From IMG/VR virus record IMGVR_UViG_3300032084_002349, positions 1-64,000 of that record: a stretch of 64,000 nt of DNA; one strand, written 5' to 3'. The notes below the pieces were generated by a model. It did no database searches. It was given only the letters and a program-made list of their open reading frames with translations, and had not been told where the DNA came from. Position numbers and translations under genes: made by a program. Shown here in pieces: positions 1 through 64,000 of the stretch. The DNA comes from a virus. How positions within the stretch are numbered: the first letter of the stretch is position 1; the number at the start of each line of letters is the position of its first letter.

Positions 1-3000
1 TCTCTAATTGTTGCAATTGTTGTTGTAGAATAGCCCTGTCTCGTTCAGCCGAACCCATAAAAAAGCTAAAAAAGCCTGAAAAAAGTCCTGCCAAAGCACT
101 AATACCTACCATTGTAGCGAGTTGGCCTGTTATTGCTTTGAGTGCTGGTGACATTCTACCAAATCCAGCAGTTATTGCTGGACCTAAACGACCCAGATTA
201 GCCACTAGTTTTGCTAATAGAGCAGAAGCAACTCTACCTCCGCCAAAATAACCTTGTATATTTCCACCAACAGAATAACCACGAATACCTCCGCTACCAC
301 CGAAACCAACACTACCACTACCTATTAATCCACCTGTAGCAGCAGATATCGGACCTCCTCTCATAGCTTTAAGAGTATCTGTAGCATCTCTTCTTAAAAC
401 AAAACTGTTTTCTGGTAAAATAGCGCTTTGATTATCTACCTTACCACTACTATTACCCGGAACAATAAAAGAACCACCTGTCTGACCTTTTCGGCTTAAA
501 CTTGAAGAACCACCACGATCAATCTGATTCAATTGTTTCATTTCAGAAAGAGTGCCAGGTAAAGGAGGCGTAAATACAGCTTCTCCAGAAGCTAACCTAA
601 CAGGAACCCCCATACCACTAGACTGACCACCTTTAGCAAAACCACCAGAAGCATAACCTTTAACAATGCCACCGGAAACTTTACCTGGTAGAAGAGCAGA
701 GGCTACTTGTGCTAATTTAACAGCATTAATGACACCAATTAAACTAATCATAGCTGTTGTCATACCACTAATACCAGCACTAAAAGATTTCCACAATCTA
801 TTACCATCAATTGTATCAGTTGCTCTTTGTATAGCAGCATTAAGTTTATTATAATCTTCTGCCGCCTGCTCTTGTAATGCTGCTCTTTCTTCAACAGTTA
901 CAGCAGTATCCAACCTATTAAAAGTTTTGTCCAGCTCTGCCGAAGCTGCTGCGATACCTTTAAAGGCTAATTCTGTCTCTTTTACAATAGAAGCGTCAAT
1001 AAAACCTGTGACAGCTCCAGCAGCTAAGCCAGCAGCACCTCCTACAGCAGCACCTCTTCTACCAAAAGCTTGACCTCCAACTATTCCTGCGCTCATACCT
1101 AAAGAGCCGCCTTTTTGTAAAGCTCCAGTGAAGCCTGCGAATGCTGCGCTTTGGTCACTAACCGTACCAGCTAATTCATCAAAAGCATGACCCAGCTCTG
1201 GCATTTTAGAGCTTAGTAGTGTTGCCCCAGTACCTATTAAGCCAAAAGTACCACCTAATTTATCACCGGCTGTCGTAATCTTTTTAGTCAATTCTGGATA
1301 AGCACTAGATAATTTCTTCATACCTGGAAGATTTTGTAAAGAAACAGCTTCTGAAAAACCATCTAATATAGAACCGACACCAGACTCGATACTCTTTTGT
1401 GCTTTTCTAAGATCATCATCTAAAGCTCCAAACTTCCCGGCTTTTTGAGAACCTGAAGCTTTCATATCAATATCTCGAACTTTCATTCTAGATGTCAAAA
1501 ATCCTAATTTCTTAGCCATCTCTTCTGTAACACCAGATAGTTCATCACCAGCAGTAATTTGTGCGTCTAAAATTTCTTTAAACCCATCAGACATATTTTT
1601 AATTTCATCAAGAGATAGTCCTGCCTTCATACCTTGAACAAGTTCATCTATACCCTGATTCAACAAATCTGGATCAATCTCATCATATCCCGTATAAATT
1701 TTCTTAACTAGATCAGATACTTCTGTTCTAACCATACCCTCTACATCTGCATCTCCAATAGATTGTATATTTTTAACAATAACATCCTTTAGATCTCCTT
1801 GCATACCTGTTTTCTCGGTAGCTCTAGTTTCTGCTCCTTGAAGAATTCTACTTCTAATACTTTTTTCGTATTGTGAAACAGTCATTCCAAGTTTTTTAGC
1901 TACTCTTTCCAGATATTCCATTTTATCTGCTCTAGGACTACCACCACTAGCTAAACGTTGAACAAAACCAACAGGGCCGCCACTAGCATAACCTTGAATC
2001 CTATCTGCTCTATTAAGTTGATCTAATTTTTGAGATCCTAATTTTTTTGCAGACTTTTCATTGATTACATACTCACCAGGAGTTAATAATGCAGGAACCG
2101 TGTCGCTAACAGAGCCTCCTCCAGCTAATTTTGCTCTATAATTATTCACTTGTTTCAGAAAATCTGCAGGACTTTTACCACTACTAAAAACTGTTCTTGT
2201 GGTATCAGCAGGCATGTCCGATGGTAAGCCAAATAAACCAGAAGCAGAACCCAAACCTTGCGCAAAATCTAGTGGATCATTAGACTGATCTTTATCGTAA
2301 GGAGCACCAATACTTGCTACAGCCGCTTCGAGATAAGCTCCTACAGCATTAAAGAAACCTGCTTTTTCCATAGCATCTTTATTCAGATCGCCTGGCGATA
2401 CTGGCTGAGCTTGTACTTTTGTAGCCATCTGATTAGCAACTTTAGCTACCGTGTCTTTGAAATCCTTAAACATAGTATCTTCATAAGGTTTATTATCATC
2501 AGTCTCTCCTAAAGTTCTGCCAATAAGCTTTACCATAGTTCCGTCATCAGCTTCTGCAAACACTTCTTTAGCAGTTCCTCTCAGGCCAACTAGTGCATAA
2601 GGTACTGCTTTATCTTGTGCTGCTTTTAATGCTACTTTTTCTTTTAAGGCTTTAAATGTTTCTTGATTAAGTTTACCTTTACCTTTATAACGATCTATTA
2701 CAGATTGTGCTAGGCTACTCGGCATGTTTTTTAATTGTCCCTTAGGAATTCCTCCTGCGTTTTGACCAGATTCAAATATTTTAATATCGTCTACAGTCAA
2801 AGCTTCAGCTCCACCACCACCGGTAAATCTTTGTACTCTACCTCCACGATTAAGTTTTTTAAGATTATCTGCGCCTATTTTTTCAACAGCTTTTTTACGA
2901 ATAACATATTCACCAGGAGTTAGCATAGCAGATACAGTGTCTCTATTACCACTTCCAGGAACCAAACCACCACTAGCAAAGCCTTGAGTATTAACTCCAG

Positions 3001-4774
3001 ATTGTTTATTATTAATAGCTTCAGACAAAGCATCAATAGACTGAAGTAAGCTAGCCATACTAGTATTTACAGAGCCTAGTGCTGTTGTATTAGCGTTTAA
3101 AGCTGCTGAATTTTTAGCTAAAGCTTTGTTGTTAGAAGCCGAGCCTTTATTCCTACGACCACTACCTCTACCACTAACACTACCGCCAGAAGAAGGACCT
3201 ATTGGACCCATTGGGCCTGATGGACCACCTCCGCCTCCTCCGCCTCCGCCTTTACCTCCAAACCCACCAAGAAAACCACCACCAAATTCACTTAATGCCG
3301 AAACTCCCTTAAAAGCAGCTAAGGCCGTTATCATAGGCAATAAAGGTTTTAATGCTGAAGCCAATGTTATAAATGCATTTGCTGTTGTTAAAGCAACTTT
3401 AGCAATGCCTCTGAAAGTTGTGCTATTACCTATATCTCTAACTAAAGAAACAAAAGACTGTCTGGTTTTTTCAAATTGAACTGCTAAAGATGCTTGAGCT
3501 TGTATAGCCGCTTTAGATAAACTGCCTTGCCCAGATTGAGCTACCCCTAAAGCTTTTTGAGCAGTGGCGAACTGTTGAATTAAAGGAATAACTTTACCAA
3601 TTTGACGGAAACCACCAAGCTCTTCGACAATTTGACCAAAACGCAAATCTCTTGGATCTAAACCTTTAAGACCTTCGCTTAATCGTTTAACAGCTTCAAA
3701 GGGTCCAACAAATTTCCCTTGTAAGTCTGTAAGCGTAATACCAAACTCTTTCAAAGACTCTATAGTAGAACCTCTTTGTATTCTAGTAAAGATAGTTCTT
3801 AAACCAGTAGCAATAGTTTCTGCACTTTCACGAGTAGTCGCTCTAACACTAGTAAACAAAGCTACAAATTCATTAAGAGCAGCCGTACCTTCACTAATAC
3901 CCCTACTAGAAGAAGCAAACACACCACCAGTACGCTGAATAGCAGCAATGATATCGCCAGCTTCAACAGCAAAACTAGCAGCTACAGCATTCACACTACC
4001 AAGAGCAGCTTCTAACTCCCCAGAACTAATACTAAACTGACGCATTAAAGCAATACTACCTTCAACAGTATTATTAAGATTATCAAAAGAAGGAGCTAAT
4101 GCAGATTTGGCTAAGGCTTCTAATGCTATTTTAGTTTCTTGAGCGCTTAAACCAGCTTGAGAAAGTGTAACAGATACTTGAGCTAAATCAGAAGACGCAA
4201 CACCTAAATTGCTAGATAGATTAGAGATTTCTTTTGTAATACCAGAAAGGCCACTAACAGTCGTTCCTGTTACCTGACTTAATCGAACAATTTGTTTATC
4301 AAAAGCTACAAATTCTTTGAAAGCACTATTAATAGCGTTAGTTAAACTATAAACAACACCAGTAACAGCACTAAAAGCAGCGAATCTACGAATAGCTAAG
4401 CCTGATTGTTTTCCAAATTCTTGAACTTGGGTAGTAGCTGAGCTAATAGCACTCCCAGTACTTTGCACTTGTTTTTGCACTTTGTTAAGAGACTGAACGC
4501 CTCCAGAGCCACCTAAATTATTTAAACCGGCCCCTAACTGAGATACTGTAGCACTTAAACTAGCAACACTAGCATTAGCTTTAGCAGCATTTTGCTGTAA
4601 CAACTGTAACTGCTTGTTAACCTTAGTAACATTTTTAGCTGCTGATCCTTTTAAATCAAGATTAACTTTTACTTTAATATTAGATAATTGCTTTCTAATT
4701 TGAGAAGCAATAACCTTAGTATTACTAGGTCCTCTTAAATTAATTTGTGCCGTTAAATTAAAAGCTGCTGCCAT
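1..4774 (-). CDS. tail tape measure protein (C-terminus beyond window)
   Basis: An uninterrupted minus-strand frame runs from the ATG at 4774 to the window edge, about 1,590 codons with no stop. Residues about 165-340 match the TP901-type tape-measure core, including an FTRIQRGS stretch near residue 330. A Gly/Pro-rich linker lies near 505-530. After it come recurring modules of the form RDTVSAMLTPGEYVIRKKA (near 620 and 905), a degenerate copy near 1395 and another near 1460; such LTPGE repeats are common in tape measures. Ala/Gly-rich hydrophobic stretches occur near 1250 and at the C-terminus. The protein should set tail length and act in DNA passage. It follows the tail accessory genes in the leftward operon, as usual. 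The left end is truncated by the window, not by mutation. Confidence 0.9.
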   Translation of the reverse strand, partial: MAAAFNLTAQINLRGPSNTKVIASQIRKQLSNIKVKVNLDLKGSAAKNVTKVNKQLQLLQQNAAKANASVASLSATVSQLGAGLNNLGGSGGVQSLNKVQKQVQSTGSAISSATTQVQEFGKQSGLAIRRFAAFSAVTGVVYSLTNAINSAFKEFVAFDKQIVRLSQVTGTTVSGLSGITKEISNLSSNLGVASSDLAQVSVTLSQAGLSAQETKIALEALAKSALAPSFDNLNNTVEGSIALMRQFSISSGELEAALGSVNAVAASFAVEAGDIIAAIQRTGGVFASSSRGISEGTAALNEFVALFTSVRATTRESAETIATGLRTIFTRIQRGSTIESLKEFGITLTDLQGKFVGPFEAVKRLSEGLKGLDPRDLRFGQIVEELGGFRQIGKVIPLIQQFATAQKALGVAQSGQGSLSKAAIQAQASLAVQFEKTRQSFVSLVRDIGNSTTFRGIAKVALTTANAFITLASALKPLLPMITALAAFKGVSALSEFGGGFLGGFGGKGGGGGGGGGPSGPMGPIGPSSGGSVSGRGSGRRNKGSASNNKALAKNSAALNANTTALGSVNTSMASLLQSIDALSEAINNKQSGVNTQGFASGGLVPGSGNRDTVSAMLTPGEYVIRKKAVEKIGADNLKKLNRGGRVQRFTGGGGAEALTVDDIKIFESGQNAGGIPKGQLKNMPSSLAQSVIDRYKGKGKLNQETFKALKEKVALKAAQDKAVPYALVGLRGTAKEVFAEADDGTMVKLIGRTLGETDDNKPYEDTMFKDFKDTVAKVANQMATKVQAQPVSPGDLNKDAMEKAGFFNAVGAYLEAAVASIGAPYDKDQSNDPLDFAQGLGSASGLFGLPSDMPADTTRTVFSSGKSPADFLKQVNNYRAKLAGGGSVSDTVPALLTPGEYVINEKSAKKLGSQKLDQLNRADRIQGYASGGPVGFVQRLASGGSPRADKMEYLERVAKKLGMTVSQYEKSIRSRILQGAETRATEKTGMQGDLKDVIVKNIQSIGDADVEGMVRTEVSDLVKKIYTGYDEIDPDLLNQGIDELVQGMKAGLSLDEIKNMSDGFKEILDAQITAGDELSGVTEEMAKKLGFLTSRMKVRDIDMKASGSQKAGKFGALDDDLRKAQKSIESGVGSILDGFSEAVSLQNLPGMKKLSSAYPELTKKITTAGDKLGGTFGLIGTGATLLSSKMPELGHAFDELAGTVSDQSAAFAGFTGALQKGGSLGMSAGIVGGQAFGRRGAAVGGAAGLAAGAVTGFIDASIVKETELAFKGIAAASAELDKTFNRLDTAVTVEERAALQEQAAEDYNKLNAAIQRATDTIDGNRLWKSFSAGISGMTTAMISLIGVINAVKLAQVASALLPGKVSGGIVKGYASGGFAKGGQSSGMGVPVRLASGEAVFTPPLPGTLSEMKQLNQIDRGGSSSLSRKGQTGGSFIVPGNSSGKVDNQSAILPENSFVLRRDATDTLKAMRGGPISAATGGLIGSGSVGFGGSGGIRGYSVGGNIQGYFGGGRVASALLAKLVANLGRLGPAITAGFGRMSPALKAITGQLATMVGISALAGLFSGFFSFFMGSAERDRAILQQQLQQLE

Positions 4775-4872
4775 AATTATTTATACCTTTGTGTGTCGTT
4801 TATATATAAGCATACCCTCTGTTTCCAGAGGGCTGCAAAGAAAGGAGTATAATATACAAATAATCAAAAAGT

Positions 4873-5799
4873 TTATTCTGTGTTAGTTTCCTCGGTAGGA
4901 ACCTCTTGATTGGTAGAGGTGTTCTGAGGTGTGACTTCAGGTTCAGTTGTAGATTCTTCCTTAGGTTTATCCTGTTGTGATTCTGATTGTTTTTCATCTT
5001 TACCCTTTTCCAAAACTACAGGTTTACCATCATCATCAGTAAAAGGAACAAAATCTACTAAATATTCTCCCGACTCATCAACCAGATTTCCATCCTTATC
5101 TACATATTTACCTTCCTCGTCGATATACCTACCAATTTCATCTACTAACCTACCGTCTTGATCAACATACTTACCATCTTTATTAATGAATCTTAAATCA
5201 TCATTAACAAACTTATATTCTAACAAAAACTTATTTTCTGGTAATTTTTTCTCAAATTCAGAGTCTAAGCCATAAAGCATAGCTGCTAATTTTTGAGCAC
5301 CAATCACCGCAACCGGATCAGAAGATTTATTCAGGTAATCTTCATAATTACGAAAATAAACTTTCTTGGTATTATTATACACCACACAAGATGAAACTAA
5401 GTAGTTGAATCTAGCATTATCAGCTTGGCCTTCTGCTGTGTGTGTATCTAAATTGGTTCTAACAGAAATTAACTCTTTAAGCTCTTCTCTAAGATCTCTC
5501 ATTTTTAAAGCCTGGGCTTTAGCGTTCTCAAGAGAAATACCTCCAGTAGCTAGGCTTTTTTCGTTATTGTTTAACTCTTCTTGAATAGCTAAAAAACGAG
5601 CTTGCTTTTCATCATCCCATAATCCTTGATCTTTAAGCAAATCATCTAATTTAGCACGAACTATAGACCCAGACTTTACAGCATCAGAAAATGCCTGATT
5701 GTAAACTTTCTGACCTTCTCTTTGTTGAGCTAAATTTGGAGACTGTACCAAAAATTCCTGATTTTTACCATTTACTGTCATTTTAAAAGTCTCAGCCAT
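4873..5799 (-). CDS. tail accessory protein with tandem heptad repeats
   Basis: 308 aa, immediately upstream of the tape measure in transcription order, where tail assembly chaperones usually sit. Residues 1-195 are predicted helical and charged. Residues 200-250 are a run of seven-residue units of the form DGKYVDQ / DGRLVDE / IGRYIDE / EGKYVDK / DGNLVDE / SGEYLVD. The last 50 residues are Glu/Gln/Thr-rich and probably disordered. Its start overlaps the stop of the next gene upstream (5799) by one base, implying translational coupling. I do not recognise a family; a chaperone or tail-tip role is inferred from position only. Confidence 0.6.
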   Translation of the reverse strand: MAETFKMTVNGKNQEFLVQSPNLAQQREGQKVYNQAFSDAVKSGSIVRAKLDDLLKDQGLWDDEKQARFLAIQEELNNNEKSLATGGISLENAKAQALKMRDLREELKELISVRTNLDTHTAEGQADNARFNYLVSSCVVYNNTKKVYFRNYEDYLNKSSDPVAVIGAQKLAAMLYGLDSEFEKKLPENKFLLEYKFVNDDLRFINKDGKYVDQDGRLVDEIGRYIDEEGKYVDKDGNLVDESGEYLVDFVPFTDDDGKPVVLEKGKDEKQSESQQDKPKEESTTEPEVTPQNTSTNQEVPTEETNTE

Positions 5800-6098
5800 T
5801 ATTCTTCTCCTCTGTTATAATAAATTTGTAAATTATACTTTTCTACATGATTCAAATAATCATTCAAATCCTGTACTCCATTTCTCATTTGGTCGTTTCC
5901 GTGATCCAATAATTCGTGTCTCAAATCCTCCCATTTATCTCTAAAAAAAACTTCTTGATCAGTATTAGGATCTTCATCATTATTCCATAAATATCCAAAT
6001 TCTTTTTCAAATCTAGCTAAAGAACCTATCATGATTGTCTTAAATCTTTTTTCTAATTGTTCTATAATTAGTCTTCTACTATGTATTTTTCTCTGCAT
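5799..6098 (-). CDS. small tail-operon protein, unknown function
   Basis: 99 aa, helical and charged, with ARFEKEFGYLW and RHELLDHGNDQMRN stretches. It lies between the 349-aa protein and the heptad-repeat protein with coupled start and stop codons (a 1-base overlap downstream, a 2-base gap upstream), so it is a true operon member. A tail assembly role is positional inference. Confidence 0.6.
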   Translation of the reverse strand: MQRKIHSRRLIIEQLEKRFKTIMIGSLARFEKEFGYLWNNDEDPNTDQEVFFRDKWEDLRHELLDHGNDQMRNGVQDLNDYLNHVEKYNLQIYYNRGEE

Positions 6099-6100
6099 TG

Positions 6101-7150
6101 TTATTCACCTTTTTTCATAGCGTTTCTTTGTTTTAATTGACTTTCTAGCTTAGTACGAACATGTGGCATATCTTGCCATTGAACTGGTTCTTGACTGGTT
6201 TTAGCTATAGTTTTCAAATGATTAATTTCAGCCATTCCTTCTGCGTCATTCAGACCGTAAATACCTTTGGCTTCTTCTTGCGATTGAGTAACAATAAATA
6301 TTTCTCCTGCATTTTTATATTTACCACCTATGGAATCCATTAATTTAGTTTTCTTACGTTCTTTTTCAGCTTTTCTTCTTGTGGCCAACATCCATCCATC
6401 TAAAGCATCGTCGTCAGCAATAACATTATCATCTGGAGCTTCAGGATGTTCATGAACCGAATCATACATTTTACTAAGGTTCACCAATAATCTTTGCTCA
6501 TCATTCCATGCGTATGCGGGTGGTGCAAATATATTACCTTTGGCAGCATCCCAGTAAGATTTCCAAAGATCACTTCTAGCTACAATCCTTAAATCTTCCA
6601 TACTTAAACCGTTCCTATTTACTTCTGTGATAATACTATCCAAAAACTCTGTATTAATACTAGTATCATCTTTACCTTTAAAAACCAACTCTTCATCTTT
6701 ATACACCGTATTCAAAACTATATATTCATTTTTTGCTGAATTAGCATAGTATTCTAAAGTTAAGGTGTCCATCGATGTTTTTTTTGTTTCTAACTCACTA
6801 ATCTTTATTCTACCAGTAGATAAGCTAGCTTTAATTTTTTTCCTCATAGTAGGATCGTCGTATTTTAGATACAACTCAATTTTCATATCGTCTAGCCTGT
6901 TGTTTAAAACTTTTAGGCTTTCTTCTTTGGTTGAATTCCAAATGCCATTAGTCTCTAATATTCTATCAGCTTGTTTTTTCTTAAGCCAGTATTTAGTATC
7001 AAATTTATTACTATTAAGTATATTATTATATATATAATGAGCTTTTTGTTTGATTTGAATATTGGGTGAAACAACTCTATAATCTGTATTATCAACAGAT
7101 ATATAGTAGTGTCCTGTAATAATCCTGTATATATTTCCTTCTATGTCCAT
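6101..7150 (-). CDS. tail-operon protein, unknown function
   Basis: 349 aa, soluble, rich in Lys, Asp and Asn, with an N-terminal beta-like segment (NIYRIITGHYYISVDNTDYR) and helices after it. It lies between the tail tube paralogues and the tape measure, where chaperone or tube-initiator genes are typical. No signal peptide, membrane segment or familiar motif. Confidence 0.6.
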   Translation of the reverse strand: MDIEGNIYRIITGHYYISVDNTDYRVVSPNIQIKQKAHYIYNNILNSNKFDTKYWLKKKQADRILETNGIWNSTKEESLKVLNNRLDDMKIELYLKYDDPTMRKKIKASLSTGRIKISELETKKTSMDTLTLEYYANSAKNEYIVLNTVYKDEELVFKGKDDTSINTEFLDSIITEVNRNGLSMEDLRIVARSDLWKSYWDAAKGNIFAPPAYAWNDEQRLLVNLSKMYDSVHEHPEAPDDNVIADDDALDGWMLATRRKAEKERKKTKLMDSIGGKYKNAGEIFIVTQSQEEAKGIYGLNDAEGMAEINHLKTIAKTSQEPVQWQDMPHVRTKLESQLKQRNAMKKGE

Positions 7151-7184
7151 TTTTGACTTTTAATTTAATTTATTAAAATTTAAA

Positions 7185-8033
7185 TTACGTAACCGTCAAG
7201 CTGTTATATGATGTGTACGTGAATGTGATAGTAGCGTTCCCACCGCCAGTATCTCCACCTCCATACGCAACATTACTTAAACGAGCATTTTCAATCGCAA
7301 AACTATATCCACACAAAGCAATAGTAATATCTTCTTTATTGTCTGTAGGGCCATTACAGCCAGCAGCAGCAGCTATTGCGATACCATCTACACTGGTAGC
7401 ACTAACTTCAAAATCAACTGTAATTTCAGAAGGCAAACTTGCAAAATTATGATAAGCTTTATATTCACCTAATCTAAATAAATTTTCTCTACTAATCGAA
7501 GCGCTAATACTAATATTGGTTAAATTACCAGCGTTTGTAACTGTAGCAGGAACACCGCTTTGATAACTATATCTGACTAAAGCTTTAGAGGTTGTGTCTT
7601 CTGAAGCGCTCACACTACAACCACCAACAGTCTTGCTAGTTCCTGAAAAACTAACTTCTTCTGTAAATATTCCATCTACAGGAAAGTTATATGTAACACC
7701 ACTAATACCCATACCTGTACAATGAATAGAAGATGTTGAGGTTAATAGCTCCTCCTGATCATCTCCAATACCTAAGCAAACTGTTTTATTATTATCTCCA
7801 ACATTATCAATAAAACTACCACTAAAAATAGTACCGCTACTATCGGTCAGAGCCCTAGTTACTGTAACTTCAACATTAGGAGATAGATTTAAAACATCTA
7901 CAGCTTCTAATTGACCTAATTGAAATACTGGCTCAAGGTCAAAAGATGTAGTGATAGCAGCGCTTTGAGCACCGGCGACAAAACTTCCATCAACAGCCAA
8001 GGCGTGACAAGCATAAAAAATTCTATTCGCCAT
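7185..8033 (-). CDS. tail tube protein paralogue 2
   Basis: 282 aa, mostly beta. It is clearly related to the 299-aa protein encoded just upstream (8111-9010). Both begin with a RIFYA or RVFYA segment, then AGAQSAAITT or QGAQSVGITT, QLGQL, an internal FPVDGxFTEEVSF segment, FRLGEYKAYHNF or YKLGSLKPFHRF, FEVSATSVDG, and a C-terminal GGGDTGGGNATITFTYT. The Gly-rich DTGGGNATI signature, the repetition and the place before the tape measure point to tail tube subunits. A stem-loop with a T tract separates the two genes and may lower expression of this copy. Tube identity is inferred from size, fold pattern and synteny. Confidence 0.65.
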   Translation of the reverse strand: MANRIFYACHALAVDGSFVAGAQSAAITTSFDLEPVFQLGQLEAVDVLNLSPNVEVTVTRALTDSSGTIFSGSFIDNVGDNNKTVCLGIGDDQEELLTSTSSIHCTGMGISGVTYNFPVDGIFTEEVSFSGTSKTVGGCSVSASEDTTSKALVRYSYQSGVPATVTNAGNLTNISISASISRENLFRLGEYKAYHNFASLPSEITVDFEVSATSVDGIAIAAAAGCNGPTDNKEDITIALCGYSFAIENARLSNVAYGGGDTGGGNATITFTYTSYNSLTVT

Positions 8034-8050
8034 TTTTATTCTCCATTGAA

Positions 8051-8080
8051 TTAAAAGCTGGGGGCAATATTACCCCCAGC
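8051..8080 (-). terminator. intrinsic terminator or attenuator between tube genes
   Basis: A perfect 8-bp stem (GCTGGGGG with CCCCCAGC) around an 8-nt loop, followed on the minus strand by TTTTAA. It lies just after the stop of the first tube paralogue, so it can end or reduce transcription into the second. Confidence 0.7.
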
Positions 8081-8110
8081 ATAGTATTCCCTACACTGCT
8101 TACTTAATGA

Positions 8111-9010
8111 TTAAGCGTCTGTAATTTCAAGTTCATTATAAGTACTAAAAGAGTAAGTAATGGTTGCATTACCACCACCAGTATCTCCACCACTATAATT
8201 AACACTTGTTAACTTACATTTATCACCGAGATCAAACGTGTATGCGTCGTTACCATCTGTGCCACAAACTACAACAACAATTTCACGGTCATTACTAGCC
8301 AAACCGCTACAAGCTGTATCTGGTACATCGACTTCAACACCATCAAGATCTGTAGCGCTAACTTCGAACTCACAAGTAACTTCAAGTGGGAAATTAACGA
8401 AACGATGGAATGGTTTCAAAGAACCAAGTTTATACATACTTTCACGACCAAGATCAGCACTAATACTAATACTTGTGATATTTTTACCATCTACTTCTGT
8501 AGGTAAAACAGCGGCTGCGGCGCCAAAATTAATATTTTGACGTCTTAATACAGTTTTTTCTGTGGTAGCAGGAGCAGCAACACTACCTGTTAAAGCTTTA
8601 GCATTACCAACAAAAGTAACTTCTTCTGTCATATTACCATCAACTGGGAAAGTATAAGAAACAGAAGAAACAAACATACCGCTACAAGTAATAGCGCTTG
8701 TGCTACTTAAGGTAGAGCCAGTATCACTACCGATACCTACTACAACAACTGCTTCATCATTAGCGTTAGCGATCAAAGTACCACCACCAGTAGCAAGTTT
8801 CCAAACGGAAGATTCTCCATCAAGAATTTTAGATACTGTAATTTCTACTTCTGGATCTAACGATACATTATCATACAAGGCTAGTTGACCTAATTGAAAA
8901 ACTTGCTCTAGGTTGAAATTGGTGGTAATACCGACGCTCTGAGCGCCTTGTACAACTGTACCACCAATTGATACGCCCTGAGATGCGTAAAATACTCTAT
9001 TATTTGGCAT
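8111..9010 (-). CDS. tail tube protein paralogue 1
   Basis: 299 aa, beta-rich, about the length of large phage tube proteins. It shares its whole architecture with the neighbouring 282-aa protein (see that entry), including the C-terminal SGGDTGGGNATITYSF segment. It is the first of the pair to be transcribed and is followed by a strong hairpin, so it is likely the more abundant, main tube subunit. Local base composition is less AT-rich than in the fibre genes, which fits a highly expressed gene. The assignment rests on synteny and paralogy; no active-site motif exists for this class. Confidence 0.65.
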   Translation of the reverse strand: MPNNRVFYASQGVSIGGTVVQGAQSVGITTNFNLEQVFQLGQLALYDNVSLDPEVEITVSKILDGESSVWKLATGGGTLIANANDEAVVVVGIGSDTGSTLSSTSAITCSGMFVSSVSYTFPVDGNMTEEVTFVGNAKALTGSVAAPATTEKTVLRRQNINFGAAAAVLPTEVDGKNITSISISADLGRESMYKLGSLKPFHRFVNFPLEVTCEFEVSATDLDGVEVDVPDTACSGLASNDREIVVVVCGTDGNDAYTFDLGDKCKLTSVNYSGGDTGGGNATITYSFSTYNELEITDA

Positions 9011-9069
9011 GGTTTATTCTCCATTTGCATTTAAAACGGTTGGGAACACTACGAATAATTATACACCAA

Positions 9070-10050
9070 TTATCCTATAGTATCAAATATTATTTCAGCA
9101 GTGATACGAATTTTGGCCTCTTCGAAAAAATACCTAGACTCTACTTCAGAAACAATAAAATCTTTCAAATGGCATGTTTTCCACCTATATTCATCTTCAC
9201 ACACAACTTCATTAGTTACGGGGTCGGGATCTGTGCAATCGTTAACTATTAAATTATATGGTTTTCTACTACCATTTAAAGACCCATTAAAATTAAAAGG
9301 TAAAATACCATCTTGAGCTAATTTTTGAGTATCATAAAGCCATATAACTTTATCTTCTTGTAATCTAATAATATCTATAATAGAATTTCTATGAGCTGAA
9401 TTAGTGGCTATAACATGTAATATAATATCTTGATCAGCAATTAATGATTTATCGCCCAATTGATATGGTTTAGAAATTCCTCTAGGCACTGTTTCTATAA
9501 TAACGCTAGGCATTTGAATTCTATTTTGATTAAAAATAGCATATTCTCCAGTATTTTGACTAAATTGGGTAGCATCATTAACTATATCAAATTGAAACTG
9601 CTTCCACCAAACTAAATTGCTACTAGCTTTATGAACTTGCACCCATCTATACGCATAATTCATCGTAACATTACTAGAAGTAGATATAGCTGTATTGAAT
9701 ATAACTCTACTATTAACATAATCTAAAATATAGTCACTAGAATTCACAGACGAACCATCAACATTAACCCCAGTAATAAGAGTTGGTGCATAATCGTCTA
9801 AATTATCATAAACCCAATCTTGATATATTGTTTGCCATACCTGACCATCAGAATAATTAGGATCAGATACATAACCTAATTTACTAGGATCATTATGGTA
9901 CTCATTAGATGTTGAGCTAACATTAATAAATCCACCAATATTTAAAAAGCCCCAATCTAAAAAAGATTTAAGATTATTTTCTATATTGGAAATAAGGAGG
10001 TAATCATTAATTGAATTAACACCAGTAAACTTTTCACTACCTTTAGCCAT
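9070..10050 (-). CDS. head-tail or tail structural protein
   Basis: 326 aa, beta-rich, aromatic-rich, with a few Cys near the C-terminus. It sits between the connector genes and the tail tube genes, separated by 7 bases from the gene upstream, so it is probably a tail completion, terminator or tip component. No family recognised. Confidence 0.55.
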   Translation of the reverse strand: MAKGSEKFTGVNSINDYLLISNIENNLKSFLDWGFLNIGGFINVSSTSNEYHNDPSKLGYVSDPNYSDGQVWQTIYQDWVYDNLDDYAPTLITGVNVDGSSVNSSDYILDYVNSRVIFNTAISTSSNVTMNYAYRWVQVHKASSNLVWWKQFQFDIVNDATQFSQNTGEYAIFNQNRIQMPSVIIETVPRGISKPYQLGDKSLIADQDIILHVIATNSAHRNSIIDIIRLQEDKVIWLYDTQKLAQDGILPFNFNGSLNGSRKPYNLIVNDCTDPDPVTNEVVCEDEYRWKTCHLKDFIVSEVESRYFFEEAKIRITAEIIFDTIG

Positions 10051-10056
10051 TTTTTT

Positions 10057-10689
10057 TTACCTCAGTGCAGATTGTAATAAATTAGTAATTTCACTTTCAA
10101 CACTATCTATTGATTCAGTAATCCAGTTTTTCTTAGCAACACCAGCAAAACCAGAAGGTACACTCCATCTAGAACCTCCTTTACCGATCATAATTCCATT
10201 TCCAGATCTAGAGTTAGGATGAGGTCCAAGTTTTACCTCATAATCTTTAATGATAGTTTTGTCGCCAAACAACAATAACCATCTTAACCATTCTAAAGAT
10301 ACACCTTTATCTGTTACCACCTCAGCTGCTGCGGACGATAAAACATCAGAATAATCTGATCTAATCATAGATAAAGAAAAAGACCCTATAATTTGTTGAG
10401 AACGAATAACTGGTTTATTGTATTCTAAATCTAAATATTTCCAAAACTCTAATATCTCATTAAGGCGATTCGTTGCGTTGTCTAGACCAAATTCTCCTTT
10501 TAGATCACCAGCAATTAAACTATTATAGGTTCTATGAGACTTTATAGCTGAAACTACTATATTAACAATTTCTTTTCTACATTTATTATAAGCCTTTTTA
10601 AAATGTTGATCGACTTCTTTAGATAAAGCTTTTAATATTCTATTAGAAATAGTGCTTGTAGACTCTAATATATTAATTGAATATTCCAT
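10057..10689 (-). CDS. probable neck or tail-completion protein
   Basis: 210 aa, helical N-terminal two-thirds, then a Gly-rich segment (GPHPNSRSGNGIMIGKGG) and a C-terminal amphipathic helix. HK97 gp10-like tail-completion proteins have a comparable length and position. Identity is inferred from gene order (capsid, connectors, this, tube). Confidence 0.5.
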   Translation of the reverse strand: MEYSINILESTSTISNRILKALSKEVDQHFKKAYNKCRKEIVNIVVSAIKSHRTYNSLIAGDLKGEFGLDNATNRLNEILEFWKYLDLEYNKPVIRSQQIIGSFSLSMIRSDYSDVLSSAAAEVVTDKGVSLEWLRWLLLFGDKTIIKDYEVKLGPHPNSRSGNGIMIGKGGSRWSVPSGFAGVAKKNWITESIDSVESEITNLLQSALR

Positions 10690-10695
10690 ATATAA

Positions 10696-11190
10696 CTATC
10701 TCTTCCAATTAGTAAAGATATATCTATTATCTCCTAGCCCCACAGGGGTAGGTTCGTTAGCTCTAATAAAAATATTATTTGTTAAACTAGGTATGTCTGT
10801 ATTAAAAATAATTTTAGAACATTTTTTAATTGAATCTAAATGACTAATAGAACAAATAGTTTGAGCATCAATATCAGGAATATTCACACTACCAACAAAA
10901 TTCTTGCTATCTGTTAAAACAGCAAAATTTACAGCGCTCTCTGACGCAGAATTAGAAGTAATACCTTCACCTAAACAATACGGACAGGTTTGACCATTAA
11001 CGAAAGAGATAGGTCCTGTTCCGTTATATATATTGGCTGATTTCTTAGAAATAGTATCATATACGCAATTAGGACATTGACTTAATTTGCTAGTTTCATA
11101 TACTAAAGTACATGGTATAGTTAAACCTTTTTCGGCTAATACTATATCTATCATGCTATTATATAAAGTTTTAATATTTGTGAGATCCAT
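10696..11190 (-). CDS. connector-region protein with zinc-ribbon cysteines
   Basis: 164 aa. CPNC near residue 39 and CPYC near residue 70 form a probable Zn-binding pair, which is unusual for a neck protein. The gene starts at the stop of the next gene upstream (shared base 11190), so the two are co-translated. Likely a head-tail adaptor component by position. Confidence 0.55.
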   Translation of the reverse strand: MDLTNIKTLYNSMIDIVLAEKGLTIPCTLVYETSKLSQCPNCVYDTISKKSANIYNGTGPISFVNGQTCPYCLGEGITSNSASESAVNFAVLTDSKNFVGSVNIPDIDAQTICSISHLDSIKKCSKIIFNTDIPSLTNNIFIRANEPTPVGLGDNRYIFTNWKR

Positions 11191-11717
11191 TATGTATAAA
11201 ATCCATCACGAGTACTTCGGGCTGGTAAATCTGAAACAGCAAGAAATCTAGGATCAAAATCATTCCCAACAAAAGGACTAAGAATCGCATCTATAGCTGT
11301 AGCATTTCCAATATTATGCTGCTGTTTTAAATGATCATACATTGCACAAGGTCCGACGTCTAAAACTGTCTTATAGCCAGCTAGGTGGCCTGAAACCTGT
11401 ACCTGAGCAGGTCCTAGACCAGCTTTAATACCTTCTGTAGCTGCTTTAGTTCTAAATGTACTTTGATCTAAAAAGCATGATGCTCTTAATGATACAAAAC
11501 TAACAAATGTATCATCTCTGGTAGCAACCGCACAAGGATCTGGAGTGATAGTATTATTAACAACATCAATAGTATAATCTTGATTTAAATTTAAATCCAT
11601 AACCACATATCTAGCAGCCACTGTGCTTAATTGAATGATTCTGGAATCAGAATATGTTTCTTCAAAATCATTAATTAAAGCTCTTACTATAATTGGTATT
11701 TCAGTTTGCCAGGCCAT
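11190..11717 (-). CDS. probable head-tail connector protein
   Basis: 175 aa, first gene after the capsid terminator. The N-terminal half resembles an adaptor-type helix pair (ALINDFEETYSDSRIIQLS, then AARYV). Connector role inferred from its position between capsid and tail genes. Confidence 0.5.
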   Translation of the reverse strand: MAWQTEIPIIVRALINDFEETYSDSRIIQLSTVAARYVVMDLNLNQDYTIDVVNNTITPDPCAVATRDDTFVSFVSLRASCFLDQSTFRTKAATEGIKAGLGPAQVQVSGHLAGYKTVLDVGPCAMYDHLKQQHNIGNATAIDAILSPFVGNDFDPRFLAVSDLPARSTRDGFYT

Positions 11718-11786
11718 AGAAGATCTCCTTGTGATAAATTTATGGTGATAATGTTATTATACCCCATTCTGGACCAGCATGTATAT

Positions 11787-11820
11787 AAAAAAAATAGCCA
11801 CCCCAAAAGAGAGGTGGCTA
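11787..11820 (-). terminator. intrinsic terminator after major capsid gene
   Basis: On the minus strand TAGCCACC, a 10-nt spacer and GGTGGCTA form a perfect 8-bp stem followed by eight T. It lies about 25 bases past the capsid stop. Genes further left must be reached by readthrough or another promoter, which would keep capsid mRNA in excess. Confidence 0.85.
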
Positions 11821-11845
11821 CTTTATTAAGCAACATCATTTTTGA

Positions 11846-12850
11846 TTATAGAGAACCTAAAAGTACTCTTCTGTTATCTAGAACAGCAAAACCCTGTTCT
11901 GCCCATCCGTAGAAGCCTGCTCTCTTCTGACGATGAAGGGTATCATCTTCGAAGATTTGAACTTCTTGGCGAACTGGCATAATAAAGGAATCTCTGCTTC
12001 TAAGATCCAAACCAACAACTACTTCAGCGTCAGCGGCTGGTAATGTACCAGAAAGTACATTGTTGTAGAATTCTTGATATTCCTGACCTTCGCCAAGCTC
12101 ATCAAGATCATGAAGGTTTACACCAAATACTCTGTTAAGAGTACCGTCTTCAGCAGTGTAGATTTCACGACGAGTAATTTCGTCAACTTGATCAACACCC
12201 CAGTTACGAATGTCTTCCATAGCTTCTGGAGAAACATAAAGATCGGTAAGGATACCTCTGTTATTACTAGCAGAATTACCTCCACCATTACGACGCATAA
12301 CTGTTTTTAACAAGCTTACAAGACGCTTGGTAAACTGACCAGCATCAGCATCACTGTCATAAACAACAATGTTTCTGTCAACACCAGCAGCAAGAACTGT
12401 GTGCCAACCATCATCATTCATCTTTTTGACAAACTGAGCTTCAAGAACTTCCATAGCACGACCAACGACATCCCAACGGGCGTCACGAGCATACTTAAGA
12501 AGATAATCAATGCTTGCACCGATGTCATAAGTTGGAACCATGACATAATCACCTTCAACATGACGTTCTGGAACGTAACCATGATTAGGAAGGGTGTAAG
12601 CAACAAAATCAGACTCTGTGCCTGGAGCAAGGAAATCTAATGGAAATTCTGGAGTAGCACCAGGAGCCAACTGAACTGGCTCAAAAATTCCATTTAAGAC
12701 GTCTCCACTTAAGACAGCCTGACGCAAAGGTAATTCAAGAGCCTTTGCAAACTCTCTACTAGCAGCTAAAGATTGCTCTTTTTCTGCAGATCCTGACCTA
12801 ATTAAAAGGTCAGTAAGCTCTGGACTTGGTTCAAATCTATTATTAGCCAT
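11846..12850 (-). CDS. major capsid protein
   Basis: 334 aa, the size of a processed HK97-fold subunit without a long delta domain. It follows the protease-scaffold and decoration genes and precedes the connectors. The sequence has the expected helical N-terminal segment, an extended loop region and an alternating alpha/beta core (VPTYDIGASIDYLLKYA; GILTDLYVSPEAMEDIRNWG; SFIMPVRQEVQIFEDDTL). The DLYVSPEAMEDI stretch resembles the P-domain spine helix region of HK97-type capsids. The following terminator and the comparatively GC-rich codon use fit very high expression. Assignment rests on synteny and fold pattern. Confidence 0.8.
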   Translation of the reverse strand: MANNRFEPSPELTDLLIRSGSAEKEQSLAASREFAKALELPLRQAVLSGDVLNGIFEPVQLAPGATPEFPLDFLAPGTESDFVAYTLPNHGYVPERHVEGDYVMVPTYDIGASIDYLLKYARDARWDVVGRAMEVLEAQFVKKMNDDGWHTVLAAGVDRNIVVYDSDADAGQFTKRLVSLLKTVMRRNGGGNSASNNRGILTDLYVSPEAMEDIRNWGVDQVDEITRREIYTAEDGTLNRVFGVNLHDLDELGEGQEYQEFYNNVLSGTLPAADAEVVVGLDLRSRDSFIMPVRQEVQIFEDDTLHRQKRAGFYGWAEQGFAVLDNRRVLLGSL

Positions 12851-12870
12851 TATTTTCGTCTCCTCTTTAA

Positions 12871-13329
12871 TTAGGTAATGTTGATATCTACTTTAACGTA
12901 ACCGTCGGCATCTTTACCACTTAAAAACGTACCAACTTTAACACTGTTGGTTGAAGTTGTGGTAAAATCACCCGACCCATCATAGTAGGCAGCATCACCA
13001 GCGGCTGGTGTGGAACTATCTACCATATTTGTTGTAACCTGACCTCTGCGAAGCAAAGCAACTTTACCACCAAGTTGAACTTCATCTTTGTGGTAGTTGA
13101 TGTGCTGTCTTGTAAGATCAAGATTTACTACATCATTCATCAAGACGCCAGCTGGTGCTGTACCAGATGGACTGCCTGTTGGATAGATAACAGTAGCATC
13201 AGCATCATCCATAGATGAACCGACCCCGCCATTACCGCTGAATACAGCAACGCCACCGCGTGTAGCTGCTACATTCATAAAGAAAGAAACATCAGTTAAA
13301 CTTTCGATACGATCTGGTTTTAAAGCCAT
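12871..13329 (-). CDS. capsid decoration (head stabilising) protein
   Basis: 152 aa, Gly/Asp/Val-rich and beta-rich, with no Cys. It lies directly between the protease-scaffold gene and the capsid gene, the usual place for a lambda gpD or DUF2190-like cement protein. Segments such as SGTAPAGVLMNDVVNLDLT and QLGGKVALLRRGQV recall DUF2190-like decoration proteins. Family membership is inferred. Confidence 0.6.
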   Translation of the reverse strand: MALKPDRIESLTDVSFFMNVAATRGGVAVFSGNGGVGSSMDDADATVIYPTGSPSGTAPAGVLMNDVVNLDLTRQHINYHKDEVQLGGKVALLRRGQVTTNMVDSSTPAAGDAAYYDGSGDFTTTSTNSVKVGTFLSGKDADGYVKVDINIT

Positions 13330-13331
13330 TT

Positions 13332-15029
13332 TTACTCTCCTTTATTGGAATTGGAATTTTGTTTGCCTAATCTAGAATATACAAAATCTACTAATGATGC
13401 TCTAGTGCTATGAACTTCTGAGTCATCTTCACTGCCAACACTAAGATCAACGCCGTCTTCTTCGACCTCAACATTTTCTAAAACATCTTCGGCAACAGCT
13501 GACTCAGTCTCTTCATCTTCAACCTCAACCTCAACAGATTCAGTAGAAGCTTCTGTTTCTTCCGAAGTTTCAGCAACTTCTTCCGACTCTTCAGCTTTTA
13601 CCTGAGCCCATTCTGGTATGTTAGAACTAACCAAAGCCTTGATAGTAGAAAAAGCTTCGTCGTCAAGTTCTTCGAACTTATCAACAGTGGCTGAAGCTAC
13701 TTCAGAGGTCACACCAGTTTCAACGAGCTCTGCAATTCTGCTTTGAATTTTAGCCTGTTTTGCTAATTCAGCTTTTTCAGCTTCAAAAGTCGCAATAGCC
13801 TCTTTAGCTGAGGTTAATTCAGTTTGCAAAGCTTCAAGATCACAATCTTTAGCTTTAATGGATTCTTCATGAGCAGATGTGAGTTCTTTAAGCTCCGTAG
13901 CTTTAGCCTCACTCAATTCTGCAACATCGTATTCCATTTTATTTTTGTATTCTTCTAATAATTTGTCTTTTTCAGCAATAGAAATTGTAGCTTCTTCCAT
14001 ATCTTTGGTAGCTTTTTCCTTCCACATTGCCATTTCTTCTTCTTTGTTTTTCATGCCTTGTTCGAGGTCCATAACCTTGGCCTCCAACTCACTAACTTTG
14101 CTATATGCTTCTTTCAAAACTTCGCCGCAACCAGTCATGGCTTCGACTTTGTCTGATAAAGCTTCTACATCTTTTTCTAGACTCATTTTATTTTTCTCCA
14201 GGTTAAGGGACGCTTGAATATTAGATACACTATTATTGACCAAAGGGATATTTTGTTCAGTTTGTTCTTTTAATATTTTTTGTGCAGAGTCTTGGTCGAA
14301 TATAATACTTTCAGGATTTGCTGGTTTATCTACAAAACCTTTACCGGAAAAATTGATATTTCTCAATACTCTACCAATCTTAAAATTATCATACTCACCA
14401 ACACCACCATATGCTCTCAAATGTTTTGTTAAATATGCTGAATTATTATCTCTTTTTAACACTTTGTAATTTCCTGTAGACTTATCTAAAAGACCATAAT
14501 CAAAGTTGTTAAAATAACACTCCATGCTTACATATTTTTTTCCACTTTTAATTTCCTGAATAAGATTTTCAGCTCTTTCTTTAAGATCAGGATTAGAAAA
14601 ATTACGATAAATTACGGAGCCTGTGACGATATGAAATTTTTCAGGTAATGCTTCCAAACCTGTACTCTCTGGTAAAGTATTGCCATCTATATCTATAGGC
14701 CAATTGGAAACAATATGTCCCACAATTTGATCTTCGTCATGCTCTAAGTTAGTTGGTTTGTCTTCTGGTGTGGCCTTAGCTGCCCAGACCTCAGATTTAT
14801 CAAAAATATCATCATTTTTATTCCAAGAAGATGACACTAAAATAGATTGTACATAATAAAGATCTTCATCATTTAATGCAGCAATAGTTTGATTATTATT
14901 GATGTTTGCTTTTGCTAGCTCGATATCTTTTCTTAGGCATGGTTGAGCTTCTGTTATGTATGCTAAAGATGCATTGGCCGATATAATTTCATCGACACCG
15001 TCATCGTATTCTTGCTGATATATTATCAT
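13332..15029 (-). CDS. prohead protease fused to scaffold
   Basis: 565 aa in two parts. Residues 1-250 look like a prohead maturation protease: H97 in TNLEHDEDQIVGHI and S168 in KKYVSMECYF sit in contexts resembling the His and Ser of S78/U35-type proteases. Residues about 280-465 are a long Glu/Lys/Ala coiled coil typical of scaffolds. Residues 480-565 are very acidic (many Glu, Val, Ser). A protease-scaffold fusion is expected to cleave itself out of the prohead. It overlaps the portal gene by 4 bases and precedes decoration and capsid genes, as in HK97-like head modules. Confidence 0.7.
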   Translation of the reverse strand: MIIYQQEYDDGVDEIISANASLAYITEAQPCLRKDIELAKANINNNQTIAALNDEDLYYVQSILVSSSWNKNDDIFDKSEVWAAKATPEDKPTNLEHDEDQIVGHIVSNWPIDIDGNTLPESTGLEALPEKFHIVTGSVIYRNFSNPDLKERAENLIQEIKSGKKYVSMECYFNNFDYGLLDKSTGNYKVLKRDNNSAYLTKHLRAYGGVGEYDNFKIGRVLRNINFSGKGFVDKPANPESIIFDQDSAQKILKEQTEQNIPLVNNSVSNIQASLNLEKNKMSLEKDVEALSDKVEAMTGCGEVLKEAYSKVSELEAKVMDLEQGMKNKEEEMAMWKEKATKDMEEATISIAEKDKLLEEYKNKMEYDVAELSEAKATELKELTSAHEESIKAKDCDLEALQTELTSAKEAIATFEAEKAELAKQAKIQSRIAELVETGVTSEVASATVDKFEELDDEAFSTIKALVSSNIPEWAQVKAEESEEVAETSEETEASTESVEVEVEDEETESAVAEDVLENVEVEEDGVDLSVGSEDDSEVHSTRASLVDFVYSRLGKQNSNSNKGE

Positions 15030-17224
15030 AAAACACTCTCTTTATGGTGAATGGTTGAATAATAGACAGATTTAACAATCTTTTGCTCTTCAATAGTCAA
15101 AGAACGATCAAGATCATTACCAATAGCCTTCAACCAATATTCATACCCCATTATATGTTTTTTGGTATTATTATTGTGTACATTTTTTATATTAGCTGAA
15201 ATTTTTTCCTCGTCAATATTAGAAAATGGATTTAATGCAAAGAGAGTTTGAGTTTTAACATACTCTAAGTTTTTGAACTCCTCACTAGATAAAGACCTCA
15301 GATTTTTCTTCTTGTAATAATCTAAAATTAAGGGGTTTACAATAGCGCTAATTTTATCTTGAGCGTCTTGAGCCCATATATCTAAAGTAGCTCCTGTTCG
15401 GGGTTTAAAGGTTTTGCTTTTTCGTTTCTTTGTGTCTTTTGACAACTTAGGTCTTCCCTCACCCGGAACACCTGGTAAAGATTCTGGCGAATCTTTTACC
15501 AACTTCGTTGTGGTTTCTGGTGAAGAAGGCTTTTCGTTCTTTAATTCATATAGATTCTTTTGACCTCTTTTTTTCGACTTTAGATCTAAACCAACCTCAC
15601 TAGGTGTTGCCATGCCACTTTGCAAGACAATCTTTTTGAGACTGTTTTCAAAATCAGCTTCATGAAATGGGCCAGCTTTACTAGGTCTCTTAGCATTGTC
15701 TCTTTCTTTTTGTTCTCTAGCAATTCGGAGACTTTCCATATCAGCATCAAATCCAAACCTAGTTTGCACCAACTCCTCGCTAACCAGATTACGATCAGAT
15801 AGCTGTATCAATAAAGCCTTTTCAGCATCTTCATTACTTAAATCCATTCTATCGAATTCAATTTTGGCTGGATATCTAAAACCCATAGCCTTTTGCACAT
15901 TTTCAATCTCTTTTATCCAAAATTGCTTTAGAATCTGACGACCATATTCTAGTCTTTGGGTAAGTGTTTTAAGACTGATGAAATTATTAGTTGTCCCAGC
16001 AGCACCATAAGTACCTGTAAGAGTCGGGGGTATACCAAGACCAGCATAAACACTATTTAAATGAGGAGTGTATTTTGCTTCTCCTAAAAATTGATGTACA
16101 TTAGTTTTTGATTCTATTAGCTCTATATCTGGACCCCAAATTAAATCCATTGTGCCTCCACCAACATTATTCTGTAAGATATTAGATAACTTAGCCGCAG
16201 CTGCTTTAGTAGGAGCAATTTTATGTTCGAGATTACCTAGTTTGAAAATTCTTATATTAGAAATAGCGCCATCTAGAGCTGCTAAATCTGCAAGCTTAAG
16301 TTTTTCGATAATATTAATATCATCCATGATAGCATAAATCATAGGATATGCCCAATTTTGCCAATCATCTTTTTTATAATGAAACACCAAAGTCTTGTCT
16401 GGACTAAGAGGGTATAATGTTTTATTTTTAGCTGCTAAAATTATATCTTCTGGTAATTCTGAAACTATTTGTTTCTCTACAGCATTTTTTGGACTGTTAA
16501 TAGTTTTTCTTAATTGAGCTGGTAATGATATTGCATAACTTTTTTTACCAACAAAAGAAGACAGACTTTCTCCCATAATATCAACATAGAAAGGATCTAT
16601 AAAAGTATATCTCCAAGGTATCTCTTTACGGTTAATAGTTTCCTGTTCTATACGAATATCTGCTTCCCCAGCAGCTTTATAAAGTTGATCCTCTGTCTTT
16701 TTACCTATTTTAGCTGTTTGTCTATTGATAACAACATTCCCAACTCTATACAAATTATTTAAAAATCTTTCGCTTCTTTCAGTACCTCCAATTTTATCAA
16801 ACCAATTTGTGTAAAATCTTTCTATTCTTTTGTTTCTGTGAACAAGCCTGATACCTTGTGAGCTAAAATCACCCATCAAATCAATGACATTTTTAACTAA
16901 ACCAACCCGTTGATAAATAGTATCCGCTGTTTTAATAATATTTTTTAGTCTAACAGGAACAGCTTCGTTAGGTCTAAAATAATCATAATCCGATCGACTT
17001 AGTCCTGGTCTACCGGAAAGGTTTTCTCCTAAATTAGAAAAGTCTCTACTATATCTAGCATAACCAGTAGTTTTGTGTATTCCTTCAAACTCAGTAATAG
17101 ATTTCGATGATTCCCCTAGAGCTTGCTGTTTAGATTCTAAATCTTCTCCCCAAGTTACATATAGCTCTTCCTGTTCTGTTATGGCGTCTTCGATAGCATC
17201 ACTTTTAGGATATTTTTTACTCAT
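15026..17224 (-). CDS. portal protein
   Basis: 732 aa. It lies between large terminase and protease. The central part (about residues 90-500) has portal-like features: TADTIYQRVGLVKNVIDLMG, PWRYTFIDPFYVDIMG, and YAGLGIPPTLTGTYG followed by NNFISLKTLTQRLEYGRQIL, the last resembling the stem and hinge of phage portals that begin a C-terminal helical barrel. The C-terminal 180 residues are basic then helical. The product forms the dodecameric vertex through which DNA is packaged. The start is well separated from the terminase stop (57 bases with no gene). Confidence 0.85.
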   Translation of the reverse strand: MSKKYPKSDAIEDAITEQEELYVTWGEDLESKQQALGESSKSITEFEGIHKTTGYARYSRDFSNLGENLSGRPGLSRSDYDYFRPNEAVPVRLKNIIKTADTIYQRVGLVKNVIDLMGDFSSQGIRLVHRNKRIERFYTNWFDKIGGTERSERFLNNLYRVGNVVINRQTAKIGKKTEDQLYKAAGEADIRIEQETINRKEIPWRYTFIDPFYVDIMGESLSSFVGKKSYAISLPAQLRKTINSPKNAVEKQIVSELPEDIILAAKNKTLYPLSPDKTLVFHYKKDDWQNWAYPMIYAIMDDINIIEKLKLADLAALDGAISNIRIFKLGNLEHKIAPTKAAAAKLSNILQNNVGGGTMDLIWGPDIELIESKTNVHQFLGEAKYTPHLNSVYAGLGIPPTLTGTYGAAGTTNNFISLKTLTQRLEYGRQILKQFWIKEIENVQKAMGFRYPAKIEFDRMDLSNEDAEKALLIQLSDRNLVSEELVQTRFGFDADMESLRIAREQKERDNAKRPSKAGPFHEADFENSLKKIVLQSGMATPSEVGLDLKSKKRGQKNLYELKNEKPSSPETTTKLVKDSPESLPGVPGEGRPKLSKDTKKRKSKTFKPRTGATLDIWAQDAQDKISAIVNPLILDYYKKKNLRSLSSEEFKNLEYVKTQTLFALNPFSNIDEEKISANIKNVHNNNTKKHIMGYEYWLKAIGNDLDRSLTIEEQKIVKSVYYSTIHHKESVL

Positions 17225-17281
17225 AATTTAATTGTATTTCCATTGCAATAGGATTGTATGCGTTTATATTTTTATAATACA

Positions 17282-19318
17282 CTATTTTTTATAAATTCCA
17301 AGATAAATATCGTCATTACCGCCTTCGGTAAACCATCCGGGCCCTTTATATAAAGTTTTCTCGTCAGATCTATAGACTCCATCAACACCCCCGATAACCT
17401 CGAACTCAACTGGTGTGTCTGCTCTATTAATTGCTCTGGCTACTGAATTAGCCATAATTAAGGAGCTATAACGGTCTTTTCGTAGTTTACCTCGTTTGGC
17501 ATGAACACCTTTAATATCTGGAGTATCCCATCTTTCTCTGGCACCAGGACTATTACTAGTTTGAGACATTACTATGGTAGTTAACTCATTTTTTAATTCT
17601 TCTATTTCTAAAATACATTCACTAAGAGTATCATATATAGGATCAATATCATCTCTTGTAATATCTTGAGATTCTTTTTCCATAGCTAAACCTAAAGTAA
17701 GATTATCGAACTGAGGAAATAATAAAACTTTATCTTCTAAGTCTTTTCTCAAACCATGATTAGCTTGGCTAGTCCAATCTGATCTAGCAAATTGTATTAA
17801 CTGCAAAATATGCAATCCTGATTTAAAATCCGTATCCTTCGATTTTGCTTCAATAATTGGCCATATAGGTAGTTCATTGCTTTGTAATTTATTAGTATCA
17901 TGTAGAGCTTCTTCAATAGCAACACCACCACCCTGAGCATCTAAGGCTATTCTTTCACACGGAAATACTTTCATTAAGTCTCGAATTTTTCTAGAGCAAA
18001 AACCATAAAAATCGTTCTCATTAACTAATCCTGTATTTTGTCTTTTCTTGAAATTTTTTCTATTTGTAGTCCACACATACACAACTCTAGAATGATTTGG
18101 TTGTAATTCTAATACTACTATACTAAAATTATCTTGCTCACTAGCTGGGTCAATACCATATACATATTTTTTATCTGGATCGCCTTTTATTTTAGCGTCG
18201 AAAATAATAGGTTCTTCATTAATCACAACAGGATTTTTATTACCAACAACACAACTCTCAATCAAACTTCTTTTGAAAAAACCACTACTATCTTTAGTAA
18301 AACATGCAGCATATTCCATATTATAAATACCGCTATGTATAGTCGCTTTAGCTCTAGCTACTTGCCTATCATCCATAAAACCTTTAGGTATAAGTTCGTA
18401 TGGCATTCTAACAATACTATAATCTTGCCAGTTAAAGTTTTGTGGCACCTCGCCTTTAAAAATTTCTTGAAGTTTTGATTCTTCTCCTAAACTATGAATA
18501 ATAGATCTATATCGCTCCCAATACTGAGCAAAGTGTTTAAAGCTGTAATCAGCAGTACCTGCTATTATAGCCTGATTACTTTTACGATGTTGTAAAGTTT
18601 CCATTTCTTCATTCCACATACCGAGCTCTTTCATAAGTTCTTTTTTAGCTTCTGCTTTGACGTTACCCATAGGATCTGCAGAAACAGCAGCAAAACCAGA
18701 TACTACCGTTTCATATACATCTGGTGAAATAGATGCAAATTCATCAGCAATAATGATATGAGCTCTTAAACCTCTAATCTTACTACCATCACCCAAAGGA
18801 ATAGCTATTGTCCAGCTATCTCCGTATCTCATAGTACATCTATCAACATCTCTTCTTGGACCATCATCATTACCATTGAAAATACTACGTATAATAGCAG
18901 ATTTTCTCCATATGGTTTCCATATATTCAAAAATAACTTTACTCTGTCTAAAAGCAGCCCCGACGACAACTATTTTACTACCTGGAACAAATATACATTT
19001 TAAAGTACAATAAAGAGCTAATAAAAAAGATTTACCAAAACCACGACTAGCTATAAACATAGGAAATGGCCGATCCCAAAATTCTTGCAAAATAGCTGCT
19101 TGAATCGGATGTAATTCAATATTCATTAACAATTTGGCCGTCATGCTGAAATTGGCTGGATCTTTAATAATATTGATAAGATGTCTGTCAGGATTTTCTA
19201 TTTCTTTTTTAGAACGACGTATCATTAGATTTTTATCAATCTTAATATCGTTAATGTTTCCTAAGTTAAGCCATGCATTGTCTAGGTAGTTATTATTAAT
19301 ATTATCCATGAGATTCAT
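17282..19318 (-). CDS. terL: terminase large subunit
   Basis: 678 aa. Packaging ATPase and nuclease. Walker A is ASRGFGKS at residues 90-97 and Walker B with the catalytic Glu is HIIIADE at 187-193. The RNase H-like nuclease begins at VYGIDPASEQDN, with D390 and D396, and continues with RIALDAQGGG (D460); a further acid lies in the C-terminal third. It overlaps the ERCC4-type nuclease gene by 17 bases and precedes the portal. Length and motif order are normal for a large terminase. Confidence 0.95.
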   Translation of the reverse strand: MNLMDNINNNYLDNAWLNLGNINDIKIDKNLMIRRSKKEIENPDRHLINIIKDPANFSMTAKLLMNIELHPIQAAILQEFWDRPFPMFIASRGFGKSFLLALYCTLKCIFVPGSKIVVVGAAFRQSKVIFEYMETIWRKSAIIRSIFNGNDDGPRRDVDRCTMRYGDSWTIAIPLGDGSKIRGLRAHIIIADEFASISPDVYETVVSGFAAVSADPMGNVKAEAKKELMKELGMWNEEMETLQHRKSNQAIIAGTADYSFKHFAQYWERYRSIIHSLGEESKLQEIFKGEVPQNFNWQDYSIVRMPYELIPKGFMDDRQVARAKATIHSGIYNMEYAACFTKDSSGFFKRSLIESCVVGNKNPVVINEEPIIFDAKIKGDPDKKYVYGIDPASEQDNFSIVVLELQPNHSRVVYVWTTNRKNFKKRQNTGLVNENDFYGFCSRKIRDLMKVFPCERIALDAQGGGVAIEEALHDTNKLQSNELPIWPIIEAKSKDTDFKSGLHILQLIQFARSDWTSQANHGLRKDLEDKVLLFPQFDNLTLGLAMEKESQDITRDDIDPIYDTLSECILEIEELKNELTTIVMSQTSNSPGARERWDTPDIKGVHAKRGKLRKDRYSSLIMANSVARAINRADTPVEFEVIGGVDGVYRSDEKTLYKGPGWFTEGGNDDIYLGIYKK

Positions 19319-19772
19319 TCACTCTCTTAATAATTGAAAAGGCCATTTGGTTAGCGGCCTGAGGGTTGTCACAAAATACTACATTGATATTATGTTTAGT
19401 TTGAAGTTCTGTGATATACTTTAAGATAAAAGCAGGTCTTATTTTAATTTTATTCCACATATGTCTAGGTACTGATGATCCTTTGGGATAATTTAAAATA
19501 TCTTGTAAACTAAACTCTAGCAATATAAACTTATATAAGTAATCTTGCATTCTAAGTATTTCAGCTTTAAATCTAGCTTCTGATATATTATTAGCTATTT
19601 CGCTAACGCTATTTTTTCTTTCTATACATAATAGATTCTCTAAGCCTTCAATGGAATAATCTCCAGTATCTAATTTTTTATTAATAGTTTCACAACCAGC
19701 AAAAGCCCAAGGCTTCTGTTCTCTGGTGTCTATAATAACATTAAAACTATATTTTTTCTCATTAGAAGTCAT
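19302..19772 (-). CDS. ERCC4-type nuclease
   Basis: 156 aa, a stand-alone ERCC4/XPF-type nuclease domain. DTREQ at residues 15-19, GDYS at 37-40 and ERK at 51-53 form the active site. The usual ERKxxxD aspartate is replaced by S57, followed by E58. Such proteins cut branched or structured DNA. It is co-transcribed and overlapping with large terminase (17 bases) and with the gene upstream (11 bases), so a role in resolving replicated concatemers before packaging is plausible (inference). Confidence 0.8.
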   Translation of the reverse strand: MTSNEKKYSFNVIIDTREQKPWAFAGCETINKKLDTGDYSIEGLENLLCIERKNSVSEIANNISEARFKAEILRMQDYLYKFILLEFSLQDILNYPKGSSVPRHMWNKIKIRPAFILKYITELQTKHNINVVFCDNPQAANQMAFSIIKRVNESHG

Positions 19773-20445
19773 AACAAAAATCCACTAAGGATCCCACTCG
19801 TTCTTGTACCACCTGATCATCTATATTAAAACCTTTAATAATTTGAAAGTTTATGACACTCATATCTTTCTTAATATTCTTAAAGCCTCTCTTGATACTT
19901 ACCCCGTACTGCAATAAATTGGTCAAAATATTATTGTTTTTAATTGAATTATGGTATAAAGTAATTAATAAACAGGAATACAATAAAAACTCTAAATTAA
20001 ATTTATATTTAATATACTGATAAAAATAATAACTAATTACATCATCTACACGAGGGGTTTTAAAACTTATCCCATTATATGTGAAATCTACAGGTATATT
20101 ATTATATATTGTGTTTTGCTTAATAGCGTAAGTTCTATGCATAATCTTATAATTATAAAGATTTAAATAATTAAATGTGATGAGATTTTCATGTCTTTGT
20201 ATAGATTCAACATTACTTAATTTACTAACAAGATAAGATGATATATTTAAAAAGCTATAGTCATCAATAATAATAGAAGGGTCTGTTAGACGTTGTTTTT
20301 GTAAAAGAAATAACTCTTTAGAATATGTAAACAAATACAAAGCCAAGCCTTGTTCCATGTCTAAGGAGCAAACATATTCGTCTTTATTGTAATTGATAAA
20401 ATATGAAGAAAGTAATAAATTATATATATAGGTTTTATTGACCAT
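19762..20445 (-). CDS. unknown protein, Tyr/Asn/Ile-rich
   Basis: 227 aa, very AT-rich and rich in Tyr, Asn and Ile. No signal peptide; hydrophobic segments near residues 150-165 are too short and polar to call membrane spans. It lies between sulfotransferase-like and ERCC4-type genes with overlaps on both sides. Its base composition is more extreme than the terminase, suggesting a late insertion together with the sulfotransferase-like gene. Confidence 0.5.
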   Translation of the reverse strand: MVNKTYIYNLLLSSYFINYNKDEYVCSLDMEQGLALYLFTYSKELFLLQKQRLTDPSIIIDDYSFLNISSYLVSKLSNVESIQRHENLITFNYLNLYNYKIMHRTYAIKQNTIYNNIPVDFTYNGISFKTPRVDDVISYYFYQYIKYKFNLEFLLYSCLLITLYHNSIKNNNILTNLLQYGVSIKRGFKNIKKDMSVINFQIIKGFNIDDQVVQERVGSLVDFCYDF

Positions 20446-21037
20446 ACAAAGTATTATATATGGGGAAATCCTGTAAAATTTGATCTTTCAAGTCTGAAAT
20501 ATCTAACTCCTTTTTATTTTGATTAACATTAATAGTAGGAAACCTTATAGGAATTCTATGCTTCATAAATAAATAATCTATAAGAGAGTCAGTATTATGT
20601 AAAGAAAAGAATTTTATATTAACAAAATCCCTCATATGTAAAAATATATTGTCTGTAAACATCTTATAATGTATAGTATTCCTCATATCTTCAACACAAG
20701 AAAACTTATGATATCTATTATTCTGCCTATTCATATCATAACAATATAAACTAATAAATAAATCTATAGGATTTCTTAATAAACATATAAATGTATATTC
20801 TTGAATATTTTGCTTTTTAACTTCTTGAATATATGTAATAGCTCCATGAAGATTAACATGTAAATAGTTAGGATGGTGATAGTCGAAATTTAAGTTATGT
20901 AAATTTTTATTACTAACAAAAATATCTTCTTTCTTCCAGCGTTTATGTAAGGGTCTAGTGATAGCCCTAACTAAAGATCTGCTACCGCACTTTGGTTTTT
21001 CTAAGAAACATAACCTGTGTTCATGTAAAATAATCAT
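20435..21037 (-). CDS. sulfotransferase-like protein
   Basis: 200 aa. EKPKCGSRSLVRAI (residues 13-26) resembles the PAPS 5-prime-phosphosulfate loop, and CLLRNPIDLFISLY (85-98) matches the 3-prime-phosphate-binding RNPxDRxxSxY motif, with Ile in place of the usual Arg after RNP and a leucine-phenylalanine pair following. These are hallmarks of Golgi-type and bacterial carbohydrate sulfotransferases. It sits in the packaging region between HNH nuclease and an unknown gene, an odd position for a sugar-modifying enzyme, and could be a moron. It overlaps both neighbours. A second sulfotransferase lies at 56908-57531. Confidence 0.7.
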   Translation of the reverse strand: MIILHEHRLCFLEKPKCGSRSLVRAITRPLHKRWKKEDIFVSNKNLHNLNFDYHHPNYLHVNLHGAITYIQEVKKQNIQEYTFICLLRNPIDLFISLYCYDMNRQNNRYHKFSCVEDMRNTIHYKMFTDNIFLHMRDFVNIKFFSLHNTDSLIDYLFMKHRIPIRFPTINVNQNKKELDISDLKDQILQDFPIYNTLYGQ

Positions 21038-21297
21038 TTTTTATGCTCTCCTATTATCTTAAAGAAAAACATTTCATAATTTTCTTCATTATCTTTAATA
21101 AGATCATGATGCTGTTTACATAAAGTAATACCATTATCTAAATGGAATCTTAATCCTGGATAATCTGACCATTTTTTGATATGGTGGGCATTAAGCTTTC
21201 TCCTGCTAGAACAACCAGGCCACTGACAGCTATGCCTGTCTCTAGCAAAAATTTTCTTTATCCATTGTTTATATTGATTATCATAAAATCTACGCAT
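21034..21297 (-). CDS. HNH endonuclease
   Basis: 87 aa, a complete small HNH domain: C24 and C29 (CQWPGC), the HH pair at 38-39, N55 and a CKQHH motif at 60-64. Small HNH proteins beside terminase genes are required for packaging cleavage in several long-tailed phages. It overlaps its neighbours by 4 and 8 bases, so it is part of the packaging operon and not a free homing endonuclease. Confidence 0.85.
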   Translation of the reverse strand: MRRFYDNQYKQWIKKIFARDRHSCQWPGCSSRRKLNAHHIKKWSDYPGLRFHLDNGITLCKQHHDLIKDNEENYEMFFFKIIGEHKK

Positions 21298-22117
21298 CTT
21301 CCTGTTCTCTTTTAGCTGATTCGTGGTTAAGGATTGGTCTATCGTATTCTTCGTCTTGATATTGATGAGCGTCTTGTAATTGATTTTTAAATTGCTTAGT
21401 AGCTAATTTCATAATTTCTAACTGACGACCTTCGCTTTCTCTAATGCTTTCATCTTCTAGCATTCTAATAAGGCCCGTCCAGCTGCTTTTACCATCTTCA
21501 ATACGTTTGATTCGCTGTTCTCTTGTTGCTTTAAGATCTTTACTAATTTTTTGTTGTTCCGAAAGGAGCTTAGTATATTCATTAGTGTAACTAGCAATAC
21601 TATTTCTAGCAAAACTCAACTGTGTTTCAAGATTTGCTAGCTTAGCAGTGTCTCTATCCGCCTCTGGTATTTCATACTCAAAATCAACTTTTTTCTGTAG
21701 TTTTGTCGTTTCTGCTATATGTCTTTTTCTTTCCTTCATACTTCGATTGATAAGTATATCGATAGTAATAAACTGTTTGATCTGCAACTCTTCTGCTGGC
21801 AAAACATCTTCTCTAAATTGCTTTATTAAATTAACCCAAGTATTTTCAAAATAACTCAACTCACCAGTATCTATATCAAATTGCTTACACACCTCAGACC
21901 AAAAAGATTTGGATCTTAATTTTATCTTTAATATTTCTACTTCATCAAACTCTTCTTTAGGTTGTAAAAGATTGTTTTTTTCTATATATTTTTTAACTGG
22001 AGCAGTATTTCTATTTAAATGTTCAGCTATTTGTTCTATAGATACATCATGCACATTATCTTTTATATATTTTTCTTCTGATAATGATAACTGACCTCTT
22101 TTTTTACTCATTTTCAT
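21290..22117 (-). CDS. probable terminase small subunit
   Basis: 275 aa. Residues 10-50 form a helix-turn-helix (SIEQIAEHLNRNTAPVKKYI), typical of small-terminase DNA binding. Residues 130-215 are a long charged coiled coil, and the C-terminus is helical. Position upstream of HNH and large terminase in one operon supports a packaging-initiation role, though four genes intervene before the large subunit. Identification is by architecture and synteny only. Confidence 0.6.
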   Translation of the reverse strand: MKMSKKRGQLSLSEEKYIKDNVHDVSIEQIAEHLNRNTAPVKKYIEKNNLLQPKEEFDEVEILKIKLRSKSFWSEVCKQFDIDTGELSYFENTWVNLIKQFREDVLPAEELQIKQFITIDILINRSMKERKRHIAETTKLQKKVDFEYEIPEADRDTAKLANLETQLSFARNSIASYTNEYTKLLSEQQKISKDLKATREQRIKRIEDGKSSWTGLIRMLEDESIRESEGRQLEIMKLATKQFKNQLQDAHQYQDEEYDRPILNHESAKREQEDA

Positions 22118-22742
22118 TATCCTTATTATCTTTATTCTTATTTTTGTCTATAAAGCGTCGTTTAATATAATTTTGTAATTTAACTTTATCATTTTTAGCA
22201 ACCTTCATACCATGTTTTAATTTTAAGTATGTATTTCTATATTTGATAGGTAGTGTGTCTTCGATCTGATCAATAACCTCAGAATTCATAATATCTCTTA
22301 AGAAGTCTTTTTTATTTTGAGGATCTTTACCATCAATATAAGATGGCTGCATAATATTCTTTTTGCTATCGTTTCTTTTAAACCAAACTTTATAAGCATT
22401 ACAATTTAATTTATCTTTAAATTGAGCGCAATCAGAAACCTCGTCATTAGGTTGGTATAAAGGACACGTTAAACAAGGCTTATCTGGTCTTTGGTAATTA
22501 TCTCGTTTATAGTTGAAAAGGCGATTTCTAACATGTGTCCATAAAAAGTTTTCTAAAGGTCTAGAATGGTCGTACTTTTTAAGTCCTTCTAGAGCAAAAA
22601 CAGCTGCCTGCTGTTTCATATCTTCTATATCATGGTAGCCGAATCTGAATTTATATACCAGTTTTTTGGTTATAATATCTAGGGTTTCTAGAAATTGTTC
22701 ATCTGAAACCTTAGGTTGTTTCTGCTGCTTTTTTTTGCTCAT
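22104..22742 (-). CDS. sigma-70 region 2-like protein with Cys cluster
   Basis: 212 aa. Residues about 24-83 resemble sigma-70 region 2: YHDIEDMKQQAAVFALEGLKKYD then FLWTHVRNRLFNYKRDN, the core-binding and -10-recognition helices. It is followed by a four-cysteine segment (C90, C93, C105, C114) that could bind zinc, and a basic C-terminus. No clear region 4 is seen. It may direct host RNA polymerase to phage promoters, like other phage sigma factors. It overlaps small-terminase and a 53-aa gene, so it would be made together with the structural operon. Confidence 0.7.
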   Translation of the reverse strand: MSKKKQQKQPKVSDEQFLETLDIITKKLVYKFRFGYHDIEDMKQQAAVFALEGLKKYDHSRPLENFLWTHVRNRLFNYKRDNYQRPDKPCLTCPLYQPNDEVSDCAQFKDKLNCNAYKVWFKRNDSKKNIMQPSYIDGKDPQNKKDFLRDIMNSEVIDQIEDTLPIKYRNTYLKLKHGMKVAKNDKVKLQNYIKRRFIDKNKNKDNKDNENE

Positions 22743-22872
22743 TCAGTAATTCTTCAATACTTTTTGTTTCCTGTTCCTCATTTAAATCCTTATCTAAGCT
22801 AAGTTCCAATTCCTCAGATGCTACAACTTTAACCGAAGATCCAGCAATATTTGTATAAGTCTGATTTTTCAT
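22711..22872 (-). CDS. small acidic protein, unknown
   Basis: 53 aa, starting MKNQTYTNIAGSSVKVV and then Glu/Leu-rich. The ATG at 22872 follows an AGAAAG stretch; its end overlaps the start of the sigma-like gene by 32 bases. Such tight overlap suggests translational coupling or an anti-sigma or cofactor role, which is speculative. Confidence 0.5.
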   Translation of the reverse strand: MKNQTYTNIAGSSVKVVASEELELSLDKDLNEEQETKSIEELLNEQKKAAETT

Positions 22873-22957
22873 AATATTCTTTCTTTGCTAAACGTAGAAA
22901 ACTCTCTATAATAGTATTGTAGTTAATACTTACACCAAAGTAAAGCGAGATATCTTT

Positions 22958-23149
22958 ATGAATAGATTATATAGAAGATGGAGAGATGAAGATGTGGAAT
23001 TTATTAAAAATAATTATATTAAAATGACCGACAATTCTATTGCTGTTACACTATCTAGAATCACAGGAGATAATATATCTACAGATATGATTAGAAGGCA
23101 AAGGCGTAAATATCGTTTGTCTAGACCCAAAGGCAGACCCTCTAATTAA
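22958..23149 (+). CDS. small basic HTH (Myb-like) protein
   Basis: 63 aa, highly basic, with a Myb or homeodomain-like helix-turn-helix (WRDEDVEFIKNNYIKM then IAVTLSRITG and IRRQRRKYRLSRPKG). It is the only plus-strand gene within the left arm, and its tail overlaps the 3-prime end of a Cys-rich gene by 4 bases. The upstream 85 bases contain a CTATAATAG -10-like box. It may be a regulator. The C-terminal modules of the nuclease at 29672-31156 look similar. Confidence 0.6.
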   Translation: MNRLYRRWRDEDVEFIKNNYIKMTDNSIAVTLSRITGDNISTDMIRRQRRKYRLSRPKGRPSN

Positions 23150-23991
23150 GGTAGAAGGTCTACATCGAGTAAAGCTGATGCATAGCTAGGAACACAACTA
23201 CATGTCTCATCATCAAAAGTTTCATCTGAAGCACAGATTGCTTTAGGCTGAGGACAAGCACAACCACAACCTACGTCATCTCTGACATGATTTTCAGGGC
23301 ATGGTGTAGGACAAGGATCACAAGAACAAGTACCTGGGGAGAACTTCTCACCTTTAGCACAAGGAGTTTCAAGCTCAGCTAAAGCACAGAAGCAACTGCA
23401 ATCTTCAGCTTTTAAATCCGGAGTATCTTCTGGGCAAGAATTACCACCATCAGGATCGTCTTTATCACATTTACACTCACATGTATCATCATCTCGATCT
23501 GGCAGGGCTGCATCTTCGCAAGTGTTCGTACATGGACCGCACGAGCAAGAGTCTGGATCTAATTCTGGGTTAGGGGCTGAGCAATCATCCTCGGTTTTTG
23601 TACATTTACAATCGCAGATTTCTGATATAAATGTCTTAGGAGCACAAGTGTCAGCATCCTTGGTGCATTTACATGCGCAAATAGCAGTATCAAATTCAGG
23701 AACATTTGGAGGACATTCTCCTTCCCAAGTATTGGCTGTCATAACGCCATCTTCATCAAATTCAGGTGTGTATTCACCAATTTGACCAGCTCTACCGGGA
23801 TCACACTCACACGCACAAGCACCTACAGGTCCTGGTAATCTACCATGAACAGGATGAGGATCATTAGCAGGACATTCTTCAATACCTTCGTCAATATCAC
23901 ATCTACAACATGGTCCTTGTACAGCATCTGGTATTACATTAGGCTTATCTGAAGGACAATTGCATCCTCCGCAACATATAAGAACTGTCAT
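23146..23991 (-). CDS. Cys-rich repeat virion protein 2
   Basis: 281 aa with 42 cysteines by my count. It is built of about nine repeats in which a CxCxC cluster is followed by 8-20 residues and another Cys (for example EDCSCFC, DTCECKC, ETCSCVP). No signal peptide. It ends SYASALLDVDLLP, resembling the end of the 314-aa paralogue at 25638-26582. Disulfide- or metal-rich repeats plus position directly after a fibre-like gene suggest a rigid tail spike or adhesin. The virion assembles in a reducing cytoplasm, so the cysteines could bind metal first. Function inferred. Confidence 0.6.
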   Translation of the reverse strand: MTVLICCGGCNCPSDKPNVIPDAVQGPCCRCDIDEGIEECPANDPHPVHGRLPGPVGACACECDPGRAGQIGEYTPEFDEDGVMTANTWEGECPPNVPEFDTAICACKCTKDADTCAPKTFISEICDCKCTKTEDDCSAPNPELDPDSCSCGPCTNTCEDAALPDRDDDTCECKCDKDDPDGGNSCPEDTPDLKAEDCSCFCALAELETPCAKGEKFSPGTCSCDPCPTPCPENHVRDDVGCGCACPQPKAICASDETFDDETCSCVPSYASALLDVDLLP

Positions 23992-23996
23992 AAGAG

Positions 23997-25394
23997 TTAC
24001 TCCTCTTCCTTAATAGTGTGTGTGAATATACGATTGTTAGGTGTTGGACCAACTATCGCAGAAGGATTATAAAATCTACTAGCATCTGGAGTACTACTTC
24101 CATAAGATGGTAGCATCTGTAAATCAGCCTTAAGTTTTAAGTCGTAAGTTATATCAAAAGTGTTTGCAACATATTCATATAGTCTAGTAACATAATTAGG
24201 TTTATAAATATGTAAATCATAATCAGTAACGGCACCATAGCCAACACCCTTATTCATAACGTAGATAGAATCTAAAGAAAACTTATCTAAATTCTCAACA
24301 GCATAAACACCTGGATTATCCGTTTCATAATATAATGTATAGTCTATAAGATCTGAGTCTGCATCATAACCTGATAATGGTCTGATAGTACCCACACCAC
24401 CTTCTGTAAAAGGAAATCCATCAGAACTATCTAAAGAAACACTATCTACAGCATAACTATTATTAACAGTAACAGTGGCTCCGCTACCAACAACACTTCT
24501 AGAAGGCGAATCGTAAGTAACAGTAGGCGCTGAGGTAAAACTAGAACCTTGAGTTACCATAACGATATCTCTAATAGCTCCTTGATTATCAACAGATGTC
24601 ACTTTTATAGAACCTCCGTTACTCACTGAAAATGTATCACCAGCTTGATAACCAGAACCACCAGTAATAGTAAAACTGGTAGTTTTCATTTCTGCGTCTA
24701 ATGATATATTATAATTAACAGTAATAGTAGGTTTAACAATATTTGATGCGTCTATATCATCCCAGTAACCTTCGAGCGGATATATTGTGTATGTTGTTCC
24801 TATTTTATAACCCGAGCTAGGATTAACATAGTTTTCATCTGATGGTTCAGCAGAAACTGCTGTTAATACTGATGCAATTCTTGGTCGTGAGTTGAAATTA
24901 GTACCATTTACTATATCATAACTATATCCTAATCTTTCGCTTAGCTCTGCTTTGGTCCCAGAAGAAACATTAGCTGTATTCATACCATCGGTGCTTGTAT
25001 CAATACTTTCTGTGCTTAATAAATTTACACCTGAAGCATTAGTGGGAGTGTCAGCAACAATATCGTATTCAATAATTGTATTTCCTTTACCACCTACTCT
25101 TGAATAACAAGGAATAACAACATAAACACTAGAAGCAGAAAAACTTCCAGATTTATCTGAAGCTGTAACAAATTCTATACTTTCGTCATTAAATTTAGAT
25201 ACAGTAAACAACTCCGCTTCTCTAAAAGTCGGAGTAGCTACGCTAGTTCCGATTGGAATTCTAAGATATAAACCATAAGTAATATCTTTTCTTGTATCAT
25301 CTACAGCAAAAGAAGAACTATCTACTCCGTAAGGATAAGATATTAATGAATATTCGTCATTGTAAATTTGATACATAGTTTTTGAGTCATTCAT
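23997..25394 (-). CDS. fibre-like structural protein 2
   Basis: 465 aa. Residues about 240-310 hold beta-repeat motifs of the form GGSGYQAGDTFSV and GSSFTSAPTVTY followed by GSGATVTV, typical of phage tail fibre and baseplate-edge proteins. Related to the 393-aa protein at 26603-27781, which carries the same GYxxGxxF and TxxPSVTYxGSxGSGATITI repeats. Each of the two is followed by its own Cys-rich partner, indicating a duplicated two-gene block. Confidence 0.6.
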   Translation of the reverse strand: MNDSKTMYQIYNDEYSLISYPYGVDSSSFAVDDTRKDITYGLYLRIPIGTSVATPTFREAELFTVSKFNDESIEFVTASDKSGSFSASSVYVVIPCYSRVGGKGNTIIEYDIVADTPTNASGVNLLSTESIDTSTDGMNTANVSSGTKAELSERLGYSYDIVNGTNFNSRPRIASVLTAVSAEPSDENYVNPSSGYKIGTTYTIYPLEGYWDDIDASNIVKPTITVNYNISLDAEMKTTSFTITGGSGYQAGDTFSVSNGGSIKVTSVDNQGAIRDIVMVTQGSSFTSAPTVTYDSPSRSVVGSGATVTVNNSYAVDSVSLDSSDGFPFTEGGVGTIRPLSGYDADSDLIDYTLYYETDNPGVYAVENLDKFSLDSIYVMNKGVGYGAVTDYDLHIYKPNYVTRLYEYVANTFDITYDLKLKADLQMLPSYGSSTPDASRFYNPSAIVGPTPNNRIFTHTIKEEE

Positions 25395-25582
25395 ATATCA
25401 GATCCCCCTGTTTGAACTTTAAGATTGTATGGACCCAAAAAGAATCTTGGTCTAGGATGTTGTATAGGATATACAACTTTGGTTTTGTCTTTTAATTGAG
25501 GTTCTGTACCCCTAGTAATAGATCTTTCGTTAAAATCTCTATCTATTCTAGATTTAATTTTACTTCCATAACTAATATTCAT
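25391..25582 (-). CDS. small basic structural-operon protein
   Basis: 63 aa, Arg/Lys/Pro-rich (HPRPRFFLGPYNLKV). It overlaps the fibre-like gene downstream by 4 bases. Function unknown; it has no counterpart in the other fibre and Cys-rich block. Confidence 0.5.
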   Translation of the reverse strand: MNISYGSKIKSRIDRDFNERSITRGTEPQLKDKTKVVYPIQHPRPRFFLGPYNLKVQTGGSDI

Positions 25583-25637
25583 ATAAAACCTCTTTTTATC
25601 GTATTAAGTAGTATCTTTTATTATATTACACCAATTG

Positions 25638-26582
25638 CTACGGAATTAACTCTTCACTCAAAAGACTTAAAACATAATCTTTTGGAACACACGAACAACT
25701 ATCTGGATCAAATTTCTCAGTAGCTTTATCACACGTAGGAGAAATAGTTTCTGAGGGACAGCGACAATAACATCCATCTCCTTTCACAAGAGGAGCTGAG
25801 CACTCAGCGTTACATACACATTTACAATTAGCAGGATCTAAAACATGATAATTTCCTGCTTGAGCTCCGGTACCAGTTTCTATGCTTTCACAATAGCCTG
25901 TCTCAGCTTTGCTACAAAAACACGAACAATCTTCTTTTTTTACATCTGGTTTGGCTGGTTCATCACATTCCACCTTATATGTATAACATTCACATCCACA
26001 TCCCGCGTGGTTGAAATGAGGTGCTGCAGGATCTTGGCAAGGCTCATCTGGATTTGCTTCTATTAAATCACATTGACATTTACACTCTTCTTCATTAAAA
26101 TCAGGCGTGAATCCTTCACATTCTTCTGGCTCTATATCACACTTACATTCACAGTCATATTTACCATTTACGACCCATTTAGGTTTTTTAGGATCTGGAC
26201 AAGGAAAACTTGATTCGCAAACACAATCACATCCCTTGTCAATAAACATTTTACCACCACTATCTCCAGCGCAAGTATCTGTTATAGTTCCATCATCTTC
26301 TTCATCAAGATAAGAACACCAACATCTACAATTCAAACTATCAAACTCTGTATGAATTCCCGGATTTGCCGCACAAATCTCATCTGAAGCGCCTTTACAT
26401 ATGCAACTGCAATTATCAGGATCTGGATGTCTCTCAGGAAGTTTTTTACCATGAACATCTGTGCAACTAGCACCCTCCTGATCGTAGAGACAACCACAAC
26501 AACCAGGACCGTGCGCAGTGCTCCAGGCTCCTGTTTTGGGTGCTTCAGGGCAAGTGCAATCATCAGTACAGCAACGGCTCAT
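25638..26582 (-). CDS. Cys-rich repeat virion protein 1
   Basis: 314 aa with 46 cysteines by my count. It has about ten repeats of a CxCxC cluster plus a spaced fourth Cys (DCECKC, GCGCEC, DCSCFC, NCKCVC). Between clusters lie acidic, Pro-containing loops of varied length, for example a CDEPAKPDVKKEDC segment. It ends PKDYVLSLLSEELIP, like its paralogue's end. It directly follows a fibre-like gene. EGF-like spacing is not exact. I infer a disulfide- or metal-stiffened host-contact protein. Confidence 0.6.
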   Translation of the reverse strand: MSRCCTDDCTCPEAPKTGAWSTAHGPGCCGCLYDQEGASCTDVHGKKLPERHPDPDNCSCICKGASDEICAANPGIHTEFDSLNCRCWCSYLDEEDDGTITDTCAGDSGGKMFIDKGCDCVCESSFPCPDPKKPKWVVNGKYDCECKCDIEPEECEGFTPDFNEEECKCQCDLIEANPDEPCQDPAAPHFNHAGCGCECYTYKVECDEPAKPDVKKEDCSCFCSKAETGYCESIETGTGAQAGNYHVLDPANCKCVCNAECSAPLVKGDGCYCRCPSETISPTCDKATEKFDPDSCSCVPKDYVLSLLSEELIP

Positions 26583-26602
26583 TTGGTAAGTCTCCTATAA
26601 AT

Positions 26603-27781
26603 TTACACGAAAAAAACTGGATCATTATTAGGTATAGTATCATCAATATCTATATACGCATTAATAGTAATATAATCGTTAAAATTATATTGTTTATTAT
26701 TATCAAATAACTTATAATCAGATTCACTGTTTAAATTATTACCTGCTTCTTTAATCTTACAATCTGCCAATATGAAATTATTTTTTATAGAAACACCAGA
26801 TTCTCTATATGATTCAGTAATTAATACTAATATCGCTTGAACAGTTGGATCATATTCAACACTAGCTAAACTTGATTTTACCCTATTAATACCACCAGGA
26901 TATGCTTCTCCACCATCATTAACTGTTACGCTACCTAATGTATAATTATCATTAATTGTGATTGTCGCTCCCGAACCATTAGAACCATTATAAGTTACAG
27001 ATGGTGTGTTAGTAAAACCATTATCTGAAGATACTAATATTATTTTTGTAATTGCTCTACTATTATAAGCTACTTCTGTAATTTGTATAATACCACTGCT
27101 ACCAGAAACACTATCTGTTACGGTAAAGGTTTCGCCTACTTGATAAGACTCGCCTCCGCTAATACTAACAGTACCACTATTCAAACTTAAATTACCAGTA
27201 ATACTAGCATCAGATAAACCGCCTATGGTAGTTCTAGCATCATTATTTGATAAAGTAAATACAGTACCTAATTTGTAACCAGATCCACCACTATAAATAT
27301 CGATACTATTGATTGTAGACATTAAAGAAATATCAAGAAAAATAGAATTCATAGAATCACTATCAATATAATGAAGATCTCTGGTATCGCTATAAAGATA
27401 GTCTTCCGTTAATGAATAAGAATTATTTCCTTGAAATAAACCTGATGCTACAACGCTAGAAAATTCTGGCCTATAAGTAGGAGAAGTAATATTAAATTCT
27501 ATAATAGCGGGTTGATCATCTTCATAATCTATACTAGATTCTATTAATCCATATATTTTAGAACCAGAATACGTCACATCACTTGTTTCTATAGAAATAG
27601 AATCTTCATGTACTTGAAAATACATATCTGTTTTAGTTTCATTTCCTGGATTTTTAATTAATAAATTTATACCTTTATCTACAACCTTGCCTGAGGAAAC
27701 AGTAAAAGTACTATCATCTGCTCCTTTAAAAGATAATCTAGTAGCAGTTTCATTTAAATTGATAGGTTGATAAATTGCCAT
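26603..27781 (-). CDS. fibre-like structural protein 1
   Basis: 393 aa from the ATG at 27781 (MAIYQPIN), preferred over an upstream hydrophobic extension because a purine-rich CAGAGAAAA lies before it. The middle third holds beta-repeats (GGSGYKLGTVFTLSN, GGESYQVGETFTVTD, NTPSVTYNGSNGSGATITI). It is paralogous to 23997-25394. Likely a fibre or baseplate-attached protein. Confidence 0.6.
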   Translation of the reverse strand: MAIYQPINLNETATRLSFKGADDSTFTVSSGKVVDKGINLLIKNPGNETKTDMYFQVHEDSISIETSDVTYSGSKIYGLIESSIDYEDDQPAIIEFNITSPTYRPEFSSVVASGLFQGNNSYSLTEDYLYSDTRDLHYIDSDSMNSIFLDISLMSTINSIDIYSGGSGYKLGTVFTLSNNDARTTIGGLSDASITGNLSLNSGTVSISGGESYQVGETFTVTDSVSGSSGIIQITEVAYNSRAITKIILVSSDNGFTNTPSVTYNGSNGSGATITINDNYTLGSVTVNDGGEAYPGGINRVKSSLASVEYDPTVQAILVLITESYRESGVSIKNNFILADCKIKEAGNNLNSESDYKLFDNNKQYNFNDYITINAYIDIDDTIPNNDPVFFV

Positions 27782-27819
27782 AATTTTTATTTTCTCTGTT
27801 TTGTAAAGTAATATTAGTA

Positions 27820-28752
27820 TTAAAAACAACCTACTGAGGCAGTGCAATTTACCGCAACAGAAATTCTACCACAATTAGGATCGGGCATTTCTGCTAAAGC
27901 AGCCTTATATGCTTTGATCGCATTTGCTCGGGCTGCACCAAAAGCAGCTACTGCTTGACCTGCCACAGCAGCCATAGCCGCTCCAGCAAGACCTGCTGTA
28001 GGATAACCATTATCTATAGCAGTACCTGTGGAATGAGCAGTGTCAGAAAAAACATTTTGCTCGTTACCTGTGCCTTTGCATAATGTTGCAGAACCTGGTC
28101 CTGACCCATTACCGAAAGGAATTCCACAAACGTGACAAGCTTCCATCTTGTATGCATATTGCGTACTTCCATCGTAGCAATTAGGAGGCATTGGTAGGTC
28201 TCGTCCTATAGGTTGAGCTGTTGATGTTCTATTACCATCTCCGTCTACTAATTCCATATTCATAGATGTTTTCTGTAATGTTACTGACTGAGGACCAGTC
28301 AAGTATGGAGCATGATAACTGAAAGTCTTTGTTATACTACCGCTATTACCACAATTGGTTTTGCCTCCAAAGATGCTACCAGGTTCTCTATAAACAACAG
28401 TAACACTTCCTGAAACTGTTAAACTACAAGTACCGGTTGTAAAAGTAGCATTTGAATTTCCTGAGCAAGCTGTCAGACCAGCTGCTTCGCTTTGAACTAC
28501 TTGCGCGAATTGTTCGGCTGTGTAGGGGGTACAACCGGACCCGGTCCTACCGTATGCAAGAGGGCTCCATGATTTGCGAACGTAATTTTTTATTGATGTT
28601 GGAGGTGATTTTATAGATATGCCTTTAAGAACATCATCATCAAAAGTAACCTTAGTTACGGTTGTGACAGCACTGCCCTCAGATACAGCACAATCAGATA
28701 CATCACAAGCAAAGTCATTATTCTTAAATGTTCCTAAAACTACTTCAGCCAT
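27820..28752 (-). CDS. virion-region protein with scattered cysteines
   Basis: 310 aa from the ATG at 28752 (MAEVVLGTF), which has AAGGGT about 8 bases upstream. It is Gly/Ser/Thr-rich and beta-like with about 17 Cys, a CHVCG motif near residue 215 and an Ala-rich hydrophobic helix near 255-285 that could cross a membrane. It starts the fibre and Cys-rich block, so a tail-tip or adhesin role is plausible. No family recognised. Confidence 0.55.
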   Translation of the reverse strand: MAEVVLGTFKNNDFACDVSDCAVSEGSAVTTVTKVTFDDDVLKGISIKSPPTSIKNYVRKSWSPLAYGRTGSGCTPYTAEQFAQVVQSEAAGLTACSGNSNATFTTGTCSLTVSGSVTVVYREPGSIFGGKTNCGNSGSITKTFSYHAPYLTGPQSVTLQKTSMNMELVDGDGNRTSTAQPIGRDLPMPPNCYDGSTQYAYKMEACHVCGIPFGNGSGPGSATLCKGTGNEQNVFSDTAHSTGTAIDNGYPTAGLAGAAMAAVAGQAVAAFGAARANAIKAYKAALAEMPDPNCGRISVAVNCTASVGCF

Positions 28753-28817
28753 ATTTTTACCCTTGATGTTCAATGTCATATAAGATGCGTATGTTTTTTA
28801 TATACACCAATATATAA

Positions 28818-28847
28818 ATAAAAAGAGGCTGCATTTCTGCAACCTCT
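28818..28847 (-). terminator. intrinsic terminator after first leftward gene
   Basis: On the minus strand AGAGG(T)TGCA, a GAAA loop and TGCAGCCTCT form a near-perfect stem followed by TTTTTATTTAT. It lies 33 bases past the 200-aa gene, so that gene may be made in excess over the rest of the leftward operon. Confidence 0.8.
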
Positions 28848-28879
28848 TCTCTTAGAGAAAGAAACAATAATTTAAAAAA

Positions 28880-29482
28880 CTAATCTTCCTTATCCAAATC
28901 CTCATCATTCTCTGGTACTGGTTCATTGGCTATTAATTTCTTAGATTTCTTAACAGCCCTGTTTACCATTACCTTTCCTACCATCTTCACAAAAGGTAGA
29001 CCTCTACGCTTCGCTTCTTCTTCTAACCACCCAACCACAGTATCAATATTTTCTAAACACCAATCTCCGCCCATCTCATTCATTTTTAACGCATGTCTAC
29101 GACAAGAGCAACTATCGCTCATGTGAATACCTAAAGTTTTAATCATTTTAGATAATTGAGTTCCTGGGCCATGTGGATCTTCTTCCATAGTTCTAGGAAA
29201 AGTACTTCTTAAAAAGACATCTGGATAAGGACCTAAAGCTTCTTTAAGACGAGTTTCTAATTGTGCTTTAGTCCAATCTCCTAAGTCATCATAAGCTTTT
29301 GCCGAATAAAGATTAATCGGATTAGGAATATCTTTAATAAATACTTGTATAGTTTTTGCTTTAGGAGTATCTTGAAAAGTTAAGTCCAATTCTTCGAATT
29401 CTAGTGGATCAGGATTAACGACTTGTCCAGCATTGGTAGAAAAAGGAGGGGGTTGGATAACGATTTTTTTCTCTAATTTCAT
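28880..29482 (-). CDS. conserved phage protein, first gene of leftward operon
   Basis: 200 aa. A central motif CSCRRHALKMNEMGGDWC followed by NIDTVVGWLEEEAKRRGLPF resembles a widespread phage family of unknown function with paired Cys, RR, MN and WL..EA..R positions. The four Cys could bind a metal. It is the gene nearest the strong promoter at 29531-29559 and is followed by its own terminator, implying a high dose. Confidence 0.6.
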   Translation of the reverse strand: MKLEKKIVIQPPPFSTNAGQVVNPDPLEFEELDLTFQDTPKAKTIQVFIKDIPNPINLYSAKAYDDLGDWTKAQLETRLKEALGPYPDVFLRSTFPRTMEEDPHGPGTQLSKMIKTLGIHMSDSCSCRRHALKMNEMGGDWCLENIDTVVGWLEEEAKRRGLPFVKMVGKVMVNRAVKKSKKLIANEPVPENDEDLDKED

Positions 29483-29530
29483 ATTATTTCCTTTTTTCCT
29501 ATAGGTAATAAAAAACGATTCGTTAATAAT

Positions 29531-29559
29531 ATTATAAGCTATAACGCCTTATATGTCAA
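29531..29559 (-). promoter_or_regulatory. consensus sigma70-type promoter for leftward operon
   Basis: On the minus strand TTGACA, a 17-bp spacer and TATAAT: a perfect consensus match. Transcription would start about 40 bases before the ATG of the 200-aa gene and can serve the whole structural arm. Confidence 0.9.
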
Positions 29560-29671
29560 GCTTTTAAATCGCACCATATTATATATTATAGTACATTACG
29601 ATTCTTTGTGATTAAACTACAAAAGATACTATAAAGATATATTTTTATTTTTGCAGAATAAAAGGGGTATA

Positions 29672-31156
29672 ATGACACAATTAACACTAAAATACGCAAT
29701 TACCAAAAAAGAAATTGAGGAATTTGAAGAATTATATTTAATTAGTTTGGAAAAAATTTCTGGAACCTACGGCTTGGTATTTCAGAAACAATCTGAGGAT
29801 GACGTCAAAATATATGTTGGTAGTAGTGCAAATATAGTCTCAAGATGCAAAACACATAAGTTTCATCTAGAAAATAAGAAGCATTATTCTAAGAAAGTTC
29901 AAGAGTGTTTTGATAGCCCAGAGTATGAGATGAAGTATGTAATCTTAGAAAGATGCGACGAAAGTTTAATTTTACAGAAGGAAACGGAATATCAGTATAG
30001 GTGGAAAGAAGAATGTTTGTTAAATAATTGGAGAGCTGTCAATGCAGAAGATATAACTAAGTTTTTAGATAAAGCAAGAAAAAGTAAAACATATAATAAC
30101 TATGTGATAAAAAGTGATAAAATTTATAATGGAACTTCTTGTAAAGAACCTATGATTAAATCAAATGCTAGTGGTGATGGTTATTGTAAATTGGTAATAC
30201 ATATAGGCAAGGAAAATAAAAGTATTCTGTTACATAGACTAGCTTATTGGGATGAGTATGGAGAATATCCAGAATTAATTAGACATATGTGCGATAATAA
30301 ACGTTGTTATAATCCTAAGCATTTAAAACCTGGTAGTCATAGACAGAATGGTATTGATAAAAGAGGGGATTTTCCAGAACAGTTTGAAAAGATTTGGTTG
30401 AAGTTTAAAGGAGATGGGGCAGAAATTACTAAGTTTTATGGATGGAAAAGCAATTGTGAAGTTAATGGAGAAATAAGTGTGGCTACTGGAGTATATAGAT
30501 GGGAAAAAGAATTAAACCTAAGAGAAAAGTATCCTGATATAATAAAAAATAATACAACAATTAAGAAAAGACTATCTTTGTGGAATCAAGAAGGTGTGGC
30601 TGAATTTTTGCAGGAATGTCAGGATAAGTATGGTAATAAAAAGAATAAAAAAATAGCAGAGGCTTTTAGTGAAAAATATAATTTAGATATTAGTTCTAAA
30701 GATATTAGTAATATTAAATCGAAATTACAGAAGTATGTCTGGAAGGGTCAGAAAGATAGAAGAGATAAAAGAATAAATAAACCTATTAGAAATAAAGGTA
30801 GGAATAGTGGTGTTTATCAAGTGATTGCGAGTAATTATGAAAAGATGTCAGACGAACAACTAGCGGAATATATAAATAAAGAATGTGGGAAAGTATATAA
30901 AATGGGGGTTGTGCGATCTATGAGATATGATATGGGTTTATATAAACCAAAAGCATTACAGAGTCATTTAGAAAATAATTTACGCAGAAAAGATGGTCGA
31001 ACATTATTGGGAATAGAAGCAGAAAAAATGATCGAGTATTTATATAAGGAATATTCAGATGAAGAACTGGCAGAAGTATGTATAAAAGAGTACGGGATAT
31101 CTGAAGTGTTTACGGCAAAGTCAGTAATGGAATTTAGAAAGATGCTAAAGGTATAA
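29672..31156 (+). CDS. GIY-YIG plus HNH nuclease fusion
   Basis: 494 aa from the ATG at 29672, which has AAAGGGG 5-8 bases upstream. Residues about 31-105 are a GIY-YIG domain (GTYGLVF, KIYVGSS, an Arg in VSRCKTHK, a Glu in KETEYQY). Residues about 186-225 are an HNH_3-like domain (LLHRLAYWDEYGE, RHMCDNKRCYNPKHL, with two Cys). The C-terminal half has repeated helix-turn-helix-like modules (DEQLAEYINKECG; DEELAEVCIKEYG) that likely bind DNA. Two different nuclease folds in one chain are rare for homing endonucleases. It is the first rightward gene, next to the divergent control region. Confidence 0.8.
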   Translation: MTQLTLKYAITKKEIEEFEELYLISLEKISGTYGLVFQKQSEDDVKIYVGSSANIVSRCKTHKFHLENKKHYSKKVQECFDSPEYEMKYVILERCDESLILQKETEYQYRWKEECLLNNWRAVNAEDITKFLDKARKSKTYNNYVIKSDKIYNGTSCKEPMIKSNASGDGYCKLVIHIGKENKSILLHRLAYWDEYGEYPELIRHMCDNKRCYNPKHLKPGSHRQNGIDKRGDFPEQFEKIWLKFKGDGAEITKFYGWKSNCEVNGEISVATGVYRWEKELNLREKYPDIIKNNTTIKKRLSLWNQEGVAEFLQECQDKYGNKKNKKIAEAFSEKYNLDISSKDISNIKSKLQKYVWKGQKDRRDKRINKPIRNKGRNSGVYQVIASNYEKMSDEQLAEYINKECGKVYKMGVVRSMRYDMGLYKPKALQSHLENNLRRKDGRTLLGIEAEKMIEYLYKEYSDEELAEVCIKEYGISEVFTAKSVMEFRKMLKV

Positions 31157-31458
31157 AGGGACTTAGGGTCTAAGCGAAAGGTTTAGCTATTACATTTTAT
31201 ATTTTATAGCCCTTATTATGTTTGGATGACCCCCGGCTTATTGATACTGATTCTCATTATCATAACAAAACAAAAAAACCCCCCATGCTGACTGTAACGT
31301 ACGTATGAATCATGTTCACAATAATGTGACACGTATTTAACGGGTTTTACGTACTATTCACAATAACATGACAAATCATGTTACAAGAATGTGAATTATG
31401 CCATAATGACAATCTAAAAAGTATACAAGTATAGGCAAAAAAATTTTATCCGAATGGC
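31157..31458. promoter_or_regulatory. noncoding region with operator-like palindromes
   Basis: No gene seen. It contains TCACAATAATGTGA at about 31317-31330 and a large imperfect palindrome at 31356-31396, with outer arms ATTCACA and TGTGAAT and inner arms AACATG and CATGTT. The word TTCACAATAA occurs twice directly and once, degenerately, inverted. A run of C and A near 31270-31283 precedes it. This looks like a regulator-binding cluster or part of an origin, placed between the nuclease gene and the early small genes. Confidence 0.6.
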
Positions 31459-31470
31459 ATGATACTTGCA
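31455..31470 (+). promoter_or_regulatory. sigma54-like -24/-12 element
   Basis: TGGCATGATACTTGCA keeps GG, a 10-bp gap and GC exactly as in sigma54 promoters. It lies about 105 bases before the zinc-ribbon gene at 31576. A TATATA box just downstream could instead serve sigma70. Confidence 0.4.
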
Positions 31471-31575
31471 CTATATATAAACTATAAAGAGGAAAAAAAT
31501 TCTTCTTGCAAATTAAAGTTTAGTATGTTAAAATTCCGATATACTAAAAAGAACATTAAACAAAGGATAAAAAAA

Positions 31576-31764
31576 ATGTTAAACACTTCAAAAAATTTCG
31601 AAATAGTTTACTCCTCTGATTGCTGTGGTGCTTCGGTTCACTCCGATGCCGATCTTTGCCCAACGTGCCTTGAGCATTGCGAAGTTATCGAAGATAGAAT
31701 CGATTATGATGATTCTGAAGCGGTACACTTTCAGGCTGGTCTCGATTTTTACGGGGCCGCATAA
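31576..31764 (+). CDS. small zinc-ribbon protein
   Basis: 62 aa from the ATG at 31576, preceded by AAAGGA. The pattern SDCCGASVHSD then CPTCLEHCEV is a zinc ribbon shared with the 54-aa protein at 33168-33332. This type is frequent among small phage proteins; its role is unknown. Longer in-frame starts upstream would begin within the promoter region. Confidence 0.65.
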   Translation: MLNTSKNFEIVYSSDCCGASVHSDADLCPTCLEHCEVIEDRIDYDDSEAVHFQAGLDFYGAA

Positions 31765-31824
31765 AGCGGATTGCATAGACGGAAAAATTTTGGTACACTT
31801 TGAAAAAATATTAAAAGGTGCTAT

Positions 31825-31959
31825 ATGTTTAGTGAGCAAGAAAAATTAGAAATCACTATTGACGGTCTGCGAAATGGTGATATATTTATGAATGAAGACG
31901 GAATACCAGTCGATGAATACGGCGACCCTATATTTGAGGATGATGCAAAAAATGAATGA
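31825..31959 (+). CDS. small acidic protein
   Basis: 44 aa (MFSEQEKLEITIDGL, then NEDGIPVDEYGDPIFEDD), with AAAAGG upstream. It overlaps the next gene by 8 bases. The DGxPVDEYGDP segment faintly resembles the heptad repeats of the tail accessory protein at 4873-5799. Function unknown. Confidence 0.55.
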   Translation: MFSEQEKLEITIDGLRNGDIFMNEDGIPVDEYGDPIFEDDAKNE

Positions 31960-32128
31960 ATACAAATCAACATCTTTATATGAGTACCTTTACAAAGTAC
32001 TTGACAAATTTGACACGCCTAAATTACAATGCTATTTGGTGGCTTGTCAAGAATGTCGACCAGAAGATTACGAGGGAATTAGAGTAGCACAGAATATACT
32101 TTACTGTAGGAATTTTTATAATGAGTAG
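31952..32128 (+). CDS. small protein, unknown
   Basis: 58 aa (MNEYKSTSLYEYLYKVL) with CQEC and another Cys. The start at 31952 is chosen because GAGG lies about 12 bases upstream and it gives a short overlap with the preceding stop. Overlaps the next gene by 8 bases. Confidence 0.5.
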   Translation: MNEYKSTSLYEYLYKVLDKFDTPKLQCYLVACQECRPEDYEGIRVAQNILYCRNFYNE

Positions 32129-32444
32129 TACAGAAAAATTAATGAAAAAGTATCAAATCTTATCAGACGCTTGGGACGAATGTGAAAATATTTGGCAGGG
32201 AATTGCTATCCCTTGTCAGAAGTCTGCTGCTGATGGAGGTACTATTGATGGTGAAAAGGTAGTCAAGTTTAGTCGTAAACATTTCAGAAAACGACATACA
32301 AAGGCAAACCCTCGCGTAGTTGGTGGTGTGGATCATATGTCTAAACCTATAGGTAAACCGGGAAGTGCTGAACGTGTCGAGGCATTAAAGAGTCAGTATG
32401 AATTTTTACAGGATCGTGAGGAATCACCCTTTATAGAAGAATAA
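32121..32444 (+). CDS. small protein, unknown
   Basis: 107 aa, charged, basic in the middle (KFSRKHFRKRHTKANPR), so possibly nucleic-acid-binding. It is the last gene of the 31.6-32.4 kb unit; a GC-rich box follows at once. Confidence 0.5.
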   Translation: MSSTEKLMKKYQILSDAWDECENIWQGIAIPCQKSAADGGTIDGEKVVKFSRKHFRKRHTKANPRVVGGVDHMSKPIGKPGSAERVEALKSQYEFLQDREESPFIEE

Positions 32445-32467
32445 ATATGGTAGATTATTAGATTTTT

Positions 32468-32488
32468 GGCACAAAGAGTGCCGCCGGG
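32468..32488. repeat. GC-rich box copy 1
   Basis: GGCAC AAAGA GTGCC (5-bp inverted repeat) joined to GCCGGG. It lies between a gene end and a promoter region. It shares GGCAC-n5-GTGC plus CCGG/GGGCT with copies at 34104, 36872, 37817 and 38945. Confidence 0.6.
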
Positions 32489-32593
32489 TTTGGTTAAAAA
32501 AATAATAAATAAATAAATAAAATTTCTGTTAAGTTTCTACTGTATGTTGTCGATATATAAAGTATAGGAAAGAATAACCCACGGAGAAAAACA

Positions 32594-32749
32594 ATGTTGA
32601 CAATCTACACTATATTTGGAATCATGGTAGGGTTCGAAGGGTATGATAATGGTAAGGTATATTTTGGGGTGTATACCCCTAATTGTGAGTACGGATATGT
32701 TATGACTGCTGATGAAATTTATCTTGATACAATCTACGAAAAAAAATAA
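32594..32749 (+). CDS. small protein, unknown
   Basis: 51 aa (MLTIYTIFGIMVGFEGYDNG), short hydrophobic start, then acidic. ACGGAG lies 8 bases before the ATG. A CGATATATAAAGTATA promoter-like stretch lies about 35-50 bases upstream. Confidence 0.5.
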   Translation: MLTIYTIFGIMVGFEGYDNGKVYFGVYTPNCEYGYVMTADEIYLDTIYEKK

Positions 32750-32817
32750 AGATTGTACTTGACAATAAATATAGTATGTATATACTTGACATATAACACT
32801 TACCACGGAGAACTGAT

Positions 32818-32976
32818 ATGTTTAACATCGATATGCAACTTTTAATTGCTGCCCTGGAATCGGAAGGTTGTGTTGAGCCTTGTGACGAGAACAACTCACA
32901 CCCTCTTGATTGGTGTGACGTAACTGGTGTGGACTTGTTTGAAGAAATATATTGGACACCCGAAGAGGCTTATTAA
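32818..32976 (+). CDS. small acidic protein with four Cys
   Basis: 52 aa (MFNIDMQLLIAALESEGCVE), with CGGAG before the ATG. TTGACA and TATACT boxes at 32759 and 32779 have only a 14-bp gap, so promoter strength is doubtful. Function unknown. Confidence 0.5.
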   Translation: MFNIDMQLLIAALESEGCVEPCDENNSHPLDWCDVTGVDLFEEIYWTPEEAY

Positions 32977-32981
32977 AATCA

Positions 32982-33005
32982 CGTAACGAGCCGGGCCGCG
33001 TTACG
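32982..33005. repeat. GC-rich box in 7-bp palindrome
   Basis: CGTAACG and CGTTACG arms enclose the GC-rich core AGCCGGGCCG. It follows the stop of a small gene directly and could be a hairpin or protein-binding site. No T tract follows, so a simple terminator is unlikely. Confidence 0.55.
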
Positions 33006-33049
33006 ATAAAAAACTTACAGCAAACGATGTGCCAAACAAAAAAAATTTT

Positions 33050-33065
33050 TGGCATGATATTTGCA
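33050..33065 (+). promoter_or_regulatory. sigma54-like -24/-12 element 2
   Basis: TGGCATGATATTTGCA differs from the element at 31455 at a single base and keeps the GG-N10-GC spacing. Just upstream, TGCCAAA and TTTGGCA form an inverted repeat. A sigma70-type promoter lies 37 bases downstream. Confidence 0.4.
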
Positions 33066-33101
33066 CACAGAAAAATAATAAAAATATTTCTAAATTAATG
33101 C

Positions 33102-33130
33102 TTGACAAATTCCGATATAGTATATATACT
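33102..33130 (+). promoter_or_regulatory. promoter with CGATA spacer motif
   Basis: TTGACA, 17 bp, TATACT, with CGATA at 33113-33117, seven bases before the -10. Serves the zinc-ribbon gene at 33168. Confidence 0.8.
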
Positions 33131-33167
33131 TAGGATATAACAAGTAACAGATTAGAAAGAAAAGAAA

Positions 33168-33332
33168 ATGAAAACATTTGATAAAAAACAAGTTGAAGAA
33201 TTATTCCAAGTAACTACAATGTATATCACAGATTGCTGTGGTGAGTATGTTTCAGACAACTGCTCAGACATCTGCCCAGCGTGTGGAGAGCATACAGAAA
33301 TTATCACAGAAGAATACGAGGTTAGTCGATGA
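33168..33332 (+). CDS. small zinc-ribbon protein 2
   Basis: 54 aa. ITDCCGEYVSDNCSDICPAC followed by GEHTEI is a zinc ribbon like that of the gene at 31576. The ATG follows AAAGAAAAG. It overlaps the next gene by 4 bases (ATGA type). Role unknown; small zinc ribbons of this kind are common in phage early regions. Confidence 0.65.
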   Translation: MKTFDKKQVEELFQVTTMYITDCCGEYVSDNCSDICPACGEHTEIITEEYEVSR

Positions 33333-33499
33333 GTAACAATAATTGCATCATGCCAGAAGTTAGAAAAAATGTTTGGGTTGTCTATGATACCCAAGGAAAT
33401 AGAATCGGAGAAGTTGGGGCGATGTCAGAAACTGAGGCTAGACAAAAGGTAGCCCAACATGTTATGATACCTTTCAGACTTTCACACATTGAGGAATAA
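33329..33499 (+). CDS. small protein, unknown
   Basis: 56 aa (MSNNNCIMPEVRKNVWVVYD), beta-like with a GNRIGEVGAMSETEARQ segment. It starts inside the stop of the zinc-ribbon gene (ATGA) and ends one base before the next ATG, so the three genes form one translated unit. Confidence 0.55.
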   Translation: MSNNNCIMPEVRKNVWVVYDTQGNRIGEVGAMSETEARQKVAQHVMIPFRLSHIEE

Positions 33500-33500
33500 A

Positions 33501-33851
33501 ATGAAAACTTGCAAAGTAAACCCACTGAAGCTAAACGAAACACGGTTCGAAGCAGCCGCACACAAAGAAGGTCGATATGTTAAGCGTTACTATTTCTCTA
33601 ATGGTCTTGGTGCTAGTGTCGCATGTCACAGTGGTACTTATGGCGGTCACGCTGGATACTTTGAGGTCGCTATTCTCAAGTATCCTCTCGGAACCGATCC
33701 AGAGATAACAAGCGAACTGATTTACGACACGCAGATCAATAAAGACCTTGGCTGTGTAGATGTGATTGGATGGCGTGACTTTTTCGAGGTAGCGGATATA
33801 CTACAGCAGATAAGAAACTATAACACAGGGGAGTATGCTTACAATGAGTAA
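33501..33851 (+). CDS. conserved small phage protein, unknown
   Basis: 116 aa from the ATG at 33501 (MKTCKVNPLKLNETRF), with GAGGAAT upstream. Beta-rich with a Gly/His-containing SGTYGGHAGYFEVAIL stretch. Overlaps the following gene by 17 bases. No family recognised. Confidence 0.55.
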   Translation: MKTCKVNPLKLNETRFEAAAHKEGRYVKRYYFSNGLGASVACHSGTYGGHAGYFEVAILKYPLGTDPEITSELIYDTQINKDLGCVDVIGWRDFFEVADILQQIRNYNTGEYAYNE

Positions 33852-34095
33852 TAGAAAAATAATTACAGTCGAAGCCGGAAGTGTATGGGAAAGAAAAAAG
33901 GGACACGGATGGCTTCGGAAGGTTGTAAGTATGTACACTTATGAAGGAATCGAATGGTGCAAGTACAGGCAGGACTATGGTGATGGATGGGAAACGGAAA
34001 ATACCGAAACGGTAGGAGGTATATTAACATTTGATACTAACATGCACGCATGTACAGTAGATGCGATGAAACGATGGGGATATAAAGTAACGTGA
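33835..34095 (+). CDS. small protein, unknown
   Basis: 86 aa, or 83 from the second ATG. Basic, beta-like, aromatic-rich (GHGWLRKVVSMYTYEGIEWC). Last gene of its unit; a GC-rich box follows nine bases after the stop. Confidence 0.5.
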   Translation: MLTMSNRKIITVEAGSVWERKKGHGWLRKVVSMYTYEGIEWCKYRQDYGDGWETENTETVGGILTFDTNMHACTVDAMKRWGYKVT

Positions 34096-34103
34096 AGAAA
34101 TTA

Positions 34104-34123
34104 GGCACAGGGAGTGCGGGCTG
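34104..34123. repeat. GC-rich box copy 2
   Basis: GGCACAGGGAGTGCGGGCTG, same orientation as the 32468 copy. It lies between a gene end and the promoter at 34145. Confidence 0.6.
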
Positions 34124-34144
34124 AAAATATTTAAATTTTATCTA

Positions 34145-34173
34145 TTGACAACTAAAGTTGTACCATGTATAAT
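34145..34173 (+). promoter_or_regulatory. consensus promoter with AACTAAAGTT spacer
   Basis: TTGACA, 17 bp, TATAAT, a perfect match. The spacer holds the palindrome AACTAAAGTT, also present in the promoter at 36916. CGATA lies just downstream at 34176-34180. Serves the membrane-peptide gene at 34200. Confidence 0.85.
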
Positions 34174-34199
34174 GTCGATATAACAATAAGGAGTTAAAG

Positions 34200-34289
34200 A
34201 TGAAAAAAGGATTTGACGCTGATGGAATGTGTGTTATACTTTTCTTAGTGGTTGCTGTTTCAATGATTTTACTTGAGAGGTTCTCATGA
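34200..34289 (+). CDS. small membrane peptide
   Basis: 29 aa with one hydrophobic segment (MCVILFLVVAVSMILLERF). AAGGAG lies before the ATG. It overlaps the next start as ATGA, so it is probably translated with the DUF7249-like gene. Confidence 0.55.
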   Translation: MKKGFDADGMCVILFLVVAVSMILLERFS

Positions 34290-34549
34290 GTTACAACGGA
34301 TATAAAAACTATGAAACGTGGAATGTTTGCTTGTGGATTTCGAATGATGAAGGGCTCTACAATCTCAGCATGTCTTGTGCTAATTATGATGAGTTTGTTG
34401 GTACTATGCGGGAATTGGATTCACTGGAAACTCCTGACCATGTAGCATGGAACGATAGCAACTTAGATATAGACGAGATAGACGCCGCATGTTTTGCTGA
34501 AGATGTAGAAGACGACGAGGTAGAAGAAGATGATGCAGCCGTGGCTTGA
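34286..34549 (+). CDS. YETW-type small phage protein (DUF7249-like)
   Basis: 87 aa. The opening MSYNGYKNYETWNVCLWISN followed by DEGLY is the signature of a family of small early phage proteins, often annotated DUF7249. The C-terminal 25 residues are almost all Glu, Asp, Val and Ala. It sits within a coupled unit with two membrane peptides. Biochemical role unknown. Confidence 0.65.
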   Translation: MSYNGYKNYETWNVCLWISNDEGLYNLSMSCANYDEFVGTMRELDSLETPDHVAWNDSNLDIDEIDAACFAEDVEDDEVEEDDAAVA

Positions 34550-34649
34550 CTTGGTTCCATTCATTCGGCAATACGGTCCTATCGTTTCGATGGGGTACGT
34601 ATTGTTGTTTGCTTATATGTTTACTAAAATGGTTTTTAAAATAAAATAA
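34530..34649 (+). CDS. small membrane peptide
   Basis: 39 aa (MMQPWLDLVPFIRQYG), with one transmembrane segment IVSMGYVLLFAYMF and a basic C-terminus. Its start lies 20 bases inside the upstream gene in another frame, after AGAAGA. Confidence 0.5.
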   Translation: MMQPWLDLVPFIRQYGPIVSMGYVLLFAYMFTKMVFKIK

Positions 34650-34657
34650 CATAATTA

Positions 34658-34670
34658 GGCCCGCCGGATT
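34658..34670. repeat. GC-rich box copy 3 (short)
   Basis: GGCCCGCCGGATT, the short form of the box. It directly follows the 39-aa gene, 110 bases before the promoter at 34780. The interval 34671-34779 also holds small GC-rich stems. Confidence 0.5.
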
Positions 34671-34779
34671 TTGTTAGAAAATTCAATATAAAAATATCAC
34701 CCTTCGTCTCAGCTAAGCCTTCGGCGTCACTTGTCATAGCACGACAGCCAGCGAATTCCAAAAAAAGTAAAGATTATGC

Positions 34780-34807
34780 TTGACAACGCCGATAATAACT
34801 GTATACT
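34780..34807 (+). promoter_or_regulatory. promoter with CGATA spacer motif
   Basis: TTGACA, 16 bp, TATACT; CGATA at 34790-34794, seven bases before the -10. Serves the acidic-protein gene at 34840. Confidence 0.8.
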
Positions 34808-34839
34808 TGGAATATCACTAACCCATTGGAGACTTGATT

Positions 34840-35055
34840 ATGACACCTGCTGAAAACATTTATCGTTCAGATGAAGACGTTGTTGATGGTCTTGACACCC
34901 ACGACATGATGGAGGATGATCAGTACGACATCTATGATAGGGATGATGACGGACAGCCTACCCTACAGGAAGAATACCACGACTTATACAGTGGTGACGA
35001 TTATATTGGGGATATGTATATGAACACTATTGACTATCCAGAGGATTGGGGTTAA
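34840..35055 (+). CDS. small very acidic protein
   Basis: 71 aa from the ATG at 34840 (MTPAENIYRSDEDVV), GGAGA upstream. About one third of the residues are Asp or Glu. DNA mimicry is a conceivable role for such phage proteins, but this is speculation. First gene of a four- to five-gene unit. Confidence 0.55.
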   Translation: MTPAENIYRSDEDVVDGLDTHDMMEDDQYDIYDRDDDGQPTLQEEYHDLYSGDDYIGDMYMNTIDYPEDWG

Positions 35056-35064
35056 ACTACTACT

Positions 35065-35241
35065 ATGAAATACTACTTTGATGAGTTTGCAACGGAAGAT
35101 ATTCAGATGTGGGTTCGTTGGGCAGGAGATGAGATTCCCAAAGCAAAGTTGAGAGGAGACTTGGACGATGTAAACGATTGGGAAAGTATTGTTCGATCAG
35201 GTGCTAAGGAATTACTAAAAAGATATAGGGATGAAAAATGA
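35065..35241 (+). CDS. small protein, unknown
   Basis: 58 aa (MKYYFDEFATEDIQMWVRWA), helical and charged. It overlaps the next gene by ATGA, indicating coupled translation. Confidence 0.5.
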   Translation: MKYYFDEFATEDIQMWVRWAGDEIPKAKLRGDLDDVNDWESIVRSGAKELLKRYRDEK

Positions 35242-35465
35242 ATAACGCTATGGATCCAAATTTTCGGTATTACGACTGCAAAAATATTGTTGACGAAATT
35301 ACTGGAGAGGAGCAAGATAATTTGACGATAATGGTAGCAGTACCTAAAATTGATCTAAGTACACCAGAGGATCGACATGAAAATTTAGTTGCAATTTCAG
35401 GTATTGTAGAGCAACAGTATCGTAGGGGTGTTGAAAGTTTTACTTTTGAGGAGTACACAGGATGA
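35238..35465 (+). CDS. small protein, unknown
   Basis: 75 aa (MNNAMDPNFRYYDCKN), acidic. Coupled on both sides by ATGA overlaps. No motif recognised. Confidence 0.5.
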   Translation: MNNAMDPNFRYYDCKNIVDEITGEEQDNLTIMVAVPKIDLSTPEDRHENLVAISGIVEQQYRRGVESFTFEEYTG

Positions 35466-35674
35466 TAATAAACATGATTCAACTTGACCCTGCTAGTTTG
35501 ACGATAGGATATGTATGCGGCACGTTGTTGTGCTGGTATCTCAGAGATATGTTAGACGCTAAGGAGAGCGAATATGAACGAGAAGCAAAGGAAAGCGATA
35601 AAGATAATGATAGTAGCGATGGTTTTGGGAGTTATGTCGATGCTTATCGTGTCGCTACAGGAAGGAAAAGGTGA
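35462..35674 (+). CDS. small membrane-anchored protein
   Basis: 70 aa. One N-terminal transmembrane segment (SLTIGYVCGTLLCWYL) and a charged cytoplasmic or periplasmic tail. A second ORF for a membrane peptide lies inside it in another frame, at 35574-35711. Confidence 0.55.
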   Translation: MIINMIQLDPASLTIGYVCGTLLCWYLRDMLDAKESEYEREAKESDKDNDSSDGFGSYVDAYRVATGRKR

Positions 35675-35711
35675 AATTGCTCAGTTCAATGTAACCACTG
35701 ATAATCAGTAG
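35574..35711 (+). CDS. overlapping-frame membrane peptide
   Basis: 45 aa (MNEKQRKAIKIMIVAMVLG), with one transmembrane segment. It starts inside the 70-aa gene and AAGGAG lies 7 bases before the ATG, a strong reason to think it is translated. The nested arrangement resembles Rz/Rz1 spanins, but no lipobox Cys is present. Confidence 0.55.
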   Translation: MNEKQRKAIKIMIVAMVLGVMSMLIVSLQEGKGEIAQFNVTTDNQ

Positions 35712-35719
35712 AACAAAAA

Positions 35720-35776
35720 CAAACCGCCTGTAAGACCTATCCTGATATTGTTTCATGGGGCGAGGCGGTTTTTTCT
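35720..35776 (+). terminator. intrinsic terminator with long loop
   Basis: AACCGCCT pairs with AGGCGGTT across a loop of about 38 bases and is followed by six T and a C. It ends the 34.8-35.7 kb unit. Confidence 0.65.
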
Positions 35777-35782
35777 ACCAAA

Positions 35783-35800
35783 CCCGGCCGGGCTGATTAT
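35783..35800. repeat. GC-rich box copy 4
   Basis: CCCGGCCGGGCTGATTAT: a 10-bp perfect palindrome plus CTGATTAT, which recurs at 43510. It lies between a terminator and the promoter at 35815. Confidence 0.6.
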
Positions 35801-35814
35801 CTAAAGTTTTTAGC

Positions 35815-35843
35815 TTGACAAGCCGATAATATTATGGTAGGAT
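35815..35843 (+). promoter_or_regulatory. promoter with CGATA spacer motif
   Basis: TTGACA, 17 bp, TAGGAT; CGATA at 35824-35828. Serves the gene at 35868. Confidence 0.7.
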
Positions 35844-35867
35844 GGTAGTACACGAAAGGACAACACT

Positions 35868-36461
35868 ATGAAAACTGTAAGCAACTTACTCTCAGCTTAT
35901 TTAACTAATAGCCCTAATAGCTGTCATGAATTACTCAAACAGTGCCACAATATCGGAGCCAGCTTAAATGATTCTGGTCACAGATTTATGAAGGCTAAAC
36001 TGATTGATAAAAAATATTCAAAAGTCTTTCCGTATCTGGAATATGTAGATGAGGTCGGATATGATTGGACTTTTTGTAAACAGCGAGTATCTGGTAAATC
36101 TCAGCAAAAAATGTTTCAGAAACGTACTGGTAAAACCAATGCTATAACGATTGCTAACAAATTAGGTAAAAACTACACTATGGAAAAAATGTTTGATTAT
36201 ATCATACTCACCCAAACTTCTGCACCATATTCGATTGCTGTAGGTAGTTATGAAAATATTTATCAGTATTTTGAGCATAGCGGCGATAAGATTACAGCAT
36301 CTATTCCACATGAAAAGTTAGATTTTATTGTTAATCCATCAGAGGGTATTGACTTTCCAGAAGAGGCAACATATGATTATGGTAGATTAATGGATACAAT
36401 TTTAGATAGGATGCTAGAACGTAATTTAATGCAGGATGATCAGGTTGTGCTATCTATTTAG
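35868..36461 (+). CDS. unknown early protein
   Basis: 197 aa, soluble, mixed alpha/beta, with a Lys-rich centre (KQRVSGKSQQKMFQKRTGKT). GAAAGGA lies before the ATG. It forms a unit with the next gene 15 bases downstream. No family recognised. Confidence 0.6.
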   Translation: MKTVSNLLSAYLTNSPNSCHELLKQCHNIGASLNDSGHRFMKAKLIDKKYSKVFPYLEYVDEVGYDWTFCKQRVSGKSQQKMFQKRTGKTNAITIANKLGKNYTMEKMFDYIILTQTSAPYSIAVGSYENIYQYFEHSGDKITASIPHEKLDFIVNPSEGIDFPEEATYDYGRLMDTILDRMLERNLMQDDQVVLSI

Positions 36462-36476
36462 AAAAAGGAAAGTAAA

Positions 36477-36860
36477 ATGATAAATTTAGTATTGTCTTTA
36501 TGTATGACTTTCGGGCCTTATACTGAAGATATAAAAGATCTATGTGTGGATAGTTATAGTGATGTTATAATGGTTTATGATCTGTATGATCTACATAGAG
36601 AAAATATGGAGCGTTATCTACCAGCATTTGCAAAAGATGAGACTATTGTATTTTATTGGTATATAAAAGACTATTGTTTAATCACGCATGTGGGCGATGA
36701 TGATTTAGCAAAGAGTCTCACAGAAATAGATGATAGCAATAATATATGGTCTTTGAAATACAAGTACGATTTATTAACAGCAGGATGGTTAAAATATATG
36801 ACTGCTTATAATCCACACGAACCATTTGATGTTACGAGACCATCACCAATTGATCCATAA
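36477..36860 (+). CDS. unknown early protein
   Basis: 127 aa, acidic, aromatic-rich (CVDSYSDVIMVYDLYDLH). AAAGGAAAG precedes the ATG. Co-transcribed with 35868-36461; a GC-rich box follows. Confidence 0.55.
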   Translation: MINLVLSLCMTFGPYTEDIKDLCVDSYSDVIMVYDLYDLHRENMERYLPAFAKDETIVFYWYIKDYCLITHVGDDDLAKSLTEIDDSNNIWSLKYKYDLLTAGWLKYMTAYNPHEPFDVTRPSPIDP

Positions 36861-36871
36861 AATCATCAAAC

Positions 36872-36903
36872 CAGCCCGCACGCGATATGCCAAAAATTAT
36901 TTT
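36872..36903. repeat. GC-rich box copy 5 (long, inverted)
   Basis: CAGCCCGCACGCGATATGCC then AAAAATTATTTT. Identical over 32 bases to the copy at 37817, and it is the 32468/34104 element in reverse orientation. It precedes the promoter at 36916. Confidence 0.7.
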
Positions 36904-36915
36904 CTTTTTTTTGTA

Positions 36916-36943
36916 TTGACAACTAAAGTTGAGCCTGTATAAT
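36916..36943 (+). promoter_or_regulatory. consensus promoter with AACTAAAGTT spacer
   Basis: TTGACA, 16 bp, TATAAT; palindrome AACTAAAGTT in the spacer and CGATA just downstream, matching the promoter at 34145. Serves the gene at 36975. Confidence 0.85.
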
Positions 36944-36974
36944 TGACGATATAACAAGTAAGGAGAAAATACTT

Positions 36975-37277
36975 ATGACACACGCAGAAGCAACACAATT
37001 AGTTTTGGGCAAGAATAACAGAATGCAACGCAAGGTGGGAAACAATACTACAGCAAGAATTTTACCGAGTGGTAGCGTAGCGATTCAACATTTCAGTACA
37101 GATATTGTAGTGATTCATGATGATGATTCTGCTACACTGAGGCATGGTGGATGGAAAAGTCCAACCACAAAAAAACGAATCAACAAATATAGTCCAGTGT
37201 CCGTATTCCAGAAAAATTGGGAATGGTTCACTAGTCACGGAACACCTTTTCAGGAAGGTATGAGAGTTTATGCTTGA
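36975..37277 (+). CDS. conserved small phage protein
   Basis: 100 aa. The stretch TARILPSGSVAIQHFSTDIV followed by GGWKSPTTKKRINKYSP resembles a recurrent family of early phage proteins (a beta hairpin, then GGW.S.TTK.R.N). AGGAG lies before the ATG. The protein at 47235-47561 has an analogous AATWNSPAKGARYNL segment and may be a distant relative. Role unknown. Confidence 0.6.
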   Translation: MTHAEATQLVLGKNNRMQRKVGNNTTARILPSGSVAIQHFSTDIVVIHDDDSATLRHGGWKSPTTKKRINKYSPVSVFQKNWEWFTSHGTPFQEGMRVYA

Positions 37278-37302
37278 CATGGTGTTGAGCATATGGTAAA
37301 AT
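37274..37302 (+). promoter_or_regulatory. sigma70-type promoter
   Basis: TTGACA, 17 bp, TAAAAT. The -35 overlaps the stop of the preceding gene. Same GCATATG spacer end as the promoter at 42686. Serves the membrane protein at 37338. Confidence 0.7.
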
Positions 37303-37337
37303 GGTTTTAGGTTTTTTCACACTTTGGAGGAAAAAAA

Positions 37338-37721
37338 ATGGATAATTTGATTTTGATGGCAAGTGTCATTGGTGGAATCGCTGTAGCACTTGTTTTGTTC
37401 GGAGTTTACTCTGTTTACGGTGGTCGTCAGGCTAGTCTCTGCGATGCTAAGGTCGGTGAAGTTTATAACTTTGAATACATGCAGCCACTGCATGGTGATC
37501 CTAAGCGAGTATTGGCTAAGGTTGTCGAAGAGCCTCATAAGTTTTCTAACAGTGCTATCGAGAAGATGAATCGATCTTCTACTTATCGTAGGAACGATCC
37601 AGACTTCAAGCGTACTCATCACATTGTAACATGTGAAACTCATGATGGTGCTATTAGACAGTTCTACTGTGAGCGTGTAAAGAATTGCCGGAAGCCATTG
37701 TTTGGCTGGGCAGTAGCATAA
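37338..37721 (+). CDS. membrane-anchored protein, unknown
   Basis: 127 aa. Residues 5-28 are a transmembrane anchor (LMASVIGGIAVALVLFGVYS). The remaining 95 residues are soluble with a CETHDGAIRQFYCERVKNC segment. TGGAGGA precedes the ATG. It has its own promoter and is followed by a large stem-loop. Confidence 0.6.
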   Translation: MDNLILMASVIGGIAVALVLFGVYSVYGGRQASLCDAKVGEVYNFEYMQPLHGDPKRVLAKVVEEPHKFSNSAIEKMNRSSTYRRNDPDFKRTHHIVTCETHDGAIRQFYCERVKNCRKPLFGWAVA

Positions 37722-37738
37722 CGACTCTCTTCGTGGTG

Positions 37739-37796
37739 TGTTCCGGTACCTGCCCTAAGTTGTTGCTCTGCAATGATTTAGGAGCAGGCCGGAATC
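37739..37796 (+). other. long imperfect hairpin after membrane gene
   Basis: TTCCGG, CCTGC and CCTAA pair in register with TTTAGG, GCAGG and CCGGAA, giving about 16 bp around a loop of about 18. No T tract follows, so it is more likely an RNA-stabilising 3-prime end or processing site than a Rho-independent terminator. Confidence 0.55.
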
Positions 37797-37816
37797 AACA
37801 CAAAAATATTAAATTT

Positions 37817-37848
37817 CAGCCCGCACGCGATATGCCAAAAATTATTTT
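37817..37848. repeat. GC-rich box copy 6 (long, inverted)
   Basis: Identical over 32 bases to 36872-36903. It lies before the promoter at 37870. Confidence 0.7.
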
Positions 37849-37869
37849 TATTTTTTCTATAGTTTTTAG

Positions 37870-37897
37870 TTGACACCAGACGATACTATGATATACT
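37870..37897 (+). promoter_or_regulatory. promoter with CGATA spacer motif
   Basis: TTGACA, 16 bp, TATACT; CGATA at 37881-37885. Serves the GP88 gene. Confidence 0.85.
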
Positions 37898-37924
37898 TGA
37901 GAGATAACCACAGGAGACAACGAC

Positions 37925-38701
37925 ATGCTAAAATTCTCAACAGCGAATACAAAACTCAAGAAACTATACAAACTCGCAACAACTGTGCTCAAGCGGTGGT
38001 TGGGTCATAAGATAGGACGGTCTACTGCCAAAGTTTATTCTTTCGATATATTATCGGGAGTAGACTGTCCTTTCGCCTATAACTGCAAGTCTCAAGCCGA
38101 AGAGCAGGCAGACGGTAGTCGCAGAATCAAGGACGGCCCTCATACCAAATTCCGTTGCTTCTCTGCTAGTCAAGAAGTATTATTCACCAACACCTACAAA
38201 AGTCGCAAACGCAATCACGACGCTATACATAGTCTGGAGACAAGTGACGCTATGGCAGACGGATTGTGTGCAGCGTTACCCAAGGATGCTCGAATCATTC
38301 GTATTCATGTGTCTGGTGATATGTTTAGTCACAAGTATTTCATGGCATGGATCAAAGTCGCAGAGCGTAACCCCGATGTTTTATTTTACGCCTACACAAA
38401 GTCTCTGACCTATTGGGTTCGTAGTCGTGACCTTGTACCGACTAATCTGGTTCTGACTGCATCGTACGGTGGTCGTGATGATCATCTAATCGCAGAACAC
38501 GGTTTACGATCTGCAAAGGTAGTATTCTCAAAACAAGAAGCCGCCGATTTAGGTTTGGAGATTGATAATGACGACAGCCATGCCTGCGATCCAACCAAAG
38601 CAAATCAGGATTTTGCCCTACTAATTCATGGAGTCCAGCCCAAGGGTAGCGAAGCAGCAAACGCACTAAAAATTCTAAAAAAAGAGGAGGTAGCAGCATG
38701 A
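37925..38701 (+). CDS. GP88-family protein
   Basis: 258 aa. It matches the GP88 family found in many phages, with SGVDCPFAYNCKSQAEEQAD, then KDGPHTKFRCFSASQEVLF and RIIRIHVSGDMFSHKYFMAWIK, and the conserved FYAYTKSL. Three Cys in the N-terminal third are typical. The biochemical function of GP88 is not established. AGGAGA lies before the ATG. It overlaps the next gene by 4 bases and shares the promoter at 37870. Codon use is less AT-rich than in neighbours. Confidence 0.85.
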   Translation: MLKFSTANTKLKKLYKLATTVLKRWLGHKIGRSTAKVYSFDILSGVDCPFAYNCKSQAEEQADGSRRIKDGPHTKFRCFSASQEVLFTNTYKSRKRNHDAIHSLETSDAMADGLCAALPKDARIIRIHVSGDMFSHKYFMAWIKVAERNPDVLFYAYTKSLTYWVRSRDLVPTNLVLTASYGGRDDHLIAEHGLRSAKVVFSKQEAADLGLEIDNDDSHACDPTKANQDFALLIHGVQPKGSEAANALKILKKEEVAA

Positions 38702-38925
38702 GTAAGTATTATATTTCGACCGGAACACTACAATTAATTTATTCAACAAGTCAACAACCCTATGACGCCTGTAGAACAGTTATACACGAAATGAATGAAC
38801 ATGATGTATTAGACGAATATATGTATATTGACCAGCGTGGAATGAGAGATTATACAAACGCCGACCAACTCACTTTCGTTGTTCCCACCAAAGATATTCT
38901 AAGAAAAGAAGGGTATCCGGTCTGA
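38698..38925 (+). CDS. conserved small early phage protein
   Basis: 75 aa (MSKYYISTGTLQLIYSTSQQ, later DEYMYIDQRGMRDY). This is a recurrent family that follows or lies close to GP88-type genes in phages. Start overlaps the GP88 stop (ATGA), with AGGAGG upstream. Function unknown. Confidence 0.65.
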   Translation: MSKYYISTGTLQLIYSTSQQPYDACRTVIHEMNEHDVLDEYMYIDQRGMRDYTNADQLTFVVPTKDILRKEGYPV

Positions 38926-38944
38926 TGTAAAAAAAACACAAAAC

Positions 38945-38975
38945 CAGGCCGCACGGACTGTGCCATAATTATTTT
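38945..38975. repeat. GC-rich box copy 7 (inverted)
   Basis: CAGGCCGCACGGACTGTGCC followed by ATAATTATTTT, a diverged form of the 36872 copy. It precedes the promoter of the noncoding RNA. Confidence 0.65.
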
Positions 38976-38997
38976 TGTATTATTCTAAAGAATACTA

Positions 38998-39025
38998 TTG
39001 ACAATGACGATAAATATAGTATACT
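38998..39025 (+). promoter_or_regulatory. promoter of the 39-kb structured RNA
   Basis: TTGACA, 16 bp, TATACT; CGATA at 39008-39012, seven bases before the -10. The next ATG gene starts 430 bases downstream behind its own promoter, so the product is the RNA. Confidence 0.85.
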
Positions 39026-39029
39026 TACA

Positions 39030-39400
39030 ATACATGGCACGGAAGAGTTACCCAAGTATTCAAGCCCAAGATTGTGATACGATAAGGCTTTATCGTCAAA
39101 CATTCGGAGATACTTGTAGGGTGCAAGTCCCTAGTGCGATGGCCGTACATTAAGACGGATAAGGCGTATACCACCTTGGTAACCTGATAGGTATACGGGA
39201 AAGAATTGCCCTAGTACGGGTAATACCTAAGTCCTACTACATAAACAACTGGTGACCTCTGAGGAGCGTACTCCACTGGGAACGGGGGAGTTCTATACCT
39301 TCCGGCTAGGCCGGGGAAGATTGGACCAACATCGTATAGACGCCAGCTTGTTTTACCTAATCCTATAGGATTGGTGGCGATGGTGATAGTCAGCGAAAAA
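39030..39400 (+). ncRNA. candidate structured noncoding RNA A
   Basis: About 370 bases between a strong promoter and the next gene, without a plausible ORF and much more GC-rich than its surroundings. Many stems are visible by eye: CAAGTAT/ATACTTG enclosing the perfect hairpin ACGATAA-GGCT-TTATCGT; TAGGG-TGCAAGT-CCCTA with a T-loop-like loop; CGTATACC/GGTATACG; ATTGCCC/GGGTAAT; GGAG-CGTA-CTCC; CTTCCGGC/GCCGGGGAAG; and ACCTAATCC/GGATTGGT. The 3-prime end has ATAGTCAGCGA. A shorter relative with a compensated stem lies at 44708-44912. I do not recognise a known RNA class. Confidence 0.75.
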
Positions 39401-39408
39401 CTAAAGTA

Positions 39409-39437
39409 TTGACAATAGTCTGTCGATAATGTATACT
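39409..39437 (+). promoter_or_regulatory. promoter with CGATA spacer motif
   Basis: TTGACA, 17 bp, TATACT; CGATA at 39424-39428. Serves the gene at 39456 and begins right after RNA A. Confidence 0.85.
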
Positions 39438-39455
39438 AGGGGAAAGGAGATAATT

Positions 39456-39770
39456 ATGTATTTTCAGTATGACACCAATAGTTCTGTAATGCCAATACCC
39501 TACAAAACTATAGAAACAAGAGTTAATAGTGATAACAAGAAGCAAAAAATTATAGAGATGCTAGATCATTTTTCTAGTATGGGTGTGGAAGAAATTACGT
39601 TGTCAGATATGTCTAAATTTATGGGTACTACCATTAGGCAGGCTAGGTGGTTTGAAGATAAAGATAGGAATAAACTATATCCTGACAATGCTTATACTAG
39701 TCGTGGTGCTCCGTTTCCATCTACTTGGAATGTCCAAATATGGAAAGATTGGCTAAAGGTATTGACATAA
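39456..39770 (+). CDS. unknown protein, possible DNA-binding
   Basis: 104 aa from the ATG at 39456 (MYFQYDTNSSVMPIPYKTIE), with AAAGGAG upstream. A longer in-frame start would lie inside the promoter. The middle (QKIIEMLDHFSSMGVEEITL, then SDMSKFMGTT) could be a winged helix. Next to RNA A; a functional link is possible but unproven. Confidence 0.55.
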   Translation: MYFQYDTNSSVMPIPYKTIETRVNSDNKKQKIIEMLDHFSSMGVEEITLSDMSKFMGTTIRQARWFEDKDRNKLYPDNAYTSRGAPFPSTWNVQIWKDWLKVLT

Positions 39771-39790
39771 TAATGTCGATATGATATACT
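39762..39790 (+). promoter_or_regulatory. promoter with CGATA spacer motif
   Basis: TTGACA, 17 bp, TATACT; CGATA at 39777-39781. The -35 overlaps the stop codon region of the gene before. Serves 39809. Confidence 0.85.
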
Positions 39791-39808
39791 AGAGGAAAGG
39801 AGACAATT

Positions 39809-40216
39809 ATGGTTGGTTTTGAATACAAAGTACGGTTTCACTTGCAACGTGGTCAGCACTATATGCACTGGCAGATCAAGGCATATGATGGCACACTCTC
39901 GTATATTGATCCACAAAAGTATCAGATTGAGATGAGAGGCTGCACACTAATCAATAAGAAAAATGCTGCCAAGAAAGTTCATGCGGCAGGCAAGAAGGAT
40001 GTTTGTGGTTGGGTAGAGTGTGAGAATTTTGATATACTAGAAAAAGACAGTTTACCTATTGACAACTTAGAAAGATTGTTGTATAATCCAATAGTCGAGC
40101 CAAGTTGGAGACGACAAGAGGACGATGGTGATTTTGACTGGGACAACTATCACTTTGATATGTTGGTAACAGATGGTAACAGAGTGCATATTGTAGAGGA
40201 GAGATGTTATGCCTAA
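39809..40216 (+). CDS. conserved early phage protein, unknown
   Basis: 135 aa. N-terminal beta pattern FEYKVRFHLQRGQHYMHWQI, then YIDPQKYQIEMRGCTLINKK and AAKKVHAAGKKDVCGWVECE. I have seen this kind of pattern in small phage and planctomycete-associated proteins but cannot name a family. AAAGGAG lies before the ATG. Overlaps the Api92-like gene by 8 bases. Confidence 0.6.
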   Translation: MVGFEYKVRFHLQRGQHYMHWQIKAYDGTLSYIDPQKYQIEMRGCTLINKKNAAKKVHAAGKKDVCGWVECENFDILEKDSLPIDNLERLLYNPIVEPSWRRQEDDGDFDWDNYHFDMLVTDGNRVHIVEERCYA

Positions 40217-40724
40217 CTGGTGCATGAATAAATTGACTGTAATACACGAAGACAAGTCTATGATAGACAAGTTAGAAAAAGCCTATCGGAATGATTGGAC
40301 TATCGAGACTTTCTACCCTACTCCAAGAGATCCCGGTGATCCAACCATGATGATGGGTGAAGGTAAAGCGATGAGTAAAGACGATAACCCAAATAACAAC
40401 TGGTATCTATGGAGACTAGCAAATTGGGGTACAAAATGGGACGTTGGGTGTCAAGATGGATATGGTCTGGAGCCAACTAGGGTAGACAATGAACTTAGTA
40501 TGACGTTCGATAGTGCATGGAATCCTCCGCTGGGATTTTATGAGAGGCTGGTAGCCTTGGGATTTGATGTACAAGCGTCATATTTTGAGCCAGGGATGAG
40601 TTTTGCCGGAATATGGCATAATGGTGAGGATAATTTTTATGAGGGTCACTGGAACGATTTTCCAGAGTCTTTGAGAGATGAGTTCAGTATGCACGAATAC
40701 TATGATACTATGGAGGAAACGTAA
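40209..40724 (+). CDS. Api92-like ferredoxin-fold protein
   Basis: 171 aa. The start MPNWCMNKLTVIHEDKSMID, the central WYLWRLANWGTKWDVGC and the later AWNPPLGFYERLVALG followed by YFEPGMSFAGIW match the Api92 (DUF1281-like) family of phage proteins. That family has a ferredoxin-like fold and no known activity. It is co-transcribed with 39809 and is followed directly by structured RNA B. Confidence 0.8.
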   Translation: MPNWCMNKLTVIHEDKSMIDKLEKAYRNDWTIETFYPTPRDPGDPTMMMGEGKAMSKDDNPNNNWYLWRLANWGTKWDVGCQDGYGLEPTRVDNELSMTFDSAWNPPLGFYERLVALGFDVQASYFEPGMSFAGIWHNGEDNFYEGHWNDFPESLRDEFSMHEYYDTMEET

Positions 40725-40732
40725 TACAAAAC

Positions 40733-41022
40733 ATATAGTAAGGGTAGCACCCTTGCTATAGGACGGTGACTGAAAGTGTGCTGGCCCGCATGAGGGTACA
40801 ACAGTACGCGAATCCTTACCAACGGGCAAGTGCTTGAGGTTTGGGCTAGCGGTGCGAAGTAGGGAACTATGACATATCATGCCCTGAAAAGTTGGAGGTA
40901 GAAAAAGAAGTCCTCCCCGTCCAATAATATAAGCCGCTTAACGGGCTGGTACAACTCTAGAGACTTGGTAGTTGCAAGACTATTTGAGAGCGTTGAGGAA
41001 ACAGCCTGTGGCGGTTTTTTTA
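40733..41022 (+). ncRNA. candidate structured noncoding RNA B
   Basis: About 290 bases without a credible ORF, starting right after the Api92-like stop. It opens with a hairpin of 11 bp (TATAGTAAGGG against CCCTTGCTATA, one wobble pair). A middle domain contains GGAGG/CCTCC, and GCCCGCA and GGGCAAG segments. It closes with a stem AAGCCGC/GCGGTT that encloses CAACT/AGTTG and GGCT/AGCC elements and runs into TTTTTTT, an intrinsic terminator. Local GC is well above the flanking DNA. No match to tmRNA, RNase P or 6S features that I can see. It may be processed from the upstream mRNA. Confidence 0.7.
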
Positions 41023-41030
41023 TGTAAAAT

Positions 41031-41050
41031 CAGCCCGGCCGGATTTTGCG
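41031..41050. repeat. GC-rich box copy 8
   Basis: CAGCCCGGCCGGATTTTGCG. It lies directly after RNA B and 70 bases before the promoter at 41122. Confidence 0.55.
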
Positions 41051-41121
41051 TATAATTTCAATATCAGAGTTATTGCTTAATATAATCACATTCAAGCCAT
41101 TATTTTCTCAAGTTTATGCTA

Positions 41122-41149
41122 TTGACAAGACGATACTATATGATAGAAT
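41122..41149 (+). promoter_or_regulatory. promoter with CGATA spacer motif
   Basis: TTGACA, 16 bp, TAGAAT; CGATA at 41131-41135. Serves the gene at 41213. Confidence 0.75.
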
Positions 41150-41212
41150 GATAGCATAAGTGACAAGCACCGTGCAAGTTACTAAAATTGGTTTTATCTT
41201 GGAGAATTTATT

Positions 41213-41500
41213 ATGAAGGCTTTTTCTTTTAATGTGACGATTGCTTCTGAGACTCTCGATACAGAAGTTATTGAAGATACCATTCGTCAAGCACTTACTG
41301 ACGGACTACCTGAAGACACTCTTGCTTTGTGCAAGGCTGACGGTGTTAAGGAATATTCTGAGCAGGGTTGGAAGGTTGCTCGAAACCGTAAGTTCGGTAT
41401 CGGCGTGAAGGAAGCAGGCGATGCTCACAAGGCTACCTCTTCCAAGTCAGAATTGGTAGTGTCAAAAGACACTAGCGATGCTATCCTTCCGGGAGTATAA
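41213..41500 (+). CDS. small soluble protein, unknown
   Basis: 95 aa (MKAFSFNVTIASETLDTEVI), alpha/beta, with a Ser/Lys-rich tail. TTGGAGA before the ATG. Single-gene unit between the promoter at 41122 and the terminator at 41510; its relatively GC-rich codons suggest strong expression. Confidence 0.6.
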   Translation: MKAFSFNVTIASETLDTEVIEDTIRQALTDGLPEDTLALCKADGVKEYSEQGWKVARNRKFGIGVKEAGDAHKATSSKSELVVSKDTSDAILPGV

Positions 41501-41509
41501 TAAGAGGGT

Positions 41510-41560
41510 CAGGGCCGCAGCGTCAATGGGGATAACCAAGACTGCGGCTCTGGCTTTTAT
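41510..41560 (+). terminator. intrinsic terminator
   Basis: AGGGCCGCAG pairs with CTGCGGCTCT across about 22 bases; GGCTTTTATTATT follows. It separates the 95-aa gene from tRNA-Arg. Confidence 0.6.
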
Positions 41561-41564
41561 TATT

Positions 41565-41636
41565 GGCCCCGTAGTTCAACGGATAGAACAGTGGTCTTCT
41601 AAACCTCAAATGTGAGTTCGATTCTCGCCGGGGCTA
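41565..41636 (+). tRNA. tRNA-Arg (anticodon UCU)
   Basis: 72 nt. Acceptor GGCCCCG with CGGGGCT, anticodon loop CTTCTAA giving UCU, T arm with TTCGATT loop, discriminator A, no encoded CCA. Reads AGA, a codon favoured by AT-rich genomes. Confidence 0.9.
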
Positions 41637-41657
41637 TTAACTTATTTGGAGAAAATT

Positions 41658-41825
41658 TTGGATAAAAAAGAACAAATAACAACAATTTTAGACTACCTGA
41701 ACCAGAGGCTAAGTGTGATGAATGAGGCCGAAACAAATAAGGTAAAGAAAATCCTTGAGGATGACGATATTACTCTTAAGGAGGTGGTGGAATGGTATAT
41801 CGACTATGTTTGGTCTCACTCTTAA
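41658..41825 (+). CDS. small helical protein (TTG start)
   Basis: 55 aa from TTG at 41658 (LDKKEQITTILDYLNQRLSV), with GGAGA upstream. Its end overlaps the start of a small lipoprotein in another frame by 34 bases. Unknown role. Confidence 0.45.
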   Translation: MDKKEQITTILDYLNQRLSVMNEAETNKVKKILEDDDITLKEVVEWYIDYVWSHS

Positions 41826-41962
41826 TTTGTTGTACAGGATGTGTAACTACTAGCAAATGTTCACTTACCTGTAATAAAACTATAGACTTGACGGGTCAGC
41901 CCGATAATGGTAGAATGAATGTTGGAGTTAGGGTAGAGTTCTTTAGAGATTGGACAAGATGA
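41792..41962 (+). CDS. small lipoprotein
   Basis: 56 aa. The N-terminus MVYRLCLVSLLICCTGC is a lipoprotein signal with the lipidated Cys probably at residue 17 (the -3 residue is Cys, not Leu). AAGGAGGTGG just before the ATG is a very strong ribosome site. Rz1-like outer spanins are small lipoproteins, but no inner-spanin partner is evident. The promoter at 41888 lies inside the gene. Confidence 0.6.
   Translation: MVYRLCLVSLLICCTGCVTTSKCSLTCNKTIDLTGQPDNGRMNVGVRVEFFRDWTR
41888..41916 (+). promoter_or_regulatory. intragenic promoter with CGATA motif
   Basis: TTGACG, 17 bp, TAGAAT; CGATA at 41902-41906. It would serve the genes from 41959 on. Confidence 0.65.
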
Positions 41963-42081
41963 TGAACGAGTTGTGTGAACAAATGCAGGAAGACATTAGG
42001 GCTATTCTTGATGGTCGTAGTGATGCTTCTACTATTGATATGATTTGTGATTTACTTGTGGAGAAACTTACTAATGAGTAA
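41959..42081 (+). CDS. small acidic helical protein
   Basis: 40 aa (MMNELCEQMQEDIRAILDGR). Its start overlaps the lipoprotein stop and its stop overlaps the next start, so it is coupled on both sides. Unknown role. Confidence 0.5.
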   Translation: MMNELCEQMQEDIRAILDGRSDASTIDMICDLLVEKLTNE

Positions 42082-42373
42082 TAAAAAAATTATTATAACA
42101 TTTAATGGTTGGGTTGAGGCTGATCCTGAAAGTATTAGATTCCAATGGATTGGTGATTATATTGAAAATGAATCACATAAACATATTATCAATGGAACAG
42201 AATATTTAGAATTAGAAGAAAACGAACGAGACGATTATATCTTAGAGGATTTAGGAGTAGCATACAGAGACTCTTTCGATGGTGCATTAGATGAGTGTGA
42301 TGTGAATGTAGAAGAAGATCCTGATAATGTTGCTAAAGAATTTCTTCAAGACTTATTAAGGGATAAACTATGA
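42074..42373 (+). CDS. small acidic protein, unknown
   Basis: 99 aa from the ATG at 42074 (MSNKKIIITFNGWVEADPES), beta start then acidic helices. Coupled by overlap to both neighbours. No family recognised. Confidence 0.55.
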   Translation: MSNKKIIITFNGWVEADPESIRFQWIGDYIENESHKHIINGTEYLELEENERDDYILEDLGVAYRDSFDGALDECDVNVEEDPDNVAKEFLQDLLRDKL

Positions 42374-42531
42374 GTAAGTATGGATCAGTAAAAGTTTCAA
42401 CTAAAAAATCTTGGGAGATGTCTCGTGGACACAACATTCATCGTTCTGGCTCTGGTAATCATGATAACCGGCCTCGTAGAGTTCGCACCCGGATGGATAT
42501 TCGGAGAAGAGCAATAACAGAATACTCATAA
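42370..42531 (+). CDS. small basic protein
   Basis: 53 aa (MSKYGSVKVSTKKSWEMSRG), Arg/His-rich C-terminus (RPRRVRTRMDIRRR), possibly nucleic-acid-binding. It starts within the stop of the upstream gene and ends one base before tRNA-Ile. Another ORF for a membrane peptide runs in a second frame (42425-42517). Confidence 0.45.
   Translation: MSKYGSVKVSTKKSWEMSRGHNIHRSGSGNHDNRPRRVRTRMDIRRRAITEYS
42425..42517 (+). CDS. overlapping-frame membrane peptide (GTG start)
   Basis: 30 aa with a long hydrophobic core (TTFIVLALVIMITGLVEFA). GGGAG lies 8 bases before the GTG. It is nested in the basic-protein gene; either one or both could be real. Confidence 0.4.
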   Translation: MDTTFIVLALVIMITGLVEFAPGWIFGEEQ

Positions 42532-42607
42532 GGGACGGAAGGTAAGCCGGTTGCATCCGACACTCTTATAAGGTGTTCATAGGTAGGTTCGACTCCTGCC
42601 CGTCCTA
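42532..42607 (+). tRNA. tRNA-Ile (anticodon UAU)
   Basis: 76 nt. Acceptor GGGACGG with CCGTCCT, anticodon loop CTTATAA giving UAU, T arm GTAGGTTCGACTCCTGC (one mismatch at the stem base), discriminator A. Reads AUA, which is common in this AT-rich genome and rare in many hosts. Confidence 0.85.
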
Positions 42608-42611
42608 CTCA

Positions 42612-42684
42612 GCCCCTATAACTCAATCGGTAGAGTAGCGGTCTTTTAAACCGTATGTTGTAGGTTCGAGTCCTACTGGGGGTA
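42612..42684 (+). tRNA. tRNA-Lys (anticodon UUU)
   Basis: 73 nt. Acceptor GCCCCTA with TGGGGGT, anticodon loop CTTTTAA giving UUU, T arm GTAGGTTCGAGTCCTAC, discriminator A. Confidence 0.92.
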
Positions 42685-42685
42685 C

Positions 42686-42714
42686 TTGACAAGCGATGTG
42701 GCATATGTTAAAAT
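42686..42714 (+). promoter_or_regulatory. sigma70-type promoter after tRNA-Lys
   Basis: TTGACA, 17 bp, TAAAAT, starting one base after the tRNA 3-prime end. Spacer shares GGCATATG-like end with the promoter at 37274. Serves 42753. Confidence 0.7.
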
Positions 42715-42752
42715 ATGCTATTACTAAATGTTTCACGATAGGAGAATTATAT

Positions 42753-42923
42753 ATGGATAATCATAAATGGGAATATATTGATGATCTTACTGATAATAGC
42801 GTTGATTATAGTGAATTCATGACAGAAGGAACATACTTAGATGATGAATATGAAAATGCTGAAACAGATGTAACGTGCAACTACCTCTACCAAGAACCTA
42901 TTGAACTTATTGATGAGATATAG
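42753..42923 (+). CDS. small acidic protein
   Basis: 56 aa from the ATG at 42753 (MDNHKWEYIDDLTDNSVDYS), AGGAG upstream. Very acidic. Single-gene unit with its own promoter at 42686. Confidence 0.55.
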   Translation: MDNHKWEYIDDLTDNSVDYSEFMTEGTYLDDEYENAETDVTCNYLYQEPIELIDEI

Positions 42924-42938
42924 TATTGATCTCCTTTC

Positions 42939-43012
42939 GACTAATGCGGTGTGGTGGGACACACATATAAATCTAGTTATCAATTTAGTCTGTTCGAATC
43001 AGGCCATTAGTC
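42939..43012 (+). tRNA. tRNA-like element, anticodon arm degenerate
   Basis: GACTAATG and CATTAGTC pair over 8 bp, and GTCTG-TTCGAAT-CAGGC is a canonical T arm. A D-like arm GTGT/ACAC with a GG-containing loop is present. The anticodon arm does not fold into 5 bp plus 7 nt. A T run follows. Best read as a decayed or tRNA-like RNA. Confidence 0.5.
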
Positions 43013-43022
43013 TTTTTTAATT

Positions 43023-43502
43023 ATGAATATTTTAATGCAAGAACTTGACGAGTTCAGACGTAATGATGATGGCAGTATTATACAAGGAGCATCTCATACT
43101 AGCCGTATCTTAAATCATAAATATCGTAATAAAATAATTATGACTACCTATTCTTATTTGAATAAATTAAATATTGGATACGATGCTATAGCATGTTGTG
43201 GTACGAGTGGTTTAATGGTTGTGCCACAGATTGCTGAATTGCTCAAAAAAAATATAATTGTTATTCGTAAGAAAAAAGATGGATATAGTGACTTTATAGT
43301 AGAAGGCCCAAGTAGTAAACGATATATTATTATTGATGATTTAATATGCTCTGGGGATACTGTTAAACATATCATTCGAAGTATTAAGAATGAAACTCCA
43401 ATCTCTAAATGTATTGGCGTGTACTCTTATATGAAAGATCAATGTGCTTATAGGAAAATGCCTGAATTATGTGAAAAAGATTTAGGCATTCCTTATATTT
43501 AA
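43023..43502 (+). CDS. phosphoribosyltransferase-family protein
   Basis: 159 aa. KRYIIIDDLICSGDTVKHII (about residues 99-118) is the PRPP-binding loop of type I phosphoribosyltransferases, and the YDAIACCGTSGLMVVPQIAE segment near 53-72 gives the preceding Rossmann-type strand and helix. It probably uses PRPP for nucleotide salvage or a modified-base or NAD step; the substrate is not evident. No clear ribosome site before the ATG, so the start could be the second Met at 43035. Confidence 0.75.
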   Translation: MNILMQELDEFRRNDDGSIIQGASHTSRILNHKYRNKIIMTTYSYLNKLNIGYDAIACCGTSGLMVVPQIAELLKKNIIVIRKKKDGYSDFIVEGPSSKRYIIIDDLICSGDTVKHIIRSIKNETPISKCIGVYSYMKDQCAYRKMPELCEKDLGIPYI

Positions 43503-43509
43503 ATAAAAT

Positions 43510-43526
43510 CAGGCCGGGCTGATTAT
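43510..43526. repeat. GC-rich box copy 9
   Basis: CAGGCCGGGCTGATTAT, sharing CCGGGCTGATTAT with 35783-35800. It lies between the phosphoribosyltransferase gene and the promoter at 43562. Confidence 0.6.
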
Positions 43527-43561
43527 GTTATTTTTTTCTCAATTATGCTAAAGATTAACTG

Positions 43562-43589
43562 TTGACAGTGACGATATATATGATATACT
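43562..43589 (+). promoter_or_regulatory. promoter with CGATA spacer motif
   Basis: TTGACA, 16 bp, TATACT; CGATA at 43572-43576, seven bases before the -10. Serves DUF932. Confidence 0.85.
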
Positions 43590-43628
43590 TAGAGCATACA
43601 GGACATTACTCTTACGAAAGGAACTAAA

Positions 43629-44576
43629 ATGCCTGCTAATGTTGAATCTATGTTTTACACCGGAGCAGAACCTTGGCATGGCCTTGGTGAAAAGTTGGAA
43701 GATGCTCCAACAATCTCAGAAGCAATCGAGGCTAGTGGTCTTGATTGGGAAGTGGGTACAAAAGATCTTGTAACCAAAGATGGTTATGATGTACCTGCTA
43801 GAGCAACTTATCGTAAAAGCGATAATAGTATTCTAGGTGTGGTAGGCCCAAGATACGTACCGCTCCAGAATCGTGATGCCTTCAACTGGTTTCAGCCATT
43901 CATCGACGCTGGTGAATGTAGCCTGCATACTGGAGGAAGTCTAAGTGACGGGCAAAAAGTATGGGCTTTGGCTCAACTCAATCGTGATCCTAGCGAAATT
44001 GTTAAGGGTGATGAGGTTCAGAAGTTTATCCTTCTATCCAACAGTCACGATGGTACAACTGCTATTCGCGTAGGATACACTCCTATTCGTGTTGTTTGTG
44101 TGAATACCTTGGCATTTGCTCACCAAAGTGGCGTAAGCAAACTACTGCGTATCAGACATACAAAAAGTGCAGCAGCAAACCTAGATAACGTCCGAGATAT
44201 CATGGACAATATCAACGGACAATTTGAGGCTAGTGCTGAACAGTTCCGATTTCTTGCTAGTCGTAATTTCAATCAGGCTGATGTTCGTAAGTATGTGAAG
44301 GTTCTGCTGAATATTGATAAAAAGGCTGAAGAGGATATCAAGACTCGTACCAAAAATATTATGGACGACATTCTTGCTACCATCGAAGGCCCGAAACAAT
44401 CAATGCCGGGAGTATCTGGTACTTGGTGGGCTGCCTATAACGGCTTCAATGAGTATCTTAATTACACAAAGGGTCGTAATACCAACAACCGCATGGAAAG
44501 TCTGTGGTTCGGTCAAAACGGCTCTGATAATATCAGGGCGTTGAATCTCGCAACCGAGTATGCCAACGCTCTATAA
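43629..44576 (+). CDS. DUF932 phage/plasmid-like protein
   Basis: 315 aa. ESMFYTGAEPWHGLGEKLED near the start and RVVCVNTLAFA in the middle are diagnostic of DUF932 (also called phage/plasmid-like protein TIGR03299). The fold and role are unresolved; such genes are common in phage early regions and next to plasmid replication genes. It has its own promoter and a strong terminator. Codon use is richer in GC than its neighbours, suggesting strong expression. Confidence 0.9.
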   Translation: MPANVESMFYTGAEPWHGLGEKLEDAPTISEAIEASGLDWEVGTKDLVTKDGYDVPARATYRKSDNSILGVVGPRYVPLQNRDAFNWFQPFIDAGECSLHTGGSLSDGQKVWALAQLNRDPSEIVKGDEVQKFILLSNSHDGTTAIRVGYTPIRVVCVNTLAFAHQSGVSKLLRIRHTKSAAANLDNVRDIMDNINGQFEASAEQFRFLASRNFNQADVRKYVKVLLNIDKKAEEDIKTRTKNIMDDILATIEGPKQSMPGVSGTWWAAYNGFNEYLNYTKGRNTNNRMESLWFGQNGSDNIRALNLATEYANAL

Positions 44577-44604
44577 TCGCTCTCCTTTCGTGGTGCGTGT
44601 CGAA

Positions 44605-44640
44605 AAGAGTCGGCCTGAGAAATCGGGTCGGCTCTTTTTT
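44605..44640 (+). terminator. strong intrinsic terminator after DUF932
   Basis: AAGAGTCGGCC and GGTCGGCTCTT form an 11-bp stem with two wobble pairs and a short loop, followed by six T. Confidence 0.9.
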
Positions 44641-44646
44641 GTCAAA

Positions 44647-44666
44647 ACCCGGCCGCGCAAAATACG
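44647..44666. repeat. GC-rich box copy 10
   Basis: ACCCGGCCGCGCAAAATACG. It follows the DUF932 terminator and precedes the RNA region of 44.7-44.9 kb. Confidence 0.55.
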
Positions 44667-44707
44667 ACAATTTTATTGTGTATAGTAAAATAATAATAGA
44701 TTCTAAT

Positions 44708-44912
44708 TAGTTGTAAGTCTATATCTGACAAGGACTTACGGAGATTTCCTAATGGACAAAGGCGTGATGATCCGATATAATGGTAGAGTGTAAGTTGTTT
44801 GCTGGTAAGGACTTACGAGAGATTTATAATATAAATATAAAAATATTCCAATCTGGAGTTCTATTGTATCATCTAAACCGATAGGTTTGGTTTGAATGGT
44901 TATAGTCAGTGA
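44708..44912 (+). ncRNA. candidate structured RNA A2, short relative of RNA A
   Basis: Within the gene-free stretch 44641-45057. Two similar hairpins (44713-44747 and 44790-44825) share GTAAGT ... AAGGACTTACG and GAGATTT. Further on, GGAGTTCTAT, the stem CTAAACC-GATA-GGTTTGG and ATAGTCAGTGA follow in the same order as in RNA A. Compared with RNA A the stem has changed on both sides, keeping pairing (AATCC/GGATT there, AAACC/GGTTT here). A promoter lies between the two hairpins. The rest of the stretch to 45057 shows only AT-rich leader sequence. Confidence 0.6.
44753..44781 (+). promoter_or_regulatory. promoter inside RNA A2 region
   Basis: TGGACA, 17 bp, TATAAT, with CCGAT adjoining the -10. 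Transcription would begin next to the second GTAAGT/ACTTAC hairpin. Confidence 0.6.
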
Positions 44913-45057
44913 ATTTCTATGGTCTTTGATTTATACAGAAGGATAGTTGATAATATAATTATTGAATAATAACTAGAAAGGACTACTATATATCATTGAG
45001 ATGTTACGGGGTATTTATATATGAGTTTGATTATTAATTAGAATAGGAGTTGTTTAA

Positions 45058-45315
45058 ATGATTAATGAGAAAGAAGTTCAAGAATCACTGAGTAAATTGA
45101 TGCAAGAAGACATGGACTATAGAAACTCTTTGTCTAAGGAAGATTATATTAAATATATGAAAGAAGGTCAAGATTATTTGGAAAATGGTATATTTGAAGA
45201 TTTAGCAAAAATGGTTGATAAAGAATTTCCTAATATATCTGATGAAGATAGGGTTAAGAAATTAAATGAGTACTTACAGATTATAGGTATTACAGAAAAT
45301 AAAGATAATACTTAA
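45058..45315 (+). CDS. small acidic helical protein
   Basis: 85 aa (MINEKEVQESLSKLMQEDMD), all helical in appearance, Glu/Lys/Asp-rich. AGGAG upstream. The first of four small genes (to 46527) separated by short noncoding spacers that carry repeats. Unknown role. Confidence 0.55.
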   Translation: MINEKEVQESLSKLMQEDMDYRNSLSKEDYIKYMKEGQDYLENGIFEDLAKMVDKEFPNISDEDRVKKLNEYLQIIGITENKDNT

Positions 45316-45457
45316 TAATAACCTTTTTCCTACTAAACTCAACCCTTTTCCCTTTATAACGAAATTTTATATGATAACAATACTCATCCTATTTGCACTA
45401 GCCGACCTATATTGTGAAAGTAAACAAGTTAATGAATTTAGTATTAGATAGTAATAT

Positions 45458-45469
45458 CCTCCCGGCCTG
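45458..45469. repeat. GC-rich box copy 11 (short)
   Basis: CCTCCCGGCCTG in the 229-base spacer between two small genes. The weakest member of the family. No other signal seen in that spacer beyond a CCTACTAAACTC word resembling one at 46563. Confidence 0.4.
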
Positions 45470-45544
45470 TATAAATATAACATAATAATTAGATTAGTCA
45501 AGATAAAAAAACCGAATAAATAAATATAATTAAAGGAGTGAATT

Positions 45545-45799
45545 ATGCAAGTAAATCCCGTATCAATAGAAACAGATGGAATAGTTTGTGATCTATTACT
45601 CCAGAAAAAAGGGAAACCAAGAAATTTGGTTATGTGTAGAGCATCGAACCTTTGGGACAATAGATGGCGAATTAATGTTTATACGAAATATATGAAGAAT
45701 GATTTAGAAGGTCAAGTAATATCATATAGTTGCTTTGCCAAATTATCTGACGATAAACAATTAGAAATAGTTCATGAGTCAGGAAAAATAAATATATAA
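45545..45799 (+). CDS. small basic protein, unknown
   Basis: 84 aa (MQVNPVSIETDGIVCDLLLQ), beta-like. AAAGGAG upstream. Followed by the repeat carrying ATAGTCAGTGA. Confidence 0.5.
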   Translation: MQVNPVSIETDGIVCDLLLQKKGKPRNLVMCRASNLWDNRWRINVYTKYMKNDLEGQVISYSCFAKLSDDKQLEIVHESGKINI

Positions 45800-45803
45800 T
45801 TAT

Positions 45804-45857
45804 TGTCTTACCTTAACTACTAACTTTGCACCAGATAATCATAGTCAGTGAATTTTA
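45804..45857 (+). repeat. noncoding repeat with ATAGTCAGTGA, copy 1
   Basis: TGTCTTACCTTAACTACTA ... ATAGTCAGTGAATTTT, lying directly after a small gene. It matches 46231-46284 over most of 54 bases and shares its last motif with RNA A and A2. Confidence 0.65.
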
Positions 45858-45957
45858 ACAACTTATGAAAAATCATATTAACCTACCGTAACTTGCTGCG
45901 ATAAAAAACGAACCCTACTATTAGGTAGTTGGAAATAAAGGTCGTGGAGTAAGTTGA

Positions 45958-46200
45958 GTGTTAGGTCAAATATTATTAAGCGTATTAACTATTCTATTTG
46001 GAATGGGAACAATTTCTATTTTTTGTTCTTTAATTTTTGAGAATGATCATCCTGCAATAACATATAAACCCAAGGTAAAGGAAAGAGGTGTCGATAAGGA
46101 ATTAGAAGCATATATATCAGAAGATAATAAGGATCAAGGAAATCAAGATAATAATTTAAGTGATTCATTTACTGTAACTATGGAAGAGTATAATTTATAA
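45958..46200 (+). CDS. small membrane protein (GTG start)
   Basis: 80 aa from GTG at 45958. One transmembrane segment (ILLSVLTILFGMGTISIFCS), then an acidic soluble tail. GTGGAG lies 10 bases upstream. Role unknown. Confidence 0.5.
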   Translation: MLGQILLSVLTILFGMGTISIFCSLIFENDHPAITYKPKVKERGVDKELEAYISEDNKDQGNQDNNLSDSFTVTMEEYNL

Positions 46201-46230
46201 TTTTTAATAAAAACTAAATGATAGTATTTT

Positions 46231-46284
46231 TGTCTTATCTTAACTATTAGGATTGCGCCAATGATTGATAGTCAGTGAGTTTTA
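46231..46284 (+). repeat. noncoding repeat with ATAGTCAGTGA, copy 2
   Basis: TGTCTTATCTTAACTATTAG ... ATAGTCAGTGAGTTTT, directly after a small gene, like copy 1 at 45804-45857. Confidence 0.65.
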
Positions 46285-46323
46285 GAGGTTTGTCAAATCT
46301 AAACTAAAAAGGTTGAATGTTAT

Positions 46324-46527
46324 ATGGTTAATATTAGTCTGAGAGATAATGTGTCTTGTGAGAAAGTTTGTAAAAGTATAGAGAAAGAAGTTAATGCATG
46401 GAAAAAAGAGAATGGTAATAATTTAGATGATTGTTTACTATCTATTGATATAATAAAAATTTCACATACAGTATCAGTACCAAAGGATCAAGTATCTATA
46501 GAAATGAAGGGTCAAGTATCAAAATAA
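46324..46527 (+). CDS. small protein, unknown
   Basis: 67 aa (MVNISLRDNVSCEKVCKSIE), mixed. Preceded by the repeat at 46231 and a weak ribosome site. The last of the repeat-separated small genes. Confidence 0.5.
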   Translation: MVNISLRDNVSCEKVCKSIEKEVNAWKKENGNNLDDCLLSIDIIKISHTVSVPKDQVSIEMKGQVSK

Positions 46528-46904
46528 AAAATATTGATTATAATAGAGTTTTAATAACATTTTCCCTACTACTAAAGAATATATAACTATTAGGAATTAT
46601 CATCATGTTTCTTGAATTTTTTCATATTTTAGACATCTTTTATGTCCGTTTTTAGGGTTTATCTTTCCTGTATTAATAATAATGAACTGGTTTTTATCGT
46701 TTTTTAGACCAATTTTGTCATAAATATAACCTTAATTTACTTATTAAATATAACTGACTTGTAAAATAAGGGTTTTCTAAGGGAAAAAAGAGCATAAAAA
46801 AACTAAAGTCCAGACGCTCTAAATTCCGATATTGACTCTATGGTTACTTATGGTATAATGTCTATTAGTACTAGTAGTAGTTTATGTAATAGGTATAGGA
46901 AAAA
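46528..46904. other. gene-free spacer with one promoter
   Basis: No credible gene. It holds T-rich and A-rich tracts and a CCCTACTACTAAAG word near 46563. AGAGC and GCTCT lie about 25 bases apart near 46790-46820. A promoter TTGACT, 16 bp, TATAAT lies at 46832-46859, with CGATA immediately before its -35. It separates the repeat-rich zone from the dense gene block that follows. Confidence 0.55.
46832..46859 (+). promoter_or_regulatory. sigma70-type promoter
   Basis: TTGACT, 16 bp, TATAAT. CGATA abuts the -35 rather than lying in the spacer. First promoter of the 46.9-50 kb block. Confidence 0.7.
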
Positions 46905-47081
46905 ATGTATAAAAGCATACTTCTCACAGATAGCGAAATCAAACTATTACGCAAGGTTTTACACACTCATTTACATACAAATCCAATAGATATAAAGCAT
47001 CAAGAAATAAAGAATCTGCATATAATTGATAGAACCTTATTGGGTACGATTCCCACCAAAAATAAGAATCAAATGACCTAA
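46905..47081 (+). CDS. small basic protein
   Basis: 58 aa (MYKSILLTDSEIKLLRKVLH), His/Lys-rich, helical. About 45 bases behind the promoter at 46832, with TAGGA upstream. Unknown. Confidence 0.5.
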   Translation: MYKSILLTDSEIKLLRKVLHTHLHTNPIDIKHQEIKNLHIIDRTLLGTIPTKNKNQMT

Positions 47082-47127
47082 ATGGGTTAATCACCCACAA
47101 ATCAAAAAGAAATGAAATAGAAATCAA

Positions 47128-47238
47128 ATGGAAATAGTCGGAAGAGTATTACATATCGTGGCTATTGTGGCTACAGCGTGGTTTTTTATAGCATCTTACA
47201 GAGAATGGAAAGTAGATAAAAGGAGAAAGAAAGTATGA
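47128..47238 (+). CDS. small membrane peptide
   Basis: 36 aa. One transmembrane segment (VLHIVAIVATAWFFIASY) and a basic tail WKVDKRRKKV. It overlaps the next start as ATGA, so it is translated with 47235. Confidence 0.5.
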   Translation: MEIVGRVLHIVAIVATAWFFIASYREWKVDKRRKKV

Positions 47239-47561
47239 TTAATAAGTATATTAATTTTGTAGAAGAATGGTGTGAAATATTGGAGTCTAAATTTAAGGCT
47301 AAATATCCTACAAACCCTCCTGTCAAGTATGACTTTAAAGTAAATAAAAAGTATACTAAAATTATCAGAGTAGATGCTGGCGGTGGTAGTAGTGTTCATG
47401 CTTTTGTGGATAATAATAATTTGGATATACTAAAAGCGGCTACATGGAACTCTCCAGCAAAAGGTGCTAGATATAATCTGGCAGAGAATTTTGATAGAAT
47501 TTTAGAGGTTTGCGATCCTCATGGGGGTTATTTATACAGTGGAAGGAAGGTGGCGGTATGA
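47235..47561 (+). CDS. small protein, possible relative of 36975 family
   Basis: 108 aa. TKIIRVDAGGGSSVHAFVDN followed by AATWNSPAKGARYNL parallels the beta-then-GGW.SPTTK.R.N pattern of the gene at 36975. AAAGGAGAAAG upstream. Overlaps the next gene by 4 bases. Function unknown. Confidence 0.55.
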   Translation: MINKYINFVEEWCEILESKFKAKYPTNPPVKYDFKVNKKYTKIIRVDAGGGSSVHAFVDNNNLDILKAATWNSPAKGARYNLAENFDRILEVCDPHGGYLYSGRKVAV

Positions 47562-47779
47562 AATACTTTAATGAATTATTTGATATTACAGACCAAGATT
47601 ATCTTATGTTGTACGACGCTCTATTGGAAAAACGTGCAAGGATGAGAAAAGACCAAGAAAAAGGTTTCCCTGATATGGGTAAAGATTATAATATGGAAGA
47701 TATTAATAGATTGTCTAGGGAAATGTGGGAAGTCTTTAATTTAGAGGATAGATTTAGCAAAGAGAGGGTGTCAGTATGA
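47558..47779 (+). CDS. small helical protein, paralogue family X
   Basis: 73 aa from the ATG at 47558 (MKYFNELFDITDQDYLMLYD). Shares with 47930-48106 and 49483-49656 a pattern of an LxxxDxxxxLDAL-like helix, then YxxxxIxxLxxxxWxVxN-like helix. Coupled by ATGA at both ends. Confidence 0.5.
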   Translation: MKYFNELFDITDQDYLMLYDALLEKRARMRKDQEKGFPDMGKDYNMEDINRLSREMWEVFNLEDRFSKERVSV

Positions 47780-47928
47780 CAGATGAATTACGACAAAATA
47801 TAGAAAAGTTTATTCTGGCCTATGAGAATCAAATTAATGATATAGATAATATGGATGTGGCAACTACAGATATATTTTTAGAGGGTGCTATTGATCTACT
47901 AACAGAAGTTGTAAAAAAGGACAATTAA
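47776..47928 (+). CDS. small helical protein, paralogue family Y
   Basis: 50 aa. MTDELRQNIEKFILAYENQI ... DIDNMDVATTDIFLEGAIDLL matches the 55-aa protein at 48115 almost position by position. The two flank a family-X gene, suggesting a duplicated pair. Confidence 0.55.
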   Translation: MTDELRQNIEKFILAYENQINDIDNMDVATTDIFLEGAIDLLTEVVKKDN

Positions 47929-47929
47929 G

Positions 47930-48106
47930 ATGCTTGTAGAATTAGATAAACATGATATTACCATGATTGTGGACTCATTGGAGCATATGGGCGAAGTTAT
48001 GAAAAAACTGGAAAAGAGTACAGGGTATCAACCTTATACTGTTGATCAGATAAATAATATGGTTAATTTTCTTGATGGGTTTTATAATATTAGAGATTTA
48101 AAATAG
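47930..48106 (+). CDS. small helical protein, paralogue family X
   Basis: 58 aa (MLVELDKHDITMIVDSLEHM). Resembles 47558-47779 and 49483-49656. The start is one base past the preceding stop. Confidence 0.5.
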   Translation: MLVELDKHDITMIVDSLEHMGEVMKKLEKSTGYQPYTVDQINNMVNFLDGFYNIRDLK

Positions 48107-48114
48107 GATAATAT

Positions 48115-48282
48115 GTGACTAATCAATTAAGGCTAAGGATTGAAAAATTCATTATCGACTATGAGAATCAATTAACCCATATAGATAATATCGAACCCAA
48201 AATTATGGGTGTTTTACTAGAAAATGCTGTAGTTTTACTAGGTGATACCATAGATGAAAATTCTTGTAAAGATATTGATTGA
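48115..48282 (+). CDS. small helical protein, paralogue family Y (GTG start)
   Basis: 55 aa from GTG at 48115. LRIEKFIIDYENQLTHIDNI matches the family-Y protein at 47776. AGGATA lies upstream. The promoter at 48279 begins within its stop codon. Confidence 0.5.
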   Translation: MTNQLRLRIEKFIIDYENQLTHIDNIEPKIMGVLLENAVVLLGDTIDENSCKDID

Positions 48283-48307
48283 CAACAGACGATAAGTATG
48301 ATATACT
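48279..48307 (+). promoter_or_regulatory. promoter with CGATA spacer motif
   Basis: TTGACA, 17 bp, TATACT; CGATA at 48290-48294, seven bases before the -10. Serves 48341 and the following overlapping genes. Confidence 0.85.
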
Positions 48308-48340
48308 AATAAAAACCGACCTTTTCAGAAAGAAACAACA

Positions 48341-48547
48341 ATGCAATTTCAAAATGTTAACGAATACAGTAGTGCTGTTGCTGATTATTTGGTGGATGAA
48401 TACGGAGATATGACACAGGAATTACAAATTTCTGATGAAGACGCAAATAATGCAGGTGCTATTATAAATTACTGCTATGAATCAGGAGAAAGCATTAATA
48501 ACGCTGCACATCATCTTATAGGTTTTTTAAGAAAAAAGAGGAAATAA
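48341..48547 (+). CDS. small protein, paralogue family Z
   Basis: 68 aa. AVADYLVDEYGDMTQEL ... INNAAHHLIGFLRKKRK is a helical domain seen also at 48944, 63432 and 63632 (pattern ADYIxxEYG ... TAxxIAxxLK). AGAAAG upstream. Overlaps the next start by one base. Confidence 0.55.
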   Translation: MQFQNVNEYSSAVADYLVDEYGDMTQELQISDEDANNAGAIINYCYESGESINNAAHHLIGFLRKKRK

Positions 48548-48723
48548 TGCTTAAACAAGACTTGGTTTATGAATTTGATGTTTATAAATTCAGGGTAAGT
48601 GAAGAGTGTGGACATCATGTGTTAGATATTACTAATGTTATCAGTTCGGATTATATTAGAATGAGGGTAACAACAAATGAATTGCAGGATTTGTCTAATA
48701 AAATTAATGAATATTTAAAATGA
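48547..48723 (+). CDS. small protein, unknown
   Basis: 58 aa (MLKQDLVYEFDVYKFRVSEE), beta then helix. AAGAGGAAAT before the ATG. It overlaps both neighbours by 1-4 bases. Confidence 0.5.
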   Translation: MLKQDLVYEFDVYKFRVSEECGHHVLDITNVISSDYIRMRVTTNELQDLSNKINEYLK

Positions 48724-48947
48724 TAGCATTTAATGAAAGAAATGATGTTATGCATGTAGTTTGCAGGCATTGTAATGTAGAATATGCTATAACTTTAGAT
48801 GAGCGAGATTTTGACGCTTGGCAAAAAGGAGATTGCTACATACAAAATTGTTTAGATTATTTAACAGTAGCAGAAAGAGAATTGCTAATTAGCGGAACTT
48901 GTGATAATTGTTGGAAAAAAATGTATGGTGAAGAATTAGATGATTGA
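48720..48947 (+). CDS. small zinc-binding-like phage protein
   Basis: 75 aa. VVCRHCNVEYAITLDERDFD then YLTVAERELLISGTCDNCW: two CxxC pairs that could bind zinc, and the AERELLISG motif of a common family of small phage proteins of unknown role. Coupled on both sides. Confidence 0.65.
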   Translation: MIAFNERNDVMHVVCRHCNVEYAITLDERDFDAWQKGDCYIQNCLDYLTVAERELLISGTCDNCWKKMYGEELDD

Positions 48948-49486
48948 CAATTATGAAGCATAATGACACTTATACTAATAAAGTCGCTGATTACATAAAA
49001 CAAGAATATGGAGAGGATTTATTTACTATTTTGTTAAGAGAAGATGTTGCTGATACTGCTATAATGGCATTAATTATACATGAACAGGCAGGAATACCAG
49101 TACAGGATACTGCTGCAACTATTGCTAAATACTTAAAAAGTGTGAGAGGAAATGTAATGAATGAAGTAGAATTTAAAACATTTGATAGTTGGTGGGTTGA
49201 GGTAGCAGAACCAAGAATGAACCATTATATTGATGGTTATTTAGACGAGAATCCTGATTATACAGAAGATGACGTTGAGGATTATACAGACAGTGGTTGT
49301 GTTCATCGAATGATACATGAAGGTGAAACTAGCAATATGCTTTGGGAGATTTGTCAAGAGGTATTCGATAAAGGGTACAATGGTGAAGATTGGCAATTAG
49401 GTATGTCTGATAGTTTATTCTGTGAATTAGATGATATTATACAGTTGAGTTATGAGGCAGGTCAAAGATACGGGTCAGAAGCATGA
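48944..49486 (+). CDS. two-part protein with family Z domain
   Basis: 180 aa. Residues 10-65 are a family-Z domain (NKVADYIKQEYGEDLFTILL, later AATIAKYLKSV). Residues 70-180 are an acidic, aromatic-rich domain (FDSWWVEVAEPRMNHYIDGY) found in no other gene here. A start at the second Met (48953) is also possible. It is the longest family-Z member. Confidence 0.55.
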   Translation: MTIMKHNDTYTNKVADYIKQEYGEDLFTILLREDVADTAIMALIIHEQAGIPVQDTAATIAKYLKSVRGNVMNEVEFKTFDSWWVEVAEPRMNHYIDGYLDENPDYTEDDVEDYTDSGCVHRMIHEGETSNMLWEICQEVFDKGYNGEDWQLGMSDSLFCELDDIIQLSYEAGQRYGSEA

Positions 49487-49656
49487 AGTATCTTATTGAG
49501 GAAAATGACATGGATATTGTTCTTGACGCACTAGATTCTCTACATGAAGATATGCGATGGAACAATCAGAATGAGGATAATGTTGCTCCTTATTCTTACA
49601 ATTTAAAAGAGGTAGAAAGATTATATTATAGATTTACTAAGGAGGTTGATGAATAA
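49483..49656 (+). CDS. small helical protein, paralogue family X
   Basis: 57 aa (MKYLIEENDMDIVLDALDSL). Third member of family X. Overlaps 49656 by one base and the preceding stop by four. Confidence 0.5.
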   Translation: MKYLIEENDMDIVLDALDSLHEDMRWNNQNEDNVAPYSYNLKEVERLYYRFTKEVDE

Positions 49657-50153
49657 TGGGAAGTGATATTTATACAGAAAGTGCTGTTGCTGTTGAGTTT
49701 GTAGATTTTCTTCGTAGAAATGAAATTAAAAAGAAAGCAGTTAGGCAAATTATTGCAAATGTTCTATATCAAGAAAAATATATTGATGAAGAAGTATTTG
49801 CTACTATGATTAAAAACAGAGATGGATTTATCGACACATTTATTAATGCGCTCAGTATGGAACAGGGTGAATATTCATCTGGTTATGAAAATGATAGAGA
49901 GCATAATCAGTTTATGCTCAGAACATTTTGCCAGCATACAGGAATTGATGCTGATGATTTACCTGATTGGAATTTGAGAATATTTGATAGTAATAGAGAA
50001 TCAGGTTACGATATAATGACAGGTGTTTTGTACATCATGTTTGAGCCTTATGGTCTTTTTGAAACTAAAATGACAAAACTGGGCAAGGAACTTGCTAAAA
50101 CATTACAGATGGAATTTATTACTGAGACCACTTGGACTGTTCATTCTTACTAG
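49656..50153 (+). CDS. unknown acidic protein
   Basis: 165 aa (MGSDIYTESAVAVEFVDFLR), helical N-terminal half, mixed C-terminal half ending ITETTWTVHSY. AAGGAGG upstream. No family recognised. Confidence 0.55.
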   Translation: MGSDIYTESAVAVEFVDFLRRNEIKKKAVRQIIANVLYQEKYIDEEVFATMIKNRDGFIDTFINALSMEQGEYSSGYENDREHNQFMLRTFCQHTGIDADDLPDWNLRIFDSNRESGYDIMTGVLYIMFEPYGLFETKMTKLGKELAKTLQMEFITETTWTVHSY

Positions 50154-50161
50154 GGAAAATT

Positions 50162-50308
50162 ATGTCTATAGAAATAAGTCCAGCAGAAGCATGGAAGATT
50201 TTAGATGCTGTTTTAGCATATAAAAAAGATTATGAATTATCAACCCAAGTAAAAAAGACTCTTACTAATATAGAAAAGAAAATGAAAAAAATTGTTCATA
50301 GTGAGTAA
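50162..50308 (+). CDS. small basic helical protein
   Basis: 48 aa (MSIEISPAEAWKILDAVLAY), Lys-rich C-terminus. Likely the last gene of the block begun at 48341. Confidence 0.5.
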   Translation: MSIEISPAEAWKILDAVLAYKKDYELSTQVKKTLTNIEKKMKKIVHSE

Positions 50309-50353
50309 ATAGGTGTATTGTTATATATGGCCGATAAAAGTTAGGAGGTCATT

Positions 50354-50551
50354 ATGAGTGATAATACCAAGTTTAGAGTTACTCAGGATTCTGAAACTAA
50401 AAAAACAATATTAGAAGTTTGGAGAAAGTTTGGAGAAAACAAAGACGATTGGGTATTGTATGAAAAGTTGGAAGATATATCAGTATCAGAATTAAAAGAA
50501 TTAAGAAATTTTTTAATTAATCTTTTCATAAAATCGAAAAAGGAAAAGTAA
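50354..50551 (+). CDS. small protein, paralogue of 53631
   Basis: 65 aa (MSDNTKFRVTQDSETKKTIL). The ending VSELKELRNFLINLFIK parallels KIELHALKNFLQEYLHK in the protein at 53631. The two flank the sugar cassette, hinting that the cassette was inserted into or beside a duplicated gene. Confidence 0.5.
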   Translation: MSDNTKFRVTQDSETKKTILEVWRKFGENKDDWVLYEKLEDISVSELKELRNFLINLFIKSKKEK

Positions 50552-51181
50552 ATGGATTTTGATGCGATGTGGCATATCCACAACACGTTTAAAATTACCC
50601 AAGAAATTAACCCCAGAAACAATGAAACTCCAGCATTAGGCCCAATATTTATATCCTTAGTTACTGGTTTAAAAGCCAAAAATATTCTTGAACTAGGCTG
50701 TAGAGATGGTGGTAGTACATTACCCCTAGTGCTTGGTGCAGAAATTACTGATGGCGAGGTATGCTCTGTAGATAAAAATATCCCTCAATTTCGTCATATT
50801 GGAGGGCGTTTACCTAATAACTTATTACTTTATTGGATTTTTCATCAAAAAGATAGTTTAAAATTTTTAGAAGAATCAGTTGAAAATAAAGATATTTACG
50901 ATATCGTACTTGTAGATGACTGGCACAGTTCAGATCATGTATTTAAAGAATTATGTTTAATAGATCAAATTATTAATAATAAATCTTTAGTTTTGCTACA
51001 CGATACTATGCATACTAATAATCAACCGGAATACAACCGAAACAATTATCCTCCCAACCATGAATTTGGAGGTAATGGTGTTTACGGTGGTTTATTGAAA
51101 TTTATGGAGATATATGGAGATTCTTACGAATATAGTACATTACCAATTAGTCATGGTTTAACTATATTAAGGAAGATATAA
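50552..51181 (+). CDS. class I SAM-dependent methyltransferase
   Basis: 209 aa. The SAM motif NILELGCRDGGST lies at residues 44-56, an acidic residue closes strand 2 near D74, and YDIVLVDDWHSSDHVF is motif IV-like near 118. The arrangement fits Methyltransf_24 or cephalosporin-hydroxylase-like enzymes that act on sugars or small molecules. It begins directly after the stop of the 65-aa gene and overlaps the next gene by one base. First gene of the sugar cassette. Confidence 0.75.
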   Translation: MDFDAMWHIHNTFKITQEINPRNNETPALGPIFISLVTGLKAKNILELGCRDGGSTLPLVLGAEITDGEVCSVDKNIPQFRHIGGRLPNNLLLYWIFHQKDSLKFLEESVENKDIYDIVLVDDWHSSDHVFKELCLIDQIINNKSLVLLHDTMHTNNQPEYNRNNYPPNHEFGGNGVYGGLLKFMEIYGDSYEYSTLPISHGLTILRKI

Positions 51182-51903
51182 TGAACTGTGCTTTTTTGTT
51201 TAGTGGTCAAATGAGAGGCTTTGCATATGCACTACCAGAAATACACAACAAACTTTTTTCACAGTTTGATGGATTTGATACATATTTCTACATACCTGAT
51301 GAGGATTTAACCGAAATAAACGTATCCTCTCTTCAAAAATTAAAACCAAACGTCTTATGTTTTGAAAAAGACTCTATGAAAAATTCAGAAACTAAAGATA
51401 TAAGTCACAAAAATGGCATAACTTTTAGCAAACCCAAGATAGAAAAAAACGAATATATTTTAAAAAACAGAATGGAACATTATATACTACAATGGTATGG
51501 TGTTTATCGCTGTTTTCAATTATTTCAAGAGTATGTTAAAATTAATAATATTAAATATGATTTAGTATGTAGATTAAGATGTGATCATATACCGTGGGAA
51601 AATTTTCCGATTGATAAAATAAATAAAGACACGTTAAATATTCCTCTATGTCATAATAAAACTAATATTAAAGATTATTTAGGAGGTGTGTATGACAGGT
51701 TTGCTATTGGCCCAATAGAAACAATTAAAATATATTGTGAAAAGTATTTAAGTATTTTAAAAGACAACATTGGTAATGGTAACTCAGAGTTAAGGCTTTT
51801 AGAGCATTTAAAACAAAACAATATTGATAGAAGTAAAATTAATAGATTGTGTTATTTGCACGATAGACTAAACAACGATGGAACAGTACAATCTGATAGA
51901 TAA
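51181..51903 (+). CDS. glycosyltransferase-like protein
   Basis: 240 aa. MNCAFLFSGQMRGFAYALPE opens a Rossmann-type domain, and LQWYGVYRCFQLFQEYVKIN then YDLVCRLRCDH are typical of the capsular-polysaccharide/DUF7796-type glycosyltransferase-like proteins. Donor sugar unknown. One-base overlap with the methyltransferase, none with the next gene. No membrane segment. Confidence 0.65.
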   Translation: MNCAFLFSGQMRGFAYALPEIHNKLFSQFDGFDTYFYIPDEDLTEINVSSLQKLKPNVLCFEKDSMKNSETKDISHKNGITFSKPKIEKNEYILKNRMEHYILQWYGVYRCFQLFQEYVKINNIKYDLVCRLRCDHIPWENFPIDKINKDTLNIPLCHNKTNIKDYLGGVYDRFAIGPIETIKIYCEKYLSILKDNIGNGNSELRLLEHLKQNNIDRSKINRLCYLHDRLNNDGTVQSDR

Positions 51904-52746
51904 ATGATTTATATTTATAAAGATAATTTTGCTTCCAGAGGTTTGTTTGCATATTTTTGGACTGTCGTAGATGCTTTTAAATATTTAAAAAATTCAGAAG
52001 ATGCTTTATATATTTCTTTAATTAATACCACGCCTTATTACGACACTAATTATAATAAAACCAACAATGTTTGGGAATATTATTTTCAACAACCTTTTTT
52101 AGATGTAGATATATCTTCCGAGACAACCTCCGATATTATAGTTAATCAAAATTTCGTCAATAACCTAATGTTCACTGTAAAAAATGGTAGATATGTTTTA
52201 GATAAAGATCAAGATGTTATACATTTTGCCAAGACAATAATTGACAAATATATTAAAATCCAGCCTCATATACAACACAAATTAGATATTTTACATCAAA
52301 CATTATTCAGTCAATACAAAGTAATTGGTATACATATTAGAAATGGGGAACATTACGCCAATAATAACAGAGGACATGGTAGACATCAACAATATTTGAT
52401 GGACAACGAATACTATGTTAAAACTATTAAATCTTACATAGACGATTACGATAAAGTTTATGTAATGTCTAATGATAAAGAACCCAGAGATTATATTAGA
52501 AAATATTTCGGTAATAGTATTATATTCTATGATCATCCATATATATCGGATAAAAATAATATTGATACTACTTGGCTTTTTAATAACAATAATTATGATA
52601 AAGGTGAAGCGGCTGTTTTAGAGGCTTTGCTGATGAGTAAATGTCATCATAAATTATTGGTTAATAGTAATTTAGGATTCTTTAGTGCTTTATACTCTAA
52701 TAGTCCTTATACCATGATAGATAAACATATAAGGTATGTAGCATAA
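51904..52746 (+). CDS. fucosyltransferase-like glycosyltransferase
   Basis: 280 aa. VIGIHIRNGEH at residues 140-150 matches the HxRxGD-type GDP-fucose-binding motif of alpha-1,2/1,6 and O-fucosyltransferases, with GEH in place of GD. Downstream YVMSNDKEPRDYI and EAALEALLMSKCHHKLLVNS-like segments follow the family order. It begins at the base after the previous stop and overlaps the SDR gene by one base. Probably transfers a deoxyhexose onto a surface glycan; acceptor unknown. Confidence 0.7.
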   Translation: MIYIYKDNFASRGLFAYFWTVVDAFKYLKNSEDALYISLINTTPYYDTNYNKTNNVWEYYFQQPFLDVDISSETTSDIIVNQNFVNNLMFTVKNGRYVLDKDQDVIHFAKTIIDKYIKIQPHIQHKLDILHQTLFSQYKVIGIHIRNGEHYANNNRGHGRHQQYLMDNEYYVKTIKSYIDDYDKVYVMSNDKEPRDYIRKYFGNSIIFYDHPYISDKNNIDTTWLFNNNNYDKGEAAVLEALLMSKCHHKLLVNSNLGFFSALYSNSPYTMIDKHIRYVA

Positions 52747-53573
52747 TGACAAGTTTAATTATAGGATCATCTGGTCAAATAGGCAACCATCTAACTTCTT
52801 TCTTAAAAAACAAACAAGAAAAAGTTTTAGAATTTGATATTAGTATTACTCACAACCATGATTTACGAATACCAAATAATACAATCTTAGAAGACTACAT
52901 ATGTAAAAGTGATTTTATATATTTTTTAGCGTTTGATGTTGGTGGTTCAAGATATTTAAAAGAATATCAAAATGATCCAAAATTTGTTTCCAATAATATG
53001 AGAATCATAGAAAATACTATGAGTCTTATAGGAAGACATGCGAAACCTTTTATATTTGCTTCCTCTCAAATGTCCAACATGGAACAATCGACCTATGGCG
53101 CATTAAAAAACATAGGGGAAATTTATACAAAATTATTGGGTGGTTTAGTTGTTAAGTTTTGGAATGTTTACGGAATAGAAAAAGATGCAAACAAATTCCA
53201 TGTAATAACAGACTTTATATTAAAAGCAATTAATAATGGCGTTATTGATATGTTAACAGATGGTGAGGAATCTAGGCAGTTTTTACACGCAGATGATTGT
53301 AGTAATTGTTTAAGTATACTGGCTGAACAGTTTCATAGTCTAGACAAGACTAAGCCCTATCATATAACTAGTTTTGAATGGGTGAAAATAATAGATATTG
53401 CTAAACTGATTAGCAATAAAACAAATTGTGATATAGTAAAGGACACGCAAACAGATGAAGTACAATTTAATAAACTAAATCCTCCAGATGAATACATAAT
53501 GAACTTCTGGCATCCTCAAATCACTATAAAAAAAGGTATTGACGACATATTAAAATACTATACGAATAATTAA
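52746..53573 (+). CDS. extended SDR sugar epimerase/dehydratase
   Basis: 275 aa. The NAD(P) loop is GSSGQIG at residues 7-13, the catalytic Ser is in FASSQMS near 106, and Y117xxxK121 is in STYGALK. These are features of NAD-dependent epimerase/dehydratases that make nucleotide sugars. It would supply the donor for the glycosyltransferases upstream. It ends the four-gene cassette, which reads as methylation, two transfers and donor synthesis. Shorter than the usual 310-330 aa. Confidence 0.75.
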   Translation: MTSLIIGSSGQIGNHLTSFLKNKQEKVLEFDISITHNHDLRIPNNTILEDYICKSDFIYFLAFDVGGSRYLKEYQNDPKFVSNNMRIIENTMSLIGRHAKPFIFASSQMSNMEQSTYGALKNIGEIYTKLLGGLVVKFWNVYGIEKDANKFHVITDFILKAINNGVIDMLTDGEESRQFLHADDCSNCLSILAEQFHSLDKTKPYHITSFEWVKIIDIAKLISNKTNCDIVKDTQTDEVQFNKLNPPDEYIMNFWHPQITIKKGIDDILKYYTNN

Positions 53574-53630
53574 ATATAAAGGTGTATACAAACTGTATTA
53601 TTTTTACATTGTAGAACCGGATTATTAATT

Positions 53631-53834
53631 ATGTTACCTAAAACAGTAGATTTCAAAATACAAGAAAATATACATAAGGATATACACTCTATTCAATTTT
53701 ACAGAGTTTATAAAACAGAAGAAGGCGAAGAAAAAACTGGATATATTGACAGTTTCAGTCCGATGAGTAAAATAGAACTTCATGCCTTAAAAAATTTCCT
53801 TCAGGAGTATTTGCATAAAAATGACTGGTATTAA
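53631..53834 (+). CDS. small protein, paralogue of 50354
   Basis: 67 aa (MLPKTVDFKIQENIHKDIHS). C-terminal helix parallels that of 50354-50551. It overlaps the ASCH-like gene by 14 bases. Confidence 0.5.
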   Translation: MLPKTVDFKIQENIHKDIHSIQFYRVYKTEEGEEKTGYIDSFSPMSKIELHALKNFLQEYLHKNDWY

Positions 53835-54195
53835 TATTCAGTGTCCTTGGGCAGAAAATTTAATTATTGGAAATAAATGTGTGGAAACGAGAAGTTACCC
53901 CCTGCCAGAGAAATATGAGGGCGAAGAACTAGCCTTAATAGAAACTCCCGGCAAGACAGGGAATTTCAAGGCTAGGATCATTGGTATAGTTACTTTCTCT
54001 CATAGTTTTCAATATAAAGATGAAAATGAGTGGCGTGATGATTATAACCGTCATCTTGTACCAGATAATGATATGTCGTATAAATGGGACGATAAAAACA
54101 AATATGGGTGGGTTGTTAGTGATGTGGTTAAATTCCCTAAGCCTCAACCAGCACCACAAAACAAAGGAATAATTTTTACAAAGAATTGTCTGTAA
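53821..54195 (+). CDS. ASCH-domain-like protein
   Basis: 124 aa. GINIQCPWAENLIIGNKCVE then TRSYPLPEKYEGEELALIET matches the opening of ASCH domains (the P-W-A-I-G-K-ETRxY pattern), a PUA-like fold linked to RNA or modified-base recognition. In phages such proteins may process or protect nucleic acids; the target here is unknown. It overlaps 53631 by 14 bases. Confidence 0.7.
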   Translation: MTGINIQCPWAENLIIGNKCVETRSYPLPEKYEGEELALIETPGKTGNFKARIIGIVTFSHSFQYKDENEWRDDYNRHLVPDNDMSYKWDDKNKYGWVVSDVVKFPKPQPAPQNKGIIFTKNCL

Positions 54196-54215
54196 TAAAA
54201 ATATAAGGATGTAAT

Positions 54216-54404
54216 ATGTATATTGTTGTTACTAGCAACATGAGTAAATACGCTATTGAATTAAAAAATTTTCGTATTGGTGATAGAGATGATAGAATAT
54301 TCGGGCCTTTTGAAGAAAAATACATGGCAGAAGAATGGGTGGATAATCATTGTGGCAGTAAGTACTGGACAATTATTAAATTAAATGACAAATGCATTAA
54401 CTAG
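54216..54404 (+). CDS. small protein, unknown
   Basis: 62 aa (MYIVVTSNMSKYAIELKNFR), beta then helix. ATAAGGATG upstream. It overlaps the DUF5522-like gene by 20 bases. Confidence 0.5.
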   Translation: MYIVVTSNMSKYAIELKNFRIGDRDDRIFGPFEEKYMAEEWVDNHCGSKYWTIIKLNDKCIN

Positions 54405-54498
54405 AGAATTATTATTATCGAGAAAAGAGTGTTGTGGTAGTGGATGCAGGAATTGTCCATATATACCTAAACATAAGAAAGGTAGTATAAAAACATAG
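54385..54498 (+). CDS. DUF5522-like Cys-rich mini-protein
   Basis: 37 aa. ECCGSGCRNCPYIPKHKKGS is the DUF5522 signature, with four Cys. Such domains occur in bacterial and phage mini-proteins with unknown metal-binding role. The gene precedes the planctomycete cassette by 40 bases. Confidence 0.65.
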   Translation: MTNALTRELLLSRKECCGSGCRNCPYIPKHKKGSIKT

Positions 54499-54538
54499 TA
54501 CGGTGTATTTCAATATACCAATTTAGGAGGTATCACAC

Positions 54539-56911
54539 ATGAGGTCGTCCTGTATTATCTTTGTGTTATTATCTGGATCATTATTTGCCCAAGACAACGG
54601 TATAAAGTTTTTTGAACAAAATATTAAGCCAGTTTTGACCACTCAATGTTATTCTTGTCACTCTTCCAATTCTAAAGATGTAAAGGGTGGATTGTCTGTA
54701 GATACTAGGCAAGGCATATTAAACGGTGGTGATTCTGGCCCATCAGTTGTTCCCGGTAAGATAGATGAGAGTTTGTTATTAGATTATATTGAGTCTGGTG
54801 ATATGCCTCCAGATAATCCTCTCAGCGAAGAAGTTGTCAATAATTTTAGACAATGGATTAAAATGGGTATGCCTGACCCAAGATATAAGCATGAGAATAG
54901 GGCAGTAGAATTAAAGCAGGCTAGAAATTTCTGGGCATTTAAAAAGGTTGCGAGACCTCCTGTAGCCAAATACGATGATGGTACAGAGATAGATGCTATA
55001 TTAAATTTAGAAATAGAAAAGAACAAACTAAAACCAGTAGAGGCAGCAGACGATTATACTATTGTTCGCAGACTTTATTTTGACCTGATTGGTTTGCCAC
55101 CAAGTATTGAACAAATAAAAGGCTATACTGATGATACTTCAGAAGATAAGTATGAAAAGTTAGTTGATAGTTTATTGCAAGATGAGGGGTTTGGAGAGAA
55201 ATGGGGACGACACTGGCTTGATGTGGCAAGGTACGCAGAATCATCTGGGCAAGATAGGAATTTAATTAGTCCTTATGCTTGGAGATATAGAGATTATGTT
55301 ATAGATAGTTTTAATCAAGACAAACCATACGATCAATTTATCAAAGAACAAATCGCTGGTGATCTACTACCACATAAAAGTTATGAAGAATATAACAATA
55401 ACAGGATCGCTACAGGATTTTTAACTATAGGTACTAAAAATATACAGGCACAAACCAAACAGTTTGAGGCAGATCGTAATGACGATCAGATAGATGTAAT
55501 CACTAGGGGTTTTCTAGGTATGACTTTAAGTTGTGCTAGATGCCATGATCATAAGTTTGATCCATTTTCTCAGCAAGACTATTATGGTGTTGCTGGGGTG
55601 TTTAATAATACAGAAAATATGGATGGTTTGTATCGGGGAAATAATAATACTGGATATCTTGGAAACTATGATTATCTTGTGACAAAAGAAACAGAAGATT
55701 TATATAAGAAGAAAAAAATAGAGGAATGGTTTTTATTATGTGATATTAAAAATTTACAGACACAAATAGATTCTATTAAAACATGGAATAAAAGAGCAAC
55801 AGAACAACAATTAGATAAAGAATTAGGAAAAAGAGAAAAACAACTAACAGAAAAGATGAATAAACTAAAAGAGATTACTGGCAAGGAAGAATTTCCTACG
55901 CTAGAATATCTTGAGCCGGTTATGTCTGTTAAAGATAAAGAAAAAATGAGCGAGGTTAAGTTAGCGATCAGAGGAGAGGTAAATAATCTGGGTGATGAAG
56001 TACCTAGAAGATTACCAGAAATATTTAGCGATAGACCTAATCTTAATTTTGATAATACCAGTGGACGATATGAGTTTGCGGAATGGATAACGCATAAAAC
56101 TAATCCATTAACTTATAGGGTTCATGTTAATAGGGTATGGAGACATTTGTTTGGTAAAGGTATACTGGATAGTTTTGATAATTTTGGTATACTTGGTGGA
56201 GAGCCTACTAATCTTAAACTTATGAACTATTTATCCACTAAATTTATTACTGGTAGACTATCAAATAAAAGACTTATAAAAACTATTGTAATGAGCAATG
56301 CTTATAGGCGTAGTAGTAAGTTTGATAAAAATAATTATGAGATTGATCCTGACAATATTTATTTCTGGAGAATGAATGAGAAAAGATTAGAGGCTGAACA
56401 AATTAGGGATTCATTATTATTTGTATCAGGTAAACTAGACGGGTCGCATAAAAATGTAAGTGATTTTCAAACAGGTATAAAAAATCCTAGTAAAGAATTA
56501 AGAAAGTATATTGGAGAAACAAGAGCAAGATCAATTTATATTCCATCGTTAAGAGATAATAAGATTGAGGTGCTGGATATATTTGATAGACCAGATAATA
56601 GTTTGCTTAATGCAGAGAGAAGCGTTACGACAGTTTCTACACAAGCGTTATTTCTAATGAATAATCCTAAGATTATAGCATTGGCACAAGAAGAAGCCAA
56701 AGTATTGATTGAACATAATAAAAAGATGGGTAAAACCATGCCCAGTATATTATATCGCAACAACATAAATAAAATATTTCTAAAGTTTTTAGGTCGTCCA
56801 CCGACAGAGCAAGAGAATAAAAAATCTATAGAGTTTATTAAACAAGATAGCGATCTTGCCAAACTTATTCAAATAATAATCTGTACAGGAGAATTTAGAA
56901 ATATTAAATGA
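54539..56911 (+). CDS. planctomycete cytochrome c / DUF1549 / DUF1553 protein
   Basis: 790 aa. Signal peptide at 1-17 (FVLLSGSLFA then Q). A planctomycete-type cytochrome c domain follows: heme motif CYSCH at 37-41 and GDMPP near 88-92, whose Met could be the second ligand. DUF1549 spans about 135-345 and holds the conserved second CxxCH motif CARCHDHKFDP near 332. A charged linker is next, then DUF1553 from about 505 (FAEWITHKTNPLTYRVHVNR). The whole is shorter than many host versions. In Planctomycetota these proteins pair with DUF1501 proteins; their exact reaction is not established. Here the pair is split by a sulfotransferase gene (4-base overlap). AGGAGG upstream of the ATG. Confidence 0.92.
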   Translation: MRSSCIIFVLLSGSLFAQDNGIKFFEQNIKPVLTTQCYSCHSSNSKDVKGGLSVDTRQGILNGGDSGPSVVPGKIDESLLLDYIESGDMPPDNPLSEEVVNNFRQWIKMGMPDPRYKHENRAVELKQARNFWAFKKVARPPVAKYDDGTEIDAILNLEIEKNKLKPVEAADDYTIVRRLYFDLIGLPPSIEQIKGYTDDTSEDKYEKLVDSLLQDEGFGEKWGRHWLDVARYAESSGQDRNLISPYAWRYRDYVIDSFNQDKPYDQFIKEQIAGDLLPHKSYEEYNNNRIATGFLTIGTKNIQAQTKQFEADRNDDQIDVITRGFLGMTLSCARCHDHKFDPFSQQDYYGVAGVFNNTENMDGLYRGNNNTGYLGNYDYLVTKETEDLYKKKKIEEWFLLCDIKNLQTQIDSIKTWNKRATEQQLDKELGKREKQLTEKMNKLKEITGKEEFPTLEYLEPVMSVKDKEKMSEVKLAIRGEVNNLGDEVPRRLPEIFSDRPNLNFDNTSGRYEFAEWITHKTNPLTYRVHVNRVWRHLFGKGILDSFDNFGILGGEPTNLKLMNYLSTKFITGRLSNKRLIKTIVMSNAYRRSSKFDKNNYEIDPDNIYFWRMNEKRLEAEQIRDSLLFVSGKLDGSHKNVSDFQTGIKNPSKELRKYIGETRARSIYIPSLRDNKIEVLDIFDRPDNSLLNAERSVTTVSTQALFLMNNPKIIALAQEEAKVLIEHNKKMGKTMPSILYRNNINKIFLKFLGRPPTEQENKKSIEFIKQDSDLAKLIQIIICTGEFRNIK

Positions 56912-57531
56912 AGTATATTAAAACAAAATTTATGATAACTTCATCACAAAAAAATAAATATTTGTGGTTCAGGGTTGCGAAAGCAGCAACAACAACGATT
57001 CTTTCCCACTTATGCCAACATACTAAAATAAGTTTTTGTAATAGAATTAATATATATCAGAACGATGAAAATGTTTGGCAGGAATATCTGCTATGGAAAA
57101 ACCGAATGTATTCTGATAATTATTTTAAATTTGCTTTTGTTAGAAACCCTTGGGATAGATTAGTTAGTTGTTATTTTAATAAAATGGAGGATGGTTATGA
57201 GAACTTCAATAAGAATAACTTTAAAACATTTGATAAGTTTATACATTATATAAGAAATGTAAAGACTAAGACATGCGATAGACATTATAGGTTACAAACA
57301 GAATTGTATCCTATTGATCAAATAGATTTTGTAGGTCGTTTTGAAAATTTTGCAAATGATCTTGGTTTTGTGTGTGATGCAATAGGTATGCCCAAACGTA
57401 AGAAATTTAAAACAATGCACAAATCCAAACACAGACCATATCAAGAATATTATAATGAGGAAACTCAACAAATAGTTAAAGACAAATATGAACAAGATAT
57501 AGAATTATTAAACTATAAATTCGGAGAGTAA
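56908..57531 (+). CDS. carbohydrate sulfotransferase
   Basis: 207 aa. RVAKAATTTI at 22-31 is the PAPS 5-prime-phosphosulfate loop, FVRNPWDRLVSCY at 77-89 is the 3-prime-phosphate motif, and the C-terminal YEQDIELLNYKF fits sulfotransferase family 2 (PF03567). It transfers sulfate from PAPS to a sugar hydroxyl. Its start overlaps the stop of the cytochrome-c/DUF1549/DUF1553 gene (ATGA) and it is 2 bases from DUF1501, so the three are one translated unit. No signal peptide, so it is cytoplasmic or acts before export. Confidence 0.85.
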   Translation: MKYIKTKFMITSSQKNKYLWFRVAKAATTTILSHLCQHTKISFCNRINIYQNDENVWQEYLLWKNRMYSDNYFKFAFVRNPWDRLVSCYFNKMEDGYENFNKNNFKTFDKFIHYIRNVKTKTCDRHYRLQTELYPIDQIDFVGRFENFANDLGFVCDAIGMPKRKKFKTMHKSKHRPYQEYYNEETQQIVKDKYEQDIELLNYKFGE

Positions 57532-57533
57532 AT

Positions 57534-58829
57534 ATGTTAAATAGAAGAAGTTTATTACAAGCCAGTAGTTTTGGTTTCGGTATGTTAGCATTAAAAGGAT
57601 TAATGGCAGAAGAGGCTATGAAAAGTAATAAGAGAGTTATATTCATGTATATGAATGGTGGTATGACTCATACTGATACTTTTGATCATAAGCCTTTAAT
57701 GGTAGAAAAAGCAGGTATAGATGATCCTGTAAGTAAAGGTAGAAAGATTATGAAACCGGGAGTGCCTTTAACTCCAGCAGGAGATAGCGGCATAGAAATT
57801 AGCGAGAACTTCCCACACTTGCGTAAACATGCAGATGATTTATGTCTGTTGAATGGTATGAAGAGTAAAACAGGTAATCATAATCAAGCAAGAAGTTTAT
57901 TACATACCGGGAATTTTCAATTCAGTAGACCTAGTATGGGTAGTTGGTTATTGTATGGATTAGGCACAGAGAATAAAGAGTTGCCGGGGTTTATAACTAT
58001 AGATGCTAACATTGGGCCTGATAATTATGGTAGTTCATTCTTACCAGCAGTATATCAAGGCACTGCTATTAATGCTGGTAGTAAAAGTGCTATACCTAAT
58101 CTTGTAAATACATCTACAACTAAAGACAGACAAAGAAAAGATTTAGATTTATTAAGAGACTTTAACCAGATGCACCTAAAAGATGGTGCAGAAAATGGTA
58201 GACTAGAAGGATTGATTGAGAGTTATGAGTTGGCTTTTAGGATGCAGACAAGTGTTCCTAATACTATTGATATATCAAAAGAATCGCAACAAACCTTACA
58301 GAAGTATGGTATCAATGATAAAGCCACTGCTAAATTTGGCAAACAGTGTTTATTAGCAAAGAAATTTAGTGAAGCAGGAGTTAGATTCGTAGAGATTGGT
58401 CATGGTGGATGGGATATGCACCAGAACATTAATGATAATTTAAAAAAGAATACTTCTGCTATTGATAAACCTATCGCTGCTTTGATCCAAGACTTAAAAG
58501 ATTCTGGATTATTTGAAGATACAATTATATTATTTGGAAGTGAGTTTGGCAGAACTCCCGGTATAAAAGAAGGAGCAACAGGTAGAGATCATAATAATAG
58601 TGGATTTTCTATGTGGATGGCAGGTGGTGGTGTTAAAGGTGGTATGAGATATGGTTCTACTGATGATTTTGGGCATAAAGCAGTGGATGGTATGGACATG
58701 CATGATTTACATGCTACTATATTACATCTAATGGGTATTGACCATAGTAAATTAACATATAGATATAGTGGTAGAGACTTTAGACTAACTGATGTATTTG
58801 GTAACATTCAACACGATATTATAGCATAA
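57534..58829 (+). CDS. DUF1501 protein
   Basis: 431 aa. The N-terminus MLNRRSLLQASSFGFGMLAL is a Tat-like signal with a twin Arg. The body shows DUF1501 features (VIFMYMNGGMTHTDTFDHK, then FVEIGHGGWDMHQNI and FGSEFGRTPGIKEG then GRDHNNSGFSMWMAGGG), a member of the alkaline phosphatase/sulfatase superfamily. His and Asp residues in GRDHN and SEFGR mark the metal site. It is the usual genomic partner of cytochrome/DUF1549/DUF1553 proteins. The last base overlaps the ferredoxin start. Confidence 0.92.
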   Translation: MLNRRSLLQASSFGFGMLALKGLMAEEAMKSNKRVIFMYMNGGMTHTDTFDHKPLMVEKAGIDDPVSKGRKIMKPGVPLTPAGDSGIEISENFPHLRKHADDLCLLNGMKSKTGNHNQARSLLHTGNFQFSRPSMGSWLLYGLGTENKELPGFITIDANIGPDNYGSSFLPAVYQGTAINAGSKSAIPNLVNTSTTKDRQRKDLDLLRDFNQMHLKDGAENGRLEGLIESYELAFRMQTSVPNTIDISKESQQTLQKYGINDKATAKFGKQCLLAKKFSEAGVRFVEIGHGGWDMHQNINDNLKKNTSAIDKPIAALIQDLKDSGLFEDTIILFGSEFGRTPGIKEGATGRDHNNSGFSMWMAGGGVKGGMRYGSTDDFGHKAVDGMDMHDLHATILHLMGIDHSKLTYRYSGRDFRLTDVFGNIQHDIIA

Positions 58830-59215
58830 TGGCAAACAAAAAACCAAGAAAAAAGATTCCTAAAGAATTAGCAATAATTCAAGCAGATAATTGTACTGGT
58901 TGTGAGGCTTGTTTAGAAGTATGTCCTGTTGATTGTATATTCCAGATAAAACAGGGAGTAACTCAATGGTGTGAGATTGATTTGTCTACTTGTATAGGTT
59001 GCGAACAATGTATTCATGTTCCCGGCGGTAAAGGTAAGAAATATGATCTTAAAGTCTGTCCTTGGGATGCTATCGAGATGGTTCCTACCGAAGAAATAGC
59101 ACAGGCACAGGCTGATATGGGTGGGCCAAAAGAATATATTGATGCAAATTGGGATAGGCTAGTAGATATTGCACAAAATATAGCAGATTTAAAAGGTAAA
59201 AAAAATGGTGTATAA
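58829..59215 (+). CDS. two-cluster 4Fe-4S ferredoxin-like protein
   Basis: 128 aa. CTGCEACLEVCPVDC (from residue 22) and CIGCEQC (from 55) then CPWDAI (from 77) form two 4Fe-4S sites, the second with an insertion of about 15 residues between its third and fourth Cys. Basic N-terminus, no signal peptide, so cytoplasmic. Overlaps DUF1501 by one base. It could pass electrons to or from an enzyme in the cassette (inference). Confidence 0.85.
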   Translation: MANKKPRKKIPKELAIIQADNCTGCEACLEVCPVDCIFQIKQGVTQWCEIDLSTCIGCEQCIHVPGGKGKKYDLKVCPWDAIEMVPTEEIAQAQADMGGPKEYIDANWDRLVDIAQNIADLKGKKNGV

Positions 59216-59238
59216 CCATTTCTAATAAAGGAGATATT

Positions 59239-59685
59239 ATGAGAACTAACAAATTTCTAGAGGCGTTAAAAACAGTAGCAGATAAACCTGGGCCAAAAGA
59301 CCCACGAAGAACTCCTGCTCCTAAAAAAGATCAGAAAAAAGGTAGTAAGAAAAATAAACCTGATAGTGCCAAAGACGACAAAAGCAAGATTACGTTTAGT
59401 AAAAAGACTATAGATAAATTAAAGAATAAAGTTAGTGAACATAATGAAAAAATTAAAAAGAAGGGTAAAGGGAGTAAGGCTACATTAGGTATGTTAAAAG
59501 CAGTATACAGAAGAGGCGCTGGAGCGTATTCAACTTCTCACGCCCCTAAAATGAGTAGAGATGGTTGGGCTATGGCAAGAGTAAATGCTTTTCTTACAAT
59601 ACTCAGAACGGGAAGGCCATCAAATTCTGGCTATAAGCAAGACAATGACTTACTACCAAAAGGACATCCACGAAGCACCAAATAA
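59239..59685 (+). CDS. basic phage protein with GAYSTSHAPKMSRDGWA motif
   Basis: 148 aa. Lys-rich, Pro-rich first half, then a compact C-terminal part: RRGAGAYSTSHAPKMSRDGW, ARVNAFL and DNDLLPKGHPRST. This C-terminal pattern is known from DUF5824-like phage proteins of unknown role. AAGGAGA upstream. Overlaps the next gene by 41 bases in another frame. Confidence 0.65.
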   Translation: MRTNKFLEALKTVADKPGPKDPRRTPAPKKDQKKGSKKNKPDSAKDDKSKITFSKKTIDKLKNKVSEHNEKIKKKGKGSKATLGMLKAVYRRGAGAYSTSHAPKMSRDGWAMARVNAFLTILRTGRPSNSGYKQDNDLLPKGHPRSTK

Positions 59686-60379
59686 AACTTCTGTGGATAA
59701 AATATTTTTAATAAACCATCCTAAACTTATTGATAGGTTATATTTTCAAAAAAAACAATTTGAGAAATTTAAATTAAAATATCAAATTATTAATTCTATA
59801 AAATGTAATCATTTTACAAACTTTTATAATACGAATATCAAATCTTTATTTTTAACTCATTTAGAGATTCTTAAAAGTATTACAGATATAGATGAACTGT
59901 GCTTAATTTTAGAAGACGATGCCGAAATTTATGATATTGACGAAGTAAATAAGTATATAGATTATATACTGAAAAACAATTTGTCTCTGAATTGGGATAT
60001 GATATATTTTGATAAGCCTGTTTATTTTAATAAAGAAAGCCAAAATGCAAAATTAATCTCCGAAACTAAATTAGTTGATAATTATATTTATAAACCGGAG
60101 TGGCAATTACAAACACATGCATATATTATGAATCCAAAAATTATTAAAGATGTGGTTCAAACGCTAATAGACCATATAAATAATATGGAGAGTGGTGCGA
60201 TCAAAAAAGATCAAGGTCTTAAAAGACTAAGCCATATAGACCAAGTATATAAATATTACATTCATCCGAGACTAAATATATATACGCCTATAACCGACTT
60301 AATTGGTCAATGTGAAAATTTTGAGTCAACTTTAAATTATAAAAAAAATTCAAGTTGCCAGTTGACAAAAGACGAATAG
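59645..60379 (+). CDS. GT25-like glycosyltransferase
   Basis: 244 aa from the ATG at 59645 (MTYYQKDIHEAPNK). KIFLINHPKLIDRLYFQKKQ then SLFLTHLEILKSI and LILEDDAEI match the glycosyltransferase family 25 (LPS/collagen-type) order, with EDD as the nucleotide-sugar motif. It probably adds a hexose to a surface glycan or protein. It is distant from the 50.5-53.6 kb cassette but may share its purpose. It overlaps 59239-59685 by 41 bases. Confidence 0.8.
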   Translation: MTYYQKDIHEAPNKTSVDKIFLINHPKLIDRLYFQKKQFEKFKLKYQIINSIKCNHFTNFYNTNIKSLFLTHLEILKSITDIDELCLILEDDAEIYDIDEVNKYIDYILKNNLSLNWDMIYFDKPVYFNKESQNAKLISETKLVDNYIYKPEWQLQTHAYIMNPKIIKDVVQTLIDHINNMESGAIKKDQGLKRLSHIDQVYKYYIHPRLNIYTPITDLIGQCENFESTLNYKKNSSCQLTKDE

Positions 60380-60390
60380 AGTTATATAAT
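60362..60390 (+). promoter_or_regulatory. consensus sigma70-type promoter
   Basis: TTGACA, 17 bp, TATAAT, a perfect match. CGAATA lies in the spacer. Its start would be near 60397, inside the 28-aa ORF, so it mainly serves the glycosylase at 60456. Confidence 0.85.
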
Positions 60391-60475
60391 GGACAATATC
60401 ACTATTTTGTTGTTGTTTACTTTGGTCTATCTACTACTTTGGATAACGGATTTTAATGATGGAAACTTTGATTGA
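60389..60475 (+). CDS. possible membrane peptide
   Basis: 28 aa, one hydrophobic segment (ITILLLFTLVYLLLWIT). The ATG overlaps the -10 of the promoter at 60362, so it could only be made from upstream transcripts. Weak candidate. Confidence 0.3.
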   Translation: MDNITILLLFTLVYLLLWITDFNDGNFD

Positions 60476-61037
60476 TCCTAAAGATATTACTAACTACAAT
60501 CGTACCGATTCAGAATTGCAATCTTTCTGGATATTCTGCATCCTCGTTGCCGGTAAGAATAGCGACACAACTGCTAGATTAGTTACTAAACTACTCAAAG
60601 ACAGAGGAGATATGACTCCATTTGAGTTTATTAAAAGCCTCAAGTTATCAGAACTTCATAATTATTTGAAGGCACATAAGACAGGACAGTATGATAGGAT
60701 ACGCAAGGCTTTATATTTCTCATCTAAATTAAACTTGAGAACTTGCACAAGAGAAGACTTGATGGATGTTTATGGTGTTGGGCCAAAGACTGCCAGATTC
60801 TTTTTGCTTCATACTAGAGAATTTTGTGATGAAGTTGTATTAGATACTCATATACTTAGGTGGATGAGAGAAAGGTGTGATGTTAAAGAAGCACCAAAGA
60901 ATACTCCACAAAATCCAGAAAAATACGCTCAGTACGCAGGATTGTGCAAATATCTAATGGAGCAACATTATACAGGCTTGACATTGGCTCAAGCAGACCT
61001 TATGATATGGACAGACATGAGTGGGAGATTAGATTGA
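60456..61037 (+). CDS. HhH-GPD DNA glycosylase-like protein
   Basis: 193 aa. The helix-hairpin-helix is VYGVGPKTARFFLL at about 105-118 with K111 at the lyase-Lys position, and D130 in VVLDTHILRW is the catalytic Asp. These fit endonuclease III-type base-excision enzymes. No 4Fe-4S loop follows, and the N-terminal lobe is short. It may remove damaged or modified bases from phage or host DNA. Driven by the promoter at 60362. A start 3 bases later is equally possible. Confidence 0.8.
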   Translation: MMETLIDPKDITNYNRTDSELQSFWIFCILVAGKNSDTTARLVTKLLKDRGDMTPFEFIKSLKLSELHNYLKAHKTGQYDRIRKALYFSSKLNLRTCTREDLMDVYGVGPKTARFFLLHTREFCDEVVLDTHILRWMRERCDVKEAPKNTPQNPEKYAQYAGLCKYLMEQHYTGLTLAQADLMIWTDMSGRLD

Positions 61038-61324
61038 ATCATAAAGAATACAAAGAAGAAACTAGACAAAGGTATGGAGAACCTATAGAATATGTTTTGT
61101 CTCGTTTAAAACAAGGTAAAGAAATTGATTTGTTTGATATCATAAATGCAAAATGTGAATTAAAAGAATTAATAAAAAAAAGTAACAATAATCCACAAGA
61201 TATAAAACACACAATAAATAGAAGTACAATGATGATTTTAACGCCAATTTATAAATGGATTTTATGGTTAGTAATAACAATGTTGATAGGTATAATTTTC
61301 TATACATTTAGATCCAAATTTTAA
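61007..61324 (+). CDS. small C-terminally anchored membrane protein
   Basis: 105 aa from the ATG at 61007 (MDRHEWEIRLNHKEYKEETR), a 31-base overlap with the glycosylase in another frame. Charged cytoplasmic part and a C-terminal membrane segment (ILWLVITMLIGIIFYTF). Role unknown. Confidence 0.5.
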   Translation: MDRHEWEIRLNHKEYKEETRQRYGEPIEYVLSRLKQGKEIDLFDIINAKCELKELIKKSNNNPQDIKHTINRSTMMILTPIYKWILWLVITMLIGIIFYTFRSKF

Positions 61325-61389
61325 AACAATTAATTTTGTGAATCACAATACGTTTTGTGATTATTTTACTTTTAATTTCAGGAGGAAAT

Positions 61390-61710
61390 ATGAAGATTTT
61401 TATTGCAGTATTATTGGCTGGTTTAACTTTGCCTGCTTTTGCCGGGGAAGCACCAGTAGTATCTGAACCTCAAACTACAGTATCGGCAGATTGTGATTGC
61501 AGTCCTTGTGAATGTAGCACATGCAACTGTAGGGTGCGTAGAGGCTTGTTTGGCAGGAGACTTTTTATTCGTTCTACAGATTGTGCTTGCAATAAAACTG
61601 GCAGCACATACTCAAGAACCAGAACAGTTACAGATGGGTGCTGTAATGTTCTTCGTTCAAGAACTTTTAGTAGAACTATTTGCAACGGCAACACTTGTAA
61701 TTGCAAGTAA
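61390..61710 (+). CDS. secreted Cys-rich protein, planctomycete-type
   Basis: 106 aa from the ATG at 61390, GGAGGA upstream. Signal peptide MKIFIAVLLAGLTLPAFA then GEAP. The mature part has 14 Cys in CxC clusters (DCDCSPCECSTCNC) and a RVRRGLFGRRLF segment. Short secreted Cys-rich proteins with RRGLFGRR-like motifs are frequent in planctomycete genomes, which suggests acquisition from the host. Followed by a stem-loop at 61717. Confidence 0.7.
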   Translation: MKIFIAVLLAGLTLPAFAGEAPVVSEPQTTVSADCDCSPCECSTCNCRVRRGLFGRRLFIRSTDCACNKTGSTYSRTRTVTDGCCNVLRSRTFSRTICNGNTCNCK

Positions 61711-61716
61711 TTTTAT

Positions 61717-61742
61717 GGGGGGTGAGATAACATCAAACCCCC
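61717..61742 (+). promoter_or_regulatory. conserved-loop hairpin, copy 1
   Basis: GGGGGT / ACCCCC stem around the loop GAGATAACATCAA. A second copy at 62553-62577 keeps the loop while the stem has changed on both sides. It lies in the leader of the gene at 61767. Confidence 0.6.
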
Positions 61743-61766
61743 TTTCATTTCATGGAGGAAATAATT

Positions 61767-62111
61767 ATGCAAAAAATAGTATTATGTTTAATTGCTGTAA
61801 CTTTATTAACAAATGTTTGTGAGGCTAGAAGAAATAGAAAGAAAACTAACACAACTTATAAGTATACATACTCTACGACAGTAGATAATACCTCCGCACA
61901 AGGAGTTGCTAACACAATGGCATCGAGAAATTGTGTTGCTCATTTTGGTGGACATAGTAATAATTACGAGGGTTGTGGTAGCGGTTGGAGTCAAAACGAA
62001 GCATATAACAACTGTTGCTACAGTAATAGCGGAATGTTTGTTATTGATGTCGGTTACGCTCAAGGTAAATCTGGTATGTGGTATTGTTGCAAAAGATACT
62101 CAAGGCATTGA
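61767..62111 (+). CDS. secreted protein, planctomycete-type
   Basis: 114 aa from the ATG at 61767, GGAGGA upstream. Signal peptide MQKIVLCLIAVTLLTNVCEA. The mature domain reads AQGVANTMASRNCVAHFGGH, YEGCGSGWSQNEAYNNCCY, then VGYAQGKSGMWYCCKRY. This resembles a family of small secreted proteins in Planctomycetota with an A-GVA...H-GG...YEG-G...CCY pattern. Disulfide-rich and likely surface-located after export. Role unknown; it could bind or shield the envelope. Confidence 0.7.
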   Translation: MQKIVLCLIAVTLLTNVCEARRNRKKTNTTYKYTYSTTVDNTSAQGVANTMASRNCVAHFGGHSNNYEGCGSGWSQNEAYNNCCYSNSGMFVIDVGYAQGKSGMWYCCKRYSRH

Positions 62112-62180
62112 CAAACAATATTGTTTAGGCTATACTATAGTTGTGGTTTATTGTTTTAACAAACGGAAAGAATGAGGATT

Positions 62181-62351
62181 ATGAGTAATAAAAATTATTT
62201 TCTTGTAGCAGCATTTGCTAGTTTTGTTCTTAGCGTTTCTCTTTGGTTTCTTGGAGACCAAGCAGTTGCAAAAGAGCAAGGAATTTTTGTAGGACTATGG
62301 GTTCCTAGCATTTTGACTTTAGGAACATATTTTGGTAAATGTAATAAGTAA
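62181..62351 (+). CDS. small two-span membrane protein
   Basis: 56 aa from the ATG at 62181 (MSNKNYFLVAAFASFVLSVS); the ATG at 62172 adds three residues. Two hydrophobic segments; the second is GLWVPSILTLGTYFG. Similar mini-proteins occur in bacterial and phage genomes, role unknown. Confidence 0.6.
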   Translation: MSNKNYFLVAAFASFVLSVSLWFLGDQAVAKEQGIFVGLWVPSILTLGTYFGKCNK

Positions 62352-62360
62352 GGAATAATT

Positions 62361-62546
62361 ATGGATAACTTTACCTTATTTGTATGTGGTATTGTAATTA
62401 CGCTCATCTCTGGTATGGGTGTGATTACTTCAGAAGTTTTTCTAGGATATTATAAATATTTTGAAAAAGAAAAATTAAGGCAGTTACAAAAAGCAAGACT
62501 ACAATTAGAAAAAGAAAAAGAAGTTTTGCAAAATGCTAAAGTTTAA
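62361..62546 (+). CDS. membrane protein with coiled-coil tail
   Basis: 61 aa. One membrane segment (CGIVITLISGMGVITSEVFL) and a charged coiled coil (KEKLRQLQKARLQLEKEKEV). GGAATAATT before the ATG. Possibly co-translated with the two-span protein. Confidence 0.55.
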   Translation: MDNFTLFVCGIVITLISGMGVITSEVFLGYYKYFEKEKLRQLQKARLQLEKEKEVLQNAKV

Positions 62547-62552
62547 ATATGA

Positions 62553-62577
62553 GAGGGGAGATAATATCAAACCTCTA
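62553..62577 (+). promoter_or_regulatory. conserved-loop hairpin, copy 2
   Basis: AGAGG / CCTCT stem around GGAGATAATATCAAA. The loop matches copy 1 at 61717 while the stem bases differ in pairs. It lies in the leader of the gene at 62634. Confidence 0.6.
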
Positions 62578-62633
62578 CATATTTTCAGTAAATTTTTACC
62601 TAATTTAAAGGCGGTAGAAATGATAATAGAACA

Positions 62634-62897
62634 ATGTACAGGAATATTGATGAAGATGAACGTCTATTGATAATGGCGAGAAGATATTGGGATGAAGAGG
62701 ATCAATTAACAGAAAAGCAATTATATTGGGTGTTAAAGAATGAAGGATACTCAAAGACTGAAATTGACAATGCGATCAGTGATTATTGGTCTATTCATAT
62801 ACAGTCTAATATTCTTCTCCATTATTGGATTGCACCAATTATTTTAACAGTGATGATGGTCGTTTTAGTTTTATATGTTCAGAGTTTATTAAAATGA
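62634..62897 (+). CDS. small C-terminally anchored membrane protein
   Basis: 87 aa (MYRNIDEDERLLIMARRYWD). Helical cytoplasmic part, C-terminal segment WIAPIILTVMMVVLVLYV in the membrane. Overlaps the next start as ATGA. No clear ribosome site. Confidence 0.5.
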   Translation: MYRNIDEDERLLIMARRYWDEEDQLTEKQLYWVLKNEGYSKTEIDNAISDYWSIHIQSNILLHYWIAPIILTVMMVVLVLYVQSLLK

Positions 62898-63106
62898 AAA
62901 GAAAACATTGTAAATTGGACGATACATGCAAGATGAGTTTTGAGTTAGAAGAACTCGATGGTAAAACATTTATGATCATAAAAGATACAAAATGTACCCA
63001 CGAACAAACTGCATATAAAGGATTTGCTAATGTTAATTCGTATGTAGATAAATATAGACTTCTTAAACTTGCAGACTTCATATATGATTATTGTAATAAC
63101 AAATGA
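62894..63106 (+). CDS. small Cys-containing protein
   Basis: 70 aa from the ATG at 62894 (MKRKHCKLDDTCKMSFELEE), four Cys, mixed charge. Coupled to both neighbours by ATGA overlaps. Confidence 0.5.
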   Translation: MKRKHCKLDDTCKMSFELEELDGKTFMIIKDTKCTHEQTAYKGFANVNSYVDKYRLLKLADFIYDYCNNK

Positions 63107-63177
63107 AAAGCATAATTTATTTTTTATTATCTGTACCTAGATGTTTATTTTTATTATTATTTAGAAAGACTAAGTAA
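63103..63177 (+). CDS. membrane mini-peptide
   Basis: 24 aa (MKSIIYFLLSVPRCLFLLLF), hydrophobic with a basic end. Its start overlaps the previous stop and its last base is the first base of the next ATG, an arrangement unlikely by chance. Confidence 0.4.
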   Translation: MKSIIYFLLSVPRCLFLLLFRKTK

Positions 63178-63332
63178 TGTGGAAGATTTGGTGCAAAGCA
63201 TTGGGTGAAAAATCTGGTACGACCGATAGACAAAGCGATGGTATTGCTTTTATTAGGTCTGCGCTTGTATTACAGGCTATCCTTACCAATCTATTTATAG
63301 TTGTTAACATTCTAAAAAGTTGGTATCAATAA
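63177..63332 (+). CDS. conserved small membrane protein (MWKIWCKALGE type)
   Basis: 51 aa. The start MWKIWCKALGEKSGTTDRQS, then a membrane segment LQAILTNLFIVVNIL, is shared by many small phage proteins of unknown role. Shares a base with the preceding stop. Confidence 0.6.
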   Translation: MWKIWCKALGEKSGTTDRQSDGIAFIRSALVLQAILTNLFIVVNILKSWYQ

Positions 63333-63357
63333 ATTCGTAATGATCTAAAGATTGTTC

Positions 63358-63385
63358 TTGACAATGACGATATTTATGTTATACT
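63358..63385 (+). promoter_or_regulatory. promoter with CGATA spacer motif
   Basis: TTGACA, 16 bp, TATACT; CGATA at 63368-63372, seven bases before the -10. Serves 63432. Confidence 0.85.
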
Positions 63386-63431
63386 AAGATTAGAGAGATT
63401 GAAATTTTATATACTTTTTAAAGAGGGATTT

Positions 63432-63635
63432 ATGACTGCTACTGTTACCGATTTCACCAGCGAGGTGTTTGCTTTTATCGAAGTGACCTATGGGAAAAAA
63501 GTTATCAAGCAAGTAAAAAATAAAGATAACATTGAGATCATTAAGAATATCACAGATGATTCTATATCAAAAGAATATACTGTAGATAAAACAGCACATA
63601 AAATTATGGCTATGTTAAGGATTATACCATCGTGA
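63432..63635 (+). CDS. small protein, paralogue family Z
   Basis: 67 aa from the ATG at 63432 (MTATVTDFTSEVFAFIEVTY), AGAGGG upstream. Family-Z pattern: VFAFIEVTYGKKVIKQV ... DKTAHKIMAMLR, as in 48341, 48944 and 63632. Overlaps the next start by 4 bases. Confidence 0.55.
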   Translation: MTATVTDFTSEVFAFIEVTYGKKVIKQVKNKDNIEIIKNITDDSISKEYTVDKTAHKIMAMLRIIPS

Positions 63636-63892
63636 AAAAGAAATCCAGAAGAGAATTAAGAGAAGCAAAAATAAGAGCGATGCAACAAATGTTCTATGAG
63701 GATGTATGTATTTACATAACGGAAGAATATAGTCCTAGAATATATAGGTTATTTTCCGAGAGTCCTATGGCTGGAAGTATAGTTGATCTTGTTAATGAGT
63801 ATTTTTGGGGAGGTAATACTGTTCAGTTTACTGCTGGTCAAATAGCAGATTTGTTAAAAAGTAAATATACTAAAAAAAAGAAAAATGATTGA
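63632..63892 (+). CDS. small basic protein, paralogue family Z (GTG start)
   Basis: 86 aa from GTG. The basic N-terminal extension MKKKSRRELREAKIRAMQQM precedes a family-Z domain (EDVCIYITEEYSPRIYRLF, then TAGQIADLLKSKY). Overlaps the next gene by 8 bases. Confidence 0.55.
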   Translation: MKKKSRRELREAKIRAMQQMFYEDVCIYITEEYSPRIYRLFSESPMAGSIVDLVNEYFWGGNTVQFTAGQIADLLKSKYTKKKKND

Positions 63893-64000
63893 TCCAGTAC
63901 TTGAAGAAAAAATAACACAAATAATAAAGTTGTGTAACCAAAAAATAAAAGATCAACACACTCACGAATCTAACGCTGGGTACTATAATGATTATGATGA
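63885..64000 (+). CDS. small protein, cut by window end
   Basis: At least 38 aa (MIDPVLEEKITQIIKLCNQK) open to the window edge, helical. It overlaps the preceding stop, continuing the coupled arrangement. Confidence 0.5.
   Translation, partial: MIDPVLEEKITQIIKLCNQKIKDQHTHESNAGYYNDYD

Follow-up and report, generated by a model that had tools for sequence, protein, structure and literature searches.

An exported-looking PSCyt/DUF1501 gene pair kept in large tailed phages that probably infect planctomycetes

The window analysed here is a stretch of 64,000 nucleotides (positions 1 to 64,000) of the IMG/VR virus record IMGVR_UViG_3300032084_002349. It contained a cassette of four genes (Table 1). 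The earlier note on this DNA had read them as a DUF1549/DUF1553 protein, a sulfotransferase, a DUF1501 protein and a ferredoxin, and Pfam matched all four at the positions given there, including the DUF1549, DUF1553, DUF1501 and PF03567 domains. The cassette is phage cargo, as had been proposed: the contig belongs to a tailed phage, with a terminase large subunit and a tail tape-measure protein.

Table 1. Genes of the cassette, its flanks and the viral marker genes in the window
Feature	Position	Strand	Basis and remarks
PSCyt1-PSCyt2(DUF1549)-PSD1(DUF1553) protein, 790 aa	54539..56911	+	Pfam; Sec-type signal by eye; two CxxCH motifs
Sulfotransfer_2 family sulfotransferase, 207 aa	56908..57531	+	Pfam; PHROG 3347
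DUF1501 protein, 431 aa	57534..58829	+	Pfam; Tat-like NRRSLL signal; predicted alkaline-phosphatase-superfamily fold
Two-cluster 4Fe-4S ferredoxin, 128 aa	58829..59215	+	Pfam Fer4 families; by eye without signal peptide
Flanking gene, 124 aa	53821..54195	+	Precedes the cassette also in several related contigs
DUF5824 gene	59239..59685	+	Pfam; cassette flank in many related contigs
Ogg/HhH DNA-glycosylase-like gene	60456..61037	+	Pfam; right flank in many related contigs
Terminase large subunit	17282..19318	-	Marks the contig as viral
Tail tape-measure protein	2..4774	-	Runs off the window edge; marks the contig as viral

The junctions had been described as overlaps of 1-4 bases. One 4-base and one 1-base overlap were found, but genes 2 and 3 are separated by a gap of 2 bases (57532-57533). 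tRNAs and the DNA-glycosylase-like gene accompany the cassette in the plus-strand half, and a clamp loader is located further along the record; the structural genes, terminase and tape measure included, are on the opposite strand. The Pfam scan of the 124-aa flanking gene revealed no family, and the label "ASCH" for it is our guess. An Rfam scan of 50000-64000 gave no match. Promoter scanning of 53500-61500 gave 59 sites (shuffled sequences: 43.1, sd 6.5), a result from which we draw no interpretation.

Gene 1 was composed of PSCyt1 (PF07635; E 2e-13, 51.1 bits, curated cut-off 22), PSCyt2/DUF1549 (PF07583; E 2.4e-81, 273.1 bits, cut-off 29.8) and PSD1/DUF1553 (PF07587; E 1.4e-71, 241.2 bits, cut-off 28.5). 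Its CxxCH haem-attachment motifs are C37-H41 and C332-H336. In alignment A5 (13 bacterial and 11 phage rows) both motifs were kept in all 11 phage rows, and the window protein retained 144 of the 161 residues invariant across the bacterial rows. The predicted model (mean pLDDT 76) gave no trustworthy match in the fold searches: the best Foldseek E value was 0.55, and the best VIA-align hit, a phycobilisome linker at Z 6.2, was under the trust level.

Gene 3 matched DUF1501 (PF07394) with E 1.1e-133 and 446.6 bits against a curated cut-off of 27. Its N-terminus, MLNRRSLL, is Tat-like, and of 23 DUF1501 rows from phages, 22 had an RR motif. Alignment A4 contained 59 rows, with 36 of 80 bacterial loci included; a first version had 65 rows, from which L054 (stop codon), L055, L060, L062, L114 and L119 were left out, and alignment A3 was made without L019 (stop codon) and L015. 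Eight residues (D51, H116, D294, H296, E337, R340, R351 and H353) were invariant in all 59 rows, and 95 of the 102 residues invariant across the 36 bacterial rows were retained in the window protein. Since so many bacterial-invariant residues are kept in both DUF1501 and PSCyt, the domains of the cassette are not there by chance.

The DUF1501 model (mean pLDDT 88.3) is predicted to have an alkaline-phosphatase-superfamily fold. Foldseek found sulfatases at E about 2e-7 with low TM-scores (0.27-0.43), and VIA-align found NPP phosphodiesterases, PafA and choline sulfatase at Z 18-20 (maximum 20.1; rmsd 3.0-4.2, 237-281 residues aligned, 11-16% identity). The likeness to this superfamily (NPP/ENPP phosphodiesterases, PafA, sulfatases) is one of predicted fold; by our motif reading, neither the canonical nucleophile nor the first metal Asp is evident in DUF1501. 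Residue T113, by motif like the catalytic Thr/Ser of the superfamily, varied within the family in the 59-row alignment. Because this position is variable and the Foldseek TM-scores are low, the chemistry may differ from that of the superfamily.

PSCyt preceded DUF1501 in all 13 window-type IMG/VR contigs with upstream sequence, some of them near copies, and the two genes overlapped directly in nine of these. Other contigs shared this order, with proteins 72-99% identical and phage flanks in common, and the order PSCyt-DUF1501-ferredoxin was also found in other IMG/VR contigs. GC content was 0.31-0.38 in window-type phage loci and 0.47-0.72 in 80 bacterial loci. Several phages had DUF1501 with no PSCyt match alongside; the redox partner is thus dispensable in some cases. 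Some phages had two or three DUF1501 genes. No match for PSCyt or for three DUF1501 types was found by tblastn in INPHARED, and PHROGs held no family for the window PSCyt or the window DUF1501.

The sulfotransferase behaved differently. Gene 2 matched Sulfotransfer_2 (PF03567; E 1.7e-21, 77.9 bits, curated cut-off 22) and belongs by match with PHROG 3347 (galactose-3-O-sulfotransferase). It resembles the phage sulfotransferases of that family but sits inside the PSCyt-DUF1501 pair, a placement that occurred, among the contigs covered, only in the window phage and its twin. Among the 13 informative window-type contigs a sulfotransferase was located between the partners in one, the 100% identical twin; a single-protein scan that reaches close relatives only likewise found gene 2 in one viral contig, the same 100% twin. 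A 29% similar gene occurred in the L015 contig, elsewhere and not between the partners. The four-gene order that the earlier note proposed to look for in viral contigs was therefore not conserved beyond the twin, and its suggestion that the sulfotransferase gives a clue to the substrate of the module was not supported, since 12 of the other 13 informative contigs lack the gene at that place. We rejected it as a member of the module; in the other contigs the partners mostly overlap directly, so it looks like a recent guest in the pair. At least three further sulfotransferase genes, NeuB, GLF and glycosyltransferases are found elsewhere in the window phage (its glycan set comprises two Sulfotransfer_2, Stf0, NeuB, CTP_transf_3, GLF, GT11 and GT25), and thus gene 2 suits that set better.

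The ferredoxin followed DUF1501 in 13 of 18 window-type contigs, with no ferredoxin match in the other five. Some Planctomycetota contained orthologues with 54-65% identity. For one search, 39 of the 80 bacterial DUF1501 loci led to 38 genomes that hold near relatives of DUF1501; at E < 1e-45, orthologues were found in nine of these 38, in three of 294 sampled Planctomycetota (one being the centre of the sample) and in none of 240 Verrucomicrobiota. At ten host loci the ferredoxin did not adjoin DUF1501 or PSCyt, and no common partner was recognised among ten neighbour proteins from at least six loci. Considering the five contigs with no match and its separation from the pair in hosts, it is uncertain whether the ferredoxin is tied to the pair.

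Purifying selection on DUF1501, PSCyt and the ferredoxin is strong. Among window-type phages omega was 0.036-0.111 for DUF1501, 0.069-0.110 for PSCyt and 0.055-0.127 for the ferredoxin; with both CxxCH motifs present, this bore out the earlier view that intact motifs are held by selection. Host-derived genes thus stand under selection in a true phage genome, as auxiliary metabolic or host-takeover genes do.

Phage proteins were at most 54% (DUF1501) and 43% (PSCyt, over its best segment) identical to the 80 fetched bacterial loci, and in trees they formed their own clades with long stems. The first DUF1501 tree, built without bacterial relatives of other DUF1501 types, had two label changes, at least one of them forced. 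The second was built from A4 minus 17 of its 59 rows (4 phage and 13 bacterial, long or redundant) plus 20 bacterial rows; it rejected a single clade for all 19 phage rows (p-AU 1.5e-46), and at least four label changes are forced. A common origin of the phage DUF1501 genes was allowed by the first tree and rejected by the second, with long branches in both. In the tree, DUF1501 was thus recruited more than once by phages, and the trees suggest one old capture of the window PSCyt-DUF1501 pair.

The cassette had been assigned a planctomycete ancestry, and a PVC origin, most likely planctomycete, was supported. The ferredoxin orthologues, the ancestry of DUF1501 and PSCyt, and DUF1559 are indirect signs that the host is probably a member of Planctomycetota. 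A DUF1559 pseudopilin was present in 8 of 28 DUF1501-bearing viral records (these searches covered G000 and, out of 37 further viral contigs with DUF1501, 27). Verrucomicrobiota DUF1501 was nearly as close to the window protein as that of Planctomycetota, which means that the host cannot be told from the pair by itself. A small Cys-rich protein (61752-62111) was considered as a planctomycete marker and did not prove to be one: it matched none of 199 Planctomycetota and one of 194 Verrucomicrobiota (E 8.9e-5, 27% identity).

PSCyt and DUF1501 are, as had been stated, a usual PVC pair: 73 of the 80 bacterial loci had PSCyt ahead of DUF1501 in the same orientation. The phage pair shares its domains with the PSCyt2/PSD1 and DUF1501 pairs of Planctomycetota and Verrucomicrobiota (R. 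baltica RB10051 type, PMC2754498; PMC5615132), and has the same gene order, both haem motifs and the RR signal. Unlike these pairs, it is phage-encoded, its junctions are compressed, and in one lineage a ferredoxin is appended. In R. baltica the PSD1 and PSC2 domains occur 41 times each (PMC2754498). Pfam scanning of neighbours at 14 bacterial loci revealed sulfatase as the commonest family, yet in only 4 of 89 proteins; no direct link of the cassette to a glycan was seen in the evidence gathered.

Glycan or envelope remodelling by the cassette, put forward in the earlier note, is plausible. We tentatively favour, at somewhat less than even confidence, a host exported redox/hydrolase module that is carried by the phage and alters surface or periplasmic glycans of the host during infection. 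PSCyt and DUF1501 would likely be translated together, because their genes overlap in nine of the 13 informative relatives, and the pair would most likely be made during infection, ahead of the virion genes. PSCyt/PSD1 would probably be exported by Sec and receive two c-type haems, DUF1501 would probably fold with metal in the cytoplasm before Tat export, and beyond the cytoplasmic membrane the two would work together. The likeliest DUF1501 chemistry, because of the predicted fold, would be hydrolysis of phosphate or sulfate esters or a closely related group transfer, perhaps with a glycan or lipid of the envelope or outside the cell as substrate; the haem protein would perform a coupled redox step. 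The ferredoxin, where present, might serve as a cytosolic electron carrier from the same operon. The phage might benefit through receptor masking, or the pair might serve its sugar-nucleotide, glycosyltransferase and sulfotransferase set.

It is possible, if doubtful, that the pair is instead a nutritional auxiliary metabolic module, which scavenges carbon, sulfate or phosphate in the periplasm from (sulfated) polysaccharides or organic esters and sustains the infected host, with the ferredoxin and the haem protein handling electrons. The grouping of the predicted DUF1501 fold with sulfatases and phosphodiesterases agrees with this, as do the PSCyt genes near sulfatases, some with carbohydrate-binding modules, in Verrucomicrobia (PMC5615132) and, in the L177 phage, a ribonucleotide reductase gene that lies about 2 kb away from DUF1501. 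However, the scanned neighbours included no recognised gene for uptake or catabolism, and some planctomycete genomes hold up to 115 DUF1501 candidate stretches (from a first look in which few were scored), so an extra copy would add little unless its substrate is new.

Superinfection exclusion, in which the exported pair alters a receptor glycan or protein and blocks adsorption of sister phages, we regard as unlikely. Different phages recruited different DUF1501 paralogues in the tree, nearly all phage rows kept the RR motif, and a surface-type pseudopilin is also carried, all of which would suit it; two or three DUF1501 genes in some phages are beyond what simple exclusion seems to need. An aid to lysis or egress, loosening the planctomycete envelope late in infection, is improbable. 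That envelope is complex and the proteins look exported, but a general Pfam/PHROG scan of the neighbours brought up no recognisable lysis gene, and the exit through the cell wall that had been suggested is weakly supported because the cassette shares its strand with the clamp loader and non-structural genes, not with the structural genes. A chimeric join of host DNA to phage, or carriage of non-functional passenger genes, can be practically dismissed even though the twin contig, which possibly shares a related sample origin, cannot count as independent evidence, because other IMG/VR contigs repeat the PSCyt-DUF1501 order within common phage flanks, the GC of window-type loci differs from that of bacterial loci, and omega is low.

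Extending the favoured reading of a phage-borne module that alters host glycans, we might speculate that phages several times captured the host's exported DUF1501, some with PSCyt/PSD1 and the window lineage with ferredoxin and DUF1559, as an envelope-recoding kit, in which secreted enzymes and cytosolic sugar, glycosyl- and sulfo-transferases would together rewrite the host surface in infection; taken jointly, this is rather unlikely. If true, the phage copies would be minimal functional versions of large, unexplained PVC families. DUF1501 and PSCyt/PSD1 are expanded in planctomycete and verrucomicrobial genomes and rank among the largest and most poorly understood families of planctomycetes; paralogy hampers their genetics in the hosts, and no function or activity for any DUF1501 or PSCyt protein was found in print. 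A phage holds one or few copies, retained to its own advantage and closely linked to a partner, and therefore heterologous expression or phage genetics could reveal the activity.

Large tailed phages, probably infecting planctomycetes, have thus probably long kept an exported-looking PSCyt/DUF1501 pair intact. Such a putatively exported haem-motif module extends the known range of phage cargo, and the cassette is of help in linking large unclassified phages with hosts in Planctomycetota. In the literature covered, which included few subscription papers or preprints, we found no report of either family as phage cargo. The planctomycete Phage-ZRK32 (21.9 kb, PMC10945688) likewise carries host-like metabolic genes, but these are amidoligase, glutamine amidotransferase and the like, and the string "DUF" is absent from the main text of that paper. 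A weak DUF1501 match for a 61-aa protein is given in one phage paper (PMC5418858).

Judged from sequence, the PSCyt-DUF1501 pair of the cassette is genuine cargo that recurs among phages, is kept under selection and comes from a major PVC gene family of unexplained role; host genes carried by phages are a known kind. The four genes and their domains were as the earlier note had given them, and strong domain matches confirmed each at the sequence level. From first to last, neighbouring genes overlap by 4 bases, stand 2 bases apart and overlap by 1 base. The DUF1501/PSCyt family (PSCyt being the first gene product) was not found as phage cargo in the literature searched, mostly open-access papers, nor was either protein found as such in INPHARED (tblastn with PSCyt and three DUF1501 types). 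PHROGs gave no family for the window's PSCyt or DUF1501.

Locations of the cassette genes and other features (G000, the whole viral record; L-numbers, fetched loci, L218-L220 being the rest of G000)
Feature	Location	Domain or family	Basis
Gene 1, PSCyt	window:54539-56911, +	PSCyt1, DUF1549, DUF1553	strong domain matches
Gene 2, sulfotransferase	window:56908-57531, +	Sulfotransfer_2	strong domain match
Gene 3, DUF1501	window:57534-58829, +	DUF1501	strong domain match
Gene 4, ferredoxin	window:58829-59215, +	4Fe-4S families	strong domain match
PSD1 C-terminal part	residues 618-790 of window:54539-56911 product	weak likeness to phycobilisome linker domains	Z about 6
Small Cys-rich proteins	window:61357-61710; window:61752-62111		
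Possible phage sigma factor	window:22104-22742	PHROG 1740	E 1.1e-5
Glycan gene stretch	G000:64001-117168 (L218-L220)	NeuB, CTP_transf_3, UDP-galactopyranose mutase (GLF), GT11, GT25	
DUF1559 pseudopilin	G000:84400-85407 (L219:400-1407), outside window	DUF1559/SBP_bac_10	profile match, E 6.5e-39
Phage-encoded protease	L218:5315-6091 (G000, outside window)	trypsin-like	
Run with three different DUF1501	L168:2433-11230	PSCyt/PSD1, DUF1501	
Proteins of ~625 aa adjoining DUF1501	L168:3680-5554; L020:8031-9914	none (L168); sub-threshold VWA match only (L020)	

The window covers 1-64000 of a record of 117,168 bases, which by its terminase, tape measure and clamp loader (the last beyond the window, further along G000) is a tailed phage. 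Among isolate phages, the best matches share about 25% identity with the terminase. Near 29 kb the GC skew reverses and so does the coding strand: terminase and tape measure belong to the minus side, the cassette to the plus side. The glycan gene stretch also encodes the N-terminal part of a transketolase and three additional sulfotransferases, and the protease has a signal-like N terminus.

Through tblastn of the window proteins against fetched IMG/VR loci, we found 18 contigs with DUF1501 close to that of the window (window-type, 79-100% identity), five of which begin at or inside DUF1501. PSCyt was directly upstream of DUF1501 in all of the other 13, which are informative for this region and include near copies (L013/L016, L002/L003), so that they do not stand for 13 separate lineages. 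Nine of them have a PSCyt frame that extends 8 coding bases into the DUF1501 start, an overlap of 11 bases with the stop counted (sequence of L003). A ferredoxin match was revealed downstream in 13 of the 18 by tblastn and none was seen in L006, L008, L010, L011 and L017. Some cassette genes of L015 and L019 have split frames, as from sequencing errors or real decay. The two Cys-rich proteins have signal-like N termini and are conserved close to the cassette in a number of related phages; the second had no good match in the sampled PVC genomes.

Pairwise dN/dS between the window and its window-type relatives lay at 0.036-0.111 in DUF1501 (with one saturated pair), 0.069-0.110 in PSCyt, 0.055-0.127 in ferredoxin and 0.055-0.081 in a flanking gene; against L033, L038 and L168, contigs with other DUF1501 types, it was 0.14-0.36 with high dS. 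Of 23 phage DUF1501 rows, 22 have an RR motif and the remaining one has KR; both CxxCH motifs are present in 11/11 phage PSCyt rows. By sequence, a haem-motif protein and DUF1501, with export-type N termini, form a tight genetic pair that phages have retained, with a ferredoxin gene in one lineage.

The sulfotransferase, which the earlier note took as a clue to the substrate, is not supported as one: among the informative contigs it lies between the partners, apart from the window, only in 3300031972_002446 (1/13), whose genes match those of the window at 100% identity. It looks like a recent neighbour of the pair, because it is rarely between the partners, its junctions resemble a clean insertion, the single-protein viral scan matched this twin contig alone, and other sulfotransferase genes exist outside the window (two Sulfotransfer_2 genes and one Stf0 gene in the same phage, found among 20 chosen proteins scanned from G000 and a host stretch). 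In INPHARED it had two matches, both partial and at about 33%.

A profile scan of IMG/VR revealed 34 loci. In L033, L038, L168 and L169, DUF1501 is 60-62% identical with PSCyt upstream, and ferredoxin matches are absent. L168 has three different DUF1501 genes, along with a thioredoxin that looks exported and that, as a guess, could serve haem-cysteine reduction; its ~625 aa protein (624 aa, without Pfam family) and that of L020 look membrane-anchored. Contigs of up to 236 kb (L171-L179, L181, L183, L184) have DUF1501 at 37-42%, tandem in some, and only L178 gave a PSCyt match (tblastn, window PSCyt), a PSCyt2/PSD1 protein without PSCyt1. L182, L020 and L021 have DUF1501 at 27-30%. Of the 28 viral records searched, 15 gave a PSCyt2 match, 14 above cut-off including two short weak pieces (control, 1/14 genomes, below cut-off). 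Terminase family phrog_2 matched 17/28, with E below 1e-20 in 8 only, and also 11/14 cellular control genomes; since these matches are weak and the control positive, the viral label of many more distant contigs rests on IMG/VR.

A PVC origin is supported, most likely the planctomycete one proposed earlier. Among the matches listed, the best 80 bacterial DUF1501 relatives are at most 54% identical and, going by their titles, nearly all from Planctomycetota or Verrucomicrobiota; PSCyt is upstream in 73 of these 80 loci, and none contains a sulfotransferase or ferredoxin match. Window-type and L033-type DUF1501 formed one clade in the first tree (11 phage rows, 100/100, stem 0.56) and in the second, which also includes bacterial relatives belonging to two further types (9 phage rows, 100/100); PSCyt of these phages grouped in the same way in a quick tree (SH-aLRT 100, 11 phage rows). 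The trees would fit one old joint capture of DUF1501 and PSCyt. One origin for all phage DUF1501 is still compatible with the first tree; a single clade of all 19 phage rows was rejected on the second (p-AU 1.5e-46), where starred branches force at least four changes of label. For the L168/L020 type, the sister (100/97) is a 64% identical gene of G019, a bacterial genome containing the locus L046 labelled Blastopirellula sp. NORP48. The number of captures is approximate, because counts do not separate gains from losses and long branches are present.

On indirect signs, the host is most likely a planctomycete, perhaps one of Pirellulales. Full-length ferredoxin orthologues (E below 1e-45) were found in 9 of 38 genomes with near DUF1501 relatives (15 with E up to 0.001). 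Of the 294 Planctomycetota sampled, 3 had one, including the sample centre G019 (10 with E up to 1e-20); of 240 Verrucomicrobiota, none had (top candidates scored, no positive control). Identity is 54-65% in ten loci, where no PSCyt or DUF1501 match adjoins the ferredoxin. The DUF1559 pseudopilin has a prepilin-type N terminus with methylation motif; the family matched 8/28 viral records (8/12 window-type, 0/16 others) and 0/14 control genomes. PMC10632474 describes DUF1559 as seemingly confined to Planctomycetes and gives Planctopirus limnophila 68 paralogues. Among the matches listed, Verrucomicrobiota DUF1501 is almost as close as planctomycete DUF1501.

The DUF1501 model (mean pLDDT 88.3, pTM 0.88) has a predicted ALP-type fold, matching sulfatases in Foldseek (E about 2e-7, TM 0.27-0.43) and NPP/ENPP phosphodiesterases, PafA and choline sulfatase in VIA-align (Z 18-20). 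Eight polar residues do not vary across 59 rows: D51, H116, D294, H296, E337, R340, R351 and H353. T113, which in our reading of the motif alone resembles the nucleophile position of the superfamily, is not conserved in them. For PSCyt the model is less reliable (pLDDT 76.3) and gave no trustworthy structural match. A host PSD1 protein had a sub-threshold PBS_linker match.

PSCyt would be exported by Sec and loaded with haem, and DUF1501 by Tat with bound metal; DUF1501 may hydrolyse esters or carry out similar chemistry, linked to a redox step, and the module might remodel host surface or periplasmic glycans during infection. The main rival is a nutritional role of the pair: PMC5615132 reports sulfatases, some with carbohydrate-binding modules, close to PSCyt genes, of whose functions it states that nothing is known. 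We favour glycan remodelling because of the phage's glycan set and DUF1559 gene. Tandem DUF1501 genes, and phages with DUF1501 in which PSCyt was not matched, suggest that DUF1501 is the core of the module and PSCyt its partner.
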